Of a stretch of DNA of 61,476 nt, positions 1-61,476 are shown one piece after another. The position numbers and the translations under genes are program-made. The stretch lies in IMG/VR virus record IMGVR_UViG_3300035670_000213, positions 1 through 61,476 of that record. One strand, written 5' to 3'. Source of the stretch: a virus. Under the pieces are notes generated by a model. The model saw nothing but the letters and a program-made list of their open reading frames with translations. It was not told where the DNA came from and did no database searches. How positions within the stretch are numbered: position 1 is the stretch's first letter; each line of letters starts with the position of its first letter.

Positions 1-1335
1 GAAATCTGAGTAATTAAATTGAGTTCCGAATTGGGCGAGGATATCATCATTATATTGAGATATCCTATTCTTCACAATCAATTTGATATCCGAAGCTTTG
101 AGTACAGTAGATTTTGAATTAAATCGGACAATCGAATCTACTTGTATAAAGGTGTAATTCGGATCTACAATCTCTGGGGTAACTGTAACTAGATTCTTAT
201 TTGAGATAATACTAGAAAGAATTCTTTCTTTTTCTGCGTTAGTAAGAACGAAACCATTCTGGGGTTTGAATGATATAAACACTTTCCCGTAGATTGGTGG
301 ATCGTTATCCTGCCCACCCCAAACAGAAATCGATTGAGCAAGAGGATAATCTCGCTCGATAAAGAACTTATAATCTTCGGTAGTTACGGCTCTGCCTTGT
401 GTCTTGAAACTATTCACTGCATTAATTCTGACACGATCTAAAGATTCTTCTTCCGAACCGCCATATGAAGAAACAACATTTGTGAAGATAACAGAAGAAT
501 TACCGAATCTACCATCAATAGTTGTAGATAGATTGAAATCGGAACATCCATTAGAAGCATCACCCAAAGAAGTCTGATAAGTTAAAATAACAATGTTACC
601 GGATGATAATTTGGTTCCCAATACACCATCACCGAATGATAATTCATATCTTCTATTCGCAGATTCGAATAGATAATAAATTGCAGATTCGGGTGTCAGG
701 GTCTTGATATCTGATATCTTCTCGTATGTAGTAGATCTCGTATCAGTGCTCGAATTTCTAACAACAACTTCAATTGAATCCAGATCAATATTGAAATTGT
801 CAATATAGAACTTCTCATTCAAAATACCAGTCGAAGTATATGAGATTGTAATCCAAGATCCTTCTCTGACTTTGATATCTGAGAAGCTATACACCCCACC
901 AGAAGAAGTTGCCGAATATGAGTTAATGGGGGAGAATAGATAAGTTACATTGTCTTTCTGTGAAGTGAATATGGTGTTCTTATCTATGAAAATTGTATTG
1001 CCGTTTAATTTCGTGGGATCGGTTTCTGTGATGGTGAAGGATAATTCGGCTACAGAAGATTTCTTTGATTTGGGGGTATAACCTAGTCCTTTTGCGAGTG
1101 AAACAACAGATGATCTTATTTGTGCGGTATCAAGAAAATTCTCATTAAACGCCATGTTTAGATAAACAGAGTTATAATGAGTGTTGAATGCCAACACATC
1201 TAATAGTAACGAAAGTCCAGATCCTTCATAATTGTAGTCGGTGAAATCTGAGTTATTGGCAATAAAGGCTGCTAAATTTGATCGAATTGCTTCAAAATCT
1301 AGCTCCGAGATTAGGGTGTTTCTGTTATCTGCCAT
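1..1335 (-). CDS. 6: baseplate wedge protein gp6-like (cut by window edge)
   Basis: The reading frame opens with ATG at 1333-1335 and stays open to base 1, so about 445 amino-terminal residues are visible and the carboxy end is missing. Near the amino end it carries GSGLSLLLDVLAFNTHYN, typical of T4 gp6-type wedge proteins, and further on a GGSEEESLDRVR segment found in the same family. gp6 forms the ring of the (gp6)2-gp7 wedge core in the T4 baseplate. The next gene, gp25, ends one base upstream of this start, and gp25 binds gp6 in T4, so both homology and order agree. Confidence 0.9.
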   Translation of the reverse strand, partial: MADNRNTLISELDFEAIRSNLAAFIANNSDFTDYNYEGSGLSLLLDVLAFNTHYNSVYLNMAFNENFLDTAQIRSSVVSLAKGLGYTPKSKKSSVAELSFTITETDPTKLNGNTIFIDKNTIFTSQKDNVTYLFSPINSYSATSSGGVYSFSDIKVREGSWITISYTSTGILNEKFYIDNFNIDLDSIEVVVRNSSTDTRSTTYEKISDIKTLTPESAIYYLFESANRRYELSFGDGVLGTKLSSGNIVILTYQTSLGDASNGCSDFNLSTTIDGRFGNSSVIFTNVVSSYGGSEEESLDRVRINAVNSFKTQGRAVTTEDYKFFIERDYPLAQSISVWGGQDNDPPIYGKVFISFKPQNGFVLTNAEKERILSSIISNKNLVTVTPEIVDPNYTFIQVDSIVRFNSKSTVLKASDIKLIVKNRISQYNDDILAQFGTQFNYSDF

Positions 1336-1336
1336 T

Positions 1337-1732
1337 CTACCTGACTCTTTCTAAGTTGATGCTTATTGATACTGGTTCTTCGATATTTACCACATAGAAA
1401 AATACACTAATTGCAATTTCATTAGGATTTGATGTTTCCGAAACATCCACTTTAATTAATCTTGCTCTAGGCTCGAAATTATTTATCACGTCCTTAATCG
1501 ATCTCTCTATAACAATAACCGTATCCGGTCCTATGTTTTCGAATAGCGAAGAATATACAGCAGAACCAATCTCAGAATGAAAAGGACGTTCATTGAATTT
1601 AGTCAAGATGAGTAACTTAACCGAACGCTTTACTGCATCGATATCTTTTAATGTATATATATCTGATGTTTTCGGATTCTTGGCGAATGAGATATCTATA
1701 TCTTTATATCTATCAACTATTGTAGAGGCCAT
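1337..1732 (-). CDS. 25: baseplate wedge protein gp25-like
   Basis: 131 residues, the normal length of the T4 gp25 family (gpW/gp25-like fold). The signature ERPFHSEIGSAVYSSLFE lies near residues 48-65. gp25 joins the wedge core and contacts the sheath in T4. ATG at 1730-1732 is preceded by the late-promoter-like GATAAATA with six bases between, so the transcript would have almost no leader. gp6 follows directly on the same strand. Confidence 0.93.
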   Translation of the reverse strand: MASTIVDRYKDIDISFAKNPKTSDIYTLKDIDAVKRSVKLLILTKFNERPFHSEIGSAVYSSLFENIGPDTVIVIERSIKDVINNFEPRARLIKVDVSETSNPNEIAISVFFYVVNIEEPVSISINLERVR

Positions 1733-1738
1733 AAGATT

Positions 1739-1746
1739 TATTTATC
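1739..1746 (-). promoter_or_regulatory. T4-type late promoter element (GATAAATA)
   Basis: On the minus strand GATAAATA (7 of 8 matches to TATAAATA) is followed by six bases and then the ATG of gp25. Initiation about six bases downstream of the element would fall at or next to the start codon. Confidence 0.6.
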
Positions 1747-1747
1747 T

Positions 1748-2653
1748 CTACAGAAAAGGGATCTTGGAGATTGATCCTAATGAAGTGATTGTTGTATTAA
1801 AGGTATCAATTGTTGTATTAATAGAGTTATATAATTGGACATACTCACTATTCTTAGGATCAATCGCAGCAGGTAACTGTGGTAGAGTTTTTCTCGGTTT
1901 TCTTTTTGCATTAAACGCTGTCTTAATCTTGGTTAAATTTTGTGCAATAATCTTTATATTCTGTGCAGTATTAACAAGATTATCGGCAATGTATTTTGTA
2001 TTCTGGATCGCCGCATTAACTTTATTAATCTCACCCAATGCCACATTTATATCTTGAATCTTACCAGTAGCATCTATACCCAGATCAGTAACCGATAATA
2101 TCGCAGAATTGATTGTCGCTAAATTGGAACTGAGGGTGGCAATTTCACCGTTGATATAATCATTGACTTCATCTATCTGGTTCTGGACTGCATTCTGTGA
2201 ATTTGTAATTGTCTGTAGAGAAGAATTATCATTCGCTATCTTCGTATATCCATCGATAGTCCTTGATAAAGAACCTGATTGCGAATTAAGTGTTGAAGTT
2301 ATGTTCGTAATTGAACTGATCTTCTGTGTTAGGTTTTGAGTAGTCAGAGTCGATAACTCAGTCTGGAGTGAATTGATCGTTCCGTTGACTGAATTTATCT
2401 GCGACACGGTTGAAGTTAAAACTGTATTTAATTCAGAAGATATAATACCTTCGGCGTTAAGAACACCCAGGGTAGCGTATGCAGATTGACTAATCGAAGT
2501 CCAAGAAACGCCTCTATTTATGAATGGAGCGATAATAGCAGCAGCTTCCATCGCAATCGTCGTAGCTCTTTGTATTTTAAGTGAAACTGATTTAGGGATC
2601 TTCGCAATTAGCGCAGCAAAGATAAAAGCCGATGTTGGAATATTTGGTATCAT
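1748..2653 (-). CDS. baseplate-region coiled-coil protein of unknown function
   Basis: 301 residues between gp5 and gp25. I do not recognise a named family. The first 60 residues are Ala/Ile-rich with two hydrophobic stretches (residues about 8-20 and 33-45). Residues about 75-260 are rich in Ser, Thr, Asn, Gln, Ile and Leu with heptad-like spacing, suggesting a long helical or coiled-coil section. Position inside a baseplate operon, four bases after gp5, argues for a virion or assembly role, perhaps at the hub tip or as a fibre-like trimer. No catalytic motif is visible. Confidence 0.6.
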   Translation of the reverse strand: MIPNIPTSAFIFAALIAKIPKSVSLKIQRATTIAMEAAAIIAPFINRGVSWTSISQSAYATLGVLNAEGIISSELNTVLTSTVSQINSVNGTINSLQTELSTLTTQNLTQKISSITNITSTLNSQSGSLSRTIDGYTKIANDNSSLQTITNSQNAVQNQIDEVNDYINGEIATLSSNLATINSAILSVTDLGIDATGKIQDINVALGEINKVNAAIQNTKYIADNLVNTAQNIKIIAQNLTKIKTAFNAKRKPRKTLPQLPAAIDPKNSEYVQLYNSINTTIDTFNTTITSLGSISKIPFL

Positions 2654-2656
2654 ATC

Positions 2657-4033
2657 TTATGGGTTAAAAGTTAATGGACCTACTGGTGCAGTCTTCGGGA
2701 ATTTTCTAGAAACATTCGGGGATTCCAGATTAATTCTGACTAGAGATTTAACATTAATCATCGAAGCCAATGATTCGATATCTAAATTCGTACCTGTCTT
2801 TATCCTAGTGGAAAGTAAAGAACCCATTGTGGTGCTTATTGTAGAATTTACCGAAGTGAATGCGCTATTGAGTGTCACAGAACCAACAGATCCTATTTCG
2901 GTGGATATGGTAGAATTCACTATAGTAGAAGTAACCGATGAAATATTCATGTTACCGATTGATTGCAGACCCATCGTTGTATTAGAAGCTATAGCAATCG
3001 ATCCAGTCGTTGTATTTGCCGTTAGATTTCTCGTGGCAGTCATTCGAATATTATCGGCAGTTACGTTCAAATCTCCACCAGCATCTATGTTGATATCTTT
3101 TTCTGCTGTAACCGAAACGTTCTGATGGCAATATAACGAAGTATCACCCTTCACAACAACAGTTGCCTTCTCGTTCGCCTCGACATTAATATCATTTGCA
3201 GAGTAAAGATTCACTCGTCCGTCTACCGTGATATTACAAGATCCTTGAATATAGATATTATCATCACCCACAATAATCGAGAAATTATCTCCATTAATCT
3301 TCGTTAATTTATTCGCTTTCTTTTCTCCACCATCATTAACTTCGTATACTTCATAGAAAGTACCCAGACCATGATACTCATGAATTCGGGTCTTATCTTT
3401 CGTATCATCCCATTCTTTAATATGTCCGGATTGAGTCTGGAATACTTTATTGAATGGATACTTAGCGTCGTAGATAGGATCTGGTTCAACCCAAGAAGTA
3501 TCATCTCCTTGATCTCTGGGTCCACCATTATTAGAAACTTTCTCAAGAGCAACAGGAATAGGTTCTTTAATAGCCTTATCTTTTTTCTGTTGTACGATAG
3601 TTTCGGTTATCTTTTCTGCTCTTGCTAATCTATTAGTATCTGGTTCTTTGATATATGGATCTTGCGGATAGTAATCAAATGGATCAGAGAATCCTAATCT
3701 TGGATTCGGTCTTTCTTGTGGGATGCCTCCTATCGTCCCGAATACAACAGGCTCTTGACAATTCTGACCATCACGAAAGAATCCGACAACCCAAGTTCCT
3801 TCTACTGGCCCAACCGGAGTATCACCTATTCCGTTCATAGAAGCCGAAGTAATTGGCATGATAGGATAAGCCCAGGGTAATTCAGCCGTCGGGATTTTGT
3901 TCTTTAATTCTGTATGAATACCAAGGATTCGCACACGAAGTCTGCCTAGCTTCAAAGGGTCCATTCTATCTTCTACGACACCCTGAAACCACACAAACCC
4001 ATCAAATCCCATGAATCCATTTGTACTAGCCAT
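2657..4033 (-). CDS. 5: baseplate hub / central spike protein gp5-like, no lysozyme domain
   Basis: 458 residues. Residues about 10-115 form a gp5-type OB-fold (GFVWFQGVVEDRMDPLKLGRLRVR near the start, later GTWVVGFFRDGQNCQEPVVFGTIGG in pieces). Residues about 250-455 show repeated V/I-x-A/S-x-x-D/N-I-x-V strands, the triple-stranded beta-helix of the membrane-piercing needle. T4 gp5 has a lysozyme domain between these parts; here a proline- and charge-rich linker (about 120-210) stands in its place with no Glu-Asp-Thr lysozyme motif. It overlaps the hub gene upstream by eight bases. The puncturing role is inferred from T4. Confidence 0.88.
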   Translation of the reverse strand: MASTNGFMGFDGFVWFQGVVEDRMDPLKLGRLRVRILGIHTELKNKIPTAELPWAYPIMPITSASMNGIGDTPVGPVEGTWVVGFFRDGQNCQEPVVFGTIGGIPQERPNPRLGFSDPFDYYPQDPYIKEPDTNRLARAEKITETIVQQKKDKAIKEPIPVALEKVSNNGGPRDQGDDTSWVEPDPIYDAKYPFNKVFQTQSGHIKEWDDTKDKTRIHEYHGLGTFYEVYEVNDGGEKKANKLTKINGDNFSIIVGDDNIYIQGSCNITVDGRVNLYSANDINVEANEKATVVVKGDTSLYCHQNVSVTAEKDINIDAGGDLNVTADNIRMTATRNLTANTTTGSIAIASNTTMGLQSIGNMNISSVTSTIVNSTISTEIGSVGSVTLNSAFTSVNSTISTTMGSLLSTRIKTGTNLDIESLASMINVKSLVRINLESPNVSRKFPKTAPVGPLTFNP

Positions 4034-5417
4034 TAGATCTTATATAACCTCTAACTTCTTTCTTGAGCGCATCTTTGGCACATTCCAAGGACATTGAATA
4101 TTCCGATTTATTGAATGTATGTCTTATTGCAGTAATTAGATATTTACCTTCGTAGAATTCATCTAATTTTGTTTCGCCATTTGGTTCTGGTGACGGCAAC
4201 TCGAAATAAATTATATCTCCTGCTTCCAGATACCCATCTCCAGGTAAAGATATTCTTATCTTGTAATTATTTAATGAAGCTATTCTATTCATCCTCGAAG
4301 AAGAAATTTGCGATAACCTATTCGGAGATTCAGCCGTACCAGATGGATTGAATATTGATCTCGATTCGGAATAATCGGTGAATGTCTTACCGAATCTATC
4401 TCTTACTCCGGAGTATATTTTGTAATCTGCTGTATGTTCATATTTGTCGAATTGATCTTCGTAATTAAAATTAATTTCTTTCCATTCTTTCTTCGTTATA
4501 TCATGATAGATGAATTTGCTATTGAATAATCCATAATCATTTGCCTTGATTGTGTCGAATGAATGCATTACTTCATATGATTTGGCGTTCGAAAAAAACA
4601 TGTAATAATCTGGATCGGTGGTATTTTGATTGACTAAAACAACATTAGAAGGACGATAGAATATTCTCTTTTTTTCGTCATAAGCCAACATATCATCCAG
4701 GGAAAGAAACCAGAATTTCGTAGATACATCTGTGCTATATCTCGAATTAATATATGATAATCTATCGGCTTCGGTGCCCCCATCATTATAAAGAGTCTGA
4801 TAAAAGAAGAAAGTTGAATTGTTGTTATAAGTCAAAGAAGTACTTCTAGAAGCACACCAACTAATTGCTTTGAATGGATTCCAGTCTGGAATCACGACAT
4901 CGAATTGATTAGATGTTTTTTCAAATTCATACGAAGAAGTTGTGTTGAATTCATTGAATATATTCTCGATAATTTCCAACATGGTCTTAGACTTATAAGA
5001 CTTTGATATTCTGATATTCCTATCAAGAACACCCTCTTCCGACATGAAGTGTATTTCATAATTCTGTGATCTATCGGTAGGTAGAGATTTGTTCTTGATA
5101 TCTGTTACTCTGCCGATGAATTTCAGTGGATTATTCTGTGGATCAGTCCATTTACCGCTCTCATCAATAATTTGATATGATGGCATTTCCAATTCAATAA
5201 GAATTACCTCATTACCCATTATAGGCAAACCGTATTGTTTACCACTTATTAAGTTAAGCGCCTCGGTTACAGTAACATATCCAGTGACGACTGGAGAATA
5301 TATCGACTCGAAGAAATTAATCTCATCGAATAGGGTAAATAAATCAACTGACTTACCTCCCTCAGATATAAGATAGATCGATTTTAAGTTGTAGTTTCCA
5401 GGTAGAATTTTTGGCAT
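4026..5417 (-). CDS. 27: baseplate hub protein, gp27-like
   Basis: 463 residues, longer than T4 gp27 (391). The opening (NYNLKSIYLISEGGKSVDL, then LFDEINFFESIYSPVVTGYV) is typical of gp27/gpD-type hub proteins that start with a tube-like beta-barrel, and the carboxy part (LPGDGYLEAGDIIYFELP) fits the second barrel. In T4, a gp27 trimer adapts the sixfold tail tube to the threefold gp5 spike. Immediate downstream overlap with the gp5-like gene supports this. The exact domain boundaries cannot be read by eye. Confidence 0.8.
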   Translation of the reverse strand: MPKILPGNYNLKSIYLISEGGKSVDLFTLFDEINFFESIYSPVVTGYVTVTEALNLISGKQYGLPIMGNEVILIELEMPSYQIIDESGKWTDPQNNPLKFIGRVTDIKNKSLPTDRSQNYEIHFMSEEGVLDRNIRISKSYKSKTMLEIIENIFNEFNTTSSYEFEKTSNQFDVVIPDWNPFKAISWCASRSTSLTYNNNSTFFFYQTLYNDGGTEADRLSYINSRYSTDVSTKFWFLSLDDMLAYDEKKRIFYRPSNVVLVNQNTTDPDYYMFFSNAKSYEVMHSFDTIKANDYGLFNSKFIYHDITKKEWKEINFNYEDQFDKYEHTADYKIYSGVRDRFGKTFTDYSESRSIFNPSGTAESPNRLSQISSSRMNRIASLNNYKIRISLPGDGYLEAGDIIYFELPSPEPNGETKLDEFYEGKYLITAIRHTFNKSEYSMSLECAKDALKKEVRGYIRSNG

Positions 5418-5418
5418 C

Positions 5419-5997
5419 TTATCTCATTAGATTAGTAAATGCGTTTACGAATGTATTTAAGTATCTTTCTTGAATAACTAAGATAGTTCTCTTCGATTCG
5501 TTTTGTTCTAATTCATAATCATATAGAGAAATTGATTTTCTCATCAGAATACCATTCTCGAATTGTGGAGTATCGTTATATTTCTCTTCGGGAACTTGTA
5601 CCCAGTAAGCAGCATCTTCTACTTCGTCATCTGAATATTGCAAAGAACTTGTTCTGATATAATATATGAAAGAAGTTGCAGCAATAGAAATTGAACCGTA
5701 CTTTTGTTCTATATACTGAGTTAATTGAGAATCTGTAAGAGGAAAATCATAGAATCTATCGAATCTCTTATTAATCAACATAATAACCCAATAAAACTCA
5801 GGTGATCTGTACAACTTATTAGAAACATCTTCTATTGTTTCGGTTTCTAACATTGTGTAATTGTAGAACAGAGATTTATCGTCGAGTAAAGATTCTTTCC
5901 TGACAACTAATGAAGTGATATTCTTGAGTAAAAGAAACTCGTTTTTCTCTGTGAAATCTGGATATTCAACCCAATTGAAAGTATTGAAATATGGCAT
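5419..5997 (-). CDS. 53: baseplate wedge protein gp53-like
   Basis: 192 residues, near the T4 gp53 length. The family core LYRSPEFYWVIMLINKRFD is at about residues 62-80, after the usual acidic segment and LETETIEDVSNKL. gp53 clamps adjacent wedges in the T4 baseplate. The gene starts with ATG at 5997, nine bases after the preceding cap gene ends, and ends two bases before the hub gene starts. Confidence 0.9.
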   Translation of the reverse strand: MPYFNTFNWVEYPDFTEKNEFLLLKNITSLVVRKESLLDDKSLFYNYTMLETETIEDVSNKLYRSPEFYWVIMLINKRFDRFYDFPLTDSQLTQYIEQKYGSISIAATSFIYYIRTSSLQYSDDEVEDAAYWVQVPEEKYNDTPQFENGILMRKSISLYDYELEQNESKRTILVIQERYLNTFVNAFTNLMR

Positions 5998-6005
5998 GTA
6001 TATCC

Positions 6006-6971
6006 TTATTGTGTGTTAGAATTGTTCTGGGTGTTGATTGCTGATATCGAATACTCTTCAATTGATTTCTGAATCTGCAAAATAACTTCTTTTGTGAGAA
6101 TCTGAACTTCTTTGAATTTCAGAACAAGATCTACTTCTACGGGCGCAGCAGTATCCTTGAATGTCACAAAATTATTGTTACCGGAATAATTAACATCAAT
6201 ACCAGTCAACACCGAAGTCAAAACAAATGGTAGATACTTATTCTTAGCGATAGCTCCTTTTGAATCTTTCGTATAGAAAGTAATATCAAAATCGGATGGA
6301 TATCTTAATAAGAATGATTGTCCGTCTAATTCTGGATGCATGTGAAACCTGAGTAGATTCACGATCTCTTTAATTTTCTCGGATTCCATTCTATTTTTGG
6401 CTATCAACTTATATGACATGTCAAATTCCCGAAACTTAACGCCCTCGAATAGCAACTCTGAGTGTGGGTTTAAGGACAGACCTTGATAACCACCAATAGT
6501 GGGAAGTATGGATTGTGTAATCGATGTGCCCTGAGTTGTTGCCGATTTAAATGCATTAGCAGCAACCTCCCCCAACCTAGCGCCAATTACACCGGAACCG
6601 ATGGTAGACAAAACCGATCCGATTCCACCAGCAATCTTCAATCCTTCTTTTGTTAGGTCTAGTGTATTGTAAGATACACCATAGTTAGTTTTAAGACTGA
6701 TAGGAACTGGTAGGAATATGGTGTAAGTTGTTTTTGTTTTATTGCCACCCCTATTCAGTGCCTGTCCACCGGACAAAAAACCAAACGAACTTGCTACTCG
6801 TGTTTTTTCTGTTTGTATGCCATTTACATTCTGCACAACACCCGGAGATGGGCTATAATTAACATTTGTTTCAGCAGACTCATTTATATAGATTACCATG
6901 AATTGATTTCCGTACCGAGAAGATACTTCATTATCGGTAGTTAGATTATCAGGAAATTGAATCTTTTGCAT
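6006..6971 (-). CDS. 48: baseplate tail-tube cap protein gp48-like
   Basis: 321 residues. The amino end (MQKIQFPDNL, then SSRYGNQFMVIYINE) and the later LRYPSDFDITFYTKDSKG and LTSVLTGIDVNYSG segments match gp48-type tube-cap proteins. A Gly/Ala-rich hydrophobic stretch sits at about 125-160. gp48 sits on the hub and, with gp54, starts tube polymerisation. Its ATG is five bases after AATAAATA on the minus strand, so it probably has a leaderless late transcript. It is divergent from gp4. Confidence 0.87.
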   Translation of the reverse strand: MQKIQFPDNLTTDNEVSSRYGNQFMVIYINESAETNVNYSPSPGVVQNVNGIQTEKTRVASSFGFLSGGQALNRGGNKTKTTYTIFLPVPISLKTNYGVSYNTLDLTKEGLKIAGGIGSVLSTIGSGVIGARLGEVAANAFKSATTQGTSITQSILPTIGGYQGLSLNPHSELLFEGVKFREFDMSYKLIAKNRMESEKIKEIVNLLRFHMHPELDGQSFLLRYPSDFDITFYTKDSKGAIAKNKYLPFVLTSVLTGIDVNYSGNNNFVTFKDTAAPVEVDLVLKFKEVQILTKEVILQIQKSIEEYSISAINTQNNSNTQ

Positions 6972-6984
6972 AAATATATTTATT
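6969..6984. promoter_or_regulatory. divergent late promoter pair between gp48 and gp4
   Basis: A 16-base AT block contains CATAAATA on plus (6969-6976, nine bases before the gp4 ATG) and AATAAATA on minus (6977-6984, five bases before the gp48 ATG). Each matches TATAAATA at 7 of 8 positions, and the two elements abut. Confidence 0.55.
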
Positions 6985-6985
6985 C

Positions 6986-7423
6986 ATGGCTTATTCTGGA
7001 AAATATATACCAAAAAATCCGCAGAAATACAAAGGTAATTCAAATAATATTGTCTGGAGATCTACTTGGGAGTTGAGAATGTTAAAGTTTCTCGATTCAA
7101 ATCCTTCTATTATAGAATGGGGTTCTGAGGAAGTAATTATACCATATGTTTCACCGATAGACAATAAGGTACATAGATATTTTGTTGATTTCTATGTTAA
7201 GGTAAAGTCCAAGTCCGGATCGATAAATAAATTCCTCATCGAAGTTAAACCATATAATCAAACTATTCAACCAAAGAAACCGAAGAGAATAACAGAATCA
7301 TATCGATCATCGGTTGTTACATATCTTGTGAATGGGGCTAAATGGGCTGCGGCGAAGAAATGGGCAGAAGAGCGAGGAATGTCTTTCTATGTATTTACAG
7401 AGAACGAACTATTCAATAAATAG
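6986..7423 (+). CDS. 4: head completion protein gp4-like
   Basis: 145 residues. MAYSGKYIPKNPQKYKGN, WELRMLKFLDSNPSIIEWGSE and HRYFVDFYVK are diagnostic of the T4 gp4 (50/65) head-completion family, which has a nuclease-like fold with a D-x(n)-E-x-K arrangement (FVDFYVK... FLIEVKP). It closes the filled head before tail joining in T4. No clear ribosome binding site is seen; a late-promoter-like CATAAATA lies nine bases upstream. Confidence 0.92.
   Translation: MAYSGKYIPKNPQKYKGNSNNIVWRSTWELRMLKFLDSNPSIIEWGSEEVIIPYVSPIDNKVHRYFVDFYVKVKSKSGSINKFLIEVKPYNQTIQPKKPKRITESYRSSVVTYLVNGAKWAAAKKWAEERGMSFYVFTENELFNK
7415..7422 (+). promoter_or_regulatory. late promoter element (AATAAATA) before gp54
   Basis: AATAAATA overlaps the gp4 stop codon and lies seven bases before the gp54 ATG; no Shine-Dalgarno sequence is present between them. 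Confidence 0.5.
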
Positions 7424-7429
7424 TATTAT

Positions 7430-8164
7430 ATGAAATCTCTGAACGATTTTAAGACACATATAACTAAAGAAGGCATTGTATCACAAAATAGATATGATGT
7501 TTTTTTCTACAGATCTAATAGTGATTGGAAAACGTCACCTAGAGATCTAACATTCAGATGCGATTCATTGAATATCCCAGGTATACAAATAACAACAGCA
7601 GATTATAAATTGTATGGTGGACAACCTATCTTAAAGATACCAAATTCTAGAGTCCAAGACGATGTACAGATCACATTTCTCACAATGGGGAAAATGACAG
7701 ACAAGTATTTCTTCGAAGAATGGTTGGATTCTATTTCAGATTTTTCGAGCAATTCTATAGCATATTACAACGATGTTGCATCTGATATCGACATCGATGT
7801 GTATAATGATATATATGAAGAATCTACCTCAAGATTATTACCTGATGTATTATTTGAAGAACCTACTACTGTTGTCAATGTCTCAGATATAACGAAAACG
7901 ACAAATTCGCTATCACTAGTAAATTTATTAGCAGATCAATATTCATATTTGAATGGTGTAGGTAATGGAAAAACAAAACCAATTTACACGGTAAAGTTAG
8001 TCAAAGCAATTCCAACTAGAATAGAATCTGTTCAAGTGGGTTGGGCAGATACTGATACTCCCCTAAAATATACAGTTAATTTCGCATATGAATCGCTAAA
8101 GTTTGAATCGTCAGCCAATAGAACAAATAAGATATTCAACCATCTAGATAAGATACAAAGATAA
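7430..8164 (+). CDS. 54: baseplate tail-tube initiator gp54-like
   Basis: 244 residues. The segment from about residue 20 (NRYDVFFYRSNSD, then FRCDSLNIPGIQI) resembles tail-tube-like folds of gp54 and gp19. The LNIPG motif and the following GGQPILKIP strand are typical. gp54 caps the hub and nucleates tube polymerisation. It follows gp4 by six bases and precedes gp26 by eight. Confidence 0.85.
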   Translation: MKSLNDFKTHITKEGIVSQNRYDVFFYRSNSDWKTSPRDLTFRCDSLNIPGIQITTADYKLYGGQPILKIPNSRVQDDVQITFLTMGKMTDKYFFEEWLDSISDFSSNSIAYYNDVASDIDIDVYNDIYEESTSRLLPDVLFEEPTTVVNVSDITKTTNSLSLVNLLADQYSYLNGVGNGKTKPIYTVKLVKAIPTRIESVQVGWADTDTPLKYTVNFAYESLKFESSANRTNKIFNHLDKIQR

Positions 8165-8172
8165 GGAAAATT

Positions 8173-8895
8173 ATGTTACCCAAATTGAATCATCCAAAAT
8201 ATGAAGTGAAGATTCCCTCAACCGGAGGGTCGTACAAGTTCAGACCGTATACCGTCAGAGAACAGAAAATTCTACTTATGATGCAAGATTCAACAGATAT
8301 AGATGAGTTAACTGATTGCGTCAAAGATTTGATTATATCATGTTCTTTGAACGAAAAATTCAATCCGGATTCACTCAGTTATTTCGACATTGAATATTTG
8401 TTCTTGAAGATCAGATCAAAATCAGTCGGAGAAATTACTCAGATTTCATTTAAGTGTAACAACATCGTCGAAGAATCAATATGTGGCGGAATCAATAGAA
8501 TCGATGTCTCATTAGATGATGTTGCCGTGGATTTCTCGAATACCCCATCACCAACAATTCAGATTGGATCAAATCTCTATATCAAACTAGGTTATCCAAC
8601 GATCACGTCAGCTAAGTTATTGGAGCAATACAACCACACCAAAGAAATGGATAAGTTATTGGCTGCAATTTCTATTGATGTAATTCATATCTCTGATTCA
8701 GAAAAGATATACGACGATTTCACTTCGGATGAATTAAAAGATCTACTATTATCACTTGAATTGAGCGCATTTTCTAAAATCATCGAGTTCTATGCGAATT
8801 GTCCAAAGATTAAGAAAGAAATAGGTTTCGTGTGTTCTAAGTGTGGATATGAGGAAAGAATTGTTTTATCAGGGTTATCGGATTTTTTCGAATAG
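8173..8895 (+). CDS. 26: baseplate hub assembly protein gp26-like (T4_baseplate family)
   Basis: 240 residues. MLPKLNHPKYEVKIPSTGG, then KFRPYTVREQKILLMM, is the classic opening of the gp26 hub-assembly family, and YFDIEYLFLKIRSKSVGE follows near residue 75. Two cysteine pairs (CNNIVEESICGG and CSKCG) suggest a structural metal site. In T4 this protein acts in hub assembly. The last codons contain T TTT TTC immediately before the stop, and the -1 frame beyond it stays open for 62 codons, so a longer fusion form is likely. Ribosome binding site AAGGAAA lies just before ATG. Confidence 0.85.
   Translation: MLPKLNHPKYEVKIPSTGGSYKFRPYTVREQKILLMMQDSTDIDELTDCVKDLIISCSLNEKFNPDSLSYFDIEYLFLKIRSKSVGEITQISFKCNNIVEESICGGINRIDVSLDDVAVDFSNTPSPTIQIGSNLYIKLGYPTITSAKLLEQYNHTKEMDKLLAAISIDVIHISDSEKIYDDFTSDELKDLLLSLELSAFSKIIEFYANCPKIKKEIGFVCSKCGYEERIVLSGLSDFFE
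8883..8889 (+). promoter_or_regulatory. candidate -1 ribosomal frameshift site (T TTT TTC)
   Basis: The heptamer is in the correct phase of gene 26 (GAT TTT TTC GAA TAG). Slipping back one base enters the frame of the small downstream ORF and would give a fusion of about 301 residues. An internal AGGG (8871-8874), about nine bases upstream, could act as a stimulating Shine-Dalgarno-like element as in dnaX. No strong downstream stem-loop was found by eye. Confidence 0.6.
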
Positions 8896-8915
8896 CCATT
8901 AATAATGATGATTTG

Positions 8916-9077
8916 ATGAACTATTACATTAGTAATTTTACGATGGCTCAGTTTTACAAATACTCTCTTACTGAATTAGATGATATGTATCCTTTTGAAA
9001 GAGAGATCTACATATCCTTACTCAATAAACATATAGAAGAGGAAAACGAGAGAAGAAAGAATGGCAAAAAAACTTAG
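8916..9077 (+). CDS. small tail-assembly protein, probably expressed as a gp26 frameshift extension
   Basis: 53 residues from ATG 8916, but the same frame is open back to 8889 and so continues gene 26 after a -1 slip. No ribosome binding site precedes ATG 8916 or the internal ATG 8943. The core YKYSLTELDDMYPFEREIY resembles the short second components of tail-assembly chaperones that precede tape-measure genes. The stop (9075-9077) overlaps the start of the next gene by 17 bases, as in lambda G/T-H. The role as chaperone is inferred from position and pattern. Confidence 0.65.
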   Translation: MNYYISNFTMAQFYKYSLTELDDMYPFEREIYISLLNKHIEEENERRKNGKKT

Positions 9078-11604
9078 TAAGAAAACCAGATCGATTGCTG
9101 ATATAATTGGAGCTAGTAATAGAGAAGTAGCCAAAAATATCGATGCCCTTTCTTCTCAATTATCCGAATTAACTAATCTTATCATCGAAGATAGAAAGTT
9201 AAAAGAAACCGAATCAAAGAAAAGGTCTTCATTAGATCGTAGGATAGCGATACAGGATGCCAAACAAAAAGCCATAAATCTTGCATACGAAAGCGAGTTA
9301 AAAGAATTATCATCGGAAAGAAGATCAATTGGATTCAAGATTAATTCTCTCTTAGCAGAAGAGAAGAAGATTCAAGCAGAAGAGAAAAAGAAGTCGGAGG
9401 AGGAAGCCAGAGCATATACATCTCAAGCCGAAAAAGCATATGCTTCTGGTGATTTCGTAAGTGGTTTATTCTTGTCGTTTTTGGGTAGAAATGAACCTAC
9501 AAAGGAAGAACAAAAAGAAGCAGCAAAGAAAGAAGCCGCAGTAGAACGTGAGGCCCTACTAGGTGAGTTAGAGAAACAGAGAAAAGATCTAAAAGAACAA
9601 CAAAAGGCACTTCGTTCTGAACTTAAAACAGAATTGAAAAGTGGATTTGCTACTTTCAATAAATCGCTAATTGAATTAAAAGAAGACGAGACGGCTATAC
9701 TAAGAGATACTATAGATGACGTATCTAAAGAATCAATTATACCAAAAATTATTAATGTTCATATTGTATCACTCGATAAAAAGATACATAATAAGATTGA
9801 CAAATTAATAGATGGGGTAAATGAATTAAAATACACGAATAAGGGATTCGGATTACCTTTTACCGGAAATCAAATTTTTCCTAGTGGCAATTTACCAAAA
9901 GGAACCTCTACACTAGGAAGAGTCGGTCGTCTAGCAGGAAAGGCAGCTATCCCATTAACGATTGCTATGGGCGCATATGATGCTTTTATGGGTGGCACGG
10001 ATATTGGTGTCAATAAAATACTTCCTTCCAGACGTGGAAAAGAAACCACACCTATATCTCTAGCAGAAAGAGTTAGATCCGGAAAATCTTCTATGTTATC
10101 CGGATTAACTTTAGGATTCATTAGTCCAGAGACAATCGCAAAAGCAATGGAATCTCCTTTCGGTCAGTTAATCGAGAAAATGGGAAATATACTGAACCCA
10201 TTAATCGAAATACCTTTAATACTAGAGAAATTGTATGATAATTTACCTAGCGTATTGAAAACTAAACCAAAAAAACTAGAACCATCGGATATTAAGGCAC
10301 CGTCAAGAGAATCTTATGTATCTCCTTCAGTGAAAGAATCTATCGACAAAACATTCGAAGATCCTAAACTAAAAAACATGGTTCAGCAAATAATTATATC
10401 TGAATCTGGTGGTAAGAAAGATATCATAAATGCGGTAGGTGCTGCCGGATTATATCAATTTACCCAAAGTACTGCAAAAGATATCGCCAAGAAAACTGGT
10501 AGAGAAGATATCATTAGAGAAATCGAAGGCACAAAAATAATTAAATTTACTGAAGATCCTACAGTAAAAACGTTAAGTAAACAAGGAAAGAGTGAAGAAT
10601 TATCTCAGTATATAAAAGCAACTTATCCAGAATCAACTGCTGTTGCGGTGTCTAAACTATCAGAAGAACAGCAAACTGCAATGTACAAACAATTTCTTAG
10701 ACCGCTAATTGAGTATAAAGGTTCTGATATAGCAGTCGAAGATATTAAGTCATATGGATTCGCACCAAAATATCTTGATGCAGTAAAATCAGGAAATATG
10801 AATACTGTATTATATGACAGGGATAGTCAGGCATTTAAGTGGAATCCTGTGTTTGAAAAATGGGATTTAGATCGAAATGGATTGACTGCTCAGGAATTAT
10901 TGAATGGCGTTTCGTCTATGATGAAAAACAACCAATCAAATAATACAACCAAAAAACAATCCCCTTCTAAGATTACTCCATACGAATCCACTTCATCGGA
11001 AATCAAATCACTTGAATCGGATTATAATAAGTTGGGTAATGCTCCAGAAAATTCTGAGATGCGTAAAACTTTAGCGAAAAAAATACAAATCAACAGAAAC
11101 AAACTAGTGCAAATGGAAAAACGTTCTGATCTAAGATTCAAAGAAATCGATACTGGTTCGTTAGATTACAAAACGAAGTATCCGCAGATATACTCCGAGT
11201 TAGACAAAGAACGTTCGAATGAAATATCGAGTGGAAGAATACAGAAAGATATATATGGTAACCCTTTATCTGTAGCCGAAAGATTGCGTTATAGGCAAAT
11301 ATATGAAGATAAAACCGGATTATCTTCCTCTGAAGAAGGTTTATCTTACAATAAAATTAAAGAAAGAGTTAATGAAATATTAGTCCAAAATAACACACCT
11401 AAATCTTCGTCTGTTAATGTGGGGGCTGTGGTCGAAGATCGTCGAGCAATGGAACCAAGCAATACTTCACCAATGACTAGTATAAATGCACCGACAGTAA
11501 ACAATATATCCAATAACACTGTGTCGAGCGTTAGAGAAAAACCAAGAGATGTATTCTATCCAGAATCAATGTATTTACAGAGAATATTTGGAATACCGGG
11601 TTAA
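9061..11604 (+). CDS. tape-measure-like tail protein with lytic-transglycosylase-like motif
   Basis: 847 residues. Residues about 1-230 are charged and coiled-coil (E/K/A-rich with FGF hinges); about 290-370 is Gly/Ala-rich and partly hydrophobic, like tape-measure membrane segments. Residues 444-475 read IIISESGG, then NAVGAAGLYQFTQSTA, a soluble-lytic-transglycosylase/goose-lysozyme-like catalytic pattern with candidate catalytic E448. The remainder is polar and low-complexity. It directly follows the candidate tail-chaperone frameshift pair, the classical place of a tape measure. T4 gp29 is 590 residues and lacks a muralytic domain, so the assignment rests on context and composition. Confidence 0.65.
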   Translation: MAKKLSKKTRSIADIIGASNREVAKNIDALSSQLSELTNLIIEDRKLKETESKKRSSLDRRIAIQDAKQKAINLAYESELKELSSERRSIGFKINSLLAEEKKIQAEEKKKSEEEARAYTSQAEKAYASGDFVSGLFLSFLGRNEPTKEEQKEAAKKEAAVEREALLGELEKQRKDLKEQQKALRSELKTELKSGFATFNKSLIELKEDETAILRDTIDDVSKESIIPKIINVHIVSLDKKIHNKIDKLIDGVNELKYTNKGFGLPFTGNQIFPSGNLPKGTSTLGRVGRLAGKAAIPLTIAMGAYDAFMGGTDIGVNKILPSRRGKETTPISLAERVRSGKSSMLSGLTLGFISPETIAKAMESPFGQLIEKMGNILNPLIEIPLILEKLYDNLPSVLKTKPKKLEPSDIKAPSRESYVSPSVKESIDKTFEDPKLKNMVQQIIISESGGKKDIINAVGAAGLYQFTQSTAKDIAKKTGREDIIREIEGTKIIKFTEDPTVKTLSKQGKSEELSQYIKATYPESTAVAVSKLSEEQQTAMYKQFLRPLIEYKGSDIAVEDIKSYGFAPKYLDAVKSGNMNTVLYDRDSQAFKWNPVFEKWDLDRNGLTAQELLNGVSSMMKNNQSNNTTKKQSPSKITPYESTSSEIKSLESDYNKLGNAPENSEMRKTLAKKIQINRNKLVQMEKRSDLRFKEIDTGSLDYKTKYPQIYSELDKERSNEISSGRIQKDIYGNPLSVAERLRYRQIYEDKTGLSSSEEGLSYNKIKERVNEILVQNNTPKSSSVNVGAVVEDRRAMEPSNTSPMTSINAPTVNNISNNTVSSVREKPRDVFYPESMYLQRIFGIPG

Positions 11605-11617
11605 ACTAAATAAGAAT

Positions 11618-13690
11618 ATGCCAAAAACATTCAGAGATATAAAAGAAGAGTTACTATTGGAATATGAATTTGGGTTTCTTAGACCGGGGAAGACTCCATA
11701 TAGAAAATATGGTAGTAATACTAGTAGTGGATATGACCATACGGCATTAGCACAGAAACTTGGTTATAATTACGATAAAGAACGAGGAGCCGTAGAAAAC
11801 GCATTAATCGGTGGTAATATCAGATACTGGTACATACCGAAAGGTGATTTTAATGCACTGACACATAAATTCAGTGAAATCGCTAGAGTTGGCTACGAAT
11901 TCATAAATGAACCAGACCAAAGAGAATTGGTGAACAAACATCTAAAAAAGATTCGTGGAGCAAGTGAAATTATTTTTGATATATATGACCCAACAACAAA
12001 ACGACACAAATCACAAGAATTTCGCAGTGCCGAAGATGCTTTGAAATTTCTAGGAGAATCTACTGAACCCATGATATCAGAAATCAGAAAATCAGAGAAG
12101 ATTCTAGGTAAGGAAAAAAAACTAGAGGGTTACGGTCATGCCGCCGCCTTAAAGTGGATCAAAGATAATAACATAGATCCAGACACACATGCGGTCACCA
12201 TGACTAGTATCCCCAAGGTTGGTATCAATCCTGGTTCAAAATATAATACACCAATTGGTATTTACTTTTATCCGATGGAGTATTATATTAAAACAATCGA
12301 AAAAGAAGAAAGACTACCTTTCGCACACGGTGAAAAATATATCAACATCTTGAAATTCAAATCCAACAAGATACTAGATTTGTCTAAATATGATTCGGTA
12401 TTCGATATAAATCAAATCGAATCGCTCGCCAACAATGAAAAAGTTAAAGAACAAACAAAAGATTTCATTGATTTAAGTTATACTGGTTCTAGGACAAGAA
12501 CAGATGGCGGTAGATTGTGGTATGTGCTAATGGCACTTTCTAATTATCTATCCATATCTAAATCTAAAATATTCAAGAAATCATATAAAGCTTCTATCAT
12601 CTGGAACTGGTTGATTAGACAAATGGGTTACGATATTGTCATTGATCCGGATGATGAAGGCATTATACATGAAAATGAACCGACCCAAGGATTCGCAACT
12701 TCATTAAAGAGTATCCAGTGGGTGAAAACATTCGATAATGTCGATGACTATAGTCTTAGTCAAAGAAAAGGTATATTTATATTGAATGATCCAGATGCAC
12801 CAGATTCAGAAAAAATGGATATATTGAAGAACCAACCTGAACTAATAACTGGTATGAATAATCCATCTGATGTAATGAAGTGGGCGGCTATTAAATCGAG
12901 ATCATATATCATACAATTTATAAAAAACCCTACCGAAGAAATGCAGGAGTTTGTCGTAGAACGAGATTATAATAATATCAGATGGATATTAGAACCAACT
13001 CAAAAAGTTAGAAGGTTAGTTATTGATGAAACACTCGGTAATATATTCAATAAAGTAGCCACTTCAATATTTACTGAAGATGATATGATTTACGCTGTCG
13101 AAAAATACCCAGAATCAATTAGATATATGTATGAACCATCAGAAAAAGTTCAGTTATTGGCATTCAGTAAGATTGCACCACGAAATCTAGAATGGGTTGC
13201 AGGTATCATTTTTGATGAATTATCCGACAAAGTAAAGGCTCTAATAGCAGATAGATTAGAGAACAAAAACGAAACTACGTCGGTTCTAAAAAAATATTAT
13301 CATGGAACAAGCGATATATATCTGAATAATATATTAAAATATGGTTTAAGACCAAACAAAGAAGGTAAAATTTATATTACAACAAACCAATTAATAGCAA
13401 AAGTCGAAGCCTTCAATACAACATATGGTGATATGGGTTATGGTATTATGAAATGGCCACCTGAACCACATGAACTAAAATCTAAAGGTGTTGGTGGTAA
13501 TGCGATTGTCGTTGAATTAGAATTATCGAATAAAGATGTATCCAATATTAAAAAGGATAAAGAATATTTCGATGAAGATGAAGCATATTATATCGAAACA
13601 AAAATACCGCCATCCGCCCTTGTAACATCTAAAAATTACGGAAAAAATCCAACTAAAGATGTGATCGATTATGTAACTGGTGCTGAATAA
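11618..13690 (+). CDS. large protein with two ADP-ribosyltransferase-like regions and helical repeats
   Basis: 690 residues from ATG 11618; an upstream in-frame extension would run into the previous gene and is not preferred. Residues about 180-365 contain TPIGIYFYP and, near 351-357, HENEPTQ, which look like the STS-type and ARTT/ExQ-type motifs of ADP-ribosyltransferases. Residues about 410-545 contain repeats of the form I-x-x-I-K/L-N-P-T/S-E-E-x-Q. Residues 560-690 contain YYHGTS (H562), then a Y-rich strand and EAYYIETKIP, like the H-Y-E class. It may be a virion or early effector analogous in concept to T4 Alt, but substrate and activity are not evident. A strong terminator follows. Confidence 0.5.
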   Translation: MPKTFRDIKEELLLEYEFGFLRPGKTPYRKYGSNTSSGYDHTALAQKLGYNYDKERGAVENALIGGNIRYWYIPKGDFNALTHKFSEIARVGYEFINEPDQRELVNKHLKKIRGASEIIFDIYDPTTKRHKSQEFRSAEDALKFLGESTEPMISEIRKSEKILGKEKKLEGYGHAAALKWIKDNNIDPDTHAVTMTSIPKVGINPGSKYNTPIGIYFYPMEYYIKTIEKEERLPFAHGEKYINILKFKSNKILDLSKYDSVFDINQIESLANNEKVKEQTKDFIDLSYTGSRTRTDGGRLWYVLMALSNYLSISKSKIFKKSYKASIIWNWLIRQMGYDIVIDPDDEGIIHENEPTQGFATSLKSIQWVKTFDNVDDYSLSQRKGIFILNDPDAPDSEKMDILKNQPELITGMNNPSDVMKWAAIKSRSYIIQFIKNPTEEMQEFVVERDYNNIRWILEPTQKVRRLVIDETLGNIFNKVATSIFTEDDMIYAVEKYPESIRYMYEPSEKVQLLAFSKIAPRNLEWVAGIIFDELSDKVKALIADRLENKNETTSVLKKYYHGTSDIYLNNILKYGLRPNKEGKIYITTNQLIAKVEAFNTTYGDMGYGIMKWPPEPHELKSKGVGGNAIVVELELSNKDVSNIKKDKEYFDEDEAYYIETKIPPSALVTSKNYGKNPTKDVIDYVTGAE

Positions 13691-13700
13691 TCACGATCAT

Positions 13701-14045
13701 TTAATCAGGAATCTTCCAATCGCCACCATTCACTCTGCATTTAGTAATGGTGGCTTTTTTTCGTTCACCATCAATAATTACAGCAATCTCGAATTCTTTA
13801 CATTCGATTTTCTCTTCATAAGAACATTCTCGGGTTCCTTCGGTATAAGATCTCTCCTGTGTTTTCTTACCGATAACATATCCGATAACACCCGCACCGA
13901 TACCAATGGCTGCTGCCGCCCCAGGACTCACCCTATTATCATGTCTGTAATATCCCATTCTATTCGGGTAATACTTTCGATACAACCAATGTTCGGCAAT
14001 GAGAGAATTAGATAATACTAGAAGAACCAGAATCTTTGCTAACAT
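13701..14045 (-). CDS. small exported glycine-zipper protein
   Basis: 114 residues. A signal-peptide-like start (MLAKILVLLVLSNSLIAEH) is followed by a basic Tyr-rich stretch and then AAAAIGIGAGVIGYVIGKK, a glycine-zipper hydrophobic segment. The carboxy part has four cysteines. It is probably envelope-targeted; function unknown. Its last codons double as the stem-loop of the terminator for the convergent plus-strand gene. Its first 38 bases overlap the gene upstream. Confidence 0.7.
   Translation of the reverse strand: MLAKILVLLVLSNSLIAEHWLYRKYYPNRMGYYRHDNRVSPGAAAAIGIGAGVIGYVIGKKTQERSYTEGTRECSYEEKIECKEFEIAVIIDGERKKATITKCRVNGGDWKIPD
13722..13761 (+). terminator. rho-independent terminator for the ART-like gene
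   Basis: GCCACCATT (13722-13730) pairs perfectly with AATGGTGGC (13746-13754) and is followed by seven T. It lies inside the 3' coding end of the convergent minus-strand gene. Confidence 0.85.
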
Positions 14046-14337
14046 ATTTGTTGATATCCTTCGGGTTAATGATCTTTAAATCTATGATATTCTCAATACG
14101 AAAAGATCTATACTCACTCTTATTTAGATCGAATGCGGATATGATAGATCTATTGTCTTCTTTAATCTTGTCAGTTTTTTTCTCGTATACAGGAACGAAA
14201 TCAGAACTTTTCGTGCATAACATTGTTCTGATATCACCACATTTCTTCACAAAAGTAACTAGACAAAGATTGTTGTATAACTTCTTCAATAGATCGGTAC
14301 GATATTCTAGAAGTTCTTCTACGGTATCAAATCTCAT
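14008..14337 (-). CDS. conserved phage protein (DUF2693-like)
   Basis: 109 residues. LVTFVKKCGDIRTMLCT followed by AFDLNKSEYRSFRIENI is the pattern of a family of short T4-like phage proteins (DUF2693-like, WYL/SH3-type strands) of unknown function. The carboxy tail is Ser-rich. It overlaps both neighbours, by 38 and 4 bases, showing translational coupling within one minus-strand operon. Confidence 0.65.
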   Translation of the reverse strand: MRFDTVEELLEYRTDLLKKLYNNLCLVTFVKKCGDIRTMLCTKSSDFVPVYEKKTDKIKEDNRSIISAFDLNKSEYRSFRIENIIDLKIINPKDINKYVSKDSGSSSII

Positions 14338-14630
14338 CGATCACCCTCGAATTCAAGTAGAATTTGCTTACTGGCTGACTCATGATTCATGTTAATGAGA
14401 AGAATAATATTGTGAATTGCTTTGTAGAGATCCTTAGGATTTCTGCCTTCTTTCTTTCCGTATCGAGCTAGATACTCGATAGCATTGGAAATGTAGGAGG
14501 ACTCAGCATGTCCTATAGAAGCGAGTAAATCATTAACTTGAATTCCATTCCCGCCAACATAATGAGAGGAATAAGTTGATTCGATATATTTCTCTACATC
14601 AGATAAGATCTTCTTTTCATTGTACTTCAT
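14334..14630 (-). CDS. small helical protein, DUF3310-like
   Basis: 98 residues. The carboxy half, IEYLARYGKK then PKDLYKAIHNIILLI, resembles the DUF3310 family of small phage proteins often found with nucleotide-metabolism genes. Here it directly follows the dCMP deaminase gene. Family match is moderate and the biochemical role is unknown. Confidence 0.55.
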   Translation of the reverse strand: MKYNEKKILSDVEKYIESTYSSHYVGGNGIQVNDLLASIGHAESSYISNAIEYLARYGKKEGRNPKDLYKAIHNIILLINMNHESASKQILLEFEGDR

Positions 14631-14631
14631 A

Positions 14632-15138
14632 TCAAACTCCCCATAGATTATCTAGATCTTCTTTTTCTAACATATCACCGTTCATGTTATCCTCACCGTG
14701 TATCACGAGAGAAACTTTAGCTTGCCTGAACATCTCAATCGTTCTTGATTCGTGATCCTGATAAATAGAATCCGCTTTCCTGAAAGCATTTATATTCTTA
14801 GGTGAAATAATAACTTGTTTAATACCAGATTGAATAATTCCTCTTGCACAATCCACACACGGAAAATGTGAAACATACATCGTGCATCCATTTACACTAT
14901 TTCCCATTCTAGCTGCATTATAGATAGCATTACGTTCGGCATGTTCCACCCAATGATATTTCTCAGGTTTCTCCCACTTAATCGGATCGGATTCATTCAT
15001 TCCCCGGACCATTCCATTAAATCCGGTTGATCTGATTTCATGCTCGTTTCCGACTATGATAGCAGAAGTCTTAGTCTTGTCTTTCGATTTTATTGAAATA
15101 TAATCGAGTAAATTAATGAAGTATTCATCCCAAGTCAT
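14632..15138 (-). CDS. cd: dCMP deaminase
   Basis: 168 residues. The zinc site is complete: HAE at residues 66-68 and PCVDC at 93-97, the hallmark of the cytidine/deoxycytidylate deaminase fold. Length and the opening MTWDEYFINLLDYISIKSKD match phage dCMP deaminases, which feed dUMP for thymidylate synthesis. It overlaps the NADAR gene upstream by four bases. No thymidylate synthase is in this window; a dUTPase lies at 41858. Confidence 0.92.
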   Translation of the reverse strand: MTWDEYFINLLDYISIKSKDKTKTSAIIVGNEHEIRSTGFNGMVRGMNESDPIKWEKPEKYHWVEHAERNAIYNAARMGNSVNGCTMYVSHFPCVDCARGIIQSGIKQVIISPKNINAFRKADSIYQDHESRTIEMFRQAKVSLVIHGEDNMNGDMLEKEDLDNLWGV

Positions 15139-15635
15139 GTGTAGTAGATTAATCCTAGATCGTCACGAACTTCAGTTAGAACTTGTCCTAGCCAATTTGT
15201 TCCTTGCCATTCTTGGGGTCGAGTACAACGTGGGTCTTCGATTCCCATACCAATACCCCAGATTCTATCTGATGGCGAACATTCCACAAATTCACCCGGT
15301 TCTTCCATTAGGATTTTGAGTAATCCTCGATTACTTGTGAACTTAGCCATGTTACCCATATACACAAATGTCTTCGCTAATGAATTCCAAAGATCGGCAT
15401 CGAAGTTAGGAATCATTCTCCCTAATGCCTTACACTCTGCCGGATGTTTTGCGTTCAAGATATCATTTTCCAGTGGACCTTTGAATAAGCGATTCTTCGC
15501 CCACATCATGTACATTTCTGCATTCATGAACTCAATACCATCTAATACAAAATTGGCCGGATACCATTGCGAAAACACCCCACCGTAAAATAAGATATAT
15601 CCATCTGTTGCAATATAATTATTTGTGTATTTCAT
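15135..15635 (-). CDS. NADAR / YbiA-like N-glycosidase domain protein
   Basis: 166 residues. FYGGVFSQWYPANFVLDG at the start, then AEMYMMWAKNRLF, ILNAKHPAECKALGR and a closing GTNWLGQVLTEVRDDL are the conserved blocks of the NADAR (DUF1768, YbiA) fold. Members cleave N-glycosidic bonds in riboflavin intermediates or ADP-ribose-guanine adducts; phage-encoded members have been linked to reversal of DNA ADP-ribosylation. Its neighbours include cREC, SLOG and macro-domain genes. The substrate here is inferred only. Confidence 0.85.
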   Translation of the reverse strand: MKYTNNYIATDGYILFYGGVFSQWYPANFVLDGIEFMNAEMYMMWAKNRLFKGPLENDILNAKHPAECKALGRMIPNFDADLWNSLAKTFVYMGNMAKFTSNRGLLKILMEEPGEFVECSPSDRIWGIGMGIEDPRCTRPQEWQGTNWLGQVLTEVRDDLGLIYYT

Positions 15636-15691
15636 TTATCACTCACTCCACAACACTTCTTCTTCTTCACTTCTTCTTCTTTAATCGGCAT
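15632..15691 (-). CDS. possible 19-residue peptide gene
   Basis: ATG at 15689-15691 is preceded by AAGGATT, and the stop overlaps the NADAR start as ATGA. The product MPIKEEEVKKKKCCGVSDK is charged with a Cys pair. It may be a real minigene or only a coupling leader for NADAR. Confidence 0.35.
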   Translation of the reverse strand: MPIKEEEVKKKKCCGVSDK

Positions 15692-15701
15692 AAGCAATCC
15701 T

Positions 15702-16121
15702 TCAACTAAATCCTTTATGTGTTATCGGACCGTGTAAGTCAAGATAACTTTGTTCATCTTTGATTCCTTTTAGGATCGACTGGATTTGAAGAAATGGGAC
15801 ATAATGTTTCGTCGGATTGGGCGTCCCAAAATGTTCGGCGATAATATCACACATCCTCTTAGCACCAACAGGATTCAACGAATGAACTATACATGTATCC
15901 TTTGGCCACTTATCATTTTCTAACATCCAGAGAACGAAATCGTATCCGGTCTTCTCTTCTGTTTGTTTATCTTCGTAATGTTCTGGTGCCAGATCATGAT
16001 CCAACCAAGCTTCTTCGATTTCATACGAAGACATGATAGCAACTGCTTCGTCATAATTCTTGGCGATTTTCCAATTACCGATGAAAGGACAAGGACGTAC
16101 ATCGTCTAACCAAAGTTTCAT
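15702..16121 (-). CDS. cREC-like (cyclic-phosphate-processing receiver) domain protein
   Basis: 139 residues. MKLWLDDVRPCP, then YEIEEAWLDHDLAPE, GYDFVLWMLEN and IVHSLNPVGAKRM match the receiver-like cREC domain predicted to act on cyclic-phosphate nucleic-acid ends and often seen beside RNA-repair and NAD-related genes. The acidic pair LDDVRP and the DHD triad would form the metal site. It overlaps the next gene by four bases. The function is a family prediction. Confidence 0.7.
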   Translation of the reverse strand: MKLWLDDVRPCPFIGNWKIAKNYDEAVAIMSSYEIEEAWLDHDLAPEHYEDKQTEEKTGYDFVLWMLENDKWPKDTCIVHSLNPVGAKRMCDIIAEHFGTPNPTKHYVPFLQIQSILKGIKDEQSYLDLHGPITHKGFS

Positions 16122-16516
16122 GATTCGTATTTTTCCTTTAACTCTTTGAGTAATTGGCGCTCTTTTTCTTCTTTATCGGATTGGATTCGTGCTAAAATTT
16201 CTCTTTTTTTCTGCTCGTCATATTCAATCCGCTTCTGTTCCGCTTTTCGTTCTGCTTCGATAACCTCTTCGATGGGGAGAGTTAAATATTGTGTTGGGAA
16301 CTTAATATCATGACTATCATCATAGTCATAAAAATTCTCAAGTCTTACAGTAGTTTCGAAATTTCCCACAGAGACATCGGCAGCAATATACCGTTCGTCG
16401 CATCCGGGTTTTATTAGATTTCTAATTATGGCAACCTCTATTGCTATTTTTTTGCACATAGAGTCAATCACATTTTTCGATTCTATATAATCTCGAACTT
16501 GTTTTTCCGTTATCAT
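16118..16516 (-). CDS. unknown protein with carboxy-terminal coiled coil
   Basis: 132 residues from ATG 16514-16516, chosen because it forms an ATGA overlap with the upstream stop and has GGGG at a proper distance; a start five codons earlier is less well placed. Residues 1-85 are mixed alpha/beta without a recognised motif, and about 88-132 form a K/E/R-rich helix. It is translationally coupled within the SLOG-macro operon. Confidence 0.6.
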   Translation of the reverse strand: MITEKQVRDYIESKNVIDSMCKKIAIEVAIIRNLIKPGCDERYIAADVSVGNFETTVRLENFYDYDDSHDIKFPTQYLTLPIEEVIEAERKAEQKRIEYDEQKKREILARIQSDKEEKERQLLKELKEKYES

Positions 16517-16776
16517 TGTGATACACCCCATTCCTCATGACCACAATGGTCACATTTACTAATCAACTTCTTCGCTTTCGCTTCTTCGATATAACGTTCC
16601 GCTTCGAACGGTCCTAGCGCACAATGCACAGAACTAAGACGCTTAATCTTACCTTTTGAATTTTTTCGATAAGGAACATAATTCATATGATATGAACCAT
16701 ATTCATCTTCATATGATTCATTTTCTACATAGTAGATTATCTCTTCACCATTCTCAATTCGTTTGATTTCTTTCAT
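16513..16776 (-). CDS. small protein with C-terminal CxxCGH zinc-knuckle
   Basis: 87 residues. The amino part is rich in Tyr and acidic residues; the end carries CDHCGHEEWG, a plausible half zinc site. It overlaps the genes on both sides by four bases (ATGA), so it belongs to the same cistronic run. No family recognised. Confidence 0.6.
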   Translation of the reverse strand: MKEIKRIENGEEIIYYVENESYEDEYGSYHMNYVPYRKNSKGKIKRLSSVHCALGPFEAERYIEEAKAKKLISKCDHCGHEEWGVSQ

Positions 16777-17192
16777 ATAATAATCAATCTCTTATTAAGT
16801 ATAGCATCTTTTTCTGATAATGTCAACTTTTTGAGGAATTTTTTTATCGTATCTTCTGTTCCGCCTTTTCTGTCAGGCGATACCAAAGCAATTAATATAT
16901 CAGAATCTCTTGCTATCAATCCGTTTCTTGCATATGCAACTCTGGAATATGCGACTCTTTTTGGAACACCATCAGCCACCAACCTATAATACTCTTCCTC
17001 ATCCGGATTATGAATTATGATCGGGATACCACTCGATTCAGCAATAAATTCGGCGAATGCATCACCACCTTTTTTGCAACCACCAGAAACCAGAGTAATA
17101 TCATCATCGATGAAATCCGATAACGCATTTATCAAACCAATTACATCATCACGACCTGTTCGTTTTCTGGAACCTATGATACCGATATTCAT
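16773..17192 (-). CDS. SLOG-like (LOG/DprA Rossmann) nucleotide-binding protein
   Basis: 139 residues. MNIGIIGSRKRTG at the start, VSGGCKKGGDAFAEFIA in the middle and DILIALVSPDRKGGTEDTIK near the end reproduce the G-S-R, S-G-G-x-x-G-x-D and GGT(E/x)D motifs of the SLOG superfamily, which bind or process nucleotides including NAD-derived molecules. It overlaps the macro-domain gene by four bases. Confidence 0.75.
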   Translation of the reverse strand: MNIGIIGSRKRTGRDDVIGLINALSDFIDDDITLVSGGCKKGGDAFAEFIAESSGIPIIIHNPDEEEYYRLVADGVPKRVAYSRVAYARNGLIARDSDILIALVSPDRKGGTEDTIKKFLKKLTLSEKDAILNKRLIII

Positions 17193-17680
17193 CGTCTATC
17201 GTCGTATACAACCATAGTCACTTCGATGATATCTTCGGTTTCTTCGGCGAAGTCCAAGAGAATATCAATCACCCTCGATAAGCTTCCGCCAGCCAATCCA
17301 CACCCAATCTTAGGGAATCCGATAGATATCTTTTCTTGTATATCTTGGTTCTTCTTAATCTCGATTACTTCTTCTTTAATTCGTTTTAGTACTGTCTTGA
17401 ATGCATCATATTCAAACACATCACCATATCTAGAATAAGTGTATTGAGTATATGCATTGAATATATCAAACTTACCTGTATGGAAGGCGCTGAACGTCCC
17501 GAGTTTTTCTTTATCTGCAATCTTCGTCAGACGATCCACTTCTGCCGCACCGGGATATTTGATTGCAATTTGTCCTGCGATACCGGATCCCATCGCATGA
17601 AAACAATTACAACCATGCACAATAATATGGAAGTCACCACGCTCTGCTAATTCTAATAGATCGCCTCTGATAATTCTCAT
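17189..17680 (-). CDS. macro domain protein (ADP-ribose binding or hydrolysis)
   Basis: 163 residues, a single macro domain. MRIIRGDLLELAERGDFHIIVHGCNC contains the strand-1 and N-C pair typical of the fold (given here as two parts: RGDLLELA and VHGCNC), followed by AMGSGIAGQIA, the ADP-ribose diphosphate loop, and IGFPKIGCGLAGG, the second loop. Macro domains bind ADP-ribose or remove it from proteins and DNA (DarG-type). AAGGATT precedes ATG. It leads the operon with the SLOG, zinc-knuckle, coiled-coil, cREC and NADAR genes downstream. Confidence 0.88.
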   Translation of the reverse strand: MRIIRGDLLELAERGDFHIIVHGCNCFHAMGSGIAGQIAIKYPGAAEVDRLTKIADKEKLGTFSAFHTGKFDIFNAYTQYTYSRYGDVFEYDAFKTVLKRIKEEVIEIKKNQDIQEKISIGFPKIGCGLAGGSLSRVIDILLDFAEETEDIIEVTMVVYDDRR

Positions 17681-17699
17681 GATAATCCTTTATTTAAGT

Positions 17700-17780
17700 G
17701 TACCGTGATTAACTGGCTCACGGTACCAGAAGCCTCATCGTTACCATGAGGTAACGAGCAACCTGCTAGATTACTCTAGC
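17700..17780 (-). other. cluster of three perfect stem-loops upstream of the macro-domain gene
   Basis: Three inverted repeats follow each other: GTACCGTGA/TCACGGTAC (17700-17726, loop nine), CGTTACC/GGTAACG (17739-17756, loop four) and GCTAGA/TCTAGC (17765-17780, loop four). None is followed by a T-run, so they are not simple terminators. They lie between the 17786 gene and the macro-domain gene and could be RNA-processing sites, a stable small RNA or operators. Confidence 0.6.
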
Positions 17781-17785
17781 ATTCC

Positions 17786-18004
17786 CTAACCGTTACTGAT
17801 AAAGTCGTTAAACTTCTCGGCTTCGGCAATGATTTGCTCTGTAGTTGGTAACTTAGGAAGCTTAGGATAATCAATATCCTTTCCTTCACGATTCGAATGA
17901 TATTCATCAATCAAAGCTTCTCTTGTTTGCATCACTGGAAGTTCCAGTACATCCTTAGCCAACTTCAATACTTCTAAACGAATTTCATATGGTGTTTTTC
18001 CCAT
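17786..18004 (-). CDS. small conserved phage protein of unknown function
   Basis: 72 residues starting MGKTPYEIRLEVLKLAKDVL, a helical opening seen in many short proteins of T4-like aquatic phages; a proline-rich linker and a second helix follow. AGGAG lies just before ATG. No function can be assigned. Confidence 0.7.
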   Translation of the reverse strand: MGKTPYEIRLEVLKLAKDVLELPVMQTREALIDEYHSNREGKDIDYPKLPKLPTTEQIIAEAEKFNDFISNG

Positions 18005-18009
18005 ATAGT

Positions 18010-18222
18010 CTCCTATGTGTGTGTTTTATTGTTTTTGGTGTGATTGAAATAAATCTCAATCAATTTGAAGGTCGTCTCTCCGTCCTGTCGTCAAGTCTGA
18101 TTCGTGGTGACTTTCCCTGTACCAAGTTGCGGTTATTACTCGTCAGTTTCCCCGGTTACTTGCCACCCAGTTTTTGCGTAGCGGGTTGCCCTACAGTTGG
18201 GGATCACAACCATTTCCCTAAA
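18010..18222 (-). ncRNA. structured noncoding stretch next to tRNA-Thr (candidate stable RNA)
   Basis: About 210 bases without a convincing ORF on the minus strand, less AT-rich than the surroundings. Stem-loops include TGATTGA/TCAATCA (near 18045-18066) and GTAG-GGG/CCC-CTAC with a CG bulge (around 18177-18196). T4 places two stable RNAs of unknown role inside its tRNA cluster, so an analogue is possible. Transcription and ends are not established. Confidence 0.35.
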
Positions 18223-18298
18223 TGGAGCCGGATATCAGAGTCGAACTGATAACCCCCTGCTTACAAGACAGGTGCTCTGCCAATTGAGCTAACCCGGC
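18223..18298 (-). tRNA. tRNA-Thr (anticodon TGT)
   Basis: Full cloverleaf: acceptor GCCGGGT pairs with ATCCGGC, anticodon stem CCTGT/GCAGG encloses loop CTTGTAA, and the T arm holds TTCGACT. The 3' CCA is encoded (18223-18225). The anticodon reads ACA and wobble partners. Confidence 0.95.
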
Positions 18299-18303
18299 AA
18301 ATA

Positions 18304-18447
18304 CTATGGAACAATCAATTTTACATAACTATTATAATCATTATTCTCACCAACCCATTGTTTAGCTTCTTCTTCGGTCTTGAATGCAGCTATTGGCTCC
18401 GACATACCATAATAACCGTAATCTTCGAAACAAACATAAATTTCCAT
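18304..18447 (-). CDS. small acidic protein, tandem paralogue A
   Basis: 47 residues, beginning MEIYVCFEDYGYYGMS and containing AAFKTEEEAKQWV. It lies between two tRNAs and is the second copy of a tandem duplication with the gene at 18450. The pattern (beta strand, loop, EEEAKQW helix) looks like a minimal antiparallel domain. Function unknown. Confidence 0.65.
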   Translation of the reverse strand: MEIYVCFEDYGYYGMSEPIAAFKTEEEAKQWVGENNDYNSYVKLIVP

Positions 18448-18449
18448 AG

Positions 18450-18605
18450 TTATTCCTCAACAACCAATTTTACATAGTCATTTTTTCCTATTATAGATTT
18501 GTTTTCAACAACCCATTGTTTAGCTTCTTCTTCGGTCTTGAATGCTGCAATTGGTTGCGACATACCATCATAATCGTAGTCTTCGAAACAAACGTAAATT
18601 TCCAT
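18450..18605 (-). CDS. small acidic protein, tandem paralogue B
   Basis: 51 residues. It differs from the copy at 18304 at a few positions in the first 32 residues (identical block AAFKTEEEAKQWV) and has a longer carboxy end. The stop is two bases before the start of the downstream copy, so the pair is probably translated together. Function unknown. Confidence 0.65.
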   Translation of the reverse strand: MEIYVCFEDYDYDGMSQPIAAFKTEEEAKQWVVENKSIIGKNDYVKLVVEE

Positions 18606-18708
18606 CACTCATTCCTTCATAATTTAATCTTGGTTGCGGATTTTTACAGTCTCTGGGTTTATTATTCACTCCCCTTACTGTGGGTGACTAATGCCACAAG
18701 CCGCATCT

Positions 18709-18786
18709 TGGCTCCCTTGGAGGGATTCGAACCCACAACCTTTCGGGTAACAGCCGAACGCTCTACCAGGATTGAGCTACAAGGGA
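18709..18786 (-). tRNA. tRNA-Asn (anticodon GTT)
   Basis: Acceptor TCCCTTG/CAAGGGA, D arm GCTC...GAGC, anticodon stem TTCGG/CCGAA with loop CTGTTAC, and T loop TTCGAAT are all present; CCA is encoded. One T-T mismatch lies in the T stem. Confidence 0.93.
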
Positions 18787-18836
18787 AAAAATTTAATAAA
18801 AACTTATTTTATATCTTCGAACAAATTAGATTATGC

Positions 18837-19481
18837 TTAAACTTTTCTACCTCTATACCATCCTTCTGGGATAGGATCATTATTTTTAATCTTTTTATTT
18901 TCAGAACCATTTGTAATCCAATGCGTTCCAAATTGAGAATTCAAATTACCAGAATGTTTACCTTTTTGAGAGGATGACATTTTTTGTTTCGTTTCTTCTT
19001 TATGAGTTTTACCAAAAAAAGTTCCTTTAGGATATTTTTCTTGTAATATTGCTGCTGCTTTAATTGCATTGTCTTTCATTTTATTCCTGAAAGCAATATC
19101 TGTATTATACTTATGGCTCAACCTATCGGATCTTTCTTTATTTGTCCATAATTGCTTTAGTCTTTTCTCGGTCATGAATAAATCCGGATTAGAATTTATA
19201 TATCCAAATCCACCTGTTCCACCAATGCATATATTATATGTGTTTTTGTTTTCACAAAAATCTTCAGTGACAATCTCTTTCTCTTTTTTGTCCATTAAAT
19301 CTTCATTATCGAATATAAAGAGTATATCTTTTTTGAAATTATCTTTTCCATATTTAGAAATGGCGTTCTTAATAAGTTTTCCTGAACCCATATAATCATC
19401 ATTCAAATTTTCTGTTTGGTGTTTTCCTATATAAAATTTTCCATTAATGAGGTTTGTTATTTTATAAATCGTAAAAAACAT
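18837..19481 (-). CDS. GIY-YIG homing endonuclease with NUMOD3-like carboxy end
   Basis: 214 residues from ATG 19481, which has GGAG eight bases upstream; a TTG two codons earlier is less likely. FTIYKITNLINGKFYIGKH carries the GIY-YIG-type catalytic strands (here IYK...YIG), with YMGSGKLIKNAISKYG as the conserved R/K helix region. The carboxy part has FGKTHKEETKQKMSSSQKG, a NUMOD3-like DNA-binding repeat. Placed between tRNA-Asn and tRNA-Pro, it resembles T4 Seg enzymes: free-standing and probably self-spreading. Confidence 0.88.
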   Translation of the reverse strand: MFFTIYKITNLINGKFYIGKHQTENLNDDYMGSGKLIKNAISKYGKDNFKKDILFIFDNEDLMDKKEKEIVTEDFCENKNTYNICIGGTGGFGYINSNPDLFMTEKRLKQLWTNKERSDRLSHKYNTDIAFRNKMKDNAIKAAAILQEKYPKGTFFGKTHKEETKQKMSSSQKGKHSGNLNSQFGTHWITNGSENKKIKNNDPIPEGWYRGRKV

Positions 19482-19545
19482 ATTCAAGCTCCAATATTTA
19501 CTAATCTATTGCATATTAGTATTTAGTAAATAATGAAACTCTATG

Positions 19546-19621
19546 TCTAGAGAGTGGGATTTGAACCCACGTACTTCTGTTTCCAAAACAGACGAGATAA
19601 GCCAGACTCCTCTACCTCCCG
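19546..19621 (-). tRNA. tRNA-Pro (anticodon TGG)
   Basis: Anticodon stem TCTGT/ACAGA encloses loop TTTGGAA; T stem GTGGG/CCCAC encloses TTCAAAT; acceptor CGGGAGG/TCTCTAG has one mismatch. CCA is not encoded, unlike in the other two tRNAs. Confidence 0.88.
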
Positions 19622-19634
19622 ACGATAATAGTAT

Positions 19635-19853
19635 TTATGTATCTAAATTAAACACTTCATATTCAATTCCAGGAAAATTTTTTTTGACATAATCCTCACC
19701 TGTTCCTTCTGAACATTCGAAGGATATATATTGACCCACATTGGAGTCCGATAAAAGAGTTCGTTTTGCTTTTGGTAGGCTGGCGATATATAGACAAATA
19801 GTATCTGTAGAATTGTTTCCTATATAAATGCAAATACTATCAATCGTTAACAT
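19635..19853 (-). CDS. small protein, member of a tandem pair with 19847
   Basis: 72 residues. It shares length, TDTI near residue 16, ISFE, and YVKKNFPGIEY with the upstream neighbour, which it overlaps by seven bases. No known family. The conserved F-P-G-I-E-Y end may be functional. Confidence 0.6.
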   Translation of the reverse strand: MLTIDSICIYIGNNSTDTICLYIASLPKAKRTLLSDSNVGQYISFECSEGTGEDYVKKNFPGIEYEVFNLDT

Positions 19854-20065
19854 AAACCAGTAACCTTCCTAAGATCCAGATGCTTGTACTCGATTCCGGG
19901 AAAATGCTTCTCGACGTATTCAACACCACCGCCAGCAACAACCTCGAAACTTATCATCTGTCCTTCAGATTCGAACGGCCAAACACCTTGCGGTAAATTT
20001 GTTCTCAAAAATATAGTATCGGTTTGTCCGGCTTCCGAAATAATAGAAATACATTCAATGGTCAT
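19847..20065 (-). CDS. small protein, tandem paralogue of 19635
   Basis: 72 residues from ATG 20063-20065 (an upstream in-frame start would overlap the preceding gene by about 47 bases). TDTIFLRTNLPQG, MISFE and YVEKHFPGIEY are shared with the copy downstream. The preceding gene stops one base before. Unknown function. Confidence 0.6.
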   Translation of the reverse strand: MTIECISIISEAGQTDTIFLRTNLPQGVWPFESEGQMISFEVVAGGGVEYVEKHFPGIEYKHLDLRKVTGLC

Positions 20066-20066
20066 A

Positions 20067-20261
20067 TTAATAGATCTCCATGATCTCACCAAATCTAGCA
20101 TAAACAAAATCATCTAGATTCGGATTAGAAAGAGTAAAGATTGGTGATCCGGTTGAATCGACTCGGATATTCTTCACTACAGCAGCAGCTTCGATTGCGG
20201 TCGAGTAAACCTCTTGACCGATGGAAATTTCTTTGGTTGGTTTTCTGTACCAGTTGCTCAT
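20067..20261 (-). CDS. small hypothetical protein
   Basis: 64 residues with an SH3-like strand pattern (KEISIGQEVYS, then IRVDSTGSPIFTL). It leads the short run formed with the two paralogous genes downstream. No family recognised. Confidence 0.55.
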   Translation of the reverse strand: MSNWYRKPTKEISIGQEVYSTAIEAAAVVKNIRVDSTGSPIFTLSNPNLDDFVYARFGEIMEIY

Positions 20262-20273
20262 GATTATATCCTA

Positions 20274-20549
20274 TCACAATTCAATGTCGTTGTCAAGTCC
20301 AAACAACATAGACTCCCGATCCTGTTGCATGAAATTTATAATATCCAGGATCGTTAGAGGGCGATCAGTTCTATCGTAGATTTCGAGAAAACGGACATCA
20401 TGGATACTATGAGAATTTCGAATATTGAACGAGTTATTGTTGAAATCGGCCCACCCAATCAGAGTATTCGAAGATTTATGATAGAAATCAATCCAAGTTC
20501 CAACAACTACCATATCTATTCCAGAAATAAACTCAATTCGATTGCTCAT
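20274..20549 (-). CDS. hypothetical early protein, leaderless
   Basis: 91 residues from ATG 20549. The start is fixed by a consensus promoter whose -10 ends six bases upstream, so a more distal start would lie in the promoter. Strand-rich amino half with a Trp-Asp pair, helical end. Unknown function. Confidence 0.6.
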   Translation of the reverse strand: MSNRIEFISGIDMVVVGTWIDFYHKSSNTLIGWADFNNNSFNIRNSHSIHDVRFLEIYDRTDRPLTILDIINFMQQDRESMLFGLDNDIEL

Positions 20550-20555
20550 GAATAT

Positions 20556-20584
20556 AGTATAGCGCATCCAATCTCTGTTGTCAA
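20556..20584 (-). promoter_or_regulatory. sigma70-like promoter TTGACA-N17-TATACT
   Basis: Consensus -35 and a good -10, then six bases to the ATG of the 20274 gene. The predicted +1 coincides with the start codon. The -35 lies just after the 20587 gene stop. Confidence 0.8.
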
Positions 20585-20586
20585 GT

Positions 20587-20760
20587 TCACCGAATGGGTT
20601 TTCCTAAAATATATCTGGTATATCCAAGTTCGGCTTGGTCATAACATGTTTTACAACAAACCCACCCACCGAATGCGCTTAGATATTTGTCAGGCGAATT
20701 CTGAGAATATTCCCCGCCGCACCAAATACAATACAATTCAAAATCAGGCGATTGTTTCAT
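20587..20760 (-). CDS. small zinc-ribbon protein
   Basis: 57 residues. CIWCGG near residues 11-16 and CCKTC at 35-39 form a four-cysteine zinc ribbon. The start overlaps the metallophosphoesterase end by 17 bases. Codons are typical of the region and the frame ends right before the next promoter, supporting a real gene. Role unknown. Confidence 0.65.
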   Translation of the reverse strand: MKQSPDFELYCIWCGGEYSQNSPDKYLSAFGGWVCCKTCYDQAELGYTRYILGKPIR

Positions 20761-21244
20761 GAGTAAGGTTCTCTACCAAATCATATAAATTTACAGGAAA
20801 ATAAGAAGTGTTCTCTACACAAACACAATGATATTTGTCCTTCGGTGTCCATTTGTCATGAACATGACCATATAGATATAAATCGAAATATTTAGGCACA
20901 CGATCAGGATAATGACACAGGAATATCTTCTTATCTAAGATATCCAGATACAAATCATTATGGACAGTTAGGAAGATAGATTCGTCGATGAACTTATCAT
21001 GATTACCACGAATTAAATGTATGTGTCCGTTTAACTGCGATCTATATAACCGTGATACTTCTTTACCGGGACGACCGAAACAAAAATCACCGAGGAAGTA
21101 TACTGTGTCATCGGGTGAGACGACAGAATTCCAATTAGATATAATCGTATGGTCCATTTCTTCGACAGATGCGAACGGACGGTTACAATACTTGATTATG
21201 TTTGCGTGACCTAGATGTAGGTCAGAAATTACCCATATAGCCAT
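20744..21244 (-). CDS. calcineurin-like metallophosphoesterase
   Basis: 166 residues. Motifs in order: DLHLGH (residues 8-13), GDFCFGR, GNHDKF, and GHVHD near the end, giving the complete di-metal site of the calcineurin-like superfamily. The short size fits small phage and bacterial phosphodiesterases such as the YfcE/MJ0936 type. Substrate unknown. Its start overlaps the stop of the gene before it (TAATG). Confidence 0.85.
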   Translation of the reverse strand: MAIWVISDLHLGHANIIKYCNRPFASVEEMDHTIISNWNSVVSPDDTVYFLGDFCFGRPGKEVSRLYRSQLNGHIHLIRGNHDKFIDESIFLTVHNDLYLDILDKKIFLCHYPDRVPKYFDLYLYGHVHDKWTPKDKYHCVCVENTSYFPVNLYDLVENLTHETIA

Positions 21245-21405
21245 TAGGATTGTGTCATCCCATCGTCAAAATAGTCATATCCAAATACAATCAACTCTTC
21301 TACATGATTCATTAGGAAATGCGCCATATCTTCGTAGGCGTAACCATCGATTTGCATTTCTTTATATCGCTCAACAAACTCTTCAAATTCTTTTCTTGAC
21401 ATCAT
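21244..21405 (-). CDS. small acidic helical protein
   Basis: 53 residues, beginning MMSRKEFEEFVERYKE. It lies between the RlaP-type and phosphoesterase genes; its ATG is one base after the upstream stop and its stop overlaps the next ATG, so translation is coupled. No family recognised. Confidence 0.6.
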   Translation of the reverse strand: MMSRKEFEEFVERYKEMQIDGYAYEDMAHFLMNHVEELIVFGYDYFDDGMTQS

Positions 21406-21406
21406 A

Positions 21407-22102
21407 TTAATGCTCCATGAACCAATCTACCAGAAATTTAACACAGAAGCGATTAACGCTTTCCATATCGACAGATTTGGGTAGTTTTGTATTTAGATAC
21501 GCCTCATCAACTTCTTTCTTCAGGACCTGAAGATGATTATGAAAATCATCTACAGAATACTTTCCGGATCGATATTCGGCACAAACTTCGGCACTCAAAT
21601 CCAGGACGACTTCATTGTAGGTGAATAGGTGCTTTGCTAGTTGTAGTAATCGAACAGTATGGGCGGCACCCTTCACGTCATACCCATGAGTTTCGATTAA
21701 AACCTTTCGCTTCTCTCCGAGTTTTCCGGTTACGTTCTTCGAAGCCTTTTGTTCCTGCGAAAGAGCATAACCAACCAGAGGAGCATATGCCGCCTTACTC
21801 AAGAAGGTATTCCGGAATTCTACTAATCGATGCCCATATTCGTTTGTTTCGGGTGCATAGGATTTCAGGAATAGTAGAGGAACTACATTCGGATTGAATG
21901 AAGAACACATCTGCATGAATTTCTTGAATTCATATGAGATATTATCTTCATTATCGTCGAAGGTTTGAGATGATTTCGGCGTCTTTAATCCGAAGTAATT
22001 ATCCAGATCGGCGACCGAGACAGACATCCAATCTTCGTCGGAATTTTGCGTTGCATAACCGTATGCGTGCGATCCGACTAATCCTTTGAGTATAGTTTTC
22101 AT
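21407..22102 (-). CDS. RlaP-type nucleotidyltransferase (Pol beta superfamily)
   Basis: 231 residues. LVGSHAYGYATQNSDEDWMSV at about 8-28 is the G-S-x-A-Y-G...S-D-x-D metal-binding motif (in parts GSHAYG and SDEDW) of the RNA-ligase-associated RlaP group (PF10127-like). Such enzymes are predicted to act with RNA ligases in RNA repair, perhaps on tRNA ends. The phage also carries Pnkp and Rnl1-like genes elsewhere in the window. The reaction is a family prediction. Confidence 0.82.
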   Translation of the reverse strand: MKTILKGLVGSHAYGYATQNSDEDWMSVSVADLDNYFGLKTPKSSQTFDDNEDNISYEFKKFMQMCSSFNPNVVPLLFLKSYAPETNEYGHRLVEFRNTFLSKAAYAPLVGYALSQEQKASKNVTGKLGEKRKVLIETHGYDVKGAAHTVRLLQLAKHLFTYNEVVLDLSAEVCAEYRSGKYSVDDFHNHLQVLKKEVDEAYLNTKLPKSVDMESVNRFCVKFLVDWFMEH

Positions 22103-22116
22103 GTTATTTTTGTGAA

Positions 22117-22521
22117 TTACGAAACCAGACTATTATGAATCAATACAGCACTGAAATATTTTCCGATTTTGTTGGAACTATCTCCGTTATTGTAAATAGA
22201 ATAATCATCCATGAGATGAGGATTGATGGAATTCGTTCCATTCAAAGGACCACCAATATATCTAAATTTACGATCCACAATCCGCTGACTATGACTACAG
22301 ACATATTCGCCGTTTTTCGTGTAATAGTGTGTAAATTTTTTCGTGATCCTTTCCCATTCTGTGTCCTGAATAGATTCGATTTCCTCTTCTCTCAAAAGAT
22401 CACATAGACTACAATCATTTGTGTCTAGTTTGGAAGACACAAAATCATAGAGTTTATTCCACGAACTAAATGAAATTCTCGTCGCCTTAGTAACTTTAGG
22501 CAGTGTGGTTTTGTTTTCCAT
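22117..22521 (-). CDS. hypothetical early protein
   Basis: 134 residues, no recognised family. CSLCDLLREEE at about 37-47 and a later C-S-H could bind metal. ATG lies six bases after a perfect TATAAT; no Shine-Dalgarno. Fourteen bases separate it from the RlaP gene. Confidence 0.6.
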   Translation of the reverse strand: MENKTTLPKVTKATRISFSSWNKLYDFVSSKLDTNDCSLCDLLREEEIESIQDTEWERITKKFTHYYTKNGEYVCSHSQRIVDRKFRYIGGPLNGTNSINPHLMDDYSIYNNGDSSNKIGKYFSAVLIHNSLVS

Positions 22522-22527
22522 GATTTA

Positions 22528-22556
22528 ATTATATCCTCTTTTGGGTCAGTTGTCAA
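22528..22556 (-). promoter_or_regulatory. sigma70-like promoter TTGACA-N17-TATAAT
   Basis: Perfect consensus at both hexamers and spacing; six bases to ATG 22521 predict a leaderless transcript. Confidence 0.88.
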
Positions 22557-22889
22557 CTACCAACGGGTAGACCAAGCCGGATTCTTGATTTCCGGTACGA
22601 AAGAATCGAGGCGCTTCCAACCAACAGAAGCACATTCATAGGCAATACCATTTAAAACAACGACATCACCGACACTAATTGACCGTTCGACATAATCCTT
22701 GGGGTAATCCATATTGAATTTTCGAAATATGGTTTCTAATACAGAATTGATAGAAAACCCATCAAAATATCCAACATACGCCAACTTCATGTGCGCCCCA
22801 GGGACGTACCCTTCATCTGAAGGGACATAATCTCGGGTGGAATCAAACGTCTTGTTGATGAAAAACTGATAAGCAAATGTCGTCTTCAT
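22557..22889 (-). CDS. hypothetical early protein
   Basis: 110 residues from ATG 22889, set by the promoter. GDVVVLNGIAYECASVGW near residue 80 suggests a small beta barrel (KOW/SH3-like). Unknown function. It ends at the -35 hexamer of the next promoter. Confidence 0.6.
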   Translation of the reverse strand: MKTTFAYQFFINKTFDSTRDYVPSDEGYVPGAHMKLAYVGYFDGFSINSVLETIFRKFNMDYPKDYVERSISVGDVVVLNGIAYECASVGWKRLDSFVPEIKNPAWSTRW

Positions 22890-22895
22890 ATTCAA

Positions 22896-22924
22896 ATGAT
22901 ACCAAATGGGGATTTGGATGTCAA
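22896..22924 (-). promoter_or_regulatory. sigma70-like promoter TTGACA-N17-TATCAT
   Basis: Six bases between -10 and ATG 22889. The -35 abuts the gp32 terminator, so the upstream transcript ends exactly where this one begins. Confidence 0.8.
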
Positions 22925-22954
22925 CAAAAAAATCCCCCCAAGATCGGGGGGATT
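22925..22954 (-). terminator. rho-independent terminator of gene 32
   Basis: AATCCCCCC and GGGGGGATT form a nine-pair stem with a six-base loop, followed on the minus strand by a run of seven T. Confidence 0.93.
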
Positions 22955-22974
22955 CTCTTCACAACGTATTACCT

Positions 22975-23439
22975 TTAGTCTTCGGCAAGTTTACGGAAAT
23001 ACTCAAGCGACTCATCTTCTTCTTCGGTATCTTCCGAAGAATTCCAAGGCACTTCAGTAGTCTTTGTCTCCACCTTCGGTGCTGGCTTTGCTTCTTTCGC
23101 AGGTCCAGCCGATACTGGAGGAGTAGAACCAGACTTGATTCCAAGGACACGATCAAGACGAGCAGCAAGTTCTTCGTAAGTCTTGAAATTCTTAGGATCA
23201 TGGAATTCTGATAGATTATACAACGAATTCCAAACTTCCTCAAGCTTCTTGTCATCACCGTCTAGTAGTGGACATTGATTCTCAAATGAAGAATTATCGT
23301 AGTTAGGATAGCCTTCGACTCGCTTAATCTTCAAGCGGAAGTTTGCACCCTGCCAGAAATCAAATGGATCAATTGCAGTATCACCCTCGAATACAGGCTT
23401 CATTGCTTCTTGAATCTTTTCGAAGATTTTCTTACCATA
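22975..23439 (-). CDS. 32: gene 32 exon 2: single-stranded DNA-binding protein, carboxy part
   Basis: 154 residues starting YGKKIFEKIQEAM; the next conserved block FDFWQGANFRLKIKRVEGYPNYD is the gp32 DNA-binding core (given in part: GANFRLKIKRV, GYPNYD). The end is Pro/Ala/Lys-rich and then strongly acidic (EDTEEEDESLEYF), the protein-interaction tail of T4 gp32. It has no proper start codon of its own; the junction residues LFR|YGKK read straight across when the intron 23440-24586 is removed. Both exons together give 298 residues against 301 in T4. Confidence 0.93.
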   Translation of the reverse strand, partial: YGKKIFEKIQEAMKPVFEGDTAIDPFDFWQGANFRLKIKRVEGYPNYDNSSFENQCPLLDGDDKKLEEVWNSLYNLSEFHDPKNFKTYEELAARLDRVLGIKSGSTPPVSAGPAKEAKPAPKVETKTTEVPWNSSEDTEEEDESLEYFRKLAED

Positions 23440-23517
23440 CATTATGTTCACCTAAATTCGTTATTTTTAGGCTGTAGTTTTGTTAAACCACTACTTTACG
23501 TCTCCGTAAAGAACAGA

Positions 23518-24492
23518 CTATATCATCATTTCAGATTTGTTGATATTTAAAATCGAGTCTGAAAGTTGGGCATTTCCATTCACTTGAATGTACTCCCCTT
23601 CGGGATAGTCGTTGAACCTTTCGCTTCGCTTAGCGACTTGGCTGCTGATTGTCTCTATCAATAAATTTTTAGACCGTTCTCTATCCTTTGAATTTCCATC
23701 AGCCCAAACCACACAAATGACATTGAATCCTTGTTTTATGGATTCACGAAACTTCAATTTATTAGTTTCAAGGTGATTCATTAAAGTGAATAACGATTTA
23801 ACTTCAATTAAAGTGTTCATGTGTGGTATGTATATATCGGGATGATATGTATGTAATTTATCATCAATTCCGATATATTCTACTTTTGGTATATTACCAT
23901 TATCAACAACAATATCAATAGGATTGAGTATATCAATCAACACATCTAATACTCTATCTTCATACCCTTGGATTTGGTATTCCATCCCATTAAGAATATA
24001 TGATTTATTTCTATAGGTATTTCTTTTCAATCCAATTTCGGTATAAATTCTCTTCTTTTCTTCTGCATCCATTTTTGCATATCGTTCGAGCATCTTTTGT
24101 CTCATATGTTCTCCATATGAAGTACCAACATTTCTCGAAACAGTTTCCATCCGTTTTTTGTTAATAACTTGTATATCATTATTAGCAAATCTAGAAGCTA
24201 TCATTTTATTTACGATTTCATCTTTTTCTTCTTGGGTTTTACCCAAAAACGGACCTTTATGTATACCAGATTTCGAACTACAATTTATCGAACAATACTT
24301 CCTATATGCGAATTTCACAAAAGGTATATCACAACCACAAATCGCACAAAACCCCTCATCAGGTAGTTTGTAATGTTCGTCATAATATTGTTTCTTATCA
24401 ATATTATGTTTTTTTAGTAATCTCACAATAGTAATTTTATTATGATACTTACCATCTAGTTCAGAAAAGAATTTTTTATTGTTGTTGTTCAT
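23518..24492 (-). CDS. intron-encoded homing endonuclease (PD-(D/E)xK-like)
   Basis: 324 residues. CAICGCDIPFVKFAYRKYC with C-x2-C...C-x3-C (about 48-72) is a zinc finger; GKTQEEKDEIVNKMIASR is a NUMOD-like helix. YEDRVLDVLIDI and, later, YHPDIYIPHMNTLIEVKS give an E...P-D...E-x-K nuclease core like VSR-related homing enzymes. It is contained wholly in the gene 32 intron and presumably cuts intronless gene 32. A perfect late promoter (24569-24576) stands 77 bases upstream. The stop is within the intron core. Confidence 0.85.
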   Translation of the reverse strand: MNNNNKKFFSELDGKYHNKITIVRLLKKHNIDKKQYYDEHYKLPDEGFCAICGCDIPFVKFAYRKYCSINCSSKSGIHKGPFLGKTQEEKDEIVNKMIASRFANNDIQVINKKRMETVSRNVGTSYGEHMRQKMLERYAKMDAEEKKRIYTEIGLKRNTYRNKSYILNGMEYQIQGYEDRVLDVLIDILNPIDIVVDNGNIPKVEYIGIDDKLHTYHPDIYIPHMNTLIEVKSLFTLMNHLETNKLKFRESIKQGFNVICVVWADGNSKDRERSKNLLIETISSQVAKRSERFNDYPEGEYIQVNGNAQLSDSILNINKSEMMI

Positions 24493-24568
24493 GATAGCGA
24501 TTGAATAGATTGTGGTTTTATTGCTTAACGAGAGTTTCCAGCAATTAACCCAATTTTATTTCCGCTAT

Positions 24569-24576
24569 TATTTATA
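24569..24576 (-). promoter_or_regulatory. T4 late promoter TATAAATA in the P1 loop of the intron
   Basis: Perfect consensus on the minus strand inside the loop of P1, upstream of the endonuclease ORF. It would allow late expression of the endonuclease from an unspliceable, 5'-truncated transcript. Confidence 0.75.
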
Positions 24577-24586
24577 AGAAAAATTA

Positions 24587-25018
24587 ACGGAACAGGAAAA
24601 CCTTTCCTTCATTCTGCGGATTCTTAGGATCAGAAATCACATAAATGTTAGAAATATACTGCTGCTTACGCTTACGCTTACGAACAATTTCTTTATTCGC
24701 CTCAATACCAGTTGCCCACAATTCCGAGTTCATTTCACTAATCTTATCCTGCTTGCCGATTGTTGTTAGTGAATTTTCGATATACCATCCACCCGGACCC
24801 TGAAATGAGTGCGAAAACAGTGTGATCCATGGTAGCTTATCGTCCTTACCTGCTGGTAGAAAACGAAACAATGCGGTGCCATTTCCGGTCTTTTCGTCGA
24901 TTGGTTGGGACCAAAAACGATCATCCTGGTACTTATTACCACTCGACATCTTATCTAGTTCTGCTACTAGGTTTGTTAGATTTGCCTTTGACTTCTTCTT
25001 TAGATCTGCGAAATTCAT
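24587..25018 (-). CDS. 32: gene 32 exon 1: single-stranded DNA-binding protein, amino part
   Basis: 144 residues. MNFADLKKKSKANLTNLVAEL resembles the gp32 cooperativity domain (in part LKKKSKANL), followed by DDRFW, TALFRFLPAGKD and PGGWYIENS..TTIGKQD. T4 gp32 holds zinc through Cys-Cys-Cys-His; this copy lacks an evident Cys cluster in the matching stretch. gp32 coats single-stranded DNA at the fork and binds gp59 and UvsY, both encoded upstream. AAGGAT lies before ATG, and the gene before it stops at the adjacent base. Confidence 0.93.
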
Positions 25019-25315
25019 TTAATTATCCTTCTTTCTTTTTAACTGTGCTTCTAGTTTTGCTATTTGTGCTTTGTAATCGCTAATTTGCTTTTCGTATTCT
25101 GCTACTGTATTCTTATGTGAATAATACATTCGTGCAGTCAACCCTTCGACAACATCGATTTGTTCTTTTAATTCTTCGAACAATCCGATAATTGCTGATT
25201 CATCTTCCATATAATCCTCGTCGAAGATATTGAAATCATCGGAACAGTATCCGCATCCTTCGCAATCTTCCGACTCCGGATCATCATCATCTAATCTAAT
25301 TAATTCATCATCCAT
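25019..25315 (-). CDS. small acidic coiled-coil protein upstream of gene 32
   Basis: 98 residues. Asp/Glu-rich amino part with CEGCGYC (about 18-24), then a helix with regular hydrophobic spacing through the end (ISDYKAQIAKLEAQLKRKK). GAGGAG precedes ATG. Its stop touches the gene 32 start. Not recognised as a T4 gene. Confidence 0.6.
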   Translation of the reverse strand: MDDELIRLDDDDPESEDCEGCGYCSDDFNIFDEDYMEDESAIIGLFEELKEQIDVVEGLTARMYYSHKNTVAEYEKQISDYKAQIAKLEAQLKRKKDN

Positions 25316-25374
25316 ACTAACTCCTCATAACTATGGTATAACATCATCATAACAATGTCAATCTTATTTAGTAA

Positions 25375-25995
25375 TTAATTTAAGGCTTCTTTCATCAATC
25401 TTAGTATCTTCTTTCTATCCGGTAATTTACTAACAATAAAAGGATGATATCTGTTCATGAGAGAGAATGACTCAATCCAAATCGGATCTGCATTGAATTT
25501 TTGATTTATTTTGTGTGTGAATCCGATAACCGAATCCAGACACATGAACGTTTCAATCGCTATCTCTTTTCTTATTAAGAATCTAAAAATAATAGGGTGT
25601 CCGTCTGTGATCTTGAATATCTCGGATAGATCTATATCCGATCTAAGACAATATTCTCTGATATAGGATAAATCTTTCTTGAATGAATAATCAAACGCCT
25701 CGTAGTATCCTAACCATTTGAGGTATCGATCTTCATTGTCTTTCGTCAACAAATCCTTAACCCAGAAATCTCGATTATGTATTTGTTCTACTAGTAGTTT
25801 ACCAAGAAATTTATCTCTACCGAACTTAACGGCTAACTTATCGAAATAATATCTATCTTTTCGCTTCTCGAAAGATCCGACCGATGCCTTTGTCTTTCCT
25901 CCATATTTGAAAAAATCATAGGTATTGCCTTCTGCGAAGTGAAACTTGAAAGCCAGATAAGTTACATATGCATCATATCCGGTAAAGTCACTCAT
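25375..25995 (-). CDS. 59: helicase loader gp59-like
   Basis: 206 residues, T4 gp59 has 217. YDFFKYGGKTKASVGSFEKRKDRYYFDKL (in parts YDFFKYGGK and FEKRKDRYYF) is the most conserved gp59 region; the helical rest matches in size. gp59 loads gp41 helicase on gp32-coated forks. Gene order 32-59-33 is as in T4. Four-base overlap with gp33 gene. Confidence 0.85.
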   Translation of the reverse strand: MSDFTGYDAYVTYLAFKFHFAEGNTYDFFKYGGKTKASVGSFEKRKDRYYFDKLAVKFGRDKFLGKLLVEQIHNRDFWVKDLLTKDNEDRYLKWLGYYEAFDYSFKKDLSYIREYCLRSDIDLSEIFKITDGHPIIFRFLIRKEIAIETFMCLDSVIGFTHKINQKFNADPIWIESFSLMNRYHPFIVSKLPDRKKILRLMKEALN

Positions 25996-26264
25996 AGTGG
26001 CAACGATCTTCCGTTATATTCTTTCTTGAGTAATCTGAGTTCTCTAGCAGAAGCTTCAATCTTCGATCTTAGAGAAGAAGGTATAATCTTGGATATCGCC
26101 ATAGGATCGTAATTATTCTTCTCACAGAAATGAGTCGTGGCTTCGAGATAATTCATGTTGAACTTATCGACTAACTCCGTCACTGATTGAAGAATGTCTT
26201 CGGGTTTAAGTATAATGTCTTCTATAGATGGTAAATCGTTTTGTATCATTTGTGTAAGTATCAT
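25992..26264 (-). CDS. 33: late transcription co-activator gp33-like
   Basis: 90 residues. FNMNYLEATTHFCEKNN and then IIPSSLRSKIEA match the RNA polymerase flap-binding and neighbouring core of T4 gp33 (MSYLEATTAF in T4). gp33 links RNA polymerase to the sliding clamp and is needed for late transcription, in agreement with the TATAAATA promoters in this window. ATG is six bases after TATCAT. Confidence 0.85.
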   Translation of the reverse strand: MILTQMIQNDLPSIEDIILKPEDILQSVTELVDKFNMNYLEATTHFCEKNNYDPMAISKIIPSSLRSKIEASARELRLLKKEYNGRSLPL

Positions 26265-26270
26265 ACTTCA

Positions 26271-26299
26271 ATGATAACATCTAGTTAATAAGTTGTCAA
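26271..26299 (-). promoter_or_regulatory. sigma70-like promoter TTGACA-N17-TATCAT before gene 33
   Basis: Consensus -35, 17-base spacer and -10 TATCAT, six bases before ATG 26264; leaderless transcript of 33-59-32 expected. Confidence 0.82.
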
Positions 26300-26330
26300 G
26301 AAAAAAGTTAGAAATAATTTACGAATTCAC

Positions 26331-26359
26331 TTGACAAGGGCTTCTAGAATAGTTATAAT
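26331..26359 (+). promoter_or_regulatory. orphan sigma70-like promoter TTGACA-N17-TATAAT on plus
   Basis: Perfect hexamers and spacing, pointing into minus-strand genes. The nearest ATG downstream is followed at once by TAG, so no protein is served. Confidence 0.85.
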
Positions 26360-26365
26360 AAGTAT

Positions 26366-26460
26366 GTAGCGGTTTTAAGTAATAGTATTATATAGATTAA
26401 CCGAGATACGAAGTCTAGTGCGAAGCACTAAGGGGTAAGGATATACTGAGTCCTTGAAGA
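26366..26460 (+). ncRNA. candidate antisense/small RNA from orphan promoter
   Basis: Predicted transcript begins near 26366. CGGTT...AACCG (26370-26403 area), TAGTGC-GAA-GCACTA (about 26413-26427) and AAGGA...TCCTT (about 26437-26455) can form three hairpins. It overlaps the 3' end of the 26428 gene in antisense. The 3' end is unknown. Confidence 0.4.
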
Positions 26461-26634
26461 CATTCCTTGAGTATAATCCTCAAGTAATTCTCGGAATATA
26501 ACCCTGGCTTGTACTTGACCTAGATTCTCTTTAGCAGTAATCATGATTCTTCGATCAAGTTCAACCATTGCTTCTTCGACATTCGTTGGTATAATTCGTT
26601 CATAAGAACGAGTTGGAATCTTTATAATATCCAT
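26428..26634 (-). CDS. small protein between uvsW and gene 33
   Basis: 68 residues, MDIIKIPTRSYERIIPTN then a long helix (EEAMVELDRRIMITAKENLG). It begins one base after the uvsW C-half stops. Not recognised; T4 uvsW.1 has this position but a different sequence. Confidence 0.6.
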   Translation of the reverse strand: MDIIKIPTRSYERIIPTNVEEAMVELDRRIMITAKENLGQVQARVIFRELLEDYTQGMSSRTQYILTP

Positions 26635-26635
26635 T

Positions 26636-28045
26636 TTACTTCTCCAGGTCTACGTTCACTATCTTGTAATTGAAGTTCTCTTGAACATATATCTTAGCTC
26701 TCTCAAGAAAGTGCTTCATCGAGAAATTGGTTTTGTTCTTGTACTTCAGATCATCAACGATATCAAACAGTATCGCTGGTCCTATCTTATTTATAGACAA
26801 TCTGAGTACTCTACCGATTGATTGAAGTACTCTTATCTTTGATTTGGAAGGATGGGTGAATATGATATTCTGGAGTGACGGAATATTAATACCAGTAGAA
26901 AATATCTGAGAAGAAGCCACGATAATTCCATTATCAATAGAGTTTATTTTGATTCTTATATCTTCACGAATATCTACATCAGTTCCGCCATAGATGAAAT
27001 AAACTGGTCTATCTGTATATTTCTGTATGAGATTGTATAGTATTTCGCCGTGAGTTTCTACTCTTGAGAACAGAACCAAGGTATTTCCTTTGGCACTCGC
27101 AGCTAATTTGGCTATGAATTTGTTTCTTTTATCATTAGAAATCAAAAACTTTACTTCATCTTCGTAGGTGAAATCTTTCGCCGCTTTTCTGGAAGCGTCG
27201 GAATATGAAAGAACTAGTACATTAATCTTGAAGTCAGATAACTGAGATTTGCTGATTAGATCGGCAGTTGTTGTGAATTGTTTCGCCTTACCGAATATTC
27301 CTTCTAGTTGTAATTGATGAATCTTTTCACCAGAAAGAGTTCCGGTGAATCCGTGCCTGAATCTCGCATTAACGCATTTATCGAATAATTTAGATACTTC
27401 TTTGGCAGAATACAAATGACATTCATCACCAATAATTGTTTCAACATCTTCGAAGTAACTCAGTGGTTTATCATATAAACTCTGCCAAGTACTTATACGA
27501 ATGCGTTTGTTTTCTCTCTCCATCCCAGAATATATCCTGGTTACTTTAGAAGAATGATCCCAATCGGGAAAATAATCCCCGATATCCGAATACAATTGTT
27601 CTACTAGCGAGGTGGTGGGGCAAATTAGAAGAATATTTCCTTCTGTGTTCTCGTAATAAAACTTAATTAGAGAAGATATTATGAAAGACTTACCGGAATT
27701 ATGATGAGTCAACCCAGATAGAATATACGATTCATGATCCGCATCGACAGTGAAATCGATCCAATCGTTATTGGGTTTTGGTGTTATTTTAGTTACAGTC
27801 TTAGATGAAATTTGATCTCCAATAGAGAATGAATCAATAGTTCTCCATTCTTCATTATCATCCAGAATTAAATGCTTAGTTGACCCGGTTAGAATAGTTC
27901 CATCATTAAATTCTAATTGAATACCTGGGGTGTTCTTTTTATATGCATCTATAACAGATTCCCAACCAGTTTTTGTGAATACTTTCGGTTTTCCGCCAGA
28001 TTTAACTAGGTCGTATAGTTCGTTTAAGGTTATTGTTGTTCTCAT
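26636..28045 (-). CDS. uvsW: UvsW helicase, carboxy part preceded by carboxy half of a split intein
   Basis: 469 residues from ATG 28045 (GAGA before it). Residues 1-116 are intein: block B TILTGSTKHLIL near 50-61, then VDADHESYILSGLTHHN with the terminal HN (blocks F and G). Residue 117 starts the extein, SGKSFIISSL, the second half of the Walker A loop. It continues with IIGDECHLY (DExx), FTGTL and QSIGRVLR (motif VI) of an SF2 helicase. After splicing to the 29204-29710 product the enzyme has about 489 residues (T4 UvsW 503). UvsW unwinds R-loops and branched DNA. Confidence 0.93.
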   Translation of the reverse strand: MRTTITLNELYDLVKSGGKPKVFTKTGWESVIDAYKKNTPGIQLEFNDGTILTGSTKHLILDDNEEWRTIDSFSIGDQISSKTVTKITPKPNNDWIDFTVDADHESYILSGLTHHNSGKSFIISSLIKFYYENTEGNILLICPTTSLVEQLYSDIGDYFPDWDHSSKVTRIYSGMERENKRIRISTWQSLYDKPLSYFEDVETIIGDECHLYSAKEVSKLFDKCVNARFRHGFTGTLSGEKIHQLQLEGIFGKAKQFTTTADLISKSQLSDFKINVLVLSYSDASRKAAKDFTYEDEVKFLISNDKRNKFIAKLAASAKGNTLVLFSRVETHGEILYNLIQKYTDRPVYFIYGGTDVDIREDIRIKINSIDNGIIVASSQIFSTGINIPSLQNIIFTHPSKSKIRVLQSIGRVLRLSINKIGPAILFDIVDDLKYKNKTNFSMKHFLERAKIYVQENFNYKIVNVDLEK

Positions 28046-28066
28046 AATTCTCAAAAATTCAATTTT

Positions 28067-28074
28067 TATAAATA
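28067..28074 (+). promoter_or_regulatory. T4 late promoter TATAAATA for the uvsW-gap endonuclease
   Basis: Perfect consensus on plus, 88 bases before the endonuclease ATG. It faces a minus-strand TATAAATA at 28144-28151. Confidence 0.7.
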
Positions 28075-28110
28075 ATTAATGCGGTTAGATTATTGTAGCG
28101 CAATAATCAA

Positions 28111-28164
28111 CAATAGGATAGTATATTGCTGTCCCGCAAATAATATTTATAGGATAGTATAATG
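28111..28164. repeat. 13-bp direct repeat in the uvsW gap
   Basis: ATAGGATAGTATA occurs twice, near 28113 and 28150, in the short space between uvsW C-half and the endonuclease start. It may be a regulator site or a scar of endonuclease insertion. Confidence 0.55.
28144..28151 (-). promoter_or_regulatory. T4 late promoter TATAAATA for the uvsW C-half
   Basis: Perfect consensus on minus, about 100 bases before ATG 28045. It gives the C-half its own late transcript although it is cut off from the N-half by the antisense endonuclease gene. Confidence 0.7.
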
Positions 28165-29223
28165 TTTAAACAACAATATTTAGAAAAGTTGAAAACACAT
28201 TTTAATGATGATGTAATACAACACTTATCACAAAAAGACACTAAGTTCATTAGATCGTTAATAGGGTTTAAAGATAACCTTAAAAATAATTGTGGATATG
28301 AATATGACACTAAGTCGATGAATATAGATTTAATCGAAGCCATTAAACATGATTTTAAGATATATAAAGATTCATTGATTGCCAACAATAAGAATGAAAA
28401 AATAATAACTGAAGAAAGATTTATTGTTTTTCTCAGAGATAAGATACTTGCAAAAGAACTTTATATTAAGTTTTGTATTAAGAAAACAAATAAAATGCGT
28501 GAAGTTGTAACAGAAAATCCACTATTATGTGATACTTCTCTGAATGGTTTTATCGCAAGAAATGGGGTTGAAATTGGAACAGAGAAATACTACACACACC
28601 TCAAGAATAAAAGAGAATCTAGTTTGAGGAGAATTTCTGGATGGATGAAGAAAGGTTATAGTGAAGAAGAATCTAAGATAATGCTTTCTAAACACCAAAC
28701 AACATTTTCTTTGGATTTATGTATTAAAAAATATGGATATGAAGTTGGTGTTCGAGTATGGAAAGAGCGACAAGATAGATGGCAAGCCACACTCAATAGC
28801 AAAAGTCCTGAAGAAATTGATGCTATTACCAGATCAAAAGTAACCAATCGACCTGGAGGTCCATCGTCAAAACCAGAAAAAGAATTATATGACATATTAT
28901 GTAGATCGTTTATAAATTTGGAACAACAATTCGTTCTTAGAAAAGGTAAAACTAGATTTGTATATGATTTTAGGTTTAACAATAAGTTAATAGAATTTAA
29001 TGGAACATACTGGCATTGTGATCCTAGAAAATACGAACCAGATTTTTTTAGAAAAGATTGCAAACTTTATGCTAAAGAGATTTGGGAAAAGGATAAAAAC
29101 AAAACAAATTTAGCCAAGGAAAATGGATTTGATGTTCTTGTTGTTTGGGAACTGGATTTCAAACAAAACAAAGAAGAGGTTATTAAGCAATGTATCAATT
29201 TCTTCAAGTGTCCCAAGGATTAG
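28162..29223 (+). CDS. free-standing VSR-like homing endonuclease in split uvsW
   Basis: 353 residues, opposite in orientation to uvsW. Residues about 110-235 hold repeats of the form L-x-x-C/F-I-x-x-Y/N-G-x-E-x-G (SLDLCIKKYGYEVGVRVWKE). The carboxy part GPSSKPEKELYDIL, then RFVYDFRFNNKLIEFNGTYWH and VLVVWELDF (in parts) is the VSR-like PD-(D/E)xK core common to endonucleases found between split-intein halves. Its last 20 bases overlap the 3' end of the uvsW N-half gene in convergent orientation. Confidence 0.9.
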   Translation: MFKQQYLEKLKTHFNDDVIQHLSQKDTKFIRSLIGFKDNLKNNCGYEYDTKSMNIDLIEAIKHDFKIYKDSLIANNKNEKIITEERFIVFLRDKILAKELYIKFCIKKTNKMREVVTENPLLCDTSLNGFIARNGVEIGTEKYYTHLKNKRESSLRRISGWMKKGYSEEESKIMLSKHQTTFSLDLCIKKYGYEVGVRVWKERQDRWQATLNSKSPEEIDAITRSKVTNRPGGPSSKPEKELYDILCRSFINLEQQFVLRKGKTRFVYDFRFNNKLIEFNGTYWHCDPRKYEPDFFRKDCKLYAKEIWEKDKNKTNLAKENGFDVLVVWELDFKQNKEEVIKQCINFFKCPKD

Positions 29224-29710
29224 GTTTAGTTCTCAATTTATGAAGTAGCTTAATATCATCTTCAGAAAGTTCAACATCAATTTGGGTGTCTGGGTGCAGA
29301 CACCCTGTGACTGAAACGACAATAGATCTTTTGCTACAGATACAATTCTTTAACCCATCAATCTGATAATCTCTGGCTTTAATCTCTACCCCACCAGAAA
29401 ATACTTTATTGGTTTCTAAGAATTTATCGGCCTGATCTTCAGAGAATCCTTTGTTATCGAAATCTTGATCGAAGTCGTAATCATTATCTTTCGCATATGA
29501 TTTGATGTAATGTGCAAGACCCTTACCGATTGTATTCGTTCTCTTATTGAGTAATCTTGCATACCCATCCCAAAGTTTCTTTTTGTAGATAGGCATATAT
29601 TTTGCACCAGGAACTTCGAAACTCAAGAGTTCATATAACTCTTGAATAATTCCTGGTTCGGCTTCTACAACGCAATGCGTTTCGTTTAATGATCTTAGGT
29701 ATATTTTCAT
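29204..29710 (-). CDS. uvsW: UvsW helicase, amino part followed by amino half of a split intein
   Basis: 168 residues. The first 136 match the UvsW start (MKIYLRSLNETHCVVEAEPG, GAKYMPIYKKKLWDG, ARDYQIDGL), ending in SIVVSVTG, the first half of Walker A. Residue 137 is Cys, the intein residue 1 (CLHPDTQIDVELSED), and only 32 intein residues follow before the stop: block A only. Cys1 and the C-half HN|S complete a class 1 intein. The short N-intein is the atypical split type. A perfect late promoter and a 6-bp hairpin precede ATG. Confidence 0.93.
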   Translation of the reverse strand: MKIYLRSLNETHCVVEAEPGIIQELYELLSFEVPGAKYMPIYKKKLWDGYARLLNKRTNTIGKGLAHYIKSYAKDNDYDFDQDFDNKGFSEDQADKFLETNKVFSGGVEIKARDYQIDGLKNCICSKRSIVVSVTGCLHPDTQIDVELSEDDIKLLHKLRTKPNPWDT

Positions 29711-29729
29711 GACAGGTATTTCACTGTCA
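29710..29729 (-). promoter_or_regulatory. hairpin overlapping the uvsW start codon
   Basis: TGACAG and CTGTCA form a six-pair stem with an eight-base loop; the stem includes the first base of the ATG. It would be the extreme 5' end of the late uvsW transcript and may limit translation. Confidence 0.5.
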
Positions 29730-29730
29730 G

Positions 29731-29738
29731 TATTTATA
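29731..29738 (-). promoter_or_regulatory. T4 late promoter TATAAATA before uvsW
   Basis: Perfect consensus on minus, 20 bases before ATG 29710; T4 uvsW is also late. Confidence 0.8.
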
Positions 29739-29739
29739 T

Positions 29740-30162
29740 CTATCTTTTCTTGTAGCCTTCTTTACTACCGAAAACCCTAACGGCATAGTACATCATTCTT
29801 CTTATCGGATAAGATACTCCAAGAACACCCATTGCCTCAAGAAAAATAAGATCTGATTCTTTCTTCGAGAATAATCTAACTTCACCATTAATAACAATCT
29901 CACCTTTATTTGCAGTCAGATAATCATGAACAACGGCTGCTTTGGTGTACTTACCTGTAGGTGGAAATACGCTCCACATGATTTTGGGTATTGTGGCGAA
30001 ATCGGTTTGAAATCCGGCAGGAACTTCAATAAATTCTTCTGAGTCTAAAGAACCTATGTAATAAACAAAAGTCTCTTGTATCTCCCAGATAGCTCTCTTA
30101 TCTTGTTCACCTACATATTTAACTACGAGTGGTTTTGTGAATGGTTTCGTAAAGTCGCTCAT
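29740..30162 (-). CDS. DUF1353 family protein
   Basis: 140 residues. VPAGFQTDFATIPKIMWSVFPP and then KAAVVHDYL are the defining DUF1353 blocks (PF07087), a family of small phage proteins of unknown function. It overlaps the upstream gene by four bases. Confidence 0.82.
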   Translation of the reverse strand: MSDFTKPFTKPLVVKYVGEQDKRAIWEIQETFVYYIGSLDSEEFIEVPAGFQTDFATIPKIMWSVFPPTGKYTKAAVVHDYLTANKGEIVINGEVRLFSKKESDLIFLEAMGVLGVSYPIRRMMYYAVRVFGSKEGYKKR

Positions 30163-31175
30163 TTGTTGTTTAGTAATTCTTTGTATGTGATATTAGACCA
30201 GTAATCTTTTTCTATTGTTGGTTCGCCTTTAGGAAATCGTCCTTTTAATATTTCAGTCGCATACAAAAGTGAATACTGGACATCTTTTGCTATAGCATCT
30301 TCACCTTTAGGGAACGGTCCCCCAATAACATCTCTTGCATAGTAATACGAATATTCGGTACTTTTACTTATAATACCTTCGGCTTCTGGCCAGCGACCAC
30401 GAATTACATTCTTGGCATACTCATAAATCCATTCGAGATTACGGGAAACTATAAGCTCCTTTTCAATCTGAGAATCTCTTTCGCCCCTTTTGATAACATC
30501 TGCGAATCGACTTCTTAGTGAAATTTTGGAGAATTCTTTTCTTTCAGCTTCTACTTCTGAATCGTGTGCATTATCGGCAATTTCTTCGACATCTAAACCA
30601 GTTTTTTCTTCGAAAACTTCCTTTGTTAATGGCTTATTCTTATTATCAAAAAACTCGTATAAATATGAATAACTGTAATAATTAATTTTCTTTATTTTAA
30701 GAGCAATAGCCCATTTTTCTCTCTTGTCATTCAAACAGAATATCATTATGATATTCTTATCCAAGAAATAATCTTCATAGTGTTCCTGATTTTGTTTGGA
30801 TACACACCAATCAGTTCCTCTTCCTTCATAACAGGAAGCTTCCTTATTTACCGGAATTATAATTCTCCAACCAGCCGCTTTTTGTTCTGGGGTGGTGATA
30901 TCCAGTACTTTACCTGGATCTTTTGCTTTACCCGATTTAGTTATCTCGGATTCCTTGGAATCTACGAATGACTTAAATTCATCGAAAGATTTTTTACCCC
31001 AAGTATCAATATTCTTTTCTTCGCCAGATATCCTTTGATTCTTACTCAGGGTTTTGAATCTATCGATATATAAGTTAACTTCATCTGGAGTGGCACCAGA
31101 ATCAATAAAGAACTTCGTGACTGTCTTGAAGTCTTCTTCGACTCTTATGATACTCTTGAATGATTGGATTTTCAT
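30159..31175 (-). CDS. phage protein with WCVS domain and FPxGE-type repeats
   Basis: 338 residues. Residues about 110-180 have GRGTDWCVSKQNQEHYEDYF, a domain frequent in large phages and of unknown function. Residues about 245-330 are three repeats of the form Y-A-x-x-V/I-I/L-x-G-R/P-F/W-P-x-G/A-E-x-x-I, ending close to the stop. Weak late-promoter-like ACTAAATA lies seven bases before ATG. Presumably a scaffold or binding protein; no catalysis visible. Confidence 0.6.
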   Translation of the reverse strand: MKIQSFKSIIRVEEDFKTVTKFFIDSGATPDEVNLYIDRFKTLSKNQRISGEEKNIDTWGKKSFDEFKSFVDSKESEITKSGKAKDPGKVLDITTPEQKAAGWRIIIPVNKEASCYEGRGTDWCVSKQNQEHYEDYFLDKNIIMIFCLNDKREKWAIALKIKKINYYSYSYLYEFFDNKNKPLTKEVFEEKTGLDVEEIADNAHDSEVEAERKEFSKISLRSRFADVIKRGERDSQIEKELIVSRNLEWIYEYAKNVIRGRWPEAEGIISKSTEYSYYYARDVIGGPFPKGEDAIAKDVQYSLLYATEILKGRFPKGEPTIEKDYWSNITYKELLNNK

Positions 31176-31192
31176 ATACTACTATTTAGTAA

Positions 31193-31624
31193 TTACCCAA
31201 TCTCCCCAGCATCAAACTTAATCATTGTGATAGCGTTCTTGATTGAGAATTCTCTTTGCTCGATTCCACGAAGGACCTTTTCGAGAAAGAAACATTTCTC
31301 TTTCTGGATATTGATTTTGTCTGTTAGGGTAATGATATCTTCGTCTGCTTCGATATATGTATCTAAATCTTGCTTGAGTATCTTGATATTGAGTGGACGT
31401 TCAAGATAATCTTCATCCGAAGCTTTACCTGAATAATATTCAAACTTATCCTTCTTCATACGAGCGAATTTACTATTAAGGGAATGAAGTGTTATTTTTT
31501 CGTTTCTGTATATCTCAAGATACTTCGCCAAGATTTGCGGAGTTCTTGTTGCTTCATCTACGAGATTGTATCTATCAATCTTCAAATCAACTTCAACTAG
31601 TTTGTATATATCTTCGAATTTCAC
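31193..31624 (-). CDS. uvsY: recombination mediator UvsY
   Basis: 143 residues (T4 137). FEYYSGKASDEDYLERPLNIKILKQDLDTYIEAD (in parts YYSGKASDED and ILKQDLDTYI) corresponds to the central UvsY region, and GIEQREFSIKNAITMIKFDAG to its end. UvsY loads UvsX onto gp32-covered DNA. It follows a RecB-like nuclease gene with a four-base overlap. Confidence 0.88.
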   Translation of the reverse strand: MKFEDIYKLVEVDLKIDRYNLVDEATRTPQILAKYLEIYRNEKITLHSLNSKFARMKKDKFEYYSGKASDEDYLERPLNIKILKQDLDTYIEADEDIITLTDKINIQKEKCFFLEKVLRGIEQREFSIKNAITMIKFDAGEIG

Positions 31625-32313
31625 GATAACTCCAATTTTGGTAGATGCTCTTTCAGAATATCTGCAAATGCTTTGTAATGTTTGGTACGTTGTGTCTTGA
31701 ATAACAATGGATTGGAATCATATGTTGACATGATAATAACAATGTTCTTGATTTTTATTCCGGTCATTTCTTCGAGCATTAACGAATATGCCGTACCTTG
31801 TACGAAATAATTCTCGATGTTTTCTTCTTTCTTTTCGTTCCTAGAAGTCTTGAAATCTATGATAGATAATTCGCCCTCGTACTCTCCGATACAATCGGTT
31901 CTACCAGCAACTCTTAACACATCGGAATATAATCCGGCTTCTTGGATTAAGATGTTATCTATTTTATTCAAGTAAGGTTCTATCGCATAGAACATATACT
32001 TAGCATGAGTTGTTGACTTAGATAGAAAATCCGGTTCATTATTCAAGTATCTCTCGACTACTTCATGTAGATTTGTTCCTACATCGCAAGCATATTTAGA
32101 AATAACTTCGGCTTCTTCGCCTAATGAAGCCTTCCATCTGTCTAGTGCGGGCTTAGAAACACAACCCAGGAGAGTTGTGATTGAAGGATATTTGTTTTCT
32201 TGTGGAGTTATATAATATCTTCTACCATTAATTTCCTGGGTTGTTATTTCCGGTAATTCGATTGGGTTATGTTTGAATGTCTTCACTTTCGTTTTCAACG
32301 GCTTCCTTAGCAA
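31621..32313 (-). CDS. PD-(D/E)xK exonuclease (RecB/Cas4-like)
   Basis: 230 residues. GTNLHEVVERYL (helix with H), GRTDCIGEYEGELSIIDFKTS with D...D-x-K, and FVQGTAYSLMLEEMTG with Q-x-x-x-Y form a full RecB-family nuclease core (order H, D, DxK, QxxxY). Similar genes lie beside uvsY and phoH in aquatic T4-like phages. The start overlaps phoH by 47 bases; a shorter start is possible but no internal ATG exists before the core. Confidence 0.85.
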   Translation of the reverse strand: MLRKPLKTKVKTFKHNPIELPEITTQEINGRRYYITPQENKYPSITTLLGCVSKPALDRWKASLGEEAEVISKYACDVGTNLHEVVERYLNNEPDFLSKSTTHAKYMFYAIEPYLNKIDNILIQEAGLYSDVLRVAGRTDCIGEYEGELSIIDFKTSRNEKKEENIENYFVQGTAYSLMLEEMTGIKIKNIVIIMSTYDSNPLLFKTQRTKHYKAFADILKEHLPKLELS

Positions 32314-33019
32314 TAATATATGACTTAATCAAGGCGCTTCTTACAATATCATCTATACCAAATTCAATGATATCAAACTCGTCCATCTTCTCGATAATCT
32401 TGAGGAATTTCGGCAAACCAGAAACATCATATCGACTCTTTGTTAAATCGTTCTGTTTCCAGTCACCACAATAAATCACCCTGGAATTTTTACCAATTCT
32501 CGTTGCGGTCGTATCTATCTCAGCGAATGACAGATTCTGAGTTTCATCGACGATAATATAAGTGTTATTGATAGTGGTGCCACGTAGATATGATGTGGAA
32601 CAAAACTCAACAACTCCCTTAGTTTTTAGTATCTCAAATGCATCTCCTCGCCCGAATAACTCGGCAAAGATTCCTTTATATGGATCTTCGTATACAGACA
32701 TCTTTTCTTTTAGTGTTCCTGGAAGGAAACCGATATCTCTAGAAGAAACAGTCGATCTAATTATCATTATCTTAGAAGGACCTTTAGAATCTGTTCTATT
32801 GAGCATATCACGAAGACACAGATAAAGAGATAAGAATGTTTTACCTGTCCCTGCTGTCCCACATAGTAGAAGATTGTAACCTTCTTCGAATGCATCAAAC
32901 ACATCGGCTTGTGCATCGGTAAGTGGTTGAATCTTCTTCAATGAAAACGATGAATCTATCGTTGGCTCTAAAGCAGACTTCTTAGTAGTCGTTCTTTGTT
33001 TTCTTGGTTTGATTGGCAT
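32267..33019 (-). CDS. phoH: PhoH-like ATPase
   Basis: 250 residues. Walker A GTAGTGKT at 54-61, SYLRGTTINNTYIIVDETQN with Walker B at about 160-180, and GDWKQNDL near 195-202 are the PhoH blocks. PhoH-like proteins are predicted RNA-associated ATPases widespread in marine and freshwater phages; the role in infection is unsettled. AAGGA before ATG. Confidence 0.93.
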   Translation of the reverse strand: MPIKPRKQRTTTKKSALEPTIDSSFSLKKIQPLTDAQADVFDAFEEGYNLLLCGTAGTGKTFLSLYLCLRDMLNRTDSKGPSKIMIIRSTVSSRDIGFLPGTLKEKMSVYEDPYKGIFAELFGRGDAFEILKTKGVVEFCSTSYLRGTTINNTYIIVDETQNLSFAEIDTTATRIGKNSRVIYCGDWKQNDLTKSRYDVSGLPKFLKIIEKMDEFDIIEFGIDDIVRSALIKSYIIAKEAVENESEDIQT

Positions 33020-33060
33020 TATTTTCCTTTTTCATGACAAAATAATCCACTCGTTGTAAA

Positions 33061-33336
33061 TTATATCTCTCTTGGAATCGTACTATTTCGTTCGACATTA
33101 CCTAACTTGTGATCGTTCTTGATTCTTCCGAGAACATATTTCTGAAAGTCTGCTGGTGGTCGCTTAACACCCAGTCTTACAGGATCGCATATAGCAGGAG
33201 CACAGATAGATTTCTTGACTTCCGATTTAGAACAATTCGGGCATGGTTCGGTAGTAGGAAGATCACAATCAACAATCTTTAACATTTTTTCAAATGAATG
33301 GTCACACGATACACAATGAAAATCATATAATGGCAT
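33061..33336 (-). CDS. FmdB-type zinc ribbon protein
   Basis: 91 residues. MPLYDFHCVSCDHSFEKM and CPNCSKSEVKKS form the CxxC...CxxC zinc ribbon of the FmdB family; a basic tail follows. GAGGA precedes ATG and ACTAAATA, a weak late-promoter match, lies at 33354-33361. Probable small nucleic-acid-binding regulator. Confidence 0.82.
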   Translation of the reverse strand: MPLYDFHCVSCDHSFEKMLKIVDCDLPTTEPCPNCSKSEVKKSICAPAICDPVRLGVKRPPADFQKYVLGRIKNDHKLGNVERNSTIPREI

Positions 33337-33361
33337 TTTCTATTCCTCGTGTATATTTAGT

Positions 33362-33396
33362 AAAAAAATAGGCTGGAGGGATCACCCACCAGCCTT
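33362..33396 (-). terminator. rho-independent terminator after cobS
   Basis: AGGCTGG (33370-33376) pairs with CCAGCCT (33389-33395); on minus the stem is followed by ATTTTTTT. Confidence 0.88.
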
Positions 33397-33420
33397 TAGT
33401 TGTTACTTCAAGGAGAAAAA

Positions 33421-34545
33421 TTAATCTACAATCGCACCATCACTCGTGATTTTAATCGTATCATCTACTTTCTGATATAGTGATTGGAATGCCTTCTTAG
33501 TATCTTCATCAAATCGGGAGATTGTGTACTTAATCGCCTTCGCACGAGTTGTCCCTGTCAACAGATGAAACTTTAGGGTGTGAATCAAACGACGAGTTGT
33601 AATTAATTCATCGACACCACCGAGTAGATAAGTTTCACGAATAACCTTTGCCCATGCAACTAACTTAGTAACGAAGTCTGTGTTTTCTGGAGTATTTGCT
33701 CCGAATGTATCTACGATATTAGTAAGAATTTTAATTTCAACCGAATCGCCAGGATAATCATGCTCGATTGTCACGGCGAAGCGATCTAGCAGAGCTTCAT
33801 TCAAAGTATTCGAACCAATGTAACGTCCGTCATCCGACGCCTTACCTTTTGTATTAGCAGTTGCGATAACTGAGAATCCGGGTGCCGGATGAACAACGGT
33901 ATTTGTCTTTTTTACATAAATCGGATTGCCTTCTAGGATAGGCTGAAGACACATAATCTTCGGTGAAGCAAGATTAATCTCATCTAATAGAAGAATAGCC
34001 CCACGCTTCATTGCTTCGATTGCTGGACCATCCTGCCATACAGTCTCGCCGTTAAGAATTCGGAATCCACCAACAAGATCATCTTCATCCGTTGATTCGG
34101 TGATGTTTGCACGAATCAACTCACGCTTAGTAACTACACAAGCCTGATAAACCATCTTTGTTTTTCCGTTACCGGATTCACCGGAGATATAAATCGGAAA
34201 GAATGAACCAGACGAAATAATTTTCTTTAGAAGGGGAAAATCACCGAATGAAACGAAATCTTTATCATTCTCGGGAATCAAATCGGCATCTGCGATCTTC
34301 TGGACGATTTGTTTTGTGGTTGATGGGATAGGTGCCTTCATCGGCTTTGGTAGTTCTGCAACAGCAAATTCCGAAGTAAGAGGCGCACGATAAACTCCCC
34401 ACTTAACTTTATTATTAGGATCGGCGATAAATTCTCTCGCTTCCTTCTGCATATTATACACGTTACCGACTTCCACAATCATAGGACGAGTCAATTCGTC
34501 GTTTTTTGGGAAATGGGTCTTGATAGCATTATAAAAATTTTCCAT
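33421..34545 (-). CDS. cobS: CobS/MoxR-like AAA+ ATPase
   Basis: 374 residues. Walker A GESGNGKT at 122-129; ESTDEDDLVGGF, then GAILLLDEINLA (Walker B), ATANTKGKASDDGRY (sensor 1 region) and LLDRFAVTIE (arginine finger region) are standard MoxR/CobS blocks. In cobaltochelatase CobS works with VWA protein CobT, and MoxR ATPases generally pair with VWA partners; the divergent 34650 gene is that partner here. A chaperone or remodelling role is more likely than cobalamin synthesis. Confidence 0.88.
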   Translation of the reverse strand: MENFYNAIKTHFPKNDELTRPMIVEVGNVYNMQKEAREFIADPNNKVKWGVYRAPLTSEFAVAELPKPMKAPIPSTTKQIVQKIADADLIPENDKDFVSFGDFPLLKKIISSGSFFPIYISGESGNGKTKMVYQACVVTKRELIRANITESTDEDDLVGGFRILNGETVWQDGPAIEAMKRGAILLLDEINLASPKIMCLQPILEGNPIYVKKTNTVVHPAPGFSVIATANTKGKASDDGRYIGSNTLNEALLDRFAVTIEHDYPGDSVEIKILTNIVDTFGANTPENTDFVTKLVAWAKVIRETYLLGGVDELITTRRLIHTLKFHLLTGTTRAKAIKYTISRFDEDTKKAFQSLYQKVDDTIKITSDGAIVD

Positions 34546-34563
34546 ATTTCTCCTACTTGGACT

Positions 34564-34592
34564 AGTATATCATATTGGATGTGGGGTGTCAA
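34564..34592 (-). promoter_or_regulatory. sigma70-like promoter TTGACA-N17-TATACT before cobS
   Basis: Consensus hexamers; leader of about 15 bases with AGGAG before ATG 34545, so this one is not leaderless. Confidence 0.85.
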
Positions 34593-34614
34593 ATAAATCA
34601 AAAAATATTTTTTC

Positions 34615-34643
34615 TTGACACCGATCAACCCATATGCTATAAT
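34615..34643 (+). promoter_or_regulatory. sigma70-like promoter TTGACA-N17-TATAAT before cobT
   Basis: Perfect consensus, six bases before ATG 34650. It is divergent from the cobS promoter with about 22 bases between the -35 elements. Confidence 0.88.
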
Positions 34644-34649
34644 TGATTC

Positions 34650-36902
34650 ATGATTACAACTGCACATGGAAATTTAGCAAAGTTGATGTCTACCGAAGAC
34701 ATCGGCGTTATCCATGGGAATACTAAAACGGCTTATTTTAATACTCAAACCAGAACGCTATGTATTCCTAACTGGGAAGGTTTATCTGATATCGAGGTCC
34801 AGATGTTAATTGGACATGAGATTGGTCATGCACTATATACGAATCATGAAGAATGGATGAAAGCCATCAATGATTCTGCACCAAATGAAGGAATCTTCAA
34901 GCGATATTTGAATATTGTTGAAGATGCCCGTATCGAACGCTTGGTTAAGATTAAGTATCCGGGTATGAAGAAAATCTTTTTCTATGGATACACCGAATTA
35001 CTCAATCGTGAATTATTTAAATTCGATCCGGCTAACCTGACATTCGCCGATGTTATCAATCTTCATTTCAAATTGAATGGTATTTGTGATTTACCTTCAC
35101 TCAACGAAGATCATCGATACTTTATCGATAAGATCCAGAATGCCGATACATTCGATGAGATTGTTGCTATTACGAAAGAATTATATGCATTCTGTAAAGA
35201 TCGATCTATGGTACCGAATGCTTTCGATCTAGGTGATGGAGAAACCACTCCTGAAGGCGATTCTGTGTCCGAAGAAGGTGATTCGGAAGATACAGAATTA
35301 TCTGATTCTGATTCTGGTGCTGGCGAAGAAGAATGCGAAGATAACAGTGAAGATGGTTCTGGTTCTTCAGAAGATGAAGGATCTGAAGACTCCGAAGAAT
35401 CCGATGGAGAATCTGATAAAAATGTTGGTGGTACCGAAGGCGGGGGGGATGATACACCAGCCCCGGAACCTACTACCGACGATTTGAATGAAAATCTGAA
35501 ATCAATGGTTTCATCGAATAAAATTTACTATGCTTCGGTTCCTGATCCTATCATGAAGAATATTATTATTCCTTATAAGAGAGTTATCGAGGATTTCCAT
35601 ACATTCGATACCAAACCTGCATTGTATTCCAGTAAATCTATCACCGAAGTAAACCAAAATGATGATATTCAAGATGATGGATTTGATGTAGATGAAATAC
35701 TCGATAACAAGACACTGGCTTCTTTTACAAAGAAGACCCGTTCATCGGTTGCATATCACAAGCAGTTATTCGAAATGCGAAAGAAGGCTAACGAATATAA
35801 TAAAACAATGCAATTTAGATCCGGTGTACTAGATATGAATAAGTGTTATTCATATAAGTACAACGATCAAATATTCAAGACATTCGAAGTTAAACCGAAT
35901 GGCAAGAAACATGGATTAATTTTCTTCTTGGATATGTCTGGGTCAATGGCGGGTTATATTAAGAATGCTATTGAAAAAATGATGGAGATTGTTTTGTTCT
36001 GTCGTGCGACTAAGATCCCGTATGTCGTATATGGCTTCACGACTGGTGTATTCCATGAGGATTATGTAGATGAATTTACAAATTACGGATCTATGGAATA
36101 TCGAATGGGTCTGGGGAATTTTCATTTGATTGAATTGATGAATTCTTCAATGAGTATTACTGAATTCAAGAAAATGTTCGATATCATCAAAAGGCTAGGT
36201 GGATGGAACGTTCCTCCAAATTATAAACTAGGTGGTACTCCATTAAATGAGACTGTTCTTTGTCTAGATACTATCGTGAATAAATTCAAGAGCGATACTG
36301 CCACACAGGTCGTGAATGTAGTTTTCTTTACTGACGGTGAGGGACATGGATACAATTTTATTGATATCAATAACTCACATAACTACCACACTCCTCAATA
36401 TGATCGCCGACCCGAAAAAGAATACGAGTATGTGCTTCATGATCCTAAGACAAGAATGAATTATTCATTCAATAACAAAGCTTTTGATAATGAAGACAAC
36501 TGCATTATTCAAACACATATACTGCTTGATGTTATGCGTAATAGAATGCGTGATGTGAATATCCTGAATTATTATATTGTTGGTTCTACACTTTCATTTA
36601 TCACGACTGAAGAATATGTGGAGATTTTCGGTAAACCACATAATGAATTTGATTGGTACCAGCGTAGGGATAATGTCAATGAGTTAGCAGCAAAAAAATC
36701 AATTATCATCAAAGACAATTACAAAGGATTCGATCAAGTCTATATCATACATTCAGGTTTCTTTGATATCGAAACTCCGAGGTTTAAGAAGACCGAAGAA
36801 TTCGCTTCGATCCAAGAATTGTCGAATAAATTCAAAACAAATATTTCAACAAAGAAATCGACCCAAAAGTTGATTTCTAATTTCATCGATATGATTGTAT
36901 AG
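34650..36902 (+). CDS. cobT: CobT-like protein: HExxH peptidase-like domain plus VWA domain
   Basis: 750 residues. HEIGH at 56-60, followed by a downstream EDARIERL helix that could supply the third metal ligand, forms a zincin-like site. Residues about 195-275 are almost purely acidic Ser/Asp/Glu/Gly linker. Near 425 LIFFLDMSGSMAGY gives the MIDAS D-x-S-x-S of a VWA domain, with GGTPLNE and FFTDGEG completing it. It partners the divergent CobS-like ATPase. Expressed from a strong early promoter with no leader. Confidence 0.85.
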   Translation: MITTAHGNLAKLMSTEDIGVIHGNTKTAYFNTQTRTLCIPNWEGLSDIEVQMLIGHEIGHALYTNHEEWMKAINDSAPNEGIFKRYLNIVEDARIERLVKIKYPGMKKIFFYGYTELLNRELFKFDPANLTFADVINLHFKLNGICDLPSLNEDHRYFIDKIQNADTFDEIVAITKELYAFCKDRSMVPNAFDLGDGETTPEGDSVSEEGDSEDTELSDSDSGAGEEECEDNSEDGSGSSEDEGSEDSEESDGESDKNVGGTEGGGDDTPAPEPTTDDLNENLKSMVSSNKIYYASVPDPIMKNIIIPYKRVIEDFHTFDTKPALYSSKSITEVNQNDDIQDDGFDVDEILDNKTLASFTKKTRSSVAYHKQLFEMRKKANEYNKTMQFRSGVLDMNKCYSYKYNDQIFKTFEVKPNGKKHGLIFFLDMSGSMAGYIKNAIEKMMEIVLFCRATKIPYVVYGFTTGVFHEDYVDEFTNYGSMEYRMGLGNFHLIELMNSSMSITEFKKMFDIIKRLGGWNVPPNYKLGGTPLNETVLCLDTIVNKFKSDTATQVVNVVFFTDGEGHGYNFIDINNSHNYHTPQYDRRPEKEYEYVLHDPKTRMNYSFNNKAFDNEDNCIIQTHILLDVMRNRMRDVNILNYYIVGSTLSFITTEEYVEIFGKPHNEFDWYQRRDNVNELAAKKSIIIKDNYKGFDQVYIIHSGFFDIETPRFKKTEEFASIQELSNKFKTNISTKKSTQKLISNFIDMIV

Positions 36903-36910
36903 GAGAATTC

Positions 36911-37114
36911 ATGAACTTAATGCCTATTGTATTATTGTGTTTGTTTGCAATCGGATATTCATTTTTTCATATCGGTGTATGGGTTGAAAGGAATCGATGG
37001 AAATATGGTAATCATTTCATAAACAAAGATGGAGTCGCCATGAAGATATTACCAATGAAGGGATACACTAAGTATGATAGATATTCTCCTTGTATTTTGG
37101 AGAAATTAGATTAG
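36911..37114 (+). CDS. small single-pass membrane protein
   Basis: 67 residues. PIVLLCLFAIGYSFFHIGVWV at about 5-24 is a membrane segment; the rest is basic and probably cytoplasmic. AGGAG precedes ATG and the gene follows cobT by eight bases. Confidence 0.65.
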   Translation: MNLMPIVLLCLFAIGYSFFHIGVWVERNRWKYGNHFINKDGVAMKILPMKGYTKYDRYSPCILEKLD

Positions 37115-37125
37115 GAGTAAATACT

Positions 37126-37311
37126 ATGCAATTTTCCGAATGGATTGGTAAGTCGATTAATGAAGTGGGAGAGGAGGCAAGGAATAGAGGAATTCGTACC
37201 AGAATTACTGTTTGGGACGGATCGCCTCAAATTTTGACTGAGGATTTCGTTCCCAACAGGGTTGGTCTTATCGTAGAAAATAATATTGTGACCGGGATTG
37301 AGATGGGTTGA
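37126..37311 (+). CDS. peptidase inhibitor I78-like small protein
   Basis: 61 residues from ATG 37126 with AGGAG upstream. FSEWIGKSINEVGEEA, RITVWDG, then TEDFVPNRVGLIVENNIVTGI follow the I78/potato-inhibitor-like pattern (W-G at start, D-x-x-P-x-R-x-x-x-x-V near end). Cysteines of the classical family are absent. It could inhibit a host or phage protease; not proven. Confidence 0.6.
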   Translation: MQFSEWIGKSINEVGEEARNRGIRTRITVWDGSPQILTEDFVPNRVGLIVENNIVTGIEMG

Positions 37312-37336
37312 CAAATTGATTTTGATTTGATATAAT
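37308..37336 (+). promoter_or_regulatory. sigma70-like promoter TTGACA-N17-TATAAT
   Basis: Perfect consensus; its -35 overlaps the end of the preceding gene. Short leader with GGAGG before ATG 37352. Confidence 0.88.
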
Positions 37337-37351
37337 AGTCTTGGAGGTATT

Positions 37352-37621
37352 ATGCGGAATTGGTTTATTCAGTTTCATTCCGATTATCATGAAGTTCTTG
37401 ATATCGAGGGTCCTTCGTTAGAAGATAGTTTTAAGTCGGAAGAATTAGACTTAGAAGATTATGGATATCGATACGACGAAAATTTTCCTGGGTGGATATA
37501 TTACACCGGGTTGTATTGGATGTGGGAAACTCAGAAACCAACTACCGAAGAAATCCAGCAACATCTAGACAAAAATCAAGACGGATTATCTACGTGGGGA
37601 TATGTGAAAAATGTGGAGTGA
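37352..37621 (+). CDS. hypothetical early protein
   Basis: 89 residues, acidic, Tyr/Trp-rich (PGWIYYTGLYWMWE around 50-63). GGAGG lies seven bases before ATG. Overlaps the next gene by 11 bases. No family recognised. Confidence 0.65.
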   Translation: MRNWFIQFHSDYHEVLDIEGPSLEDSFKSEELDLEDYGYRYDENFPGWIYYTGLYWMWETQKPTTEEIQQHLDKNQDGLSTWGYVKNVE

Positions 37622-37835
37622 AGATGTAGTAAAGACACTTAACGAACATCAAACAAGCGGTAAATTCCATCCTTACACTTGCGGGACTCCGGATTGTGGA
37701 AGAACCGAGTTGTGCGTTAATTGGAGGGGAGACCAACATGAAGTATTCTTCCGATCTGAATTGGTAGCAACAACGAATGGATGGATATGTCCTAACTGTG
37801 ATTACACACAAGATTGGTATCATTATTGTTTTTAA
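37611..37835 (+). CDS. small zinc-finger-like protein
   Basis: 74 residues. CGTPDCGRTELC and CPNCDYTQDWYHYC contain up to six Cys in two groups and suggest one or two zinc sites. Coupled to the previous gene. Role unknown. Confidence 0.62.
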   Translation: MWSEDVVKTLNEHQTSGKFHPYTCGTPDCGRTELCVNWRGDQHEVFFRSELVATTNGWICPNCDYTQDWYHYCF

Positions 37836-37855
37836 AGTGTACGATAGGAGTAATT

Positions 37856-38050
37856 GTGGAATCAACAATACGATATATTGTAGTGATGGATAATGGGATG
37901 GGACAGATCATTAGGTTCTGTGAATCAAAAGACTCTGTGAGAAAAATCCTGCGAGAGAATAAAATGGATTCTCCGTTCGCCGATTCGCAGGTTTTCGAAG
38001 TACCCATGAATAAATTATCATATGATGATCTATGGAAAGGAATTGTCTGA
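37856..38050 (+). CDS. hypothetical small protein, GTG start
   Basis: 64 residues from GTG 37856, chosen because AGGAG stands five bases before it; the in-frame ATG further up lies in the previous gene. Strand-helix-strand (IRYIVVMDNGMGQIIRF, then SKDSVRKIL). Its stop overlaps the next ATG (TGATG). Confidence 0.6.
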   Translation: MESTIRYIVVMDNGMGQIIRFCESKDSVRKILRENKMDSPFADSQVFEVPMNKLSYDDLWKGIV

Positions 38051-38232
38051 TGTCAATTAACATCGATAGATTTGTTGTTGTTGGGAACGATATCGTAGAA
38101 AGATCTACTGGAGAGATTATCTATTCTTCAGTTCCAAGTAATATTGAGATCAATTTTCATTGTGATGTTTTGAATGGGCGGGTCTCACCGAAATGGATCA
38201 CCCCCGAACATCTGATGTGGATTAGGACTTGA
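38050..38232 (+). CDS. hypothetical small protein
   Basis: 60 residues from ATG 38050, preceded by AAAGGAA and fused to the previous stop as TGATG. RFVVVGNDIVERSTGEIIYSS suggests a beta hairpin. No family recognised. Confidence 0.6.
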   Translation: MSINIDRFVVVGNDIVERSTGEIIYSSVPSNIEINFHCDVLNGRVSPKWITPEHLMWIRT

Positions 38233-38257
38233 CAACGACTCATGGATTAGGTATAAT
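38229..38257 (+). promoter_or_regulatory. sigma70-like promoter TTGACA-N17-TATAAT
   Basis: Perfect consensus; the -35 overlaps the previous stop codon. The -10 is followed by ATGAAT and then the ATG of the 24-residue membrane peptide. Confidence 0.88.
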
Positions 38258-38263
38258 ATGAAT

Positions 38264-38338
38264 ATGAAAGAAATGATTAAGGATTTCTCTGCTCTCCTCT
38301 TCTGCGTCGGATCGATTATTCTCTTGGCGGTATTGTAA
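38264..38338 (+). CDS. 24-residue membrane peptide in front of pseT
   Basis: MKEMIKDFSALLFCVGSIILLAVL, given in parts: a short polar start and FSALLFCVGSIILLAVL as one membrane span. ATG 38264 is six bases after TATAAT. Its stop overlaps the pseT start (TAATG), so it may couple pseT translation to a leaderless start. Either a true peptide or a leader. Confidence 0.5.
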   Translation: MKEMIKDFSALLFCVGSIILLAVL

Positions 38339-39300
38339 TGAAAGCTTATATTACCATCGGACTTCCGGCATCCGGAAAGACAACCTGGGCGAAGGATTTC
38401 GCCGATAATAATTCGACTGAGAACAATATCATTATTCGTGTAAATAATGATGATATTCGGAATGCGATTTACGAATTAGCTGGAAATCGCAATTGGTCTG
38501 GGGCAGTCGAAGATGAAGTGAAGAAGAATCGAGAAATTCTTATCACCGCTCGTGCCGCTGTCGGTGCCGATATTATCATCGATAATACTCATCTGAATCC
38601 TAAGACTCTGAACCACATCACCACCTTCTGTAAGTCAAAGGGATATGACATTGAGATTGTCGATTTTCGACACGTCTCTCTCGAAGAGTGTATTCGACGT
38701 GATTCTCTTCGTGAAGGATTTTCTAAGGTCGGAGAAAAGGTAATTCGTGATATGCATAGCAAATTTATGAATTGTGCTGTTGATCGTAACCTACCAGAAT
38801 GGGTTCCAAATTCTCTTCCTAATTGTATTATCGTAGATATCGATGGTACTGTTGCACGAATTGTTTCGAGGGGTCCTTATGATGAATCCTTAGTCTTTAC
38901 CGATGAAGTTCGTCAGCACGTTCTCTTGGTTGTTCGATCTATTATCGAGACGAATCCCGATACACGAGTCTTTTTCTTTTCAGGTCGTTCTGAGGGGTGT
39001 AAGGGTGAGACTATTCGTTGGTTGAATGCGAAGTGTAATATAGCAATCATGAATGAACCACCCATCTTGAAAGATGATTTGAATTTCAATAATCCTATGA
39101 TGATGGCTGATCTGCATATGCGAAAGATCGGTGATCGGCGGCGGGATTCGTTCGTTAAGCTGGATATGTATAACGAGGTCATCAAAGATAAGTACAATGT
39201 AATTTGCGTATTCGATGATCGTCCTCAAGTAATTCGTGAGTGTTGGAAGGTTTTGAATCTTCCTGTGTTGAACTGCGGTGTAATTGATAATGAATTTTGA
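38338..39300 (+). CDS. pseT: polynucleotide 5'-kinase / 3'-phosphatase
   Basis: 320 residues (T4 301). Kinase domain: Walker A GLPASGKTT at 8-16, NNDDIR, and IIDNTHLNP. Phosphatase domain: DIDGT at about 167 and FFFSGRSEG, typical of the HAD-type 3'-phosphatase. It heals RNA or DNA ends left by nucleases such as anticodon nuclease before ligation by the Rnl1-like enzyme at 57115. Early promoter upstream through the 24-residue peptide. Confidence 0.95.
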   Translation: MKAYITIGLPASGKTTWAKDFADNNSTENNIIIRVNNDDIRNAIYELAGNRNWSGAVEDEVKKNREILITARAAVGADIIIDNTHLNPKTLNHITTFCKSKGYDIEIVDFRHVSLEECIRRDSLREGFSKVGEKVIRDMHSKFMNCAVDRNLPEWVPNSLPNCIIVDIDGTVARIVSRGPYDESLVFTDEVRQHVLLVVRSIIETNPDTRVFFFSGRSEGCKGETIRWLNAKCNIAIMNEPPILKDDLNFNNPMMMADLHMRKIGDRRRDSFVKLDMYNEVIKDKYNVICVFDDRPQVIRECWKVLNLPVLNCGVIDNEF

Positions 39301-39354
39301 CAAACAGAGTCTCTAGACAAGTTTGTTAGTATTAATTGATATAATGGAGAAATT

Positions 39355-39564
39355 ATGAATAAGACAATGACTCAACGTGAACGTGTTCTATCGGTACTAA
39401 ATCGCAAGACTCGCAATACCATTACGGCTCGTCAAGCACGAGATCAGTTTGGTATCAAGAATCTACGTGCTCGTATTGCAGAGCTACGTTCCGAAGGACT
39501 TGAAATCGAGACTGATGTTCGTGTGAATCGTGATGGTTCTGTAGAGACAGTCTACAGTCTCTAA
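39355..39564 (+). CDS. small helix-turn-helix DNA-binding protein
   Basis: 69 residues. TQRERVLSVLNRKTRN and TARQARDQFGIKNLRARIAELRSEG form a winged-helix-like HTH; the end DVRVNRDGSVETVYSL is the wing. TATAAT (39340-39345) with only a poor -35 and GGAG precede ATG. A terminator follows, so it is a single-gene unit. Probable regulator; targets unknown. Confidence 0.75.
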   Translation: MNKTMTQRERVLSVLNRKTRNTITARQARDQFGIKNLRARIAELRSEGLEIETDVRVNRDGSVETVYSL

Positions 39565-39581
39565 ATCGGATAGGAGTTTAC

Positions 39582-39615
39582 GGGGGAGTGGTCATGAGCC
39601 ACTTCCTCATTTTTC
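39582..39615 (+). terminator. rho-independent terminator
   Basis: GGGGGAGTGG pairs with CCACTTCCTC (two G-T pairs) around a seven-base loop, followed by ATTTTT. Confidence 0.82.
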
Positions 39616-39616
39616 C

Positions 39617-40018
39617 ATGAAACTAGAAACAATTATTTCAGAAACTGCATTAGGTGAAGAACTGAGAAACCTGATGGTAACCGACACACCCGCTTTCACT
39701 AGGTTAATGAAAGGTATTTTCTTATTTGAAATCATATTCTTGATTTTATCGTGTGCCTCGGTTAGTGCCCTATTCGTTTTTCGTCCAGAAAATATCATTT
39801 GGTATATTGTGCCGACATTTTTCTTTGTCTGGTCGTTTGTTAGAGTTTGGTCTTATAACACTTACCTGACTCTATTCGTCACGAACTTTTTAATACAATA
39901 TCATGTTCTATTGCGATATCTTGAGGCGTCAGTTGAAGAACGTGAACAAGTTAATAATGTGTTCGCAGATGTACCCCTTAACGAGAACTTCAAAAATTAC
40001 ATAAATAAAAAGGTCTAA
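39617..40018 (+). CDS. membrane protein of unknown function
   Basis: 133 residues. Two hydrophobic spans (about 35-55 FEIIFLILSCASVSALFVF and 62-80 IIWYIVPTFFFVWSFV) with a short loop; both ends polar. First gene of a run of envelope-type genes (39617-41853). Confidence 0.65.
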   Translation: MKLETIISETALGEELRNLMVTDTPAFTRLMKGIFLFEIIFLILSCASVSALFVFRPENIIWYIVPTFFFVWSFVRVWSYNTYLTLFVTNFLIQYHVLLRYLEASVEEREQVNNVFADVPLNENFKNYINKKV

Positions 40019-40019
40019 C

Positions 40020-40292
40020 ATGAAATCCTCCGAACTAAAGGCTATAATCGAAACGCAGCGGTATATGATTGCATCATTGTATACATCTCTTTCTCTGGTA
40101 GAGACAACAGATTCAAATCTACTATGTATGAAATTATCTATCGAGAAGATGTGGGAAACGACTGAAATGATCGACGAATCCTTCAAACTCGGAGCTATGA
40201 CACTAGAACAAATTTTTCAACACGGAAAGGAAATTGTTGCTTTACAAAAGCTATACAATTTATCCGAATATGATAAATCTCAGATTAACTGA
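40020..40292 (+). CDS. hypothetical helical protein
   Basis: 90 residues, largely helical, no motif. Starts one base after the previous stop and overlaps the next gene. Confidence 0.55.
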   Translation: MKSSELKAIIETQRYMIASLYTSLSLVETTDSNLLCMKLSIEKMWETTEMIDESFKLGAMTLEQIFQHGKEIVALQKLYNLSEYDKSQIN

Positions 40293-40563
40293 TGTAGATG
40301 ATTTTATCAATACGAATGCTAGAACTATTGTTGCGTTCGTTAACCCAAAAACAATCCTTTCCGCTTCTACTCTTAGAATTCTGAAAGAAATAGAAACAGA
40401 TAGTGTCAAGATTGGATGGGTTGATGTTGAAGATGATAAGGGTGTATTCAGTAAATTCACTCTCCGTATTATACCTACAATTCATGTTTACAGTAATGGA
40501 GATCTGGCTGTTAAGTTAAACCTCCCATTCTCTAAGAAGGATCTGGAATGTTTGATAAATTAA
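40270..40563 (+). CDS. thioredoxin-fold protein without CxxC
   Basis: 97 residues from ATG 40270. TIVAFVNPKTILSASTLRIL, then KIGWVDVEDDKGVFSKFTLRIIPTIHVYSNG (in parts) follow the thioredoxin beta-alpha-beta layout with the cis-Pro loop IIPT, but the active-site cysteines are replaced. A TTG start at 40234 with AAGG upstream is an alternative. Redox activity is unlikely; a structural or binding role is more plausible. Confidence 0.6.
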   Translation: MINLRLTDVDDFINTNARTIVAFVNPKTILSASTLRILKEIETDSVKIGWVDVEDDKGVFSKFTLRIIPTIHVYSNGDLAVKLNLPFSKKDLECLIN

Positions 40564-41258
40564 ATCAAATCATCACAATCCTGAAAGGTGTTTCTGTAAT
40601 AGTATTCTTCTGTATAATGTCATACGGAATCATACAGATTATCGGATCAGTAACCAGAATTGAATCGAATTTGAATGCATTGACCGTACAAATAACCAAA
40701 GAAATCCCACAGGTAAGATCGGATTTTTTCGGTACTCTTTCAGACACAATCACGAAAACAAACAATAGACTATACTCAATAGAAACTAATCTATTCAAAA
40801 GGATAGACTCTATAGAATCAAAGACATTCGTTGAGTTAGAAAAAACAAACGCAAGTATACAAACAATCTCAGATTCAATAGTATCATTGTCTAATGAATA
40901 TTCGAAAATTCCTGGTGAAGTACAAAAGATTTCCGGTTCAATTGAACCTAATATTAATTGTGAAATAAACGATTACTGCTGGCCGAATCTATTCTCCGAT
41001 CTACTCATTGATTCAAGAAATATGGTCAGAGACGGATCTAATACGTTTACTTTGGTCAATAAAGAAGTACCAAAACTTACACAAGAAGTGAGTAAGGTAT
41101 CTACTTCTTTATCTGTAGAGATCCCAAAAATTACAGAAAATTCTACAAAGATTACAGACAATATCCAGAGATTGACGAAACCAAAATGGTATGATCGTCT
41201 AATCGGTTGGGGCGTCAATGGGTCACTTGTTTGGTTTAATATCAATCGTTCGAAATGA
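40548..41258 (+). CDS. membrane-anchored coiled-coil protein
   Basis: 236 residues. One span at about 13-33 (GVSVIVFFCIMSYGIIQIIG), then a long helical domain with S/T/I/E heptads to about 210, interrupted by CEINDYCW. AAGGA precedes ATG. Presumably a periplasmic coiled coil; unknown role. Confidence 0.62.
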   Translation: MFDKLNQIITILKGVSVIVFFCIMSYGIIQIIGSVTRIESNLNALTVQITKEIPQVRSDFFGTLSDTITKTNNRLYSIETNLFKRIDSIESKTFVELEKTNASIQTISDSIVSLSNEYSKIPGEVQKISGSIEPNINCEINDYCWPNLFSDLLIDSRNMVRDGSNTFTLVNKEVPKLTQEVSKVSTSLSVEIPKITENSTKITDNIQRLTKPKWYDRLIGWGVNGSLVWFNINRSK

Positions 41259-41281
41259 TAAATAAGAAAGGAGGTAATGAT

Positions 41282-41644
41282 ATGACTTGGTTAGTAAATT
41301 TTTTCAATAATGTGAAGAAATTCTTCACTAAATTGTTTGGTGCCGATGCTGAAGTTTTCATGAATCTACTAGAGAAAGTTTCTCCTTTAGTTAATTTGGC
41401 TTATCCGATTGTCAAGAAAGTTGCACAACTAACACCAAATAAAACTGATAATGAAATTCTAAAGGCTTATGAATCTTTTGGTTTTCAACACCTTTTCAAC
41501 AAGAAGATGGATAAGGGTCTTGCCCTAAGAGAGCTTTCTAAGAATGTTCTAAGAGCAGCCAATCCAGATCCAATAACTGATTATATTGCAAATACTGCGA
41601 TTGAATTGGCATATGCCAAATTCAAGGAAGAGCAGGGCAAGTAA
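41282..41644 (+). CDS. hypothetical helical protein
   Basis: 120 residues from ATG 41282, which has an excellent AAGGAGGT; an earlier in-frame ATG at 41255 lies inside the previous gene. Amphipathic start (MTWLVNFFNNVKKFFTKLFG) could bind membrane. Stop overlaps the next ATG. Confidence 0.62.
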   Translation: MTWLVNFFNNVKKFFTKLFGADAEVFMNLLEKVSPLVNLAYPIVKKVAQLTPNKTDNEILKAYESFGFQHLFNKKMDKGLALRELSKNVLRAANPDPITDYIANTAIELAYAKFKEEQGK

Positions 41645-41853
41645 TGAAATCTTGGTTTGATTTCGTCAAATCAATAGAATCTGAAGGAGGATCTGTATTG
41701 ATCCTGATCCTCCTTATTATTCTATTTGCGGCATTTGTGAAACTCGGATTTAAAGACGCAGAATCTCAATTATACTTTATTCTTGGTGCCTTAGTTGGAT
41801 TACTCAAGGGTAAGGGCGGCGCAGATCCTAATGACATTGAGAAGGAAAAATGA
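41644..41853 (+). CDS. small membrane protein, holin-like
   Basis: 69 residues with VLILILLIILFAAFVKLGF and LYFILGALVGLLKG, two short hydrophobic spans and a charged tail, a class-II-holin-like topology. The endolysin gene is 4.3 kb further, so the assignment as holin is only tentative. Confidence 0.5.
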   Translation: MKSWFDFVKSIESEGGSVLILILLIILFAAFVKLGFKDAESQLYFILGALVGLLKGKGGADPNDIEKEK

Positions 41854-41857
41854 TTTA

Positions 41858-42361
41858 ATGAATGAACTAGAATATTATAAGATATATCAAGATGTTATTG
41901 ACCCGACATACGCAACCGAATTTTCTGCTTGTTTTGATATCCACGCTTATCTGAAGACCGGACAGAAGATCAGAACATTTACACCATCGAATAAAGAAAT
42001 TCTAGTTGGTGTTACAGATGATTCTGTTTCAATTAAGCCTGGAGATAGAATGTTGATTCCTACAGGTTTGATCTTCAAAATACCTCAGGAGTATTCTGTT
42101 CGTATTCATATTCGCTCGTCGGTGGCATTCAAGCAAGGAATCTTCTTGGCTAACTCTGAAGGTGTGATTGATTCGGATTATTTTCATGAGGGATTTCTTA
42201 TGACAATCAATTCCAGTTCACAATCTGTTACAATCAAAAACGGAGATAGAATTGCACAAGGTGAGTTAGTTCAGAAGATATCTAATAGATTATCACAAAT
42301 CTTCGAGAGACCAGAGCAGATGACTGATAGGATTGGTGGAATCGGTTCTACAGGGAGATAA
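41858..42361 (+). CDS. dUTPase
   Basis: 167 residues from ATG 41858. All five motifs: ACFDIHAY (1), RSSVAFKQG (2), GVIDSDYFHEG (3), NGDRIAQGEL (4) and RIGGIGSTGR (5). Trimeric all-beta dUTPase that prevents uracil incorporation and provides dUMP; it cooperates with the dCMP deaminase at 14632. Confidence 0.93.
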   Translation: MNELEYYKIYQDVIDPTYATEFSACFDIHAYLKTGQKIRTFTPSNKEILVGVTDDSVSIKPGDRMLIPTGLIFKIPQEYSVRIHIRSSVAFKQGIFLANSEGVIDSDYFHEGFLMTINSSSQSVTIKNGDRIAQGELVQKISNRLSQIFERPEQMTDRIGGIGSTGR

Positions 42362-42367
42362 TTTAAT

Positions 42368-43351
42368 ATGATTTTGAATCGTGGTGAGTGTCTTGATTTT
42401 GATGATGTAATGATTCAACCCACAATTACTAGAATTTCTTCCAGATCAAAAGTTAATCTAGAATATGAATTTGGTACAAATAACATAACGTGGAAGGGTG
42501 TTCCCATTATAGCATCTAATATGGATAAGATTGGAACTTTGAAAGTTTCTAAGGTCTTATCCAAATATAAAATGCTGACTTTCTTGCATAAGTATTATAC
42601 AGTAGAAGATTTGAAAGGTGAAGATTATGATCCTGAATTTATTGGCATTTCTGTTGGGGTTTCTCCTAGTGAGTTTGAGAATGCTAAACAAATATTAAAG
42701 TATAATCCTAACATAAAGTTTATTTGTCTTGATGTGGCTAATGGATATATGCTATCATTTCATGATATCATCATGGATTATGTATTGGCATTTCCAGACA
42801 AGATTGTTGTTGCAGGTAATGTTGTAGATTATTCTGGTGCTTGGAAGTTATCCGAATGCGGTGCCACGTTAATTAAGTGTGGTATAGGTTCCGGTGCAGT
42901 ATGTACCACACGAGCCAAAACTGGTGTCGGTCTTCCGCAATTCACCTGTATCCAAAAATGCGTCGGAGAGTGGCCACAAACACCAATCGATATTATGTCT
43001 GACGGTGGTTGTAAAACACCCGGAGATATCGCAAAAGCTTTCGGTGCTGGAGCGAAGTTTGTTATGATTGGTGGGATGCTTGCAGGACACAATGAAACAG
43101 GAACCGAAATTTACGGTATGTCTTCAGCCGAAGCGATGAACTTATATTCTGGTGGAGTTGATTCTTACAGAACATCAGAGGGGAAGAGAGTTGTGGTCGA
43201 ATCTAAAGGTCCATTGGAAGATACTATAAAAGATATACTAGGTGGTTTAAGATCAGCCTTATCTTATACAAATTCTTCTACTTTGAGAGAATTCATCGGC
43301 AATCAGACATTCAATATAGTACGCAGACAACTTAATAACCTATTTGATTAA
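42368..43351 (+). CDS. guaC: GMP reductase / IMP dehydrogenase family enzyme
   Basis: 327 residues, TIM barrel without CBS domains. LDFDDVMIQP at the start, ICLDVANGY, then IKCGIGSGAVCTTRAKTGVG with the catalytic Cys, and MSDGGCKTPGDIAKAFGAGA are the family blocks. Length and the CTTR catalytic loop fit GMP reductase, which returns GMP to IMP for purine recycling. Uninterrupted here, although the IMPDH gene of related phages is a known split-intein host. Confidence 0.85.
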   Translation: MILNRGECLDFDDVMIQPTITRISSRSKVNLEYEFGTNNITWKGVPIIASNMDKIGTLKVSKVLSKYKMLTFLHKYYTVEDLKGEDYDPEFIGISVGVSPSEFENAKQILKYNPNIKFICLDVANGYMLSFHDIIMDYVLAFPDKIVVAGNVVDYSGAWKLSECGATLIKCGIGSGAVCTTRAKTGVGLPQFTCIQKCVGEWPQTPIDIMSDGGCKTPGDIAKAFGAGAKFVMIGGMLAGHNETGTEIYGMSSAEAMNLYSGGVDSYRTSEGKRVVVESKGPLEDTIKDILGGLRSALSYTNSSTLREFIGNQTFNIVRRQLNNLFD

Positions 43352-43352
43352 A

Positions 43353-43739
43353 ATGAAACACTTATTTCGTGAATTGAAATCTTGGGCTAAAGATCTGGAT
43401 ATAGAAGTTCAAGTGGATTCTACTTACTATCATTACGCACAAACAAAATCGGAAGATAGAATAGTAAATGGTATTGCTGGTTGTGACGGTAATATTGTTC
43501 TATATTGTGATCGTGATAATGTCGATTGGTCTTATATGATTTCTATGTTAATTCATGAAATAGGACATGTTATTTTATTTCAAGATGGAATATCCTGGCA
43601 TACAGAAAAAGATGCATGGATATGCGGAATAACAGTTGTTCCTGATAAGTTTAAGCACAATAAACTCAAAGAGCATTGTATAGAATGTCTCAAAACTTAC
43701 GATTACAAAAAATTCGGCTGGTTGGACGATCTTCTCTGA
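43353..43739 (+). CDS. HExxH metallopeptidase-like protein
   Basis: 128 residues from ATG 43353. MLIHEIGHVILF at about 63-74 is a zincin motif; WHTEKDAWICG about 20 residues on may supply the third ligand. Size and layout resemble ImmA/IrrE- or SprT-like minimal peptidases. Overlap with the GMP reductase end argues for the later ATG. Confidence 0.7.
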   Translation: MKHLFRELKSWAKDLDIEVQVDSTYYHYAQTKSEDRIVNGIAGCDGNIVLYCDRDNVDWSYMISMLIHEIGHVILFQDGISWHTEKDAWICGITVVPDKFKHNKLKEHCIECLKTYDYKKFGWLDDLL

Positions 43740-43751
43740 AAATCCGTTTGT

Positions 43752-43759
43752 TATAAATA
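43752..43759 (+). promoter_or_regulatory. T4 late promoter TATAAATA
   Basis: Perfect consensus, 45 bases before the virion-protein gene at 43805, which also has AAGGAGAAATA before ATG. Confidence 0.85.
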
Positions 43760-43804
43760 GTTATATATCCTATTATTATAGCTATAAGGATCAAGGAGAA
43801 ATAA

Positions 43805-44272
43805 ATGTCACTTTGGGGAAATAGAGAAGTAAGCTTCCTTTCAGGAACATCAGTAAATACTGGTGGTGCTACAGGTGTAACAGTTACTGGTGTAGGAACT
43901 TCCTTCCTAACACAAGTAGAGAATGGTGATCTACTCACAGTTGGATCTACGAAGGCAGAAGTATTAAGAGTCAATTCGAATACATCATTGACCGTTTCTT
44001 CTCCAGTTTTTATTGCAGCAGGTTCAACTGGTTTTTATGTAACTGAGTTACCTAAGTATCTATCCGAAACAGAAAAACTCACTCAGACATTTGGTGTAGA
44101 TACAACCGAAGCTGGTGCAACTGGCTTTAAGGGTGCTCACGCTGGATGGGTCAAGCGTACTGTAGGCACAGGGGGACGTTCTGGTAGAGTTATTGTAGAA
44201 ACTCTAGTAGCAATGGGTGTTCCTGCTGCAACAATGCGTGATGCAGAAGATGTAGCCTTCCCAGACGCCTAA
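43805..44272 (+). CDS. virion structural protein (decoration/fibre-like)
   Basis: 155 residues. The opening SLWGNREVSFLSG and the carboxy block HAGWVKRTVGTGG-RSGRVIVETLVAMG are seen in structural proteins of many T4-like aquatic phages. The middle is Gly/Thr/Val-rich beta. Perfect late promoter and strong ribosome binding site fit an abundant late product. The exact place in the particle is unknown. Confidence 0.75.
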   Translation: MSLWGNREVSFLSGTSVNTGGATGVTVTGVGTSFLTQVENGDLLTVGSTKAEVLRVNSNTSLTVSSPVFIAAGSTGFYVTELPKYLSETEKLTQTFGVDTTEAGATGFKGAHAGWVKRTVGTGGRSGRVIVETLVAMGVPAATMRDAEDVAFPDA

Positions 44273-44280
44273 ACCAATCG

Positions 44281-44298
44281 GGGGAACTTCGGTTCCCC
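44281..44298 (+). terminator. GGGGAAC-TTCG-GTTCCCC hairpin
   Basis: Seven-pair stem with UUCG tetraloop directly after the virion gene, but no proper T-run; a weak terminator or 3'-end stabiliser. The same hairpin recurs at 45029. Confidence 0.7.
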
Positions 44299-44319
44299 TC
44301 AAATCTTAAAGGATCAATC

Positions 44320-44505
44320 ATGAAATCTATCAACATCAATGATATTGAAATCGAAATAGATGATGGAATTGAAGTCGTTGTTGAAACAGACGGAAAGATT
44401 GTAATTCGCACGAAATCGCAACCACAATGGTATTACTATCCAATTTATCCTTCTTATCCAGTTATATCATATGGTCCTTCAGTAACATCCACATTAAATG
44501 GTTGA
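44320..44505 (+). CDS. small hypothetical protein
   Basis: 61 residues. Acidic strand-rich start (INDIEIEIDDGIEVVVETDG) and a Tyr/Pro-rich end (QWYYYPIYPSYPVISYG). AAAGGAT precedes ATG. Likely co-expressed with the late structural gene. Confidence 0.6.
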   Translation: MKSININDIEIEIDDGIEVVVETDGKIVIRTKSQPQWYYYPIYPSYPVISYGPSVTSTLNG

Positions 44506-44530
44506 CAATAGACGAAAAATAAGATATACT
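44502..44530 (+). promoter_or_regulatory. sigma70-like promoter TTGACA-N17-TATACT before hsp20
   Basis: Consensus hexamers and spacing, overlapping the previous stop. Leader of about 56 bases with AGGAG. Confidence 0.85.
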
Positions 44531-44592
44531 AAATAGTATACGGAACGCCTAATGGGTTCCAAATTAAATTACTCGCTTAATAGGAGATAATC

Positions 44593-45021
44593 ATGACACT
44601 AAGACGTATTAACTTAGACGCAACACTTCCAAGCCTTTTTTACAATGATGTAACTTCCTTCTGGACTCAAGAAGCAAAGTTAGCTGGTACTTTCCCGCCA
44701 TACAATCTATCTAAGAATTCGGATTCTACTCAATTCAATCTAGAATTGGCTGTTGCTGGATTCGGACCAGATGACGTTGAAGTATCTGTAGAAGATAATC
44801 AATTAGTCATCAAGGGAAAGACTACTAACGAAGGACTTAATGAAGGATGTACTTATGTACATAAAGGAATCGCCGAAAGATCGTTCACCAGAACGTTCAC
44901 TTTGGGGGAGTATGTTGAAGTTAAGGAGGTTACTTATAAGAACGGTATTCTAGATGTCTATATGGAGCTAGTTCTACCAGAACATAAGAAACCCAAGAAA
45001 TTTGAAATTAATAGTAAGTGA
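44593..45021 (+). CDS. hsp20: small heat shock protein Hsp20
   Basis: 142 residues. An alpha-crystallin domain spans about 40-135: LELAVAGFGPDDVEVSVEDN, then GIAERSFTRTFTLGEYV and YKNGILDVYMELVLPEHKKPK (in parts), ending with I-N in place of the usual IxI. Closest in style to IbpA/phage Hsp20. It is a common gene of aquatic T4-like phages and probably assists virion assembly or host protein stability. Confidence 0.92.
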   Translation: MTLRRINLDATLPSLFYNDVTSFWTQEAKLAGTFPPYNLSKNSDSTQFNLELAVAGFGPDDVEVSVEDNQLVIKGKTTNEGLNEGCTYVHKGIAERSFTRTFTLGEYVEVKEVTYKNGILDVYMELVLPEHKKPKKFEINSK

Positions 45022-45028
45022 TTCAACT

Positions 45029-45051
45029 GGGGAACTTCGGTTCCCCTTTTT
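45029..45051 (+). terminator. rho-independent terminator after hsp20
   Basis: GGGGAAC-TTCG-GTTCCCC followed by TTTTT. Confidence 0.92.
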
Positions 45052-45070
45052 ATCGAAAGGTATTATATAG

Positions 45071-45337
45071 ATGAAGATTATTAAATTTGGTGCAGAATGG
45101 TGTGCGGCTTGTAAAACTTTAGATCCTATTATCGATGAGTTGATTCCTGCAAATCCTTCACATGAATTTGAGAGGGTAGATGTAGATGATGAGAATAACT
45201 TTGAATTAACTCAGGAATACAAAATCAAGTCACTACCAACAACCGTGATTTTGAATCATCGTGGTGAAGAACTATATAGGTTTGTTGGTGTCAAGAAGAA
45301 GCAGACTATTCAAGATTATATCGATGATTTATCATGA
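45071..45337 (+). CDS. thioredoxin
   Basis: 88 residues. FGAEWCAACKTLDPI carries the WCxxC active site and SLPTTVIL the cis-Pro. Shorter than E. coli thioredoxin (109), like T4-type glutaredoxin/thioredoxins. Possible reductant of ribonucleotide reductase, which is not in this window. ATG is four codons past the AAAGG site. Confidence 0.9.
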   Translation: MKIIKFGAEWCAACKTLDPIIDELIPANPSHEFERVDVDDENNFELTQEYKIKSLPTTVILNHRGEELYRFVGVKKKQTIQDYIDDLS

Positions 45338-45549
45338 CATCCGATAAAGAAAAGATTCGAGTATACGAATCACTTCTGCATAGAATCCAACTCTATGCAG
45401 AAGTAACTATGGACAATGAACGCCTTTCTAAACTAATAAGTAATATCTGTCGATGGTCTTATGCACATCGAGCGGGTAATGGTACATTTACTGAGGACCA
45501 ACAAAATGAGTACATTGAAAAAGAATTCCATAAGTTATTGGAAGGATAA
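45334..45549 (+). CDS. small helical protein
   Basis: 71 residues, helical and charged (EKIRVYESLLHRIQLYAEV). Overlaps the thioredoxin stop by four bases. Unknown. Confidence 0.6.
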   Translation: MTSDKEKIRVYESLLHRIQLYAEVTMDNERLSKLISNICRWSYAHRAGNGTFTEDQQNEYIEKEFHKLLEG

Positions 45550-46150
45550 ATTAGAAGATTTGATTTGGGATGTTGGATCATTCTATCAAAAATGGTTGAA
45601 TTATATTCGATATCGTACAACGAGGAGATATCACATTGTTGATACTAAATTAGAACCAGGATATTATGAATCTGACGAACGTTTGTTACATGCTAGTTTT
45701 TCTATTCTTGTTGATTTCGTTGAGGTCGAAGCGGCATGGATGAAAGTAATATTTGATGATACTAGATATTCTAAGTTATCTTGGATTGAAAGAAAATTCG
45801 GATTATTCCGGTCTGCCGAAGATGGCGTGGCTTATTTGAATCATCAAATCGAAGCAGGTATGTCCAACAATCATAAGGAATTTTATAAAGACACTTTGTT
45901 CCTATATGATTGGTGGACGAAGACCCGCCCACAAAGAGAAGATCCTTTTGTTCTGGGTGGATATTATGAACTGTATCCGGACTCAGGATTGTTTATCGAT
46001 GAAATTGTTTCTGGTGATGATTCTAAGGGAATTTCGAAAAAAGTCAGGGCAATGTTCAAACGAGTGAGAAGAATTGAAGATAATTACAATAAAGAAGACG
46101 AACAGATGTTAATTCGTCTAATCAAAATAAGAAAATCTATGTGGACCTAA
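45509..46150 (+). CDS. hypothetical phage protein
   Basis: 213 residues from ATG 45509, overlapping the previous gene by 41 bases. HASFSILVDFVEVEAAWM near 70-87 and FLYDWWTKTRPQREDPF near 140-156 are conserved-looking. No motif of known function. Located between thioredoxin and endolysin. Confidence 0.6.
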   Translation, partial: STLKKNSISYWKDKLEDLIWDVGSFYQKWLNYIRYRTTRRYHIVDTKLEPGYYESDERLLHASFSILVDFVEVEAAWMKVIFDDTRYSKLSWIERKFGLFRSAEDGVAYLNHQIEAGMSNNHKEFYKDTLFLYDWWTKTRPQREDPFVLGGYYELYPDSGLFIDEIVSGDDSKGISKKVRAMFKRVRRIEDNYNKEDEQMLIRLIKIRKSMWT

Positions 46151-46151
46151 T

Positions 46152-46769
46152 ATGACTAAAGAATTAATGCAACCTATTTTAGATGCATTCGTAGCCTGCG
46201 GCATCGAAGATATCTTTCTAAAGAAGGCGATCCTTGCCAACATTCAGAAGGAATGTGGAGGAATCCCTTCTTCTGAGAATCTAAACTATTCTAAGACTTC
46301 TAATGCAAGAATTAGATCTATTTTTGGATCTAGAGTAGCTAATTTCACCGAAGAACAATTGAATGCAGTCAAGAAAACTCCTGAATCATTCGCCGAAGTG
46401 GTGTATGGTTCGAATACCACTTTGGGTAGATCAATGGGAAATACACAACCAGGAGACGGATGGAAATTCCGTGGACGTGGATATATCCAACTTACGGGTA
46501 AGAACAACTATATTGTATATGGTGATATAACTGGTTTTGATCTGGTAAATGATCCTGATTTATTGATTAATGACCGAACGATATCGGCAATTGTTTCAAT
46601 TGAGTTTGTGAAGCGTGGATTGAATAAGAAATTAACATTCACATCTCAAGAAGAAGCTAATAGAGCAGTCACACAAGTTATCGGAGGTCGAGGATTGAAC
46701 CTCAATGTCGGATACGGTGCCGAATTACTAGCCAAAGTTAATAAGTTCGCTTCAAAAATTGATTTATGA
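46152..46769 (+). CDS. endolysin, glycoside hydrolase family 19 (chitinase-like)
   Basis: 205 residues. AILANIQKECGG near 27-38 provides the first catalytic Glu, and GDGWKFRGRGYIQLTGKNNY (100-119) is the signature of GH19-type phage muramidases. No signal peptide, so export would need a holin. It would cut peptidoglycan at the end of infection. Overlaps the next gene by four bases. Confidence 0.88.
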   Translation: MTKELMQPILDAFVACGIEDIFLKKAILANIQKECGGIPSSENLNYSKTSNARIRSIFGSRVANFTEEQLNAVKKTPESFAEVVYGSNTTLGRSMGNTQPGDGWKFRGRGYIQLTGKNNYIVYGDITGFDLVNDPDLLINDRTISAIVSIEFVKRGLNKKLTFTSQEEANRAVTQVIGGRGLNLNVGYGAELLAKVNKFASKIDL

Positions 46770-47518
46770 AATATGAAGTGAATGCGCTGGTTTTATCAGA
46801 TCTACATTTAGGTACAAATGCCTGTAATGTAGATCTTATTGTTTCTGTATTGAAATTTATCGATCCAAAGATTATTATATTGAATGGAGATGTGATAGAT
46901 TTTTGGCAATTGGGTCACGCTAAATCTTGGACAAAAGATCATAATAACATACTCAGGATGTTATTTAAATTAGCCAGAGATGGCAAGACGATCATATATT
47001 GTACAGGAAATCATGATGAAATTTTGAGAGATTATACGCCATTCTCTCTGGATAATATCTATGTTGTTGATCGATATGAATATTCGTCCGAATATAATAG
47101 AATCCTATTCATTCATGGTGATGCTTTCGATTTTGTAATTAAATCTAACAAATGGTTAGCTAGAATTGGATCTATTGCATATGATTTTCTAATCATAATC
47201 AATAGTTATTTCAATAAGATTAGAAAATTGTTTGGTTTGGAATATTGGTCACTTTCTAAGTATTTGAAGACAGAGACTAAAAAAAGAATCGGTATATTGC
47301 GGCAATTCGATGATTCAGTTGTAGAATACGCCAAAGAGTGTGGATTCGATAAGATATCTGCTGGTCACATACATATCCCAGAACGTAAGATAATTGATGG
47401 GATACTATATATCAATACTGGTGATATGTGCGAAACGGGTTCGTTTCTCATTGAGGAGTTGGATGGGAAACTGACCTTAGTAACTAATTTTGTATCTTGG
47501 AAGAAAACTCTTGACTAA
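46766..47518 (+). CDS. LpxH-like metallophosphoesterase
   Basis: 250 residues. DLHLGTNACN, NGDVIDFWQLGH, GNHDEI, HGDAFD and GHIHIPE are the five metal-binding blocks, with the DFW of the UDP-2,3-diacylglucosamine pyrophosphohydrolase (LpxH) branch. A hydrophobic stretch (YDFLIIINSYF) may dip into the membrane. Lying next to endolysin it might act on envelope lipids or their precursors; substrate unproven. Confidence 0.8.
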   Translation: MKYEVNALVLSDLHLGTNACNVDLIVSVLKFIDPKIIILNGDVIDFWQLGHAKSWTKDHNNILRMLFKLARDGKTIIYCTGNHDEILRDYTPFSLDNIYVVDRYEYSSEYNRILFIHGDAFDFVIKSNKWLARIGSIAYDFLIIINSYFNKIRKLFGLEYWSLSKYLKTETKKRIGILRQFDDSVVEYAKECGFDKISAGHIHIPERKIIDGILYINTGDMCETGSFLIEELDGKLTLVTNFVSWKKTLD

Positions 47519-47540
47519 CTTACTAAGTATGTTGTATAAT
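47511..47540 (+). promoter_or_regulatory. sigma70-like promoter TTGACT-N18-TATAAT before gene 43
   Basis: One-base-off -35, 18-base spacer, perfect -10, then five bases to ATG 47546. The -35 overlaps the previous stop. Confidence 0.75.
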
Positions 47541-47545
47541 AGATT

Positions 47546-49648
47546 ATGGATAAAATTTATACTAATATACAGTCTTGGGGTAACACCCTATATATACGAT
47601 ATCTAGATGGTGGAAAAAGAGGTCAAGAAAAAGTTACTGATTTTCATCCCAGAGTTTGGATTCCTCTCTCGGATAAGAATAAACAAACTAGTACATTCAC
47701 TACTATTTCCGGATATCCTGTTGTAGAATTCGATGCCGGGAATATTACGGACACGAGAGAATTTATCAAAAGAAATCGTGATGTTGATAACTTCTCTGTA
47801 TATGGAAACATACAACCAGAATACCAATGGATTTCTCGGAATTGTGAAGGAACAATTGACTGGAAGATTGGTGATCTTGTTATTGCTTATATCGATATTG
47901 AAACTACATGTGAGAATGGATTCCCTGATATTACAGTGGCCAACGAAGAAGTTAATGCCATTACAATTGGTTTTTCTAACTTAGAAAAAAAGATTATCTT
48001 GGGTTGTGGGGAATACAATAAGACCTTACCTGGGAGTGTTTATGTGAAATGTTCTTCCGAAGAGAATCTACTCGAAGAATTTATTAAGATCTGGAAGTCG
48101 AATTATCCTGATATTGTTTCGGGCTGGAATGTTAAATTCTTCGACATTCCTTATCTCGTGAATAGAATCAATAGGTTATTCGGCGAGAATAAAGTGAAGG
48201 CACTTTCTCCCTGGAAAATAGTGAGAGAAAAGACGGTTGAAATTATGGGTAAGACGCAAATGACTCATGATTTATTCGGGATATCGATTTTGGATTATCT
48301 TGATCTGTATAAGAAGTTCACTTATTCGAATCAGGAATCATATAAGTTAGATCATATTGCATCGGTTGAGCTAGGCGAAAAGAAGTTAGATTATTCTGAA
48401 TATGGATCGCTACATCTTCTATATAAGATGGATTGGGAAAAATTCATCGAATATAACGCAAAGGACGTTAATCTTGTTGTTGCACTCGAAGCGAAGATGA
48501 AATTAATCGAATTGGCTGTTACAATGGCATATGATGCCAAAGTTAACTTCGCAGACGTTTTCTCTCAAGGTAGAATGTGGGATGTGATTATATATAATCA
48601 TCTTCTTTCTAAGAATATAGTTATTCCTGACAAACAAGATCATATGCAGGAATCTATTGAGGGGGCTTATGTCAAAGATCCTAAGCCTGGATTCTACGAA
48701 TGGGTTGTTTCATTTGATTTAACTTCGTTATATCCTCATCTAATCATGGGTGGTAATTTTTCACCGGATACCATCGTAGATAAAGTCGTGAATGTGAGAA
48801 TTGATGATCTTGTGAATAAAACTACCGATCTCTCTAAGTTGAAGGAATTCGATTTATCGATGTCTGCTACTGGTCAGTTATTCAGAAAAGATAAAAAAGG
48901 CTTCTTGAATGAATTGATGGAATGGATGTTCGCACAACGTAAAGAATACAAGAAAAAGATGATTGACTCGCAGACACAATTAGAAGAAGCGAAGAAGAAG
49001 GGACTGCCGACAAAAGAAATCGAGAACGATATATCGAAGTACAAGAATCTTCAGATGGCCAAGAAAATCGCCTTGAATTCTGCATATGGCTCAATTGCAA
49101 ATCGTTATTTCCGATACTATGACAAAAGAATTGCCGAGTCAATTACTGTATCTGGACAATTAAGTATCCGGTGGATTGCCCGAAAGTTAGATGAATACCT
49201 CAATAAGTTATTGAAAACAGATAAAGATTATGTCATAGCAATAGACACTGATAGTGTAGTTGGTGATACTCAAATTTATGTTAATGGTAATAAGACTACA
49301 ATCTCAGATTATTATGAAAGCATTCCAGATAGCAACTTAATTAAGCGAGATATATTGAACGAATCTTTCGTTAAACAAATAGATACGAATGATGTTTCTT
49401 ATGGTTTAGATAGAGATGGCATTTGTGTAAGTAAATCCATCAAATATATTATGAAACATAAAGTCGAAAAGAAGATGTTCAAAATAACTGTTGATGGAAA
49501 ATCTGTTATTGTTACAGAAGATCATTCGGTTATTGTTAAACGAAATGGAGAATATATTTCAATTAAGCCTTCAATGATCTCAATGGATACAGACACCTTA
49601 GTTTTTATAAATACTACTGAGGTATCTAATGTCAAAGAAAATAAATGA
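47546..49648 (+). CDS. 43: DNA polymerase gp43, amino part followed by amino half of a split intein
   Basis: 700 residues: 569 of family B polymerase and 131 of intein. Exonuclease motif YIDIETT near 115-121, motif A SFDLTSLYPHLI near 390, motif B KKIALNSAYGS near 507. Motif C is cut: the extein ends AIDTD (49252) and Ser 570 begins the intein, SVVGDTQIYVNGNK, so residue 1 is Ser instead of Cys. Block B is TEDHSVIV. Spliced to the 50677 product it restores DTDS-VYLN and gives about 838 residues (T4 898). Confidence 0.95.
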   Translation: MDKIYTNIQSWGNTLYIRYLDGGKRGQEKVTDFHPRVWIPLSDKNKQTSTFTTISGYPVVEFDAGNITDTREFIKRNRDVDNFSVYGNIQPEYQWISRNCEGTIDWKIGDLVIAYIDIETTCENGFPDITVANEEVNAITIGFSNLEKKIILGCGEYNKTLPGSVYVKCSSEENLLEEFIKIWKSNYPDIVSGWNVKFFDIPYLVNRINRLFGENKVKALSPWKIVREKTVEIMGKTQMTHDLFGISILDYLDLYKKFTYSNQESYKLDHIASVELGEKKLDYSEYGSLHLLYKMDWEKFIEYNAKDVNLVVALEAKMKLIELAVTMAYDAKVNFADVFSQGRMWDVIIYNHLLSKNIVIPDKQDHMQESIEGAYVKDPKPGFYEWVVSFDLTSLYPHLIMGGNFSPDTIVDKVVNVRIDDLVNKTTDLSKLKEFDLSMSATGQLFRKDKKGFLNELMEWMFAQRKEYKKKMIDSQTQLEEAKKKGLPTKEIENDISKYKNLQMAKKIALNSAYGSIANRYFRYYDKRIAESITVSGQLSIRWIARKLDEYLNKLLKTDKDYVIAIDTDSVVGDTQIYVNGNKTTISDYYESIPDSNLIKRDILNESFVKQIDTNDVSYGLDRDGICVSKSIKYIMKHKVEKKMFKITVDGKSVIVTEDHSVIVKRNGEYISIKPSMISMDTDTLVFINTTEVSNVKENK
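49606..49613 (+). promoter_or_regulatory. T4 late promoter TATAAATA inside the gp43 N-intein
   Basis: Perfect consensus, 15 bases before the endonuclease ATG with GAGGT between; it lies in the coding sequence of the last intein residues. Confidence 0.8.
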
Positions 49649-50696
49649 AGACGATATTAAGCTTAAATTGAATCAAAATTTTGCGATGTCCGATGAAGAT
49701 GCTGCTCGAATTATAGATTTCAGTAAAAATTACTCTGGTAGTCTTAATTCTATTGTAAAACATCTGGATTATTTACATACAAAACCGACTGAATTGTGCC
49801 CAAATCTTGTTGATCGCTATTTAACAATCAAAAGTCTAAAAAAAGGCATAACATTGTATAATTTTAGATTAAAACATGGTGATGAAATCGGTACAAAGAA
49901 GTTTGACGAGTATAGATTAAAACAATCAATAACAAATACATTCGAGTATAAACAACAAAAATATGGTTGGACAAGAGATCAATTTGATGAATACAATAAA
50001 TCACGTGCAGTAACAGAAGAGAATTGTATTAGGAGACATGGGGTAGAAAAGGGGAAGGATATATATAGAAAATATTGTGAAAAACAAAGATATGTTGGGG
50101 TTGCTCTTGATTATTTTATAGACCTCTATGGACAAGAAGAAGGCACAAGAATATATGAATATTGCAATAAAAGTAAAGCACACACATTAGATAATTATAT
50201 AAAGAGATATGGTGATGATGGTGTGGAGAAATTTGAACAATATATATCAAACCACTCGGTTACGGGATACTCCAAGTCTTCACAAGAGTTTTTTGTTGCA
50301 TTATATAATAACTACTACCAAAACAAAACAAATAAAATTTATTTTGCAACCCACAATAAAGAGTTTGGTATTTTAGATACGAAATCCGGAACATACAGAA
50401 AATATGATTTTGTGGACATTGACTCTAAAACTATTATAGAGTATAATGGTGATTATTACCATGCTAATCCTAAAATTTACAGACCCGATGATGTCATTTC
50501 ATTTCATAATGGTATGAAAAAAACAGCAAAGGACATATGGAAAAATGATGAAGAAAAATATGATCTAGCAAGGCAACGTGGTTACCAAGTCATATATGTT
50601 TGGGAATCTGACTGTAATGATGATATGAAAAGTGTAATAGACAGATGTGTGAGATTTTTGGAAGAGGTTAATAATTATGCATGTAAAAGAGAGTAA
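49629..50696 (+). CDS. free-standing VSR-like homing endonuclease in split gene 43
   Basis: 355 residues. About 70-215 consists of repeats such as ENCIRRHGVEKGKDIYRKYC and LDNYIKRYGDDGVEKFEQYI. The nuclease core is YRKYDFVDIDSKTIIEYNGDYYHANP (in parts YDFVDID and IIEYNGDYYH) and VIYVWESD. It overlaps the N-half by 20 bases at its start and the C-half by 20 bases at its end. It probably cuts intein-less gene 43 near motif C. Confidence 0.9.
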   Translation: MSKKINEDDIKLKLNQNFAMSDEDAARIIDFSKNYSGSLNSIVKHLDYLHTKPTELCPNLVDRYLTIKSLKKGITLYNFRLKHGDEIGTKKFDEYRLKQSITNTFEYKQQKYGWTRDQFDEYNKSRAVTEENCIRRHGVEKGKDIYRKYCEKQRYVGVALDYFIDLYGQEEGTRIYEYCNKSKAHTLDNYIKRYGDDGVEKFEQYISNHSVTGYSKSSQEFFVALYNNYYQNKTNKIYFATHNKEFGILDTKSGTYRKYDFVDIDSKTIIEYNGDYYHANPKIYRPDDVISFHNGMKKTAKDIWKNDEEKYDLARQRGYQVIYVWESDCNDDMKSVIDRCVRFLEEVNNYACKRE

Positions 50697-51609
50697 AGAT
50701 TATATTATAGAAGATTTGGGTGTACAAGAAGAATATGTTTACGATATAGAAGTTGAAGATGTGCATAATTTCTTTGCCAATGATATCCTTGTGCATAATT
50801 CGGTGTATCTGAATCTCAATGATCTAGTCAAGACTTTTATCAAGAACAAATCGAAAGAAGAAACCATCAACATCTTAGATAAGATATGCGAAGAACGACT
50901 CGTTCCATTCATCGATAAATCATATGAAGAATTGGCAGATTATATGAATGCTTATTCACAGAAGATGATTATGAAGCGAGAAGTTATTGCAGATCGTGGT
51001 ATCTGGACTGCGAAGAAGAGATATATCTTAAACGTACATGATTCTGAAGGCGTAAGATATACAGAACCAAAGTTAAAGATCATGGGAATCGAAGCCGTTA
51101 AATCTTCCACTCCTGCATTCTGTCGGACGAAGATTAAAGAAGCACTCAAAATCATGATGACTAAGGATGAAGCCGACTTAATCAATTATATCGAAGAAGT
51201 AAAATCTGAGTTCTTCGGACTCAGACCTGAAGATATTGCTTTCCCTAGAGGAGTCAGTACACTTCATTCATATTCTAATTACGATACGATCTATACCAAA
51301 GGAACTCCTATTCACGTCAGAGGATCTTTGTTATACAATAAGATGATTAAGACAAAGGAACTAGACAAGAACTATTCAATAATCAATGAAGGTGATAAGA
51401 TTAAGTTCTTGTATCTAAAAGAACCAAATATCATTCGGGAGAATGTTATATCCTTTCCTTCAATTCTACCTACGGAATTAGGGCTTCATGAATATGTCGA
51501 TTATCAAACTCAATTCGATAAATCATTCATCGAACCACTTTCTATTATCCTGAAGGCGATTGGATGGAATCATGAACGAAGAGCTTCGCTGGATTCGTTC
51601 TTCGACTAA
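50677..51609 (+). CDS. 43: DNA polymerase gp43, carboxy part preceded by carboxy half of a split intein
   Basis: 310 residues: 41 intein and 269 extein. YVYDIEVEDVHNFFANDILVHN (in parts YDIEVEDVHNF and ANDILVHN) is intein blocks F and G, with HN|S at the junction. The extein starts SVYLN, completing motif C, then holds KKRYILNVHDSEG (thumb/KxY region) and the end typical of gp43. GAGG precedes ATG inside the endonuclease gene. Confidence 0.95.
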   Translation: MHVKESKDYIIEDLGVQEEYVYDIEVEDVHNFFANDILVHNSVYLNLNDLVKTFIKNKSKEETINILDKICEERLVPFIDKSYEELADYMNAYSQKMIMKREVIADRGIWTAKKRYILNVHDSEGVRYTEPKLKIMGIEAVKSSTPAFCRTKIKEALKIMMTKDEADLINYIEEVKSEFFGLRPEDIAFPRGVSTLHSYSNYDTIYTKGTPIHVRGSLLYNKMIKTKELDKNYSIINEGDKIKFLYLKEPNIIRENVISFPSILPTELGLHEYVDYQTQFDKSFIEPLSIILKAIGWNHERRASLDSFFD

Positions 51610-51655
51610 GTAAACGATGTGGTAGCTCCACTTATTAAAACAGCAAAGGAAAAAA

Positions 51656-52708
51656 ATGAACAAACTATTAGATAAATTAATGAAAGCCGGGACAATTAAA
51701 TCGGCTGATGTATTGAGTGATACACCATTTTTCAACATGAAGGATTGTGTTCCAACCGAATTGCCTATATTGAATATTGCATTTTCTGGTGATATTGATG
51801 GTGGACTTGTTCCTGGTTTATCAATTATTGCTGGCGAATCGAGATCATACAAGACTCTTCTTTCGCTTTATTGCATGAAGGCTTACTTCAATAAGTATCC
51901 TGATTCAATTGCTTTATTATATGATTCTGAATTTGGTATTACACCAGAATACTTAGAAATGAATGGTATAGATGCATCTAGAATCATTCATATTCCAATC
52001 GAACATATTGAACAACTTAAATTCGATATCGTGAAAAGATTAGAGCAAATTGAACGGGGTGATAAAGTATTCTTCATGATCGATTCGATTGGGTCTCTTC
52101 CATCGAAAAAAGAAATTGATGATGCGTTAGAGGAATCTTCCGCCGCTGATATGACCAGAGCAAAGGCAATCAGATCTCTTCTTCGTATTATTACACCACA
52201 TCTTACAATGAAAGATATTCCTTGTTTGGCCATAAATCACATTTATAAGACAATGGAAAAATTTTCCAAATCCATCATAAGTGGTGGACAATCTGTTATG
52301 TTATGTGCAAATCAAGCTTTCATTGTAACTCGTGCGCAAGAGAAAGATGGAACTGATTTGGTTGGCTATAACTTCACAATCAATATCGAGAAGTCACGAT
52401 TCGTCAAAGAAAAGAGTAAGCTAACTTTTCAAGTTAAATTTGATGAAGGTATTTCTAAGTATTCTGGATTAATGGATCTCGCACTTGAATCTGGACATGT
52501 TATTAAACCAAAACAAGGTTGGTATCAGATTCCTGGTGATGAAAAGAATTATCGATTCGCAAACACAAATACCCCCGAATTCTGGGACAGAATTGTGTCA
52601 GATAATTCTTTCAAAGAATTTATTACATATAAGTTCAAGTTAACTTCAAAGTTACTTGAATTGGAAGAAGATGAACCAACCGAAGAAATGATTGAGGGTG
52701 AAGTATAA
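51656..52708 (+). CDS. uvsX: recombinase UvsX (RecA-like)
   Basis: 350 residues. Walker A GESRSYKT at 60-67, FFMIDSIGSLPS (Walker B) near 143, then the loop region EESSAADMTRAKAIRSL and NHIYKTM. UvsX drives strand exchange and origin-independent replication in T4 with UvsY and gp32. AAAGGAAAA precedes ATG. Its stop overlaps the next ATG. Confidence 0.93.
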   Translation: MNKLLDKLMKAGTIKSADVLSDTPFFNMKDCVPTELPILNIAFSGDIDGGLVPGLSIIAGESRSYKTLLSLYCMKAYFNKYPDSIALLYDSEFGITPEYLEMNGIDASRIIHIPIEHIEQLKFDIVKRLEQIERGDKVFFMIDSIGSLPSKKEIDDALEESSAADMTRAKAIRSLLRIITPHLTMKDIPCLAINHIYKTMEKFSKSIISGGQSVMLCANQAFIVTRAQEKDGTDLVGYNFTINIEKSRFVKEKSKLTFQVKFDEGISKYSGLMDLALESGHVIKPKQGWYQIPGDEKNYRFANTNTPEFWDRIVSDNSFKEFITYKFKLTSKLLELEEDEPTEEMIEGEV

Positions 52709-53091
52709 TGCAATTGAAAAAAAGAAATAAAAAAGTCAAATCGAATGACACTGAGATCGTTCGTCCGACTAGCACCCCTATCCATGTTCCGGATTTGAAG
52801 GCTTCTTTCTTTGTTGCTGACACCGATGATTCGGAGAAGATAATGGTCAGGTTAGATGAGGGTCGATATAAGGGAATTATTATCGAGTTATGTGATTTCG
52901 AGTTTGTGGATGATGCGTCATCCACAATGAATTTCACGTATGATGTTGTTTATTCTCCAACCGGAACTATTCCTAATGATAAGACATTCGAAGTTATAAT
53001 CAAGAAAGTATCTAAAAAGATTATCGAATATGCAGTCAATAAAGCGATGGAAGTCGTAGATACATCAAACTTGACACACATAACAAAGTAA
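52708..53091 (+). CDS. hypothetical protein between uvsX and gene 41
   Basis: 127 residues. Very basic start (KKRNKKVKS), then strand-rich region to about 105 and a helical end. T4 has gp40 here, a membrane-associated protein, but no resemblance or membrane span is seen. A long perfect hairpin lies within the coding sequence. Confidence 0.6.
   Translation: MQLKKRNKKVKSNDTEIVRPTSTPIHVPDLKASFFVADTDDSEKIMVRLDEGRYKGIIIELCDFEFVDDASSTMNFTYDVVYSPTGTIPNDKTFEVIIKKVSKKIIEYAVNKAMEVVDTSNLTHITK
52904..52927 (+). repeat. perfect 10-bp inverted repeat inside the 52708 gene
   Basis: TTGTGGATGA and TCATCCACAA with loop TGCG. No T-run follows. It could be an RNA processing or protein binding site. Confidence 0.7.
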
Positions 53092-53099
53092 GTTATACT
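53071..53099 (+). promoter_or_regulatory. sigma70-like promoter TTGACA-N17-TATACT before gene 41
   Basis: Consensus hexamers. TTATACTAT is repeated 11 bases on, so a second TATACT abuts ATG 53111. No Shine-Dalgarno. Confidence 0.78.
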
Positions 53100-53110
53100 A
53101 TAGTTATACT

Positions 53111-54439
53111 ATGAATATTGAACATGTTATCCTGAAGAACCTCATACACGATGAAGAATATGTAAGATGTACAATCCCGTTCATTAAACCGGAGTATTTT
53201 TCCGATACGAATGACAGGACAATCTTTAAACTTATCTCTAACTTTGTATCAGAATACAATACTAGACCATCAATTGAAGCCATGAAACTCATGGCTTCTG
53301 AGTCTAAGCGAATTACTATTGAGAACTCCGATGAAATTTGTAATTTGTTGGATAGTTGGTCAGAACGAGATGGGTCTAAGTTGGAATTTCTCATTACAGA
53401 AACAGAAAAATTCTGTAAAGAAAAAGCAATCCACAATGCTATATTAGAGTCGATCAAGATTATATCTGACGACAAAGACAAACGTGAGAAAGGTGCGATT
53501 CCTGAAATACTCAAAGATGCCTTGGCTGTTTCGTTTGATCCTAATGTCGGGCATGATCTCCTGGACAATGCCGAAGCCAGATATGATTTTCATCATAAAA
53601 CAGAAGAACGTATTCCTTTTGATATTCAGAATTTAAACCTCATTACATCAGGTGGATTGCCACGTAAAACATTGAACATTATTGTGGGTGGAGTCAATAC
53701 AGGAAAATCACTCGTAATGTGTCATATGGCTGCATCGAATTTGTTGATTAACAAGAATGTTTTGTATATAACATGTGAGATGGCAGAAGAGCGAATCGCC
53801 GAGAGAATTGATGCGAATCTATTGGATATCACAATGGATACCTTGAAGAGCATATCTAAGAAACAATTCTTAAGGTTGGTTGATGGACTCAAAGACAAAA
53901 CAACAGGTAAATTAGTAATCAAAGAATATCCCACATCTACTGCCTCGGCATCGAATTTTCGATTCTTATTACATGAACTAGAGTTAAAGAGAAACTTTAT
54001 TCCGGATATCATTTATATTGATTACATGAATATATGTGCATCATCCAGAATCAAGAACAACGGTAATGCAAACTCATATACATTAGTGAAAGCTATTGCC
54101 GAAGAATTGAGATCATTGGCTGTCGAAATCAATCGACCGATAGTTTCAGCAACACAATTTACGAGATGTCTTTCTACAGAAACTTTGGTCGAAACCCCAG
54201 AAGGAAGTAAGAAAATATCCGAATTATCTATTGGAGATAAGATTTTAGGTACTAATGGATTCGTTGATGTTATTAATGTATACGAGAAAGAAATTACTAA
54301 AGTATATAGAATTACAACTAAATCTGGAAAACAAATTGAATGTTCATCTAAGCATGTCTTTCCAACGAAAAGGGGAATGATTTCCATAAATGCTGGCCTA
54401 ACTGTTGGTGATATATTATTTACTGCTACTCATGAGTAG
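53111..54439 (+). CDS. 41: replicative helicase gp41, amino part followed by amino half of a split intein
   Basis: 442 residues: 352 of DnaB-type helicase and 90 of intein. Walker A VGGVNTGKSLVM near 193-204, IIYIDYMNIC (Walker B) near 298. The extein ends SATQFTR and Cys 353 (54167) begins CLSTETLVETPEGSKKISEL, with block B CSSKHVFP. The intein half closely resembles the N-half of gp41-1, a known fast split intein from phage metagenomes. Spliced length about 467 (T4 475). Confidence 0.95.
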   Translation: MNIEHVILKNLIHDEEYVRCTIPFIKPEYFSDTNDRTIFKLISNFVSEYNTRPSIEAMKLMASESKRITIENSDEICNLLDSWSERDGSKLEFLITETEKFCKEKAIHNAILESIKIISDDKDKREKGAIPEILKDALAVSFDPNVGHDLLDNAEARYDFHHKTEERIPFDIQNLNLITSGGLPRKTLNIIVGGVNTGKSLVMCHMAASNLLINKNVLYITCEMAEERIAERIDANLLDITMDTLKSISKKQFLRLVDGLKDKTTGKLVIKEYPTSTASASNFRFLLHELELKRNFIPDIIYIDYMNICASSRIKNNGNANSYTLVKAIAEELRSLAVEINRPIVSATQFTRCLSTETLVETPEGSKKISELSIGDKILGTNGFVDVINVYEKEITKVYRITTKSGKQIECSSKHVFPTKRGMISINAGLTVGDILFTATHE

Positions 54440-54452
54440 CAGTAAATAAATT

Positions 54453-54460
54453 CATAAATA
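54453..54460 (+). promoter_or_regulatory. late promoter element (CATAAATA) before the gene 41 endonuclease
   Basis: 7 of 8 match, five bases before ATG 54466; the endonuclease transcript would be leaderless. Confidence 0.6.
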
Positions 54461-54465
54461 GATAT

Positions 54466-55809
54466 ATGGATGTAGAAAAAATACTAAAAAAACTAAAAAG
54501 AAAAAAAGATGATTTGACAATATCTCAGTATAACGAAATTGTTATGTTTTCACAATGTATTACAAAAAACAATGATAAAATATCAGATTCGTATATAGTT
54601 AGAACATTATCTAGACAACTAGATTTAAATCTGACTAATTTATATGAAAAATATGTTACATATATAAAAACAATAAAACCTAAGGATTCGACTTCGTTAC
54701 ATTCATTTGTTGTTAGATTTGGTGAGCAGGGTAAAGCAATGTATGATGAGCGCATAAAAAGCTGTCCCCCGAAGCTATCATCATACATAGAGAAATATGG
54801 TGAAGATGAAGGTAAAAAGGCATTCGACCAATATAAAAAGTCTAAATCGATGTCATTAGATAATTGTATAAGAAGATACGGTTTAGAATTAGGTACTATA
54901 AAATATAAAGAATATTGGGAAAATACATCATTTGGAATGAGTAAAGAGAAGTTCAAAAAGAGATTTGGTCTTGAATGGGAAAACGAATATAATAAATTTG
55001 TTGATGCTTGTAAAGGCAGAAAAAATCAATTAATTGAGAAATATGGTGAAATTGTTGGTAACGAAATATGGAATGATATTCAAAATAAAAAAGCATTATC
55101 ATGCAGTAAAGATGTATTTACAACAAAATTGACTGATCAAGGATATTCAATCGAAGAAATTGCTGATTTAGTGAACAACAGATGGAATACATTATCTAAA
55201 GAATCGTTTATAAGAAGATATGGTAATGATGATGGTGTTATAAAATATGACGAGTTCTGTATGAACAATCGAAAAAATAATAGATTATGTAGAGAATATT
55301 ATGACAATATGTCACTTTCTGATGACGAGATAACAAGTAAGATATTAGATGAACAAAAGAGAATGAATTCAAATATCAAAAAAAGCAGCAAAGCAGCATA
55401 TAATTTATTAAGGCCAATAGCAAATAAATTCATTGAAACTGGTTTATGTGATTCATATAATTTGGATGATGAGTTTAGAATTGATTTAAGTAAGTATGAA
55501 AATGAAATTTCAGGTAATCATTTTTACTATTATGATCTAACATTCACTGATTTAAATTTGATTATTGAATATCACGGTAAAATGTATCATGAAGATGTTG
55601 ATTATTTATCAACAACAAATCTTTCATACGAATATTTTGAAAATAATTTTAATAAAGATTTATTTAAGAAATTTGTAGCAGAAAGGCGTGGATTTACGGT
55701 TATTGTAGTCAGAGAATGGCTCTTAAAGACAGATAAATTGGAATTATTCAAATTTATCAAAAACACATATAATATTGAGGAAAATCAATGGGTACATCTA
55801 TTTGTTTAA
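54466..55809 (+). CDS. free-standing VSR-like homing endonuclease in split gene 41
   Basis: 447 residues, the largest of the three. At least six repeats of about 25-40 residues with the core (C/S)-(I/F)-x-(R/K)-(Y/F)-G-x-(E/D)-x-G are present between about 75 and 285 (for example LDNCIRRYGLELGTIKYKEYW). The nuclease core is YYYDLTFTDLNLIIEYHGKMYH (in parts YDLTFTD and IIEYHGKMYH) and TVIVVREW. Its end overlaps the C-half start by 22 bases. Strongly AT-rich compared with the flanking gene 41 halves. Confidence 0.9.
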   Translation: MDVEKILKKLKRKKDDLTISQYNEIVMFSQCITKNNDKISDSYIVRTLSRQLDLNLTNLYEKYVTYIKTIKPKDSTSLHSFVVRFGEQGKAMYDERIKSCPPKLSSYIEKYGEDEGKKAFDQYKKSKSMSLDNCIRRYGLELGTIKYKEYWENTSFGMSKEKFKKRFGLEWENEYNKFVDACKGRKNQLIEKYGEIVGNEIWNDIQNKKALSCSKDVFTTKLTDQGYSIEEIADLVNNRWNTLSKESFIRRYGNDDGVIKYDEFCMNNRKNNRLCREYYDNMSLSDDEITSKILDEQKRMNSNIKKSSKAAYNLLRPIANKFIETGLCDSYNLDDEFRIDLSKYENEISGNHFYYYDLTFTDLNLIIEYHGKMYHEDVDYLSTTNLSYEYFENNFNKDLFKKFVAERRGFTVIVVREWLLKTDKLELFKFIKNTYNIEENQWVHLFV

Positions 55810-56267
55810 TTGAAGATGATATTGTTTCTATCGAAGAGTTGCCGCAAATGTGTGAAACAATTGATATTACTGTTTCTGGTGACAATTTGTTTGTTGCTAA
55901 TGATATTCTCACTCATAACTCTGGGATGTCTAATTCGGATGTCGAAATGACAGATATTTCCGAATCTATTGGTACTGCTCAGACTGCCGATCTCGTTATT
56001 GCCTTAATCAATACCGAAGAACTAGAAAAACTCGGTCAGATCATGATTAAGCAATTGAAGAATAGATATAATGACGTAACAAAAAATAAGAAATTTCTTG
56101 TTGGTATCGATAGATCTAAGATGAGAATATATGATATAGGTAATGTTACGATTGATGGTGAATATGGAATCCAGGATAACGTTCCCGATTACGGAAAGTA
56201 TGATGATTGGAATGATTATTCCGATTCACCCAAACAATCTAGTAAGTTTTCTGATTTCAAATTTTGA
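55788..56267 (+). CDS. 41: replicative helicase gp41, carboxy part preceded by carboxy half of a split intein
   Basis: 159 residues: 44 intein and 115 extein. ETIDITVSGDNLFVANDILTHN (in parts IDITVSGDNLF and ANDILTHN) are blocks F and G, with HN|S. The extein SGMSNSDVEMTDISESIGTA continues the helicase motif 4 region directly from TQFTR, and a gp41-type acidic end follows. GAGGAAA precedes ATG inside the endonuclease gene. Confidence 0.95.
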   Translation: MGTSICLIEDDIVSIEELPQMCETIDITVSGDNLFVANDILTHNSGMSNSDVEMTDISESIGTAQTADLVIALINTEELEKLGQIMIKQLKNRYNDVTKNKKFLVGIDRSKMRIYDIGNVTIDGEYGIQDNVPDYGKYDDWNDYSDSPKQSSKFSDFKF

Positions 56268-56273
56268 TAAATA
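56266..56273 (+). promoter_or_regulatory. late promoter element (GATAAATA) before the GNAT-like gene
   Basis: 7 of 8 match, overlapping the gene 41 stop, five bases before ATG 56279. Confidence 0.55.
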
Positions 56274-56278
56274 CTAAA

Positions 56279-57085
56279 ATGGAATTCAGATCATTCAGAC
56301 AAAAAATAAACGAATTAGAGCGTAATGTAATAGGGAAAGACTTTTCTACTAAGGAAGGCACTTTCCCTTCTTTTTTTGAGTTTGACAAAAATTACAAAGA
56401 TTTTCCGCAAAAGATATCATTCAAAACGAAGTCTGGTAATGTGATCCTTAGATACTATCAGAAAACAAAAGATACGGTTTATGTTGTTCCTTGGTTAATG
56501 GATGGCGACGAACCACAATCAATCGGAATGCTGCACCTATACAAGAGACCAGTCTACAACGCATTCGGTTATGATTTGTATGAAGTCAAGAATGCTTATC
56601 TCAAAGAAGATCATCAAGGCATGGGTATTATGCCACGAATTTATCGTGAGATTGTTGCACAAGGATATAATATCGTCGCATTAGATACACAATCGACAGG
56701 TGCGAGAAAGATGTGGTCTAACTTCTACGGCAAAGAAGGATATGATGTTTGGGGAATTATTGGGGTGAGATTTTTCGTAGAACCGGAGAGAGGTAGAACA
56801 AAAGAAGATTGGATTGAAACTATTAACATTTCGAATAAATTCATAACTCTACCAGAGAATCCTGAGTTGTCTGCTGTTGTTCTTACGGATAACGGTGTCG
56901 AAGAAGTTAAATCAATGTATGTGGATACTGAAGGTTATGAGGAATTAGAGAGTGCTTTGATACTTACTGCACCTGGATCGGATCTGAGTGAAGACCTGGA
57001 ATCGATGATGAATCTAGAAGAATTTCCAGAAGAAGAAGCATTGTATAAGACCCTGACTAGTATGTTACTAGTGAGTGCTGGATAA
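56279..57085 (+). CDS. GNAT-fold acetyltransferase-like protein
   Basis: 268 residues from ATG 56279. LYEVKNAYLKEDHQGMGIMPRIYREIV near 98-124 gives strand 4 and the Q/R-x-x-G-x-G/A acetyl-CoA loop (HQGMGI), and NIVALDTQSTGARKMWSNFYGKEGY strand 5 and helix 4 (in parts). The carboxy 90 residues are acidic. The late-type promoter suggests a late or virion role. Substrate unknown. Confidence 0.7.
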   Translation: MEFRSFRQKINELERNVIGKDFSTKEGTFPSFFEFDKNYKDFPQKISFKTKSGNVILRYYQKTKDTVYVVPWLMDGDEPQSIGMLHLYKRPVYNAFGYDLYEVKNAYLKEDHQGMGIMPRIYREIVAQGYNIVALDTQSTGARKMWSNFYGKEGYDVWGIIGVRFFVEPERGRTKEDWIETINISNKFITLPENPELSAVVLTDNGVEEVKSMYVDTEGYEELESALILTAPGSDLSEDLESMMNLEEFPEEEALYKTLTSMLLVSAG

Positions 57086-57086
57086 A

Positions 57087-57115
57087 CAAAAAAGGGAACC
57101 CGAAGGTTCCCTTTT
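57087..57115. terminator. bidirectional rho-independent terminator
   Basis: GGGAACC-CGAA-GGTTCCC with A-run on the left and TTTT on the right; it serves the plus-strand GNAT gene and the convergent RNA ligase. Confidence 0.9.
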
Positions 57116-58221
57116 CATAAATTAATAGTCACATCTAATACTTTTTCTGGTTGAAGTGCAGCCAACCATTCGGTTGCATTCTTCACCTTACCTGATCGTC
57201 GCATATAGAAGTAAGAATGAACCTTCGGAGTGAAATTATCCTGGACATACAAGGCGAATTCCTTTTGGTTCTCGAATACCTCAAAATCAATTTCCGAATA
57301 CCAGAAATCATCTAACATAGCGACAGTCGTATCCACATACTTCTTAATCTCATCGAAACGAACACGCAAATCAGGGAAGTATGCAAACACTTCGGAATCT
57401 TCGCCAGTGCGAATCAATTCAACAATTCGCTTGTCGTTAATTGTGTCCTTTAAGTGATGAATCAAAATGTACTTCTCAGACTTAACCTTGATTCGATTAA
57501 AATTAGAATCGACCAAGACGAAACCTTCTTGGTGAGAAGGATCTAGTTCCTTTGCAGCAGATACAATCTCATCGATAGTTGACATCGAGAAAGATCGAAC
57601 TACATCAAAGCTATCTTTATAGATATCAACCGGAAAATGAATTCCGGATTGAGTATCACGTACACCAATAAGAGTTAGCTTACCTTCATTATCAATCTGA
57701 TTAGTCACAACACGATTGTACTTCGAAGTTAACTCAAAAAGATAAGTGTTACGAGGATCTAGATCGGATTCAAAATAAAGTCCTTCATTGAAGATCTTCC
57801 AGAACAGATCGGCGAAAGTGAAAGATTCTTTTCCGACATTGCCGCCAGCATCGGGTGAACCCTTCGTTGCGACATTCCACTTTCCGGCATAATGATAAAC
57901 AATCATCAAAGAACCATCGATCTTCTCCTGAGCAACAAATGAGTTCCAGTTAAAGATATCCTCATCCACATTCTCGCCCCAATTAAAGAATCGATCAAAA
58001 GGACGTGCGACAATCTTCCAATCATTTGCACGATCAAGAATGATTCCACGAGCCTCCCGGACCATAGGATGATCCTTGATCTTCGACGATTCAATTTGAT
58101 CGTAAGTGAATTGATAGAGATCGGGATATTCACGGTGCTGCTGAGAATAAATTCCGTACTCGGAAGATAACTTCAGCCGATCACCCCAATTTTCGATTAG
58201 AAATTTCTGTAGATGAATCAT
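57115..58221 (-). CDS. rnlA: RNA ligase 1 (T4 RnlA-like)
   Basis: 368 residues (T4 374). Nucleotidyl lysine K100 in EKIDGS (T4 K99), then EARGIILD just before, FELTSKYNRVV, EGFVLVD and IKVKSEKY give motifs I to V. With PseT it reseals tRNA cut by host anticodon nuclease. The start overlaps the next upstream stop by one base. Confidence 0.95.
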   Translation of the reverse strand: MIHLQKFLIENWGDRLKLSSEYGIYSQQHREYPDLYQFTYDQIESSKIKDHPMVREARGIILDRANDWKIVARPFDRFFNWGENVDEDIFNWNSFVAQEKIDGSLMIVYHYAGKWNVATKGSPDAGGNVGKESFTFADLFWKIFNEGLYFESDLDPRNTYLFELTSKYNRVVTNQIDNEGKLTLIGVRDTQSGIHFPVDIYKDSFDVVRSFSMSTIDEIVSAAKELDPSHQEGFVLVDSNFNRIKVKSEKYILIHHLKDTINDKRIVELIRTGEDSEVFAYFPDLRVRFDEIKKYVDTTVAMLDDFWYSEIDFEVFENQKEFALYVQDNFTPKVHSYFYMRRSGKVKNATEWLAALQPEKVLDVTINL

Positions 58222-58502
58222 TATCCTAGTTTCTCTTCTGTGAAAATTTGAACTTTTAGCTTGGCTTCTGTGATATTTGGATATGTACCCAAATATTGTC
58301 CTTTGTAGTAAGTTTTAAATTCTACAAAATGATCTACAACATATAGATCTTCCTTTTGACACTCAGAACAATCGCAACACCCACCAGCACGCTCTGTTCG
58401 CTTGAATGAGCGAGTAATGGTATTTCCTACAACTGTTCCGATCTTTATATCATCGACCAGTAGCTCATGATTGTTGTTCTTCCGACGCCATTCGAATTTC
58501 AT
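58221..58502 (-). CDS. hypothetical protein with Cys cluster
   Basis: 93 residues. GGCCDCSECQKED at about 41-53 has four Cys in close spacing and could bind zinc. Strand-rich otherwise. Overlaps the RNA ligase start. Unknown. Confidence 0.6.
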   Translation of the reverse strand: MKFEWRRKNNNHELLVDDIKIGTVVGNTITRSFKRTERAGGCCDCSECQKEDLYVVDHFVEFKTYYKGQYLGTYPNITEAKLKVQIFTEEKLG

Positions 58503-58520
58503 TCGTGATACCTTTTCCTT

Positions 58521-58946
58521 TTACTTCTTCAGATTTAATAGTTCGATTTCTTCCGGAGTCAACTTAGCAAGAGCGAGGGAAATCTTCGCTTCCTTTGCTT
58601 GGAGTTCTCTTTCTTTTTCAATTGCCGCATTCAACTCAAATGTAACATCATCCAACCGATACATGATATTATCATCGTATTCGTCTGGTAGAATTAGCGG
58701 AAGACTGCGTTTTTCGCCATAAGAACCGATTTTGCGAAAGGTGAATCTATCGTCTCCGTACGAATTATTTGCTGTCAATTCTAGCAAATGAGGATACATC
58801 ATGTATCCATGAACAAGTTTCAAGAGTGTAGATGGGTAAGAATTCGAAAATTCTTTCCACCCCATCAACACTTCAGCCTCTTTACGAATCATTTCCTGCT
58901 GCAAACGCACACGGCGCTCGGCTGCACTTTCACGTTTCTTTTTCAT
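58521..58946 (-). CDS. hypothetical early protein
   Basis: 141 residues; basic helical start (MKKKRESAAERRVRLQQEM) and a helical Ala/Glu-rich end. ATG is six bases after TAAAAT, no Shine-Dalgarno. Unknown. Confidence 0.62.
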   Translation of the reverse strand: MKKKRESAAERRVRLQQEMIRKEAEVLMGWKEFSNSYPSTLLKLVHGYMMYPHLLELTANNSYGDDRFTFRKIGSYGEKRSLPLILPDEYDDNIMYRLDDVTFELNAAIEKERELQAKEAKISLALAKLTPEEIELLNLKK

Positions 58947-58952
58947 ACTTTT

Positions 58953-58981
58953 ATTTTACCTCACCCGAATGCAGTTGTCAA
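58953..58981 (-). promoter_or_regulatory. sigma70-like promoter TTGACA-N17-TAAAAT
   Basis: Six bases before ATG 58946; leaderless transcript for the 58521-57115 operon including RNA ligase. Confidence 0.8.
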
Positions 58982-58982
58982 A

Positions 58983-59234
58983 TTAAATGTTCTTCCACGT
59001 CACCAAATGCCGTTTGGCTACAATCTCACCACGTTCAAATACGTTCCAGGTGCCTTCGATTATATACCGTTCATGAACATCTTCATCTGATCTGACGGTA
59101 ATTATAGAACTCATGTGTTCTTGGTCCCATGGGGCAGTAGATAATCCAGAACCACTACAAGCACCACATTTATGTGGGTGTGGATTCGGATTTACCCCTA
59201 CACCATCGCAAATTGAACATTTGGTATTAGTCAC
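58983..59234 (-). CDS. DnaJ-type zinc-ribbon protein, GTG start
   Basis: 83 residues. CSICDGVG and CGACSGSG are the CxxCxGxG motifs of DnaJ/TsaD-like zinc modules; the rest is strand-rich. GTG 59234 lies exactly six bases after TATAAT, which supports GTG as start without a leader. Confidence 0.68.
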   Translation of the reverse strand: MTNTKCSICDGVGVNPNPHPHKCGACSGSGLSTAPWDQEHMSSIITVRSDEDVHERYIIEGTWNVFERGEIVAKRHLVTWKNI

Positions 59235-59240
59235 CCTTTA

Positions 59241-59269
59241 ATTATAGAACGCAAAAAAATATTTGTCAA
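59241..59269 (-). promoter_or_regulatory. sigma70-like promoter TTGACA-N17-TATAAT
   Basis: Perfect consensus; six bases to the GTG start. Only three bases separate its -35 from that of the divergent plus-strand promoter. Confidence 0.88.
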
Positions 59270-59272
59270 GGA

Positions 59273-59301
59273 TTTACAAAATTCTCTTCGTTAGCTATAC
59301 T
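59273..59301 (+). promoter_or_regulatory. sigma70-like promoter TTTACA-N17-TATACT
   Basis: One mismatch in -35; ATGAAT then ATG 59308 follow the -10. Confidence 0.72.
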
Positions 59302-59307
59302 ATGAAT

Positions 59308-59511
59308 ATGAAAACGTTCAAGGTGATCTGGTACAATCTGGGATATGGTCCCGAGACGACGTTCTATAGTGTCGAGGATGCTCTTGCATTCATTAAATGC
59401 AAGGGATTCGAAGGTGCCGTATGGGAAACCATTGACGGCGAACAACGCCTTATTTCTTCTTGGTCGCCTATTGGAGGAACTCGTTGGCACCAAGAATGGA
59501 AGTTTGATTGA
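59308..59511 (+). CDS. hypothetical early protein
   Basis: 67 residues from ATG 59308 (the earlier ATG directly touching the -10 could not be in the transcript). VEDALAFIKCKGFEGAVWE is a helix-strand unit; Trp-rich end. Unknown. Confidence 0.6.
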   Translation: MKTFKVIWYNLGYGPETTFYSVEDALAFIKCKGFEGAVWETIDGEQRLISSWSPIGGTRWHQEWKFD

Positions 59512-59536
59512 CAAATCCGTAGCGACCAGCTATAAT
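59508..59536 (+). promoter_or_regulatory. sigma70-like promoter TTGACA-N17-TATAAT
   Basis: Perfect consensus overlapping the previous stop; leader of about nine bases with GAGG before ATG 59552. Confidence 0.87.
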
Positions 59537-59551
59537 GAAATAGAGGAAAAC

Positions 59552-59863
59552 ATGAAATTCTTTCACTTCAGTCAAAATAATTCTTTCGGTCGATTCGAAG
59601 GACCGCATAATCTAGTCGTCGAAGCCGAATCTGCGACGGATGCGAATGAACGTGCCCAAGATTGGGGCGTTTATTTCGATGGTGTAGAATCAGGTCTAGA
59701 TTGCCCTTGTTGTGGTGATCGTTGGTATGAACTATGGGAGGGAGAATCCGGAAAAGATTTTCCTCACGTTTGGGGGGAACTCGTTTGTCCAATAGCCTTT
59801 AAGACGAACACCCTAATCATATACGCCAATGGTTTTCAGATGTATGCTAAATTATTGGAATAA
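59552..59863 (+). CDS. conserved phage protein with CCGDRW motif
   Basis: 103 residues. NSFGRFEGPHNLVVEAESA, ANERAQDWGVYFDGVESGLDC (in parts WGVYFDG) and CPCCGDRW are the blocks of a small family frequent in tailed phages, of unknown function. Two Cys pairs may bind zinc. GAGGAAAA before ATG. Confidence 0.7.
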   Translation: MKFFHFSQNNSFGRFEGPHNLVVEAESATDANERAQDWGVYFDGVESGLDCPCCGDRWYELWEGESGKDFPHVWGELVCPIAFKTNTLIIYANGFQMYAKLLE

Positions 59864-59874
59864 TGGAGTATCAT

Positions 59875-60141
59875 ATGCCACCAACCAAAGAACATTTTTT
59901 CGATAGAGTCAAGTACTCAACCAATCAGATTGATTATGATTCATTCTTCAATTCATTCGAGAAATTCATCGCCGAACTCGAAGAAGATGAATTAATAGAA
60001 TTCGTCGATGAGATGTACGATGTGGTTCTTCAGTACTATGATCCCTTCTACATTTATTCGGAGAATGGAACTGACTATAAGTTTGGACAAATGCAGCAGC
60101 GAATCATTGAACTCTGTAAGGAAATCTTAGATGAAAACTGA
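59875..60141 (+). CDS. small acidic helical protein
   Basis: 88 residues from ATG 59875 with GGAG seven bases upstream; an ATG four codons earlier is possible. FIAELEEDELIEFVDEMYDVV is a strongly acidic helix. Overlaps the next gene by 11 bases. Unknown. Confidence 0.6.
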   Translation: MPPTKEHFFDRVKYSTNQIDYDSFFNSFEKFIAELEEDELIEFVDEMYDVVLQYYDPFYIYSENGTDYKFGQMQQRIIELCKEILDEN

Positions 60142-60352
60142 ACACGTGGCAACCTTTTATCGTAGAAGCGAGTCTTTAGATTATACCTTTGGCCTCGATC
60201 TTCTACGCCAGACCCAGAACTCTGGTAGTGATGAACACGAATTGTGGATTCTCGACTATCCGTATGATTCCGATGTAAGGCTACAATGGAATTATTGTCC
60301 ATCGATTTCAGAAATTCATCGGGCAATCGAAAAAATCATGCGAATTAATTGA
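60131..60352 (+). CDS. hypothetical protein
   Basis: 73 residues, mixed; ISEIHRAIEKIMRIN helix at the end. AAGGAAA upstream of ATG within the previous gene. Unknown. Confidence 0.6.
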   Translation: MKTEHVATFYRRSESLDYTFGLDLLRQTQNSGSDEHELWILDYPYDSDVRLQWNYCPSISEIHRAIEKIMRIN

Positions 60353-60377
60353 CATTCACACAATTAGACGCTATACT
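60349..60377 (+). promoter_or_regulatory. sigma70-like promoter TTGACA-N17-TATACT
   Basis: Consensus -35 overlapping the previous stop; six bases to ATG 60384. Confidence 0.83.
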
Positions 60378-60383
60378 ATAATC

Positions 60384-60497
60384 ATGAGCAGCGAAGATCT
60401 CTCCTACATGATTAACTACTGGGATTTTCTGATGTCTGAAGAAGAGTATGCCTTGTACTCTTCTTTGATTTCCGGAATCGTTTGTGAGATGAATTAA
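60384..60497 (+). CDS. 37-residue acidic early protein
   Basis: MSSEDLSYMINYWDFLMSEE begins an acidic helical peptide; ATG is six bases after TATACT. Short but has the same promoter geometry as its neighbours. Confidence 0.55.
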   Translation: MSSEDLSYMINYWDFLMSEEEYALYSSLISGIVCEMN

Positions 60498-60515
60498 GGA
60501 CGAGGAATATATAAA

Positions 60516-61007
60516 ATGACTTGCAAACCGACCCTCACAGAAAAAGAATTCTCTGACGTGCATAATGCGCTTTGTTATTTACGTTTCCTTCAGAATGATC
60601 TAACACCAATTCTGAACGAAACCTATTCAGTCAAACTCTCGGATATCATCAAACTATTTGAGGGTGGATTGGCTGGTGCATATGCACAGGATAATGCGTC
60701 ATTCGATCAGAAATCAGAATATTTTGAAAATATTGCTGATGGATATGGATTTGACAGTACGTGGAGTATATACGAAATCTCTTGCCTCAATGAGAGGCAT
60801 CCATTTCCTAAAAATATCGAATTGAAGTATAGAGATCATTGGGGTCCTGATATAGTGATTCAGGAAATCCCTGGAAACACTTGGTTGGATCTGTGGCGTG
60901 CTGCCGACGAAGCAATTCGAAAGAGCGAAGACGGACACCACATTTTCATCGAAGGTTTCGAGTTGTCTGAAGATGGGCTATATTTAGAACTTTCTACTGG
61001 CAGCTAG
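60516..61007 (+). CDS. hypothetical protein
   Basis: 163 residues. Helical first half, GYGFDSTWSIYEISCLNE and GNTWLDLWRAADEAI near the end. GAGGA before ATG. No family recognised. Confidence 0.62.
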   Translation: MTCKPTLTEKEFSDVHNALCYLRFLQNDLTPILNETYSVKLSDIIKLFEGGLAGAYAQDNASFDQKSEYFENIADGYGFDSTWSIYEISCLNERHPFPKNIELKYRDHWGPDIVIQEIPGNTWLDLWRAADEAIRKSEDGHHIFIEGFELSEDGLYLELSTGS

Positions 61008-61036
61008 TTGACATTCTGCCAACGAGTTGCTATACT
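61008..61036 (+). promoter_or_regulatory. sigma70-like promoter TTGACA-N17-TATACT
   Basis: Consensus; nine bases to ATG 61046. The -35 begins right after the previous stop. Confidence 0.83.
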
Positions 61037-61045
61037 AAAAGAGTC

Positions 61046-61261
61046 ATGAAAAACATCACCATTCAAAAAGTGCAGACTGGAATCTTCCAGTCGTTCATTA
61101 ATGGAGTTAAGACCGATTGGGAGATCGTCAACGGTTGTATGGGTACTTCTGGACGTGGACAGAATATCTATTGCATGTACAATACGAAGACCGGAAAAAT
61201 GATTCCCATCGGTTCTCTTCAGGGTGCGAAGAAATCTCTGATCTACACCCTTTCGAAGTAG
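61046..61261 (+). CDS. hypothetical early protein
   Basis: 71 residues, strand-rich (VQTGIFQSFINGVKTDWEIV, then NTKTGKMIPIGSLQGAKK). Unknown. Confidence 0.6.
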   Translation: MKNITIQKVQTGIFQSFINGVKTDWEIVNGCMGTSGRGQNIYCMYNTKTGKMIPIGSLQGAKKSLIYTLSK

Positions 61262-61290
61262 ATGACAACCAACTAAAAAGAGGATATAAT
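61262..61290 (+). promoter_or_regulatory. sigma70-like promoter ATGACA-N17-TATAAT
   Basis: One mismatch in -35, perfect -10, six bases to ATG 61297. Confidence 0.75.
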
Positions 61291-61296
61291 AAAAGT

Positions 61297-61476
61297 ATGA
61301 GTATGAATTTCTCTTACGTACAATCAATAATTCCTGGTGCTGTTGAGTCTGAATGGCACCAGCACCCTAATGGTGGCGGATGGGTCCAGAACACCGCTAC
61401 GGTAGATGAGACAGCTTTCGTTGGTGTGAAAGCATTGGTTTATGGTAACGCCATGGTCTATGATGACGCCATGGTA
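61297..61476 (+). CDS. beta-helix repeat protein (cut by window edge)
   Basis: 60 residues visible. From about residue 33 the sequence becomes a six-residue repeat (TATVDETAFVGVKALVYGNA), the pattern of left-handed beta-helix or polymer-forming phage proteins built of G/D-N/D-A-x-V units. It continues past the window. ATG six bases after TATAAT. Confidence 0.6.
   Translation, partial: MSMNFSYVQSIIPGAVESEWHQHPNGGGWVQNTATVDETAFVGVKALVYGNAMVYDDAMV

Follow-up and report, generated by a model that had tools for sequence, protein, structure and literature searches.

The tail assembly chaperone genes of T4-like phages were reportedly identified by Vladimirov, Gautam and Davidson (Virology, 2022), whose abstract is said to state that several T4-like groups have retained the frameshift and that T4 itself uses genes 26 and 51. 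In the PRFect paper, this work is the reference for T4-like phages in which the short gene is accompanied by a second, long fused gene (PMC10885494), and in the Adele paper it is the reference for TAC-N genes of T4-like phages with poly-T slippery sequences (PMC12846349). Both gp26 and gp51 of T4 are listed as hub assembly chaperones (PMC3004832). Sullivan et al. (2010) reported that gp51 of cyanophages is devoid of about 200 N-terminal residues, its length being about 20% of that in T4; the word "frameshift" is absent from the text of that paper (PMC3037559).

The frameshift has been known for T4 relatives since 2022, and the locus described here is a further member. It is part of an uncultivated virus sequence of 61,476 nucleotides, the whole of which is referred to as the window. 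A sequence-only reading had proposed that gp26 and a -1 frame extension represent the G/GT equivalent in this T4-like group. In view of the 2022 description, this central idea is correct and was already published. The accompanying remark that T4 was thought to lack such chaperones is outdated, as T4-like chaperones were identified in 2022 and T4 uses the separate genes 26 and 51.

The junction and its putative products

All features of the junction are located on the plus strand. The gp26 gene (8173-8895) specifies 240 amino acids and is assigned to the short tail assembly chaperones (TAC-N, the G equivalent) by PF12322, phrog_150 and an AlphaFold2 model. Since its 0-frame ends with TCG GAT TTT TTC GAA TAG, the heptamer T TTT TTC at 8883-8889 is placed in the X XXY YYZ phase, and one codon (GAA) separates it from the TAG at 8893-8895 that would close the short form. 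From 8889 on, the -1 frame (CGA ATA GCC ATT AAT) is open for 62 codons and terminates with TAG at 9075-9077. This gp51-like extension (8889-9077), a candidate TAC-C or T equivalent, overlaps the following ORF, which starts with ATG at 9061, by 17 bases. The earliest possible start codon in the -1 frame is TTG at 8913, and no SD-like sequence is found 5' of it. Thus, the in-phase heptamer just before the gp26 stop, the 62-codon open frame, the missing ribosome binding site and the overlap with the tape-measure-like gene were all described correctly by the sequence-only reading. The Shine-Dalgarno-like AGGG, a candidate stimulator, is likewise present (8871-8874), at a distance of 8 bases from the heptamer instead of the nine given there. 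Mechanical ORF calling gave 81 frames of 100 or more amino acids in the window, and five of these contain an in-phase X XXY YYZ within the last 15 codons; the -1 frame following the heptamer remains open for 62 codons in gp26 versus 1-13 codons in the other four.

Profile searches matched gp26 to Pfam PF12322 (T4_baseplate; E 7e-47, 160 bits versus a curated cut-off of 24.5) and to phrog_150 (E 6e-50). The extension matched phrog_634, "baseplate hub assembly catalyst" (gp51), at E 8e-21 over profile positions 58-117 of 121, and it also aligns with the very C-terminus of phrog_150. By homology, the -1 extension is the short gp51 of cyanophages, corresponding to the C-terminus of T4 gp51. The puzzling length of cyanophage gp51 would be explained in this way, as it would constitute the -1 half of a fusion and not a truncated gene. 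In cyanophage records, the tblastn match of gp26 ends on the same base on which the match of the extension begins, for example at 5740-6438 and 6438-6572 in S-RIM8 (KX349290), and sharing of one base is what a -1 junction gives. Many phage records split the long chaperone or miss it; in the finished genomes of S-WAM1 and Aeromonas phages Ah1 and 65.2 (loci L132, L137 and L143) the extension is present without an annotated gene.

The AlphaFold2 model of gp26 has a pLDDT of 94. Best structural matches of its N-terminal 85 residues were 3fgx (Z 8.2), the HK97 tail assembly chaperone 2ob9 (Z 7.3) and YqbN 3klu (Z 7.2), followed by 5ir0 (Z 5.1) and then by unrelated entries at 2.5; Z values of 7-8 are weak alone, but these top entries stand clear of the rest. 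With the gp26 model, plain Foldseek gave no match at E <= 0.001, the HK97 chaperone being at rank 7 and higher only with VIA-align, and comparing the gp26 profile with the sequences of solved structures yielded nothing meaningful. The N-terminal domain of gp26 is described as having a predicted tail-assembly-chaperone-like fold.

In 95 of 100 relatives, as in the window, a long ORF begins where the extension ends, and in one relative, phiM12, the downstream gene is annotated as tape measure. The corresponding protein of the window (9061-11604, 847 amino acids) contains a transglycosylase (SLT) domain, and a tblastn search of 50,697 phage records with it gave no match. Because a relative was not detectable there, we infer from position, length and SLT domain that 9061-11604 is the tape measure gene. 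By analogy to lambda G/GT, gp26 and the extended form probably load the tape measure, likely the product of this gene directly downstream.

Conservation and variants of the slippery site

Conservation of the heptamer in relatives, suggested earlier as a check, was determined in 48 loci and then 80 more from viral contigs, to which finished phages were added. Codon statistics were calculated for 100 non-redundant relatives less than 80% identical to one another; T4, CP220, L044 and the Ackermannviridae had been set aside by hand. Requiring the heptamer introduced no bias into this set, as the sole locus dropped for its absence, L121, is truncated before the site. TTTTTTN was detected in phase at the junction of every assessable relative in the family with the exception of contig L044. 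Of 125 loci showing a match to the extension, 124 have it in the -1 frame.

The junction reads NNT TTT TTN in all 100 non-redundant relatives. The codon preceding the two phenylalanines is GAT, AGT, AAT, TCT, GCT, GGT, ACT or CGT; the encoded residue varies among seven (D, S, N, T, A, G and R), but the third base is always T. The first phenylalanine codon is TTT in 100 out of 100, where 70% would be expected, TTC accounting for 30% elsewhere in these genes. Only these two of 228 gp26 columns have an invariant third base, and the next best column reaches 92%. With pooled codon use, log10 P is about -16 for each wobble position, a nominal value as the relatives share descent. The conclusion that the slippery site is conserved beyond the amino-acid constraint stands for these sequences, since the contrast to the other columns holds despite shared descent.

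Two deviating arrangements were encountered. In Ackermannviridae (Salmonella S8, Klebsiella May, Dickeya XF4, Serratia Kevin, Erwinia Bue1, Vibrio 207E48.1 and D495; loci L138, L139, L140, L145, L146, L147 and L148), a distant branch, a homologous gp51-like extension is kept in the -1 frame, and T TTT TTC has given way to N NTT TTC, such as G ATT TTC; the junction of Vibrio 207E48.1 is CTT TTT CGG. The extension is not annotated in S8 and May. On N NTT TTC, complete re-pairing would be possible for a single Phe tRNA, as is also the case at the T7 gene 10 site. A small ORF lacking the heptamer had been named beforehand as a refuting case, and such ORFs do exist in this family; their frame is still -1 and the T-rich TTTTC or TTTTTC is kept, so that they are read as carrying a modified signal and not as contradicting the proposal. 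In L044 (3676-3871), nine T's are present, and gp26 and the extension are in one frame. Either the homopolymer was misread or the two parts are truly fused, in which case slippage would be needed to make the short form. A model of the L044 in-frame fusion gave the same top three structural matches as gp26.

Stimulatory signals, selection and alternative explanations

Family-wide, binding of the anti-SD sequence to the 23 nt 5' of the heptamer amounted to -5.95 kcal/mol versus -4.88 kcal/mol in the synonymous null (Wilcoxon p 3e-6), for which the sequences were recoded synonymously according to the codon usage of the phage concerned. At control residue pairs elsewhere in gp26, similar to the pair at the junction, the trend in SD-likeness was opposite. 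Base counts in the relatives place the SD-like core about 10-14 nt 5' of the heptamer, a spacing close to that known from dnaX. Measured against synonymous shuffles, the 48 nt 3' of the site had a mean folding z of -1.28 in the relatives, and four control stretches gave means of -0.15 to -0.51; values below -2 were obtained for 35% of the relatives versus 7-13% in the control stretches. Clear stems, the first base of which lies about 5 to 8 nt 3' of the heptamer, were seen in L116, L117, L103, L025 and L112, in P-SSM2 and at L133. The stems of L116 and L117 differ by a compensatory change from A-U to G-C.

In the window itself, SD-likeness is weak (-3.3 versus -2.8). The possible stem at 8894-8948, in which 8894-8900 would pair with 8942-8948, is also a weak candidate, with z of -1.2 against dinucleotide shuffles and about -1.3 to -2.1 against synonymous shuffles. 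These scores do not support a strong hairpin 3' of the heptamer in the window. As both stimulators are weak there, they are not claimed as working parts of this junction. Some bacterial -1 sites function without stimulatory elements.

Alternatively, the RNA polymerase might slip on the T run and thereby connect the two frames, yielding mRNAs with one T inserted or deleted. The run is indeed always present, consists of 7-8 T's in 27 of the 100 relatives, and with nine T's in L044 both parts are found in one frame. However, 73 of the relatives have only six T's, which is shorter than the runs causing bacterial RNA polymerase to slip efficiently, the run is kept in exact codon phase, and the excesses of SD-like sequences and downstream structure fit ribosomes, so that this explanation is considered very unlikely. 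Still less credence is given to an independent gene, gp51, with its own start or with coupling to the gp26 stop, although the extension is drawn as a separate gene in many cyanophage records and in the deposited annotations of S-RIM8, P-SSM2, Mosig and DLP_6. Compared with relatives 44-65% identical in gp26, pN of the extension is 0.04-0.21 versus a pS of 0.67-0.87, and in the closest relatives the first eight codons, 5' of TTG 8913 and including the conserved RIAINND that precedes any start codon, changed mostly at third bases. According to these substitution patterns, strong purifying selection is acting on the extension from its first codons, upstream of any start codon. The first ATG, GTG or TTG is located 1 to 55 codons past the heptamer in the 100 relatives, and in none of them was an SD-like site detected before it. 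An independent gene would also leave the invariant slippery site without a reason. From substitution patterns and start signals, the extension is very probably translated through the junction.

Finally, one gene might have been split by a homopolymer error in sequencing or assembly. Homopolymers are error-prone, and L044 has a single frame, but the two-frame layout is shared by more than 120 contigs and by finished isolates such as P-SSM2, S-RIM8, the KVP40-like V09 and phiM12. For the family, this reading is refuted by the many isolates, and its probability for the window is regarded as negligible.

It is very probable, judged from sequence, structural model and analogy, that gp26 and its 62-codon extension are made as a short and long chaperone pair by -1 programmed ribosomal frameshifting. 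Most ribosomes would reach the TAG of gp26 and release the short tail assembly chaperone, while a fraction would slip back by one base on T TTT TTC when both the P site and the A site are occupied by tRNA-Phe. TTT TTC would be re-paired as TTT TTT, reading would continue with CGA ATA GCC, and the product would be gp26 fused to the gp51-like domain of 62 residues. Many short and few long chaperones would then coat the tape measure and bring tail tube subunits to it, as in lambda. A short and a long form sharing their N-terminus are found at the level of sequence. We infer that slippage occurs, its efficiency and the chaperone function; the proposed equivalence to G/GT is favoured alike by the invariant site, the -1 phase, selection, the homology to gp51 and the predicted fold.

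Beyond the shift already described, T4-like chaperone genes may have conserved stimulators, an SD-like sequence about 9 nt upstream of the heptamer and, in about a third of the genes, a stem about 6 nt downstream, and Ackermannviridae may have exchanged T TTT TTN for an A-site-only slip on N NTT TTC with the -1 extension kept. The chaperone pair would then have stayed the same while its shift signal was remodelled more than once. Belief and doubt are about evenly balanced for this proposal.

Comparison with known systems

In lambda (G/GT) and P2 (E/E+E'), a short form and a long form made by -1 frameshifting are encoded immediately ahead of the tape measure; the layout predicted for the window, with its probable tape measure gene, resembles theirs, and the P2 site is also a T-rich heptamer. 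No sequence similarity of the window proteins to lambda G/GT or P2 E/E+E' was found in the searches performed. At 240 amino acids, gp26 is larger than the lambda and P2 chaperones, with more protein following the chaperone-like N-terminal 85 residues. In Vandenendeviridae and Andersonviridae, a TAC frameshift with GTTTTT has been described, the extension being annotated as a separate hypothetical gene (PMC12846349). As proposed for the window, the -1 shift of these phages takes place on a T-rich sequence where TAC-N ends, but they belong to other families and use another motif.

As far as the passages citing Vladimirov et al. describe them, the TAC-N/TAC-NC pairs of T4-like phages correspond to the window in the gp26 and gp51 genes, the poly-T -1 site and the proposed role, and the window adds an uncultivated member to that set. 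T4 gp26 is homologous to gp26 of the window, and T4 gp51 shares its C-terminal extension. In T4 gp51, a gp26-like domain (PF12322, residues 1-201, E 4e-52) and this extension are contained in a single frame; in T4, therefore, each form has a gene of its own, 26 for the short and 51 for the long one. Gp28 of T4 was considered as a third paralogue and discarded (hhalign probability 1.5-4%). T4 gp26 (gene at L050:5303-5929) weakly matches the gp28 family phrog_1140 (E 9e-4), and the profile comparison gives no support to kinship. Genes 26 and 51 are located on opposite strands of T4, where a frameshift is not needed, whereas the window has one gene with a -1 extension. T4, with the same two proteins from two genes, is therefore the natural comparison for the conserved frameshift site.

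Follow-up and report, generated by a model that had tools for sequence, protein, structure and literature searches.

A macro, SLOG, cREC and NADAR gene run beside the tRNA array of a T4-like phage: a possible RNA-end clean-up neighbourhood

Described neighbourhoods of ADP-ribose and RNA-repair genes in phages

Neighbourhoods of SLOG, macro and NADAR genes were described by Iyer et al. in 2022 (PMC9503650), with co-occurrence above chance and a proposed role against immune signals. In general form, the anti-signal reading is therein already published, as is this kind of gene set. As in that NAD+-ADP-ribose network, the genes analyzed here belong to the same families, encode standalone proteins and are clustered in a myovirus-like genome. 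The cyclic-phosphate processing receiver, cREC, has already been tied to RNA ligases, sirtuins and calcineurin-like enzymes (PMC9503650 and PMC7824862), as in the cREC–sirtuin–tRNA ligase neighbourhoods of Escherichia phage V5 and Serratia phage BF. Its hydrolysis of cyclic phosphates is a prediction, also in PMC9503650, and a literature search returned no demonstrated biochemical activity of a phage cREC or SLOG. Direct tests of phage NADARs have given mixed results: in vitro, T4 gp30.3 takes ADP-ribose off guanine, yet it does not rescue cells from DarT1 (PMC11125620).

The locus described below lies in a viral DNA stretch of 61,476 nucleotides, the window, and assembles SLOG, cREC, macro and NADAR in one run with an orphan, unkB, downstream of a tRNA array; this exact order was not found in the parts of PMC9503650 considered. 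As in phages V5 and BF, cREC is found in the company of a calcineurin-like phosphoesterase, a polynucleotide kinase/phosphatase and an RNA ligase. Unlike these neighbourhoods, the window has neither sirtuin nor KptA by Pfam in the proteins scanned, its relatives have no KptA, and its ligase and kinase/phosphatase are far from the cluster. The block of Microbacterium phage Cece (genes 153-161, OP068343), ordered tRNA array, RNA ligase (PF09414), cREC, macro, RtcB and tRNAs, likewise places cREC and macro in a single run beside tRNAs, but includes the ligase and RtcB, and no SLOG, NADAR or unkB was found in it. Among T4-like phages, the macro and NADAR superfamilies are represented by Tk.4 of the T4 group and T4 gp30.3. 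Whereas gp30.3 belongs to a His-type group (PMC11125620) and its gene lies in the region of gene 30 (DNA ligase), the NADAR of the window appears YbiA-like and is in a run with macro. Finally, the DarTG and DarT1-NADAR antitoxins have macro and NADAR chemistry in common with the window, whose enzymes are standalone, with no DarT-like toxin detected adjacent.

Anatomy of the locus

The first-pass annotation placed six genes on the minus strand from 17680 to 15135, and all six ORFs were confirmed: macro (17189..17680), SLOG (16773..17192), unkB (16513..16776), unkA (16118..16531), cREC (15702..16121) and NADAR (15135..15635). They had been said to overlap mostly by ATGA. Three junctions indeed do so by 4 nt, while unkB and unkA overlap by 19 nt (4 nt if unkA begins at the internal ATG 16516) and 66 nt separate cREC from NADAR. 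Overlap at four of the five junctions, against 22/67 elsewhere in the window (Fisher p = 0.054), is only mildly out of the ordinary for this genome, in which overlaps of exactly 4 nt account for 8 of these 67 junctions.

The bounds of the proposed unit did not hold. Coupling breaks at the 66-nt gap and resumes past 15135, where NADAR overlaps by ATGA a dCMP deaminase (14632..15138; PF00383, 72.8 bits), followed on the same minus strand by a DUF3310 protein (14334..14630; PF11753, 29.1 bits), a WYL_2 protein (14008..14337; PF10902, 45.7 bits) and a small protein with a signal-like N-terminus, probably secreted and kept in relatives (13701..14045). As the coupled run extends to 13701, the 15135 boundary is arbitrary. 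Searches for sigma-70 and T4 late promoters and for terminators gave results at the level of shuffled sequence, and hence an operon boundary could not be set. The frequency of overlaps elsewhere, the unbroken continuation into dCMP deaminase, DUF3310 and WYL_2, and the variable gene content of the site among relatives (zinc-ribbon, secreted and Ser-rich ORFs) would suit a T4-like phage with a variable region into which independent accessory genes are packed, dense packing being their only link. We consider this absence of any unit decidedly unlikely, for reasons of conservation given below.

On the other side of the cluster, all on the minus strand, are found a conserved 72 aa protein (17786..18004; 87-90% identity in relatives), which separates tRNA-Thr from the cluster, the genes of tRNA-Thr(UGU), tRNA-Asn(GUU) and tRNA-Pro(UGG) (18223..19621) with a GIY-YIG-type homing endonuclease among them (18837-19487), a calcineurin-like phosphoesterase (MPE; 20744..21244; phrog_547) and RlaP, of an RNA-repair nucleotidyltransferase family (21407..22102; PF10127, 52.8 bits). 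The window also encodes a T4 PseT-like PNKP kinase-phosphatase (38338..39300, plus strand; HAD_PNKP, 109.3 bits, plus AAA_33) and a T4 Rnl1-type RNA ligase (57115..58221, minus strand; PF09511, 58.0 bits). This RNA-repair context had not been considered in the earlier annotation.

Family assignments of macro, SLOG, cREC and NADAR

The families initially assigned to macro, cREC and NADAR were upheld by Pfam scores above cut-off, and that of SLOG by a structure model. The macro protein (163 aa) scores 28.8 bits with PF01661 (cut-off 22) and 165 bits with phrog_335. It is TARG1/SCO6735- and Poa1p-like (HGCNCFHAMGSGIA, GFPKIGCGLAGG), its PDB matches being TTHA0132, the macrodomain protein 5e3b and the ADPr-1''-phosphate phosphatase 6lft, and it is related to T4-group Tk.4, as found in RB49-type phages. 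The DarG model of PADLOC matches it weakly (19.6 bits). Pfam and PADLOC detected no ADP-ribosyltransferase, and hence no DarT toxin, in the flanking genes on both sides, some small neighbours being without family match.

The SLOG protein (139 aa) scores 26.7 bits with PF10686, under the cut-off of 28.2. The assignment nevertheless stands because its AlphaFold model (pLDDT 92.8) matches known SLOG proteins: Foldseek matched it to a MoCo carrier protein (E 9.6e-4), DprA, TM1055 and YpsA, at probabilities of 0.98-1.00, and to LOG. Its relatives were found at 54 viral loci. The cREC protein (139 aa) reaches 89.4 bits with PF20274 (cut-off 27), and residues D6, D7, D41, H42 and D43 and the HSxNP motif are invariant in an alignment of five lineages.

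The NADAR protein (166 aa; PF08719, 132.8 bits, cut-off 35.1) harbors the motif VExSPxDxIWGIG and matches structure 8bau. Its best phage matches, some annotated YbiA, share ~50% identity, and a single-sequence scan of viral contigs found no relatives. One position separates the NADAR types, being Glu in YbiA, Asp in BC4488 and His in gp30.3. E118 (VECSPSD) aligns with the Glu of 8bau, but the alignment with T4 gp30.3 is off by one there, the types compared being Glu and His.

Macro and NADAR could together reverse both known DNA-base ADP-ribosylations, macro the thymidine type (DarT2/DarG-like) and NADAR the guanine type (DarT1-like), with SLOG and cREC as bystanders. The likeness of macro to 5e3b and TARG1-type proteins and, weakly, to the DarG model is consistent with such de-ADP-ribosylation of phage nucleic acids, as are the hydrolysis of thymidine-ADP-ribose by the TARG1-like SCO6735 (PMC11833690), the removal of guanine-ADP-ribose from DNA and RNA by NADARs (PMC11125620, PMC11833690), and the joint presence or absence of the two genes in this clade. 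However, one or two events account for this joint presence, the T4 NADAR does not protect cells with DarT1, and AdfB, a characterized phage counter to DarTG, targets the toxin itself (PMC11481870). As the account of the whole locus, this explanation appears unlikely.

The orphans unkB and unkA

No credible Pfam, PHROG or PADLOC family was found for unkB (87 aa) or unkA (137 aa), which had been put forward as candidates for new members. Of the two, unkB travels with SLOG and cREC. The protein is β-rich with one helix and a C-terminal CxxC (model pLDDT 82.9), and its relatives in other contigs share 41-56% identity; none was found among 50,697 phage records or in bacterial genomes. It is a small orphan family placed between SLOG and cREC. 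No Foldseek match to its model was better than E 0.4, and a second fold search proposed HVO_2922 (Z 5.1, 56 residues, 3.4 Å) and, lower, NMB1088 and ATU0232, a likeness too weak to retain. Of its distant relatives, one (L144) is two genes past an RNA ligase, whereas another (L186) adjoins an HNH-like gene and not RNA repair, after which unkB was dropped as a general marker of RNA-ligase loci. The other, unkA, has a charged C-terminus; no relatives were found in phages or, by single-sequence scan, in viral contigs, and it is missing from all related lineages. It is an orphan of this phage.

Conservation in related lineages

Seven related lineages carry the locus (L004, L007, L009, L014, L020, L158 and L161). 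The co-occurrence expected of the six genes is seen for cREC (7/7), SLOG (five) and unkB (four), but macro and NADAR are confined to the window and its nearest relatives. Every other related lineage searched lacks both, at the corresponding locus and throughout its record, all records being fragments. The locus is layered, and no more than one or two evolutionary events underlie the presence of macro and NADAR in the group of the window. Four lineages keep SLOG-unkB-cREC as a block; in one of them, L004, the dCMP deaminase-DUF3310 part is >50 kb off in the same record. This, together with the recurrence of SLOG/macro/NADAR and cREC/macro clusters in unrelated phages, argues against mere dense packing.

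In all seven lineages, cREC or SLOG-unkB-cREC is directly downstream of phage tRNA genes, of which tRNA-Thr(UGU) is the last or next-to-last. The distance to the tRNA genes is as short as 8 nt, in L161. The order in L002-L004 is PNKP phosphatase, MPE (60% identical to that of the window), tRNA-Pro/Asn/Thr, SLOG, unkB and cREC, and L004 has 20 tRNA genes. Synteny among related lineages reflects common descent and is hence not independent evidence.

Recurrence in unrelated phages

Besides the Cece block, cREC overlaps RlaP in L174, with Thg1 and Rnl1 at most 7 kb away, and in L053, whose array comprises >30 tRNA genes, it follows one of these tRNAs by 20 nt and is 6 kb from a SLOG fragment. A general cREC-tRNA association among distant loci was not retained: a tRNA is found within 3 kb of about 7/25 distant cREC loci against 7/38 SLOG-anchored loci, a small and unconvincing excess. 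In XacN1, JonJames and Faust, the cREC neighbourhoods are largely unannotated and free of tRNA genes over 6-7 kb.

In the unrelated contig L054, one strand encodes a YpsA-SLOG, a second SLOG, a Nudix, a macro and a NADAR, with no tRNA genes nearby, and SLOG and NADAR are neighbours in L044. Both examples are consistent with an anti-defence role against diffusible NAD-derived signals, in which the four enzymes would degrade the cADPR-type immune signals of Thoeris and kin, as proposed at family level for phage macro, NADAR and SLOG, which co-occur above chance in DNA viruses (PMC9503650). Conversely, most related lineages keep cREC alone or SLOG-unkB-cREC, the predicted targets of cREC are cyclic phosphates and not the glycosidic bonds of cADPR, and the literature search turned up no assay of signal degradation by members of these phage families. 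A role of this kind here is rather unlikely. Of the NAD/ADP-ribose network originally proposed, the known families and their co-clustering in L054 stand; its existence as one unit is not supported, with macro and NADAR missing in the other related lineages searched.

A proposed neighbourhood for RNA-end clean-up

The local context (tRNA array, MPE and RlaP, with PNKP and Rnl1 in the same genome) points to RNA repair. RNA-end clean-up is favoured over a dedicated anti-Thoeris/CBASS unit: tentatively, and somewhat short of an even chance, we regard the locus as a tRNA/RNA-end clean-up neighbourhood of a T4-like phage to which ADP-ribose-removing enzymes were added. Whereas the analysis establishes the anatomy, its layering, the neighbouring genes and the recurrence in unrelated phages, we infer every substrate and the cooperation of the enzymes. 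During infection, the accessory block, attached to the tRNA genes, would clean up RNA ends and products linked to ADP-ribose. Host ribotoxins and anticodon nucleases would cut tRNAs, leaving 2',3'-cyclic phosphates. The bond opened by cREC would be the cyclic phosphate of RNA ends, or that of ADP-ribose 1'',2''-cyclic phosphate arising during repair. It would work together with the MPE, RlaP, PNKP and Rnl1 that this phage also encodes, which would heal and seal RNA. SLOG may act on a by-product derived from ADP-ribose, and unkB would be its small partner. The sublineage of the window would have gained, or alone kept, macro and NADAR on top of this core, macro removing ADP-ribose from phosphate, acidic or thymidine sites, or the 1''-phosphate, and NADAR removing it from guanine, so that host ADP-ribosylation of nucleic acids might also be reversible.

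Several observations count against RNA-end clean-up. KptA/Tpt1, from which ADP-ribose cyclic phosphate usually originates, is missing from 47 of 48 records searched, all relatives included and all fragments, and was thus set aside as a missing partner. In the window, RNA ligase and PNKP are encoded >20 kb from the cluster and are ordinary in T4-like phages, and the unkB of L186 and the tRNA-less L054 cluster also speak against it. A more specific version appears unlikely: SLOG, unkB and cREC as a module for the processing of RNA ends with cyclic phosphates, or of an ADP-ribose by-product from tRNA repair, in which unkB is an essential new partner family and which macro/NADAR extend to ADP-ribosylated nucleic acid.

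Both the conserved small partner unkB and the setting among tRNA and RNA-repair genes deserve testing. By bringing cREC and SLOG together with tRNA genes, an orphan partner and known enzymes of RNA repair, this compact natural block limits the range of substrates to assay. It could also discriminate between two ideas in the literature on phage ADP-ribose enzymes, the destruction of immune signals and the clean-up after RNA repair and nucleic-acid ADP-ribosylation.

Genomic Setting and Packing of the Cluster

The 61,476-base window derives from a T4-like phage and includes gp32, gp59, UvsW, UvsX and baseplate genes; the best matches of its DNA polymerase are in cyanophages (~48% identity). This gp43 polymerase is encoded in two pieces (47546-51609), the N part at 47546-49648 and the C part at 50677-51609, whose residues 14-41 carry an intein C-terminal splicing domain. 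A 355-aa phrog_22677 ORF separates them, an arrangement resembling fractured genes with split inteins. UvsW is also split, on the minus strand (26636-29710): between UvsW_N (29204-29710) and the helicase (26636-28054), an opposite-strand ORF (28162-29223) exhibits homing-endonuclease matches (phrog_22677, phrog_3339). A third phrog_22677 ORF (54466-55809) directly follows the DnaB-like helicase gene. The phage further encodes an IMP dehydrogenase (42368-43351), preceded by a dUTPase (41795-42361), and two large proteins of unknown function (11549-13690 and 30159-31175) that match different parts of phrog_17056.

The six minus-strand genes between 17680 and 15135 lie where the first-pass annotation placed them. 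The macro, cREC (cyclic-phosphate processing receiver) and NADAR assignments exceed the Pfam cut-offs; SLOG scores below its cut-off, but its predicted fold backs the call, while unkB (87 aa, 16513-16776) and unkA (137 aa, 16118-16531) match no known family, as anticipated. ATGA overlaps join macro/SLOG, SLOG/unkB and unkA/cREC; the unkB/unkA overlap measures 19 nt, shrinking to 4 nt if unkA starts at the internal ATG 16516. cREC and NADAR lie 66 nt apart; NADAR in turn shares an ATGA overlap with the dCMP deaminase (dCMPd), and the gene run extends through DUF3310 and WYL_2 down to 13701. As overlapping junctions amount to 4/5 in the cluster versus 22/67 in the rest of the window (Fisher p 0.054), tight packing by itself is weak evidence of a functional unit. 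That the genes form no such unit is the least probable of the four readings considered here.

Layering among Related Lineages

Related lineages were obtained by scanning viral contigs with SLOG, unkB, cREC and dCMPd, the last chosen because it does not presuppose NAD genes. The order macro-SLOG-unkB-cREC-NADAR-dCMPd is shared by the window and contigs L005-L010; unkA occurs in the window only, and in L005-L010 cREC is separated from NADAR by a zinc-ribbon gene and an ORF of 100 aa. L014/L015/L034 possess SLOG-unkB-cREC followed by dCMPd, and L002-L004 SLOG-unkB-cREC, the dCMPd-DUF3310 part lying >50 kb away in the L004 record. L017-L020 retain SLOG-cREC with other small ORFs, and L158/L066 and L159-L161 cREC-dCMPd without SLOG. 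Macro and NADAR were not found across the whole records, all of them fragments, of lineages outside the window/L005-L010 group. The evidence indicates that the proposed six-gene unit is layered by lineage, with a cREC/SLOG/unkB core and a lineage-specific macro-NADAR pair. In a tree built from cREC, dCMPd, DUF3310 and WYL_2, the placement of the window relative to L007/L009 is weakly resolved (supports 59-65); their common macro and NADAR therefore represent one gain, or one retention and one loss, and are not countable as repeated co-selection.

In L017, SLOG-cREC is flanked by low-complexity ORFs rich in serine (SGSGSRSWSGYWSWS-type repeats; 9258-9909 and 13689-13949). A conserved ~340-aa protein, signal-like at its N-terminus and unmatched in Pfam, lies near cREC in three relatives without NADAR (L014:11234-12253, L158:8462-9490, L161:8959-9978). 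In the window, a 72-aa protein (17786-18004) without PHROG match displays 87-90% identity between lineages, adjoining genes mostly 50-70%.

tRNA and RNA-Repair Setting

In every related lineage carrying the locus, phage tRNA genes precede the cREC block, and the final or penultimate one is tRNA-Thr(UGU). In the window, a GIY-YIG-type homing endonuclease (18837-19487) lies within the tRNA array, its DNA sharing up to ~70% identity with homing endonucleases from many other T4-like phages. L002-L004 harbor a PNKP phosphatase and a calcineurin-like phosphoesterase (MPE, 60% identical to that of the window) among or directly before these tRNAs. In the window, MPE and RlaP lie upstream of the cluster and share its strand; PNKP and the T4-type RNA ligase Rnl1 are encoded elsewhere. 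Unrelated phages repeat parts of this theme: L174 (Thg1, cREC overlapping RlaP, Rnl1), Microbacterium phage Cece (tRNAs, RNA ligase, cREC, macro, RtcB, tRNAs), L053 (>30 tRNA genes, cREC, degenerate SLOG) and Streptomyces phage Faust (a weak calcineurin-like match two genes ahead of cREC). A crude test revealed no convincing tRNA excess near distant cREC loci versus SLOG-anchored loci, and the setting therefore rests on these specific cases and on the literature (PMC7824862, PMC9503650). Clean-up of RNA ends and ADP-ribose by-products, tied to tRNA repair, is tentatively the leading reading, held at somewhat less than even confidence.

ADP-Ribose Chemistry and Possible Roles

Macro, NADAR, SLOG and cREC, and their clustering in phages, have been published as a network. 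Two loci support this idea independently: L054 assembles dCMPd, two SLOGs (one PF06908), Nudix, macro and NADAR on one strand within ~13 kb, with no accompanying tRNA genes, and L044 has SLOG ~1 kb from NADAR. Such company is rare among the 38 distant SLOG loci. The two loci also speak for destruction of signals by the cluster, part of what the first-pass annotation had proposed, which we rank second and consider unlikely.

The second-best solved relative of the window macro domain is 5e3b, which is SCO6735, although the structure table lists it simply as a macrodomain protein. TARG1-like SCO6735 is active on thymidine-ADP-ribose and inactive on 5'-phosphate ends; NADARs, that of T4 included, hydrolyse guanine-ADP-ribose in DNA and RNA, T4 NADAR having failed to counter DarT1 in cells (PMC11125620, PMC11833690). 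De-ADP-ribosylation of nucleic acids by macro plus NADAR appears slightly less likely still than signal destruction.

As far as searches show, the new elements are the SLOG-unkB-cREC core with its undescribed partner family, the constant position that this core occupies, within one phage group, behind the tRNA genes, and the indications that the six genes are layered and do not make up one module. The four readings are not mutually exclusive: the conserved core fits clean-up of RNA ends and ADP-ribose by-products, and the lineage-specific macro-NADAR pair fits nucleic-acid de-ADP-ribosylation.

Follow-up and report, generated by a model that had tools for sequence, protein, structure and literature searches.

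A group I intron in gene 32 of an uncultured T4-like phage, with a probable late promoter in its P1 loop, and the family of gene 32 introns to which it belongs

Gene 32 of an uncultured T4-like phage is interrupted on the minus strand, between R144 and Y145, by a complete group I intron of 1,147 nt (positions 23440–24586), as structural and comparative analysis of the DNA confirms. The window, by which we mean the whole stretch of 61,476 nt that was analysed, is a single contig of 61,476 bases (IMG/VR record IMGVR_UViG_3300035670_000213) and probably a fragment of a genome. We think it likely that the intron is mobile and self-splicing, and that its endonuclease is expressed late from TATAAATA, a late-promoter motif in the loop of P1.

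The spliced product of the interrupted gene matches the Pfam gp32 family (2.8e-47), and the best relatives of this homologue are cyanophages. Exon 1 (24587–25018, minus strand, as are all features of the intron) holds codons 1–144 and ends in FLFR (CGT, at 24587); exon 2 (22975–23439) begins with YGKK (TAT, at 23439) and holds codons 145–298 and the stop codon. Read unspliced, exon 1 terminates at a TAA formed by the first three bases of the intron. Codons 144 and 145 are uninterrupted in 80 of 80 gp32 relatives from viral contigs (the best 80 of 597 confirmed), which fixes both splice sites; contiguous exon 1 was the query, so this sample disfavours genes with an interrupted exon 1. Codon 144 has T as its last base in 20 of these same best 80 of 597; in 54 it codes for Lys and so cannot supply the U required ahead of the 5′ splice site.

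The preliminary description of this DNA, made from the letters alone, had proposed a group I intron here, and evidence of several kinds now upholds it. The first is a match to the Rfam model RF00028 (Intron_gpI) at 23494–23792, with 59.2 bits against a cut-off of 50. This covariance-model search recovered the 3′ half but misplaced the 5′ half into the intron ORF, the two halves being some 850 nt of ORF apart; the actual 5′ half of the core lies at 24553–24531, and an Rfam search of the isolated 5′ leader returned nothing relevant. The second is the ordered chain P3-P4-P5, found a single time in the 94-nt leader but never in 100,000 dinucleotide shuffles; a 6-bp P1 appears somewhere in 7.6% of shuffles, so that P1 alone is weaker evidence. 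The third is covariation. A core-pattern scan of contigs gave at least 121 matches on at least 119 contigs, and 50 cores could be aligned well, namely 45 of the 46 short-L5 siblings listed (L182 was left out) and five introns with their inserts removed, including that of the window. The structure of the window intron pairs 85.1% of cells in this alignment, versus 68.9% in shuffles; P3 is paired in 99.0% with covariation at five of its six pairs, and P7 is invariant. P5 (51.5%) and P8 (52.5%) are poorly aligned in the 50 cores.

The individual helices can be placed as follows. P1 pairs UUCCGU at the end of exon 1 (24587–24592) with the internal guide sequence GCGGAA (24560–24565) and has a U-G pair at the splice site, and the intron ends in G (23440), both as first described. 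P3 joins UUGGGU (24548–24553) to GCCCAA (23566–23571), with support from shuffles, minimum free energy (MFE) folding and covariation, and P4 joins UUGCUG (24539–24544, then GAAA) to CAGCAG (23642–23647), with support from shuffles and covariation. P5 pairs CUCU (24531–24534) with AGAG (23682–23679), the ORF lying within L5. The element earlier called P7-like, GATATAGTC (23524–23516), does contain the 3′ strand of P7 (UAGUC, 23520–23516), whose partner is GACUA (23606–23610); 3′ of that 5′ strand stand two small hairpins (23577–23605), which we take to be like P7.1 and P7.2. P8 (UUUCAGA/UCUGAAA) spans 23529–23564, and the GNRA-capped P9 of the preliminary description is CUUUACG-GAGA-CGUAAAG with a GAGA tetraloop (23494–23511). 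By eye, a P10 is possible between AUA beside the guide (24566–24568) and UAU of exon 2 (23439–23437), as is a P9.0 between UGUUC (23515–23511) and GAACA (23449–23445). In the MFE fold of the ORF-excised RNA, P1, P3–P6 and P9 form unaided, and in free folding of the uncut RNA (24606–23425) P3 and P4 still form. An alternative local hairpin is also open to the 5′ strands of P3 and P4 (24500–24556, z = −3.0) and may keep them in place while the 3′ half is still to be transcribed; it is absent in the three relatives tested (L300, L145 and L150).

The ORF (23518–24492) encodes 324 amino acids and, by Pfam match, a predicted homing endonuclease of the PD-(D/E)XK type. It matches DUF7487 (PF24308) at 5.7e-15 with 56.3 bits (cut-off 27), and all 14 of 14 members of this family of homing endonuclease genes (HEGs) match the same model at E ≤ 0.01. 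In an AlphaFold model with a mean pLDDT of 67.6 (about 75–90 over residues 161–260), the catalytic part aligns with Vsr (Z 9.7) and I-Bth0305I (Z 8.2), which suggests a Vsr/I-Bth0305I-like enzyme. Foldseek gave no match for the model at E ≤ 0.001, and a sequence search of the PDB gave no convincing one. The reading frame runs from L5 into P7, where it stops, and its final ~55 codons double as ribozyme core between the 3′ strand of P5 and P7. Its start has no evident Shine-Dalgarno sequence. The unpaired value of the AUG is 0.53–0.54 or 0.18 in the long RNA (two start points) versus 0.58–0.61 in the late RNA, and no hairpin of the T4 kind, sequestering the ribosome-binding site and clearly different between the long and late RNAs, was found. 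An I-TevI-like operator was likewise rejected: over 20 nt, homing site and leader agree at 11 positions at best, against a shuffled mean of 12.3; both of these controls of T4 introns thus went undetected in the window intron. Among cultured phages the window HEG matches five records. The two examined, Vibrio phages Va1 and SRILMA, carry a homologous DUF7487 nuclease, the nearest in cultured phages, that is ~30% identical along most of the protein and, unlike that of the window, free-standing and intergenic, adjoining gene 23 with no intron. The HEGs of L300 and L145 have no match at 1e-5 in 50,697 cultured-phage records.

The motif TATAAATA is indeed in the P1 loop (24569–24576), and the earlier reading of it as a late promoter holds up as a probable one, of T4 type, on the evidence of placement and of gene 33. 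That evidence has to be weighed against the explanation that intron and HEG are real while the motif is a chance product of an A/T-rich loop, the HEG being read from gene 32 pre-mRNA only. The motif is not over-represented in the window (nine found, 8.9 expected), it turns up in 2.4% of shuffled 94-nt leaders, and there is no obvious ribosome-binding site for a dedicated HEG mRNA, all of which suits chance. Its placement does not: six of the nine sites precede a same-strand ORF by no more than 120 nt, compared with 56 of 457 for 55 other permuted 8-mers (p = 2e-4, TATAAATA ranking first of the 56), and ATAAATA is placed upstream of ORFs in 12 of 23 cases versus 63 of 549. The form NATAAATA occurs within 150 nt upstream of four of the five HEG ORFs in the window, versus eight of the 81 other ORFs in a mechanical ORF list (p = 0.001); the fifth HEG has CATAAATA ~145 nt upstream, just outside the count, with a tRNA gene between. 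The window also encodes a homologue of the late-transcription coactivator gene 33 (25992–26264, minus strand; Pfam Trans_coact, 4.2e-19), which is present in ten of 11 relatives and in 14 of the 17 contigs that bear gene 32 introns. The gp45 family was found in one of the 11 relatives, below the cut-off, all of them being fragments. From T4 promoter-to-start spacing, the late RNA would presumably begin near 24563, inside the guide and 71 nt before the HEG start.

TATAAATA lies within 90 nt before P4 in one of 75 sibling introns among the matches listed, which were gathered with no selection for the promoter. A pattern search for TATAAATA upstream of a P4 motif found 56 contigs, of which a script assigned a full core to 16; having been chosen for the motif, they are uninformative on its frequency. 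By translation, those examined carry psbA, gyrase-like, terminase-like and capsid-like genes, among others. In psbA introns of four viral contigs (L232, L247, L266 and L275) TATAAATA straddles the junction at the 5′ splice site, with the 3′ core ~660 nt downstream. Two contigs (L233 and L242) have an intein-like C-terminus (VNHN-TTPGG) followed directly by a group I intron, maybe in a terminase gene. Elsewhere in the window, CATAAATA (54453–54466) ends just before the ATG of an HEG at 54466, and a late RNA from it would begin at or beside the start codon, that is, leaderless.

Among uncultured T4-like phages, introns turn up in gene 32 repeatedly. At least four of the core-pattern sibling introns lie in it (L114, L145, L150 and L196), and a scan by HEG alignment, in which the best 80 of 115 relatives were kept, added more: the best 16 (L312–L327) all adjoin gene 32 exons, as none of the other 64 listed do (three contigs were met under two labels, L312 being L145, L314 being L300 and L319 being L150). 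The site most often used, S1, falls within the zinc motif (CPV^C). L316 and L317 each carry a pair of introns, one at S1 and one at a second site, S2 (RVFL^YKFGKK), 6 nt upstream of the site in the window. The 13 HEGs from gene 32 introns make up one clade (98/99) in a tree of 23, and within it the window HEG pairs with the second HEG of L316 (100/97). The preliminary description had called introns in gene 32 unusual among T4-like phages; this agrees with passages of the literature (PMC2988022, PMC5107563, PMC3322345, PMC2993671, PMC3037559), among which are ones that name td, nrdB, nrdD and gene 43 as hosts, but does not hold for metagenomic T4-like phages, where such introns are many. In a search of viral contigs none had gene 32 with a TAA exactly at the window's site; L316 and L317, with their site 6 nt off, escaped it. 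Nineteen loci with HEG relatives (L084–L100, L002 and L003) showed no intron above the Rfam cut-off, in a scan that misses introns with a large L5 (it found two in five loci, four of which have gene 32 introns). L100 (4001–5130) has an HEG relative next to a distant homologue of gene 32 that runs on the opposite strand.

Late-promoter motifs recur throughout this family, in L5 before the HEG. Among the S1 rows NATAAATA is found there in 15 of 17 and exact TATAAATA in 12, and both S2 relatives have the late motif in the same place. Counted once per intron and contig, with L317 and L327 excluded as near copies, NATAAATA occurs in L5 in 15 of 17 introns versus 2.1 expected from mononucleotide shuffling, and exact TATAAATA in 13 of 17 versus 0.7; without L278, which was found by the promoter pattern, the counts are 14 of 16 and 12 of 16. 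On the P1 side the motif occurs in none of 17 family rows (0.4 expected), so the P1 position has no comparative support of its own, and the window alone in the family has the motif in P1 while lacking it in L5. A chance motif would account for the empty P1 loops of the relatives; it would leave the window without the promoter that nearly all of them have before the HEG. With its placement before ORFs in this phage, and before HEGs in particular, this makes chance an unlikely explanation, and a late promoter remains our preferred one.

Taking the P1-loop motif as a promoter, we infer splicing, promoter use and homing for the window intron along the following lines. Early and middle transcripts of gene 32 would include the 5′ splice site; in them P1 and the core would form, and splicing at that stage would remove the intron and give intact gp32. 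Later, an RNA polymerase of the T4 late type (gp33 is present; gp55 and gp45 are assumed) would initiate at TATAAATA, near 24563. Such an RNA would lack exon 1, the 5′ splice site and the first guide bases and hence could not undergo the first splicing step; carrying the 324-aa ORF, it would serve as the endonuclease mRNA. The endonuclease would then cut intron-less alleles of gene 32, into which recombination would copy the intron. Spliceable RNA early and endonuclease mRNA late, a temporal separation in the manner of T4, is the most likely outcome. The overlap of ORF and core should bring translation and splicing into conflict on any one RNA, which would favour a separate mRNA that cannot splice. 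The family promoter is in L5; the one in the window may have been relocated to the P1 loop or have arisen there anew.

The two promoter positions would not be equivalent. Late RNA in the relatives with L5 promoters would lack the 5′ strands of P3–P5 and so would have no core. That of the window keeps these strands, and in free folding P3 shifts, gaining extra pairs, and P4–P6 are kept. This predicted retention of the core would be the one real functional difference between a P1 and an L5 promoter, and the core-retaining RNA may remain active at the 3′ splice site. A stronger proposal, which we find doubtful, is that the late RNA cuts itself there, while the open complex in P1 hinders transcription of spliceable RNA at the late stage, the intron thereby timing the fall of gp32 synthesis. 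If so, the cut would release the HEG mRNA from exon 2. We met no P1 late promoter with a core-retaining, self-cutting RNA in the literature searched.

It is improbable that the intron is an immobile remnant in which HEG or ribozyme has decayed. A window-type intron was found on only one contig among the data searched, the P1-loop promoter likewise being seen on one contig, and some gene 32 introns have decayed: L114 keeps an 87-aa remnant of the ORF, and in L150 the HEG is split into two ORFs. In the window, however, the ORF is full length and keeps its QGYED, PD and EVKS blocks, and the core is intact. That there is no intron at all, a free-standing HEG having disrupted a gene 32 expressed as two pieces, is highly improbable: exon 2 could be translated alone into 155 aa from ATG TAT GGT after AGGTGA, and split genes are common in this phage, but the complete covarying core and exact exon junction oppose such a reading, and the ATG is missing from the nearest relative, L316. 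The AGGTGA...ATG closes the intron (23440–23456) in frame with exon 2, and by way of this ATG, which has no counterpart in L316, unspliced or late RNA could yield a 155-aa C-terminal piece of gp32.

Three other genes of the window, those for uvsW (26636–29710), DNA polymerase (47546–51609) and the gp41 helicase (53111–56267), are each broken in two. Their halves have split-intein-like ends and enclose a phrog_22677-type endonuclease gene, and they resemble the fractured genes reportedly published by Dassa in 2009. TATAAATA stands before each uvsW half (29731–29738 and 28144–28151) and, on the opposite strand, before the intervening endonuclease (28067–28074).

Group I introns, the HEGs they carry and late promoters ahead of these HEGs are already known. 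The T4 introns of td, nrdB and nrdD (with I-TevI, II and III) are, like that of the window, group I introns with HEGs and internal promoters, although they occupy other host genes and encode GIY-YIG or HNH enzymes. Passages of one article describe promoters of both the middle and the late class within the T4 introns, upstream of the endonucleases (PMC2988022); separate expression of the endonuclease is not in itself the novelty and has long been known. Closest to the window intron is the second gene 32 intron of L316 and L317, which shares P5 CUCU/AGAG, P9.0 UGUUC/GAACA and an HEG in L5 that is sister to that of the window (37–38% identity); unlike the window intron, it has TATAAATA in L5 directly before the HEG, and its P1, by eye, looks to be CCUU/GAGG. 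The CPV^C introns (L312–L326, L114 and L278) share the group I core, an L5 HEG of the same clade, the late-promoter motif and the T4-like context, and differ in their site in the zinc motif and in having the promoter in L5. The predicted catalytic fold of the HEG may be like that of I-Bth0305I and Vsr, with no sequence match to the PDB found. The literature searched, which took in few of the subscription papers, held no report of a group I intron in gene 32; neither the DUF7487 clade of gene 32 HEGs inside introns nor a late promoter in P1 was found in it.

These introns add an essential gene of replication and recombination to the known group I intron hosts of phages. Gene 32 has been invaded repeatedly, at three positions within 300 codons and sometimes twice in one gene, and the invaders belong to one lineage of apparently Vsr-like endonucleases. 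Because a late promoter recurs across the family, control of HEG timing through the late programme of the phage looks to be selected, and not a peculiarity of T4. The P1-loop version would offer a natural comparison for the effect of promoter position relative to the ribozyme.
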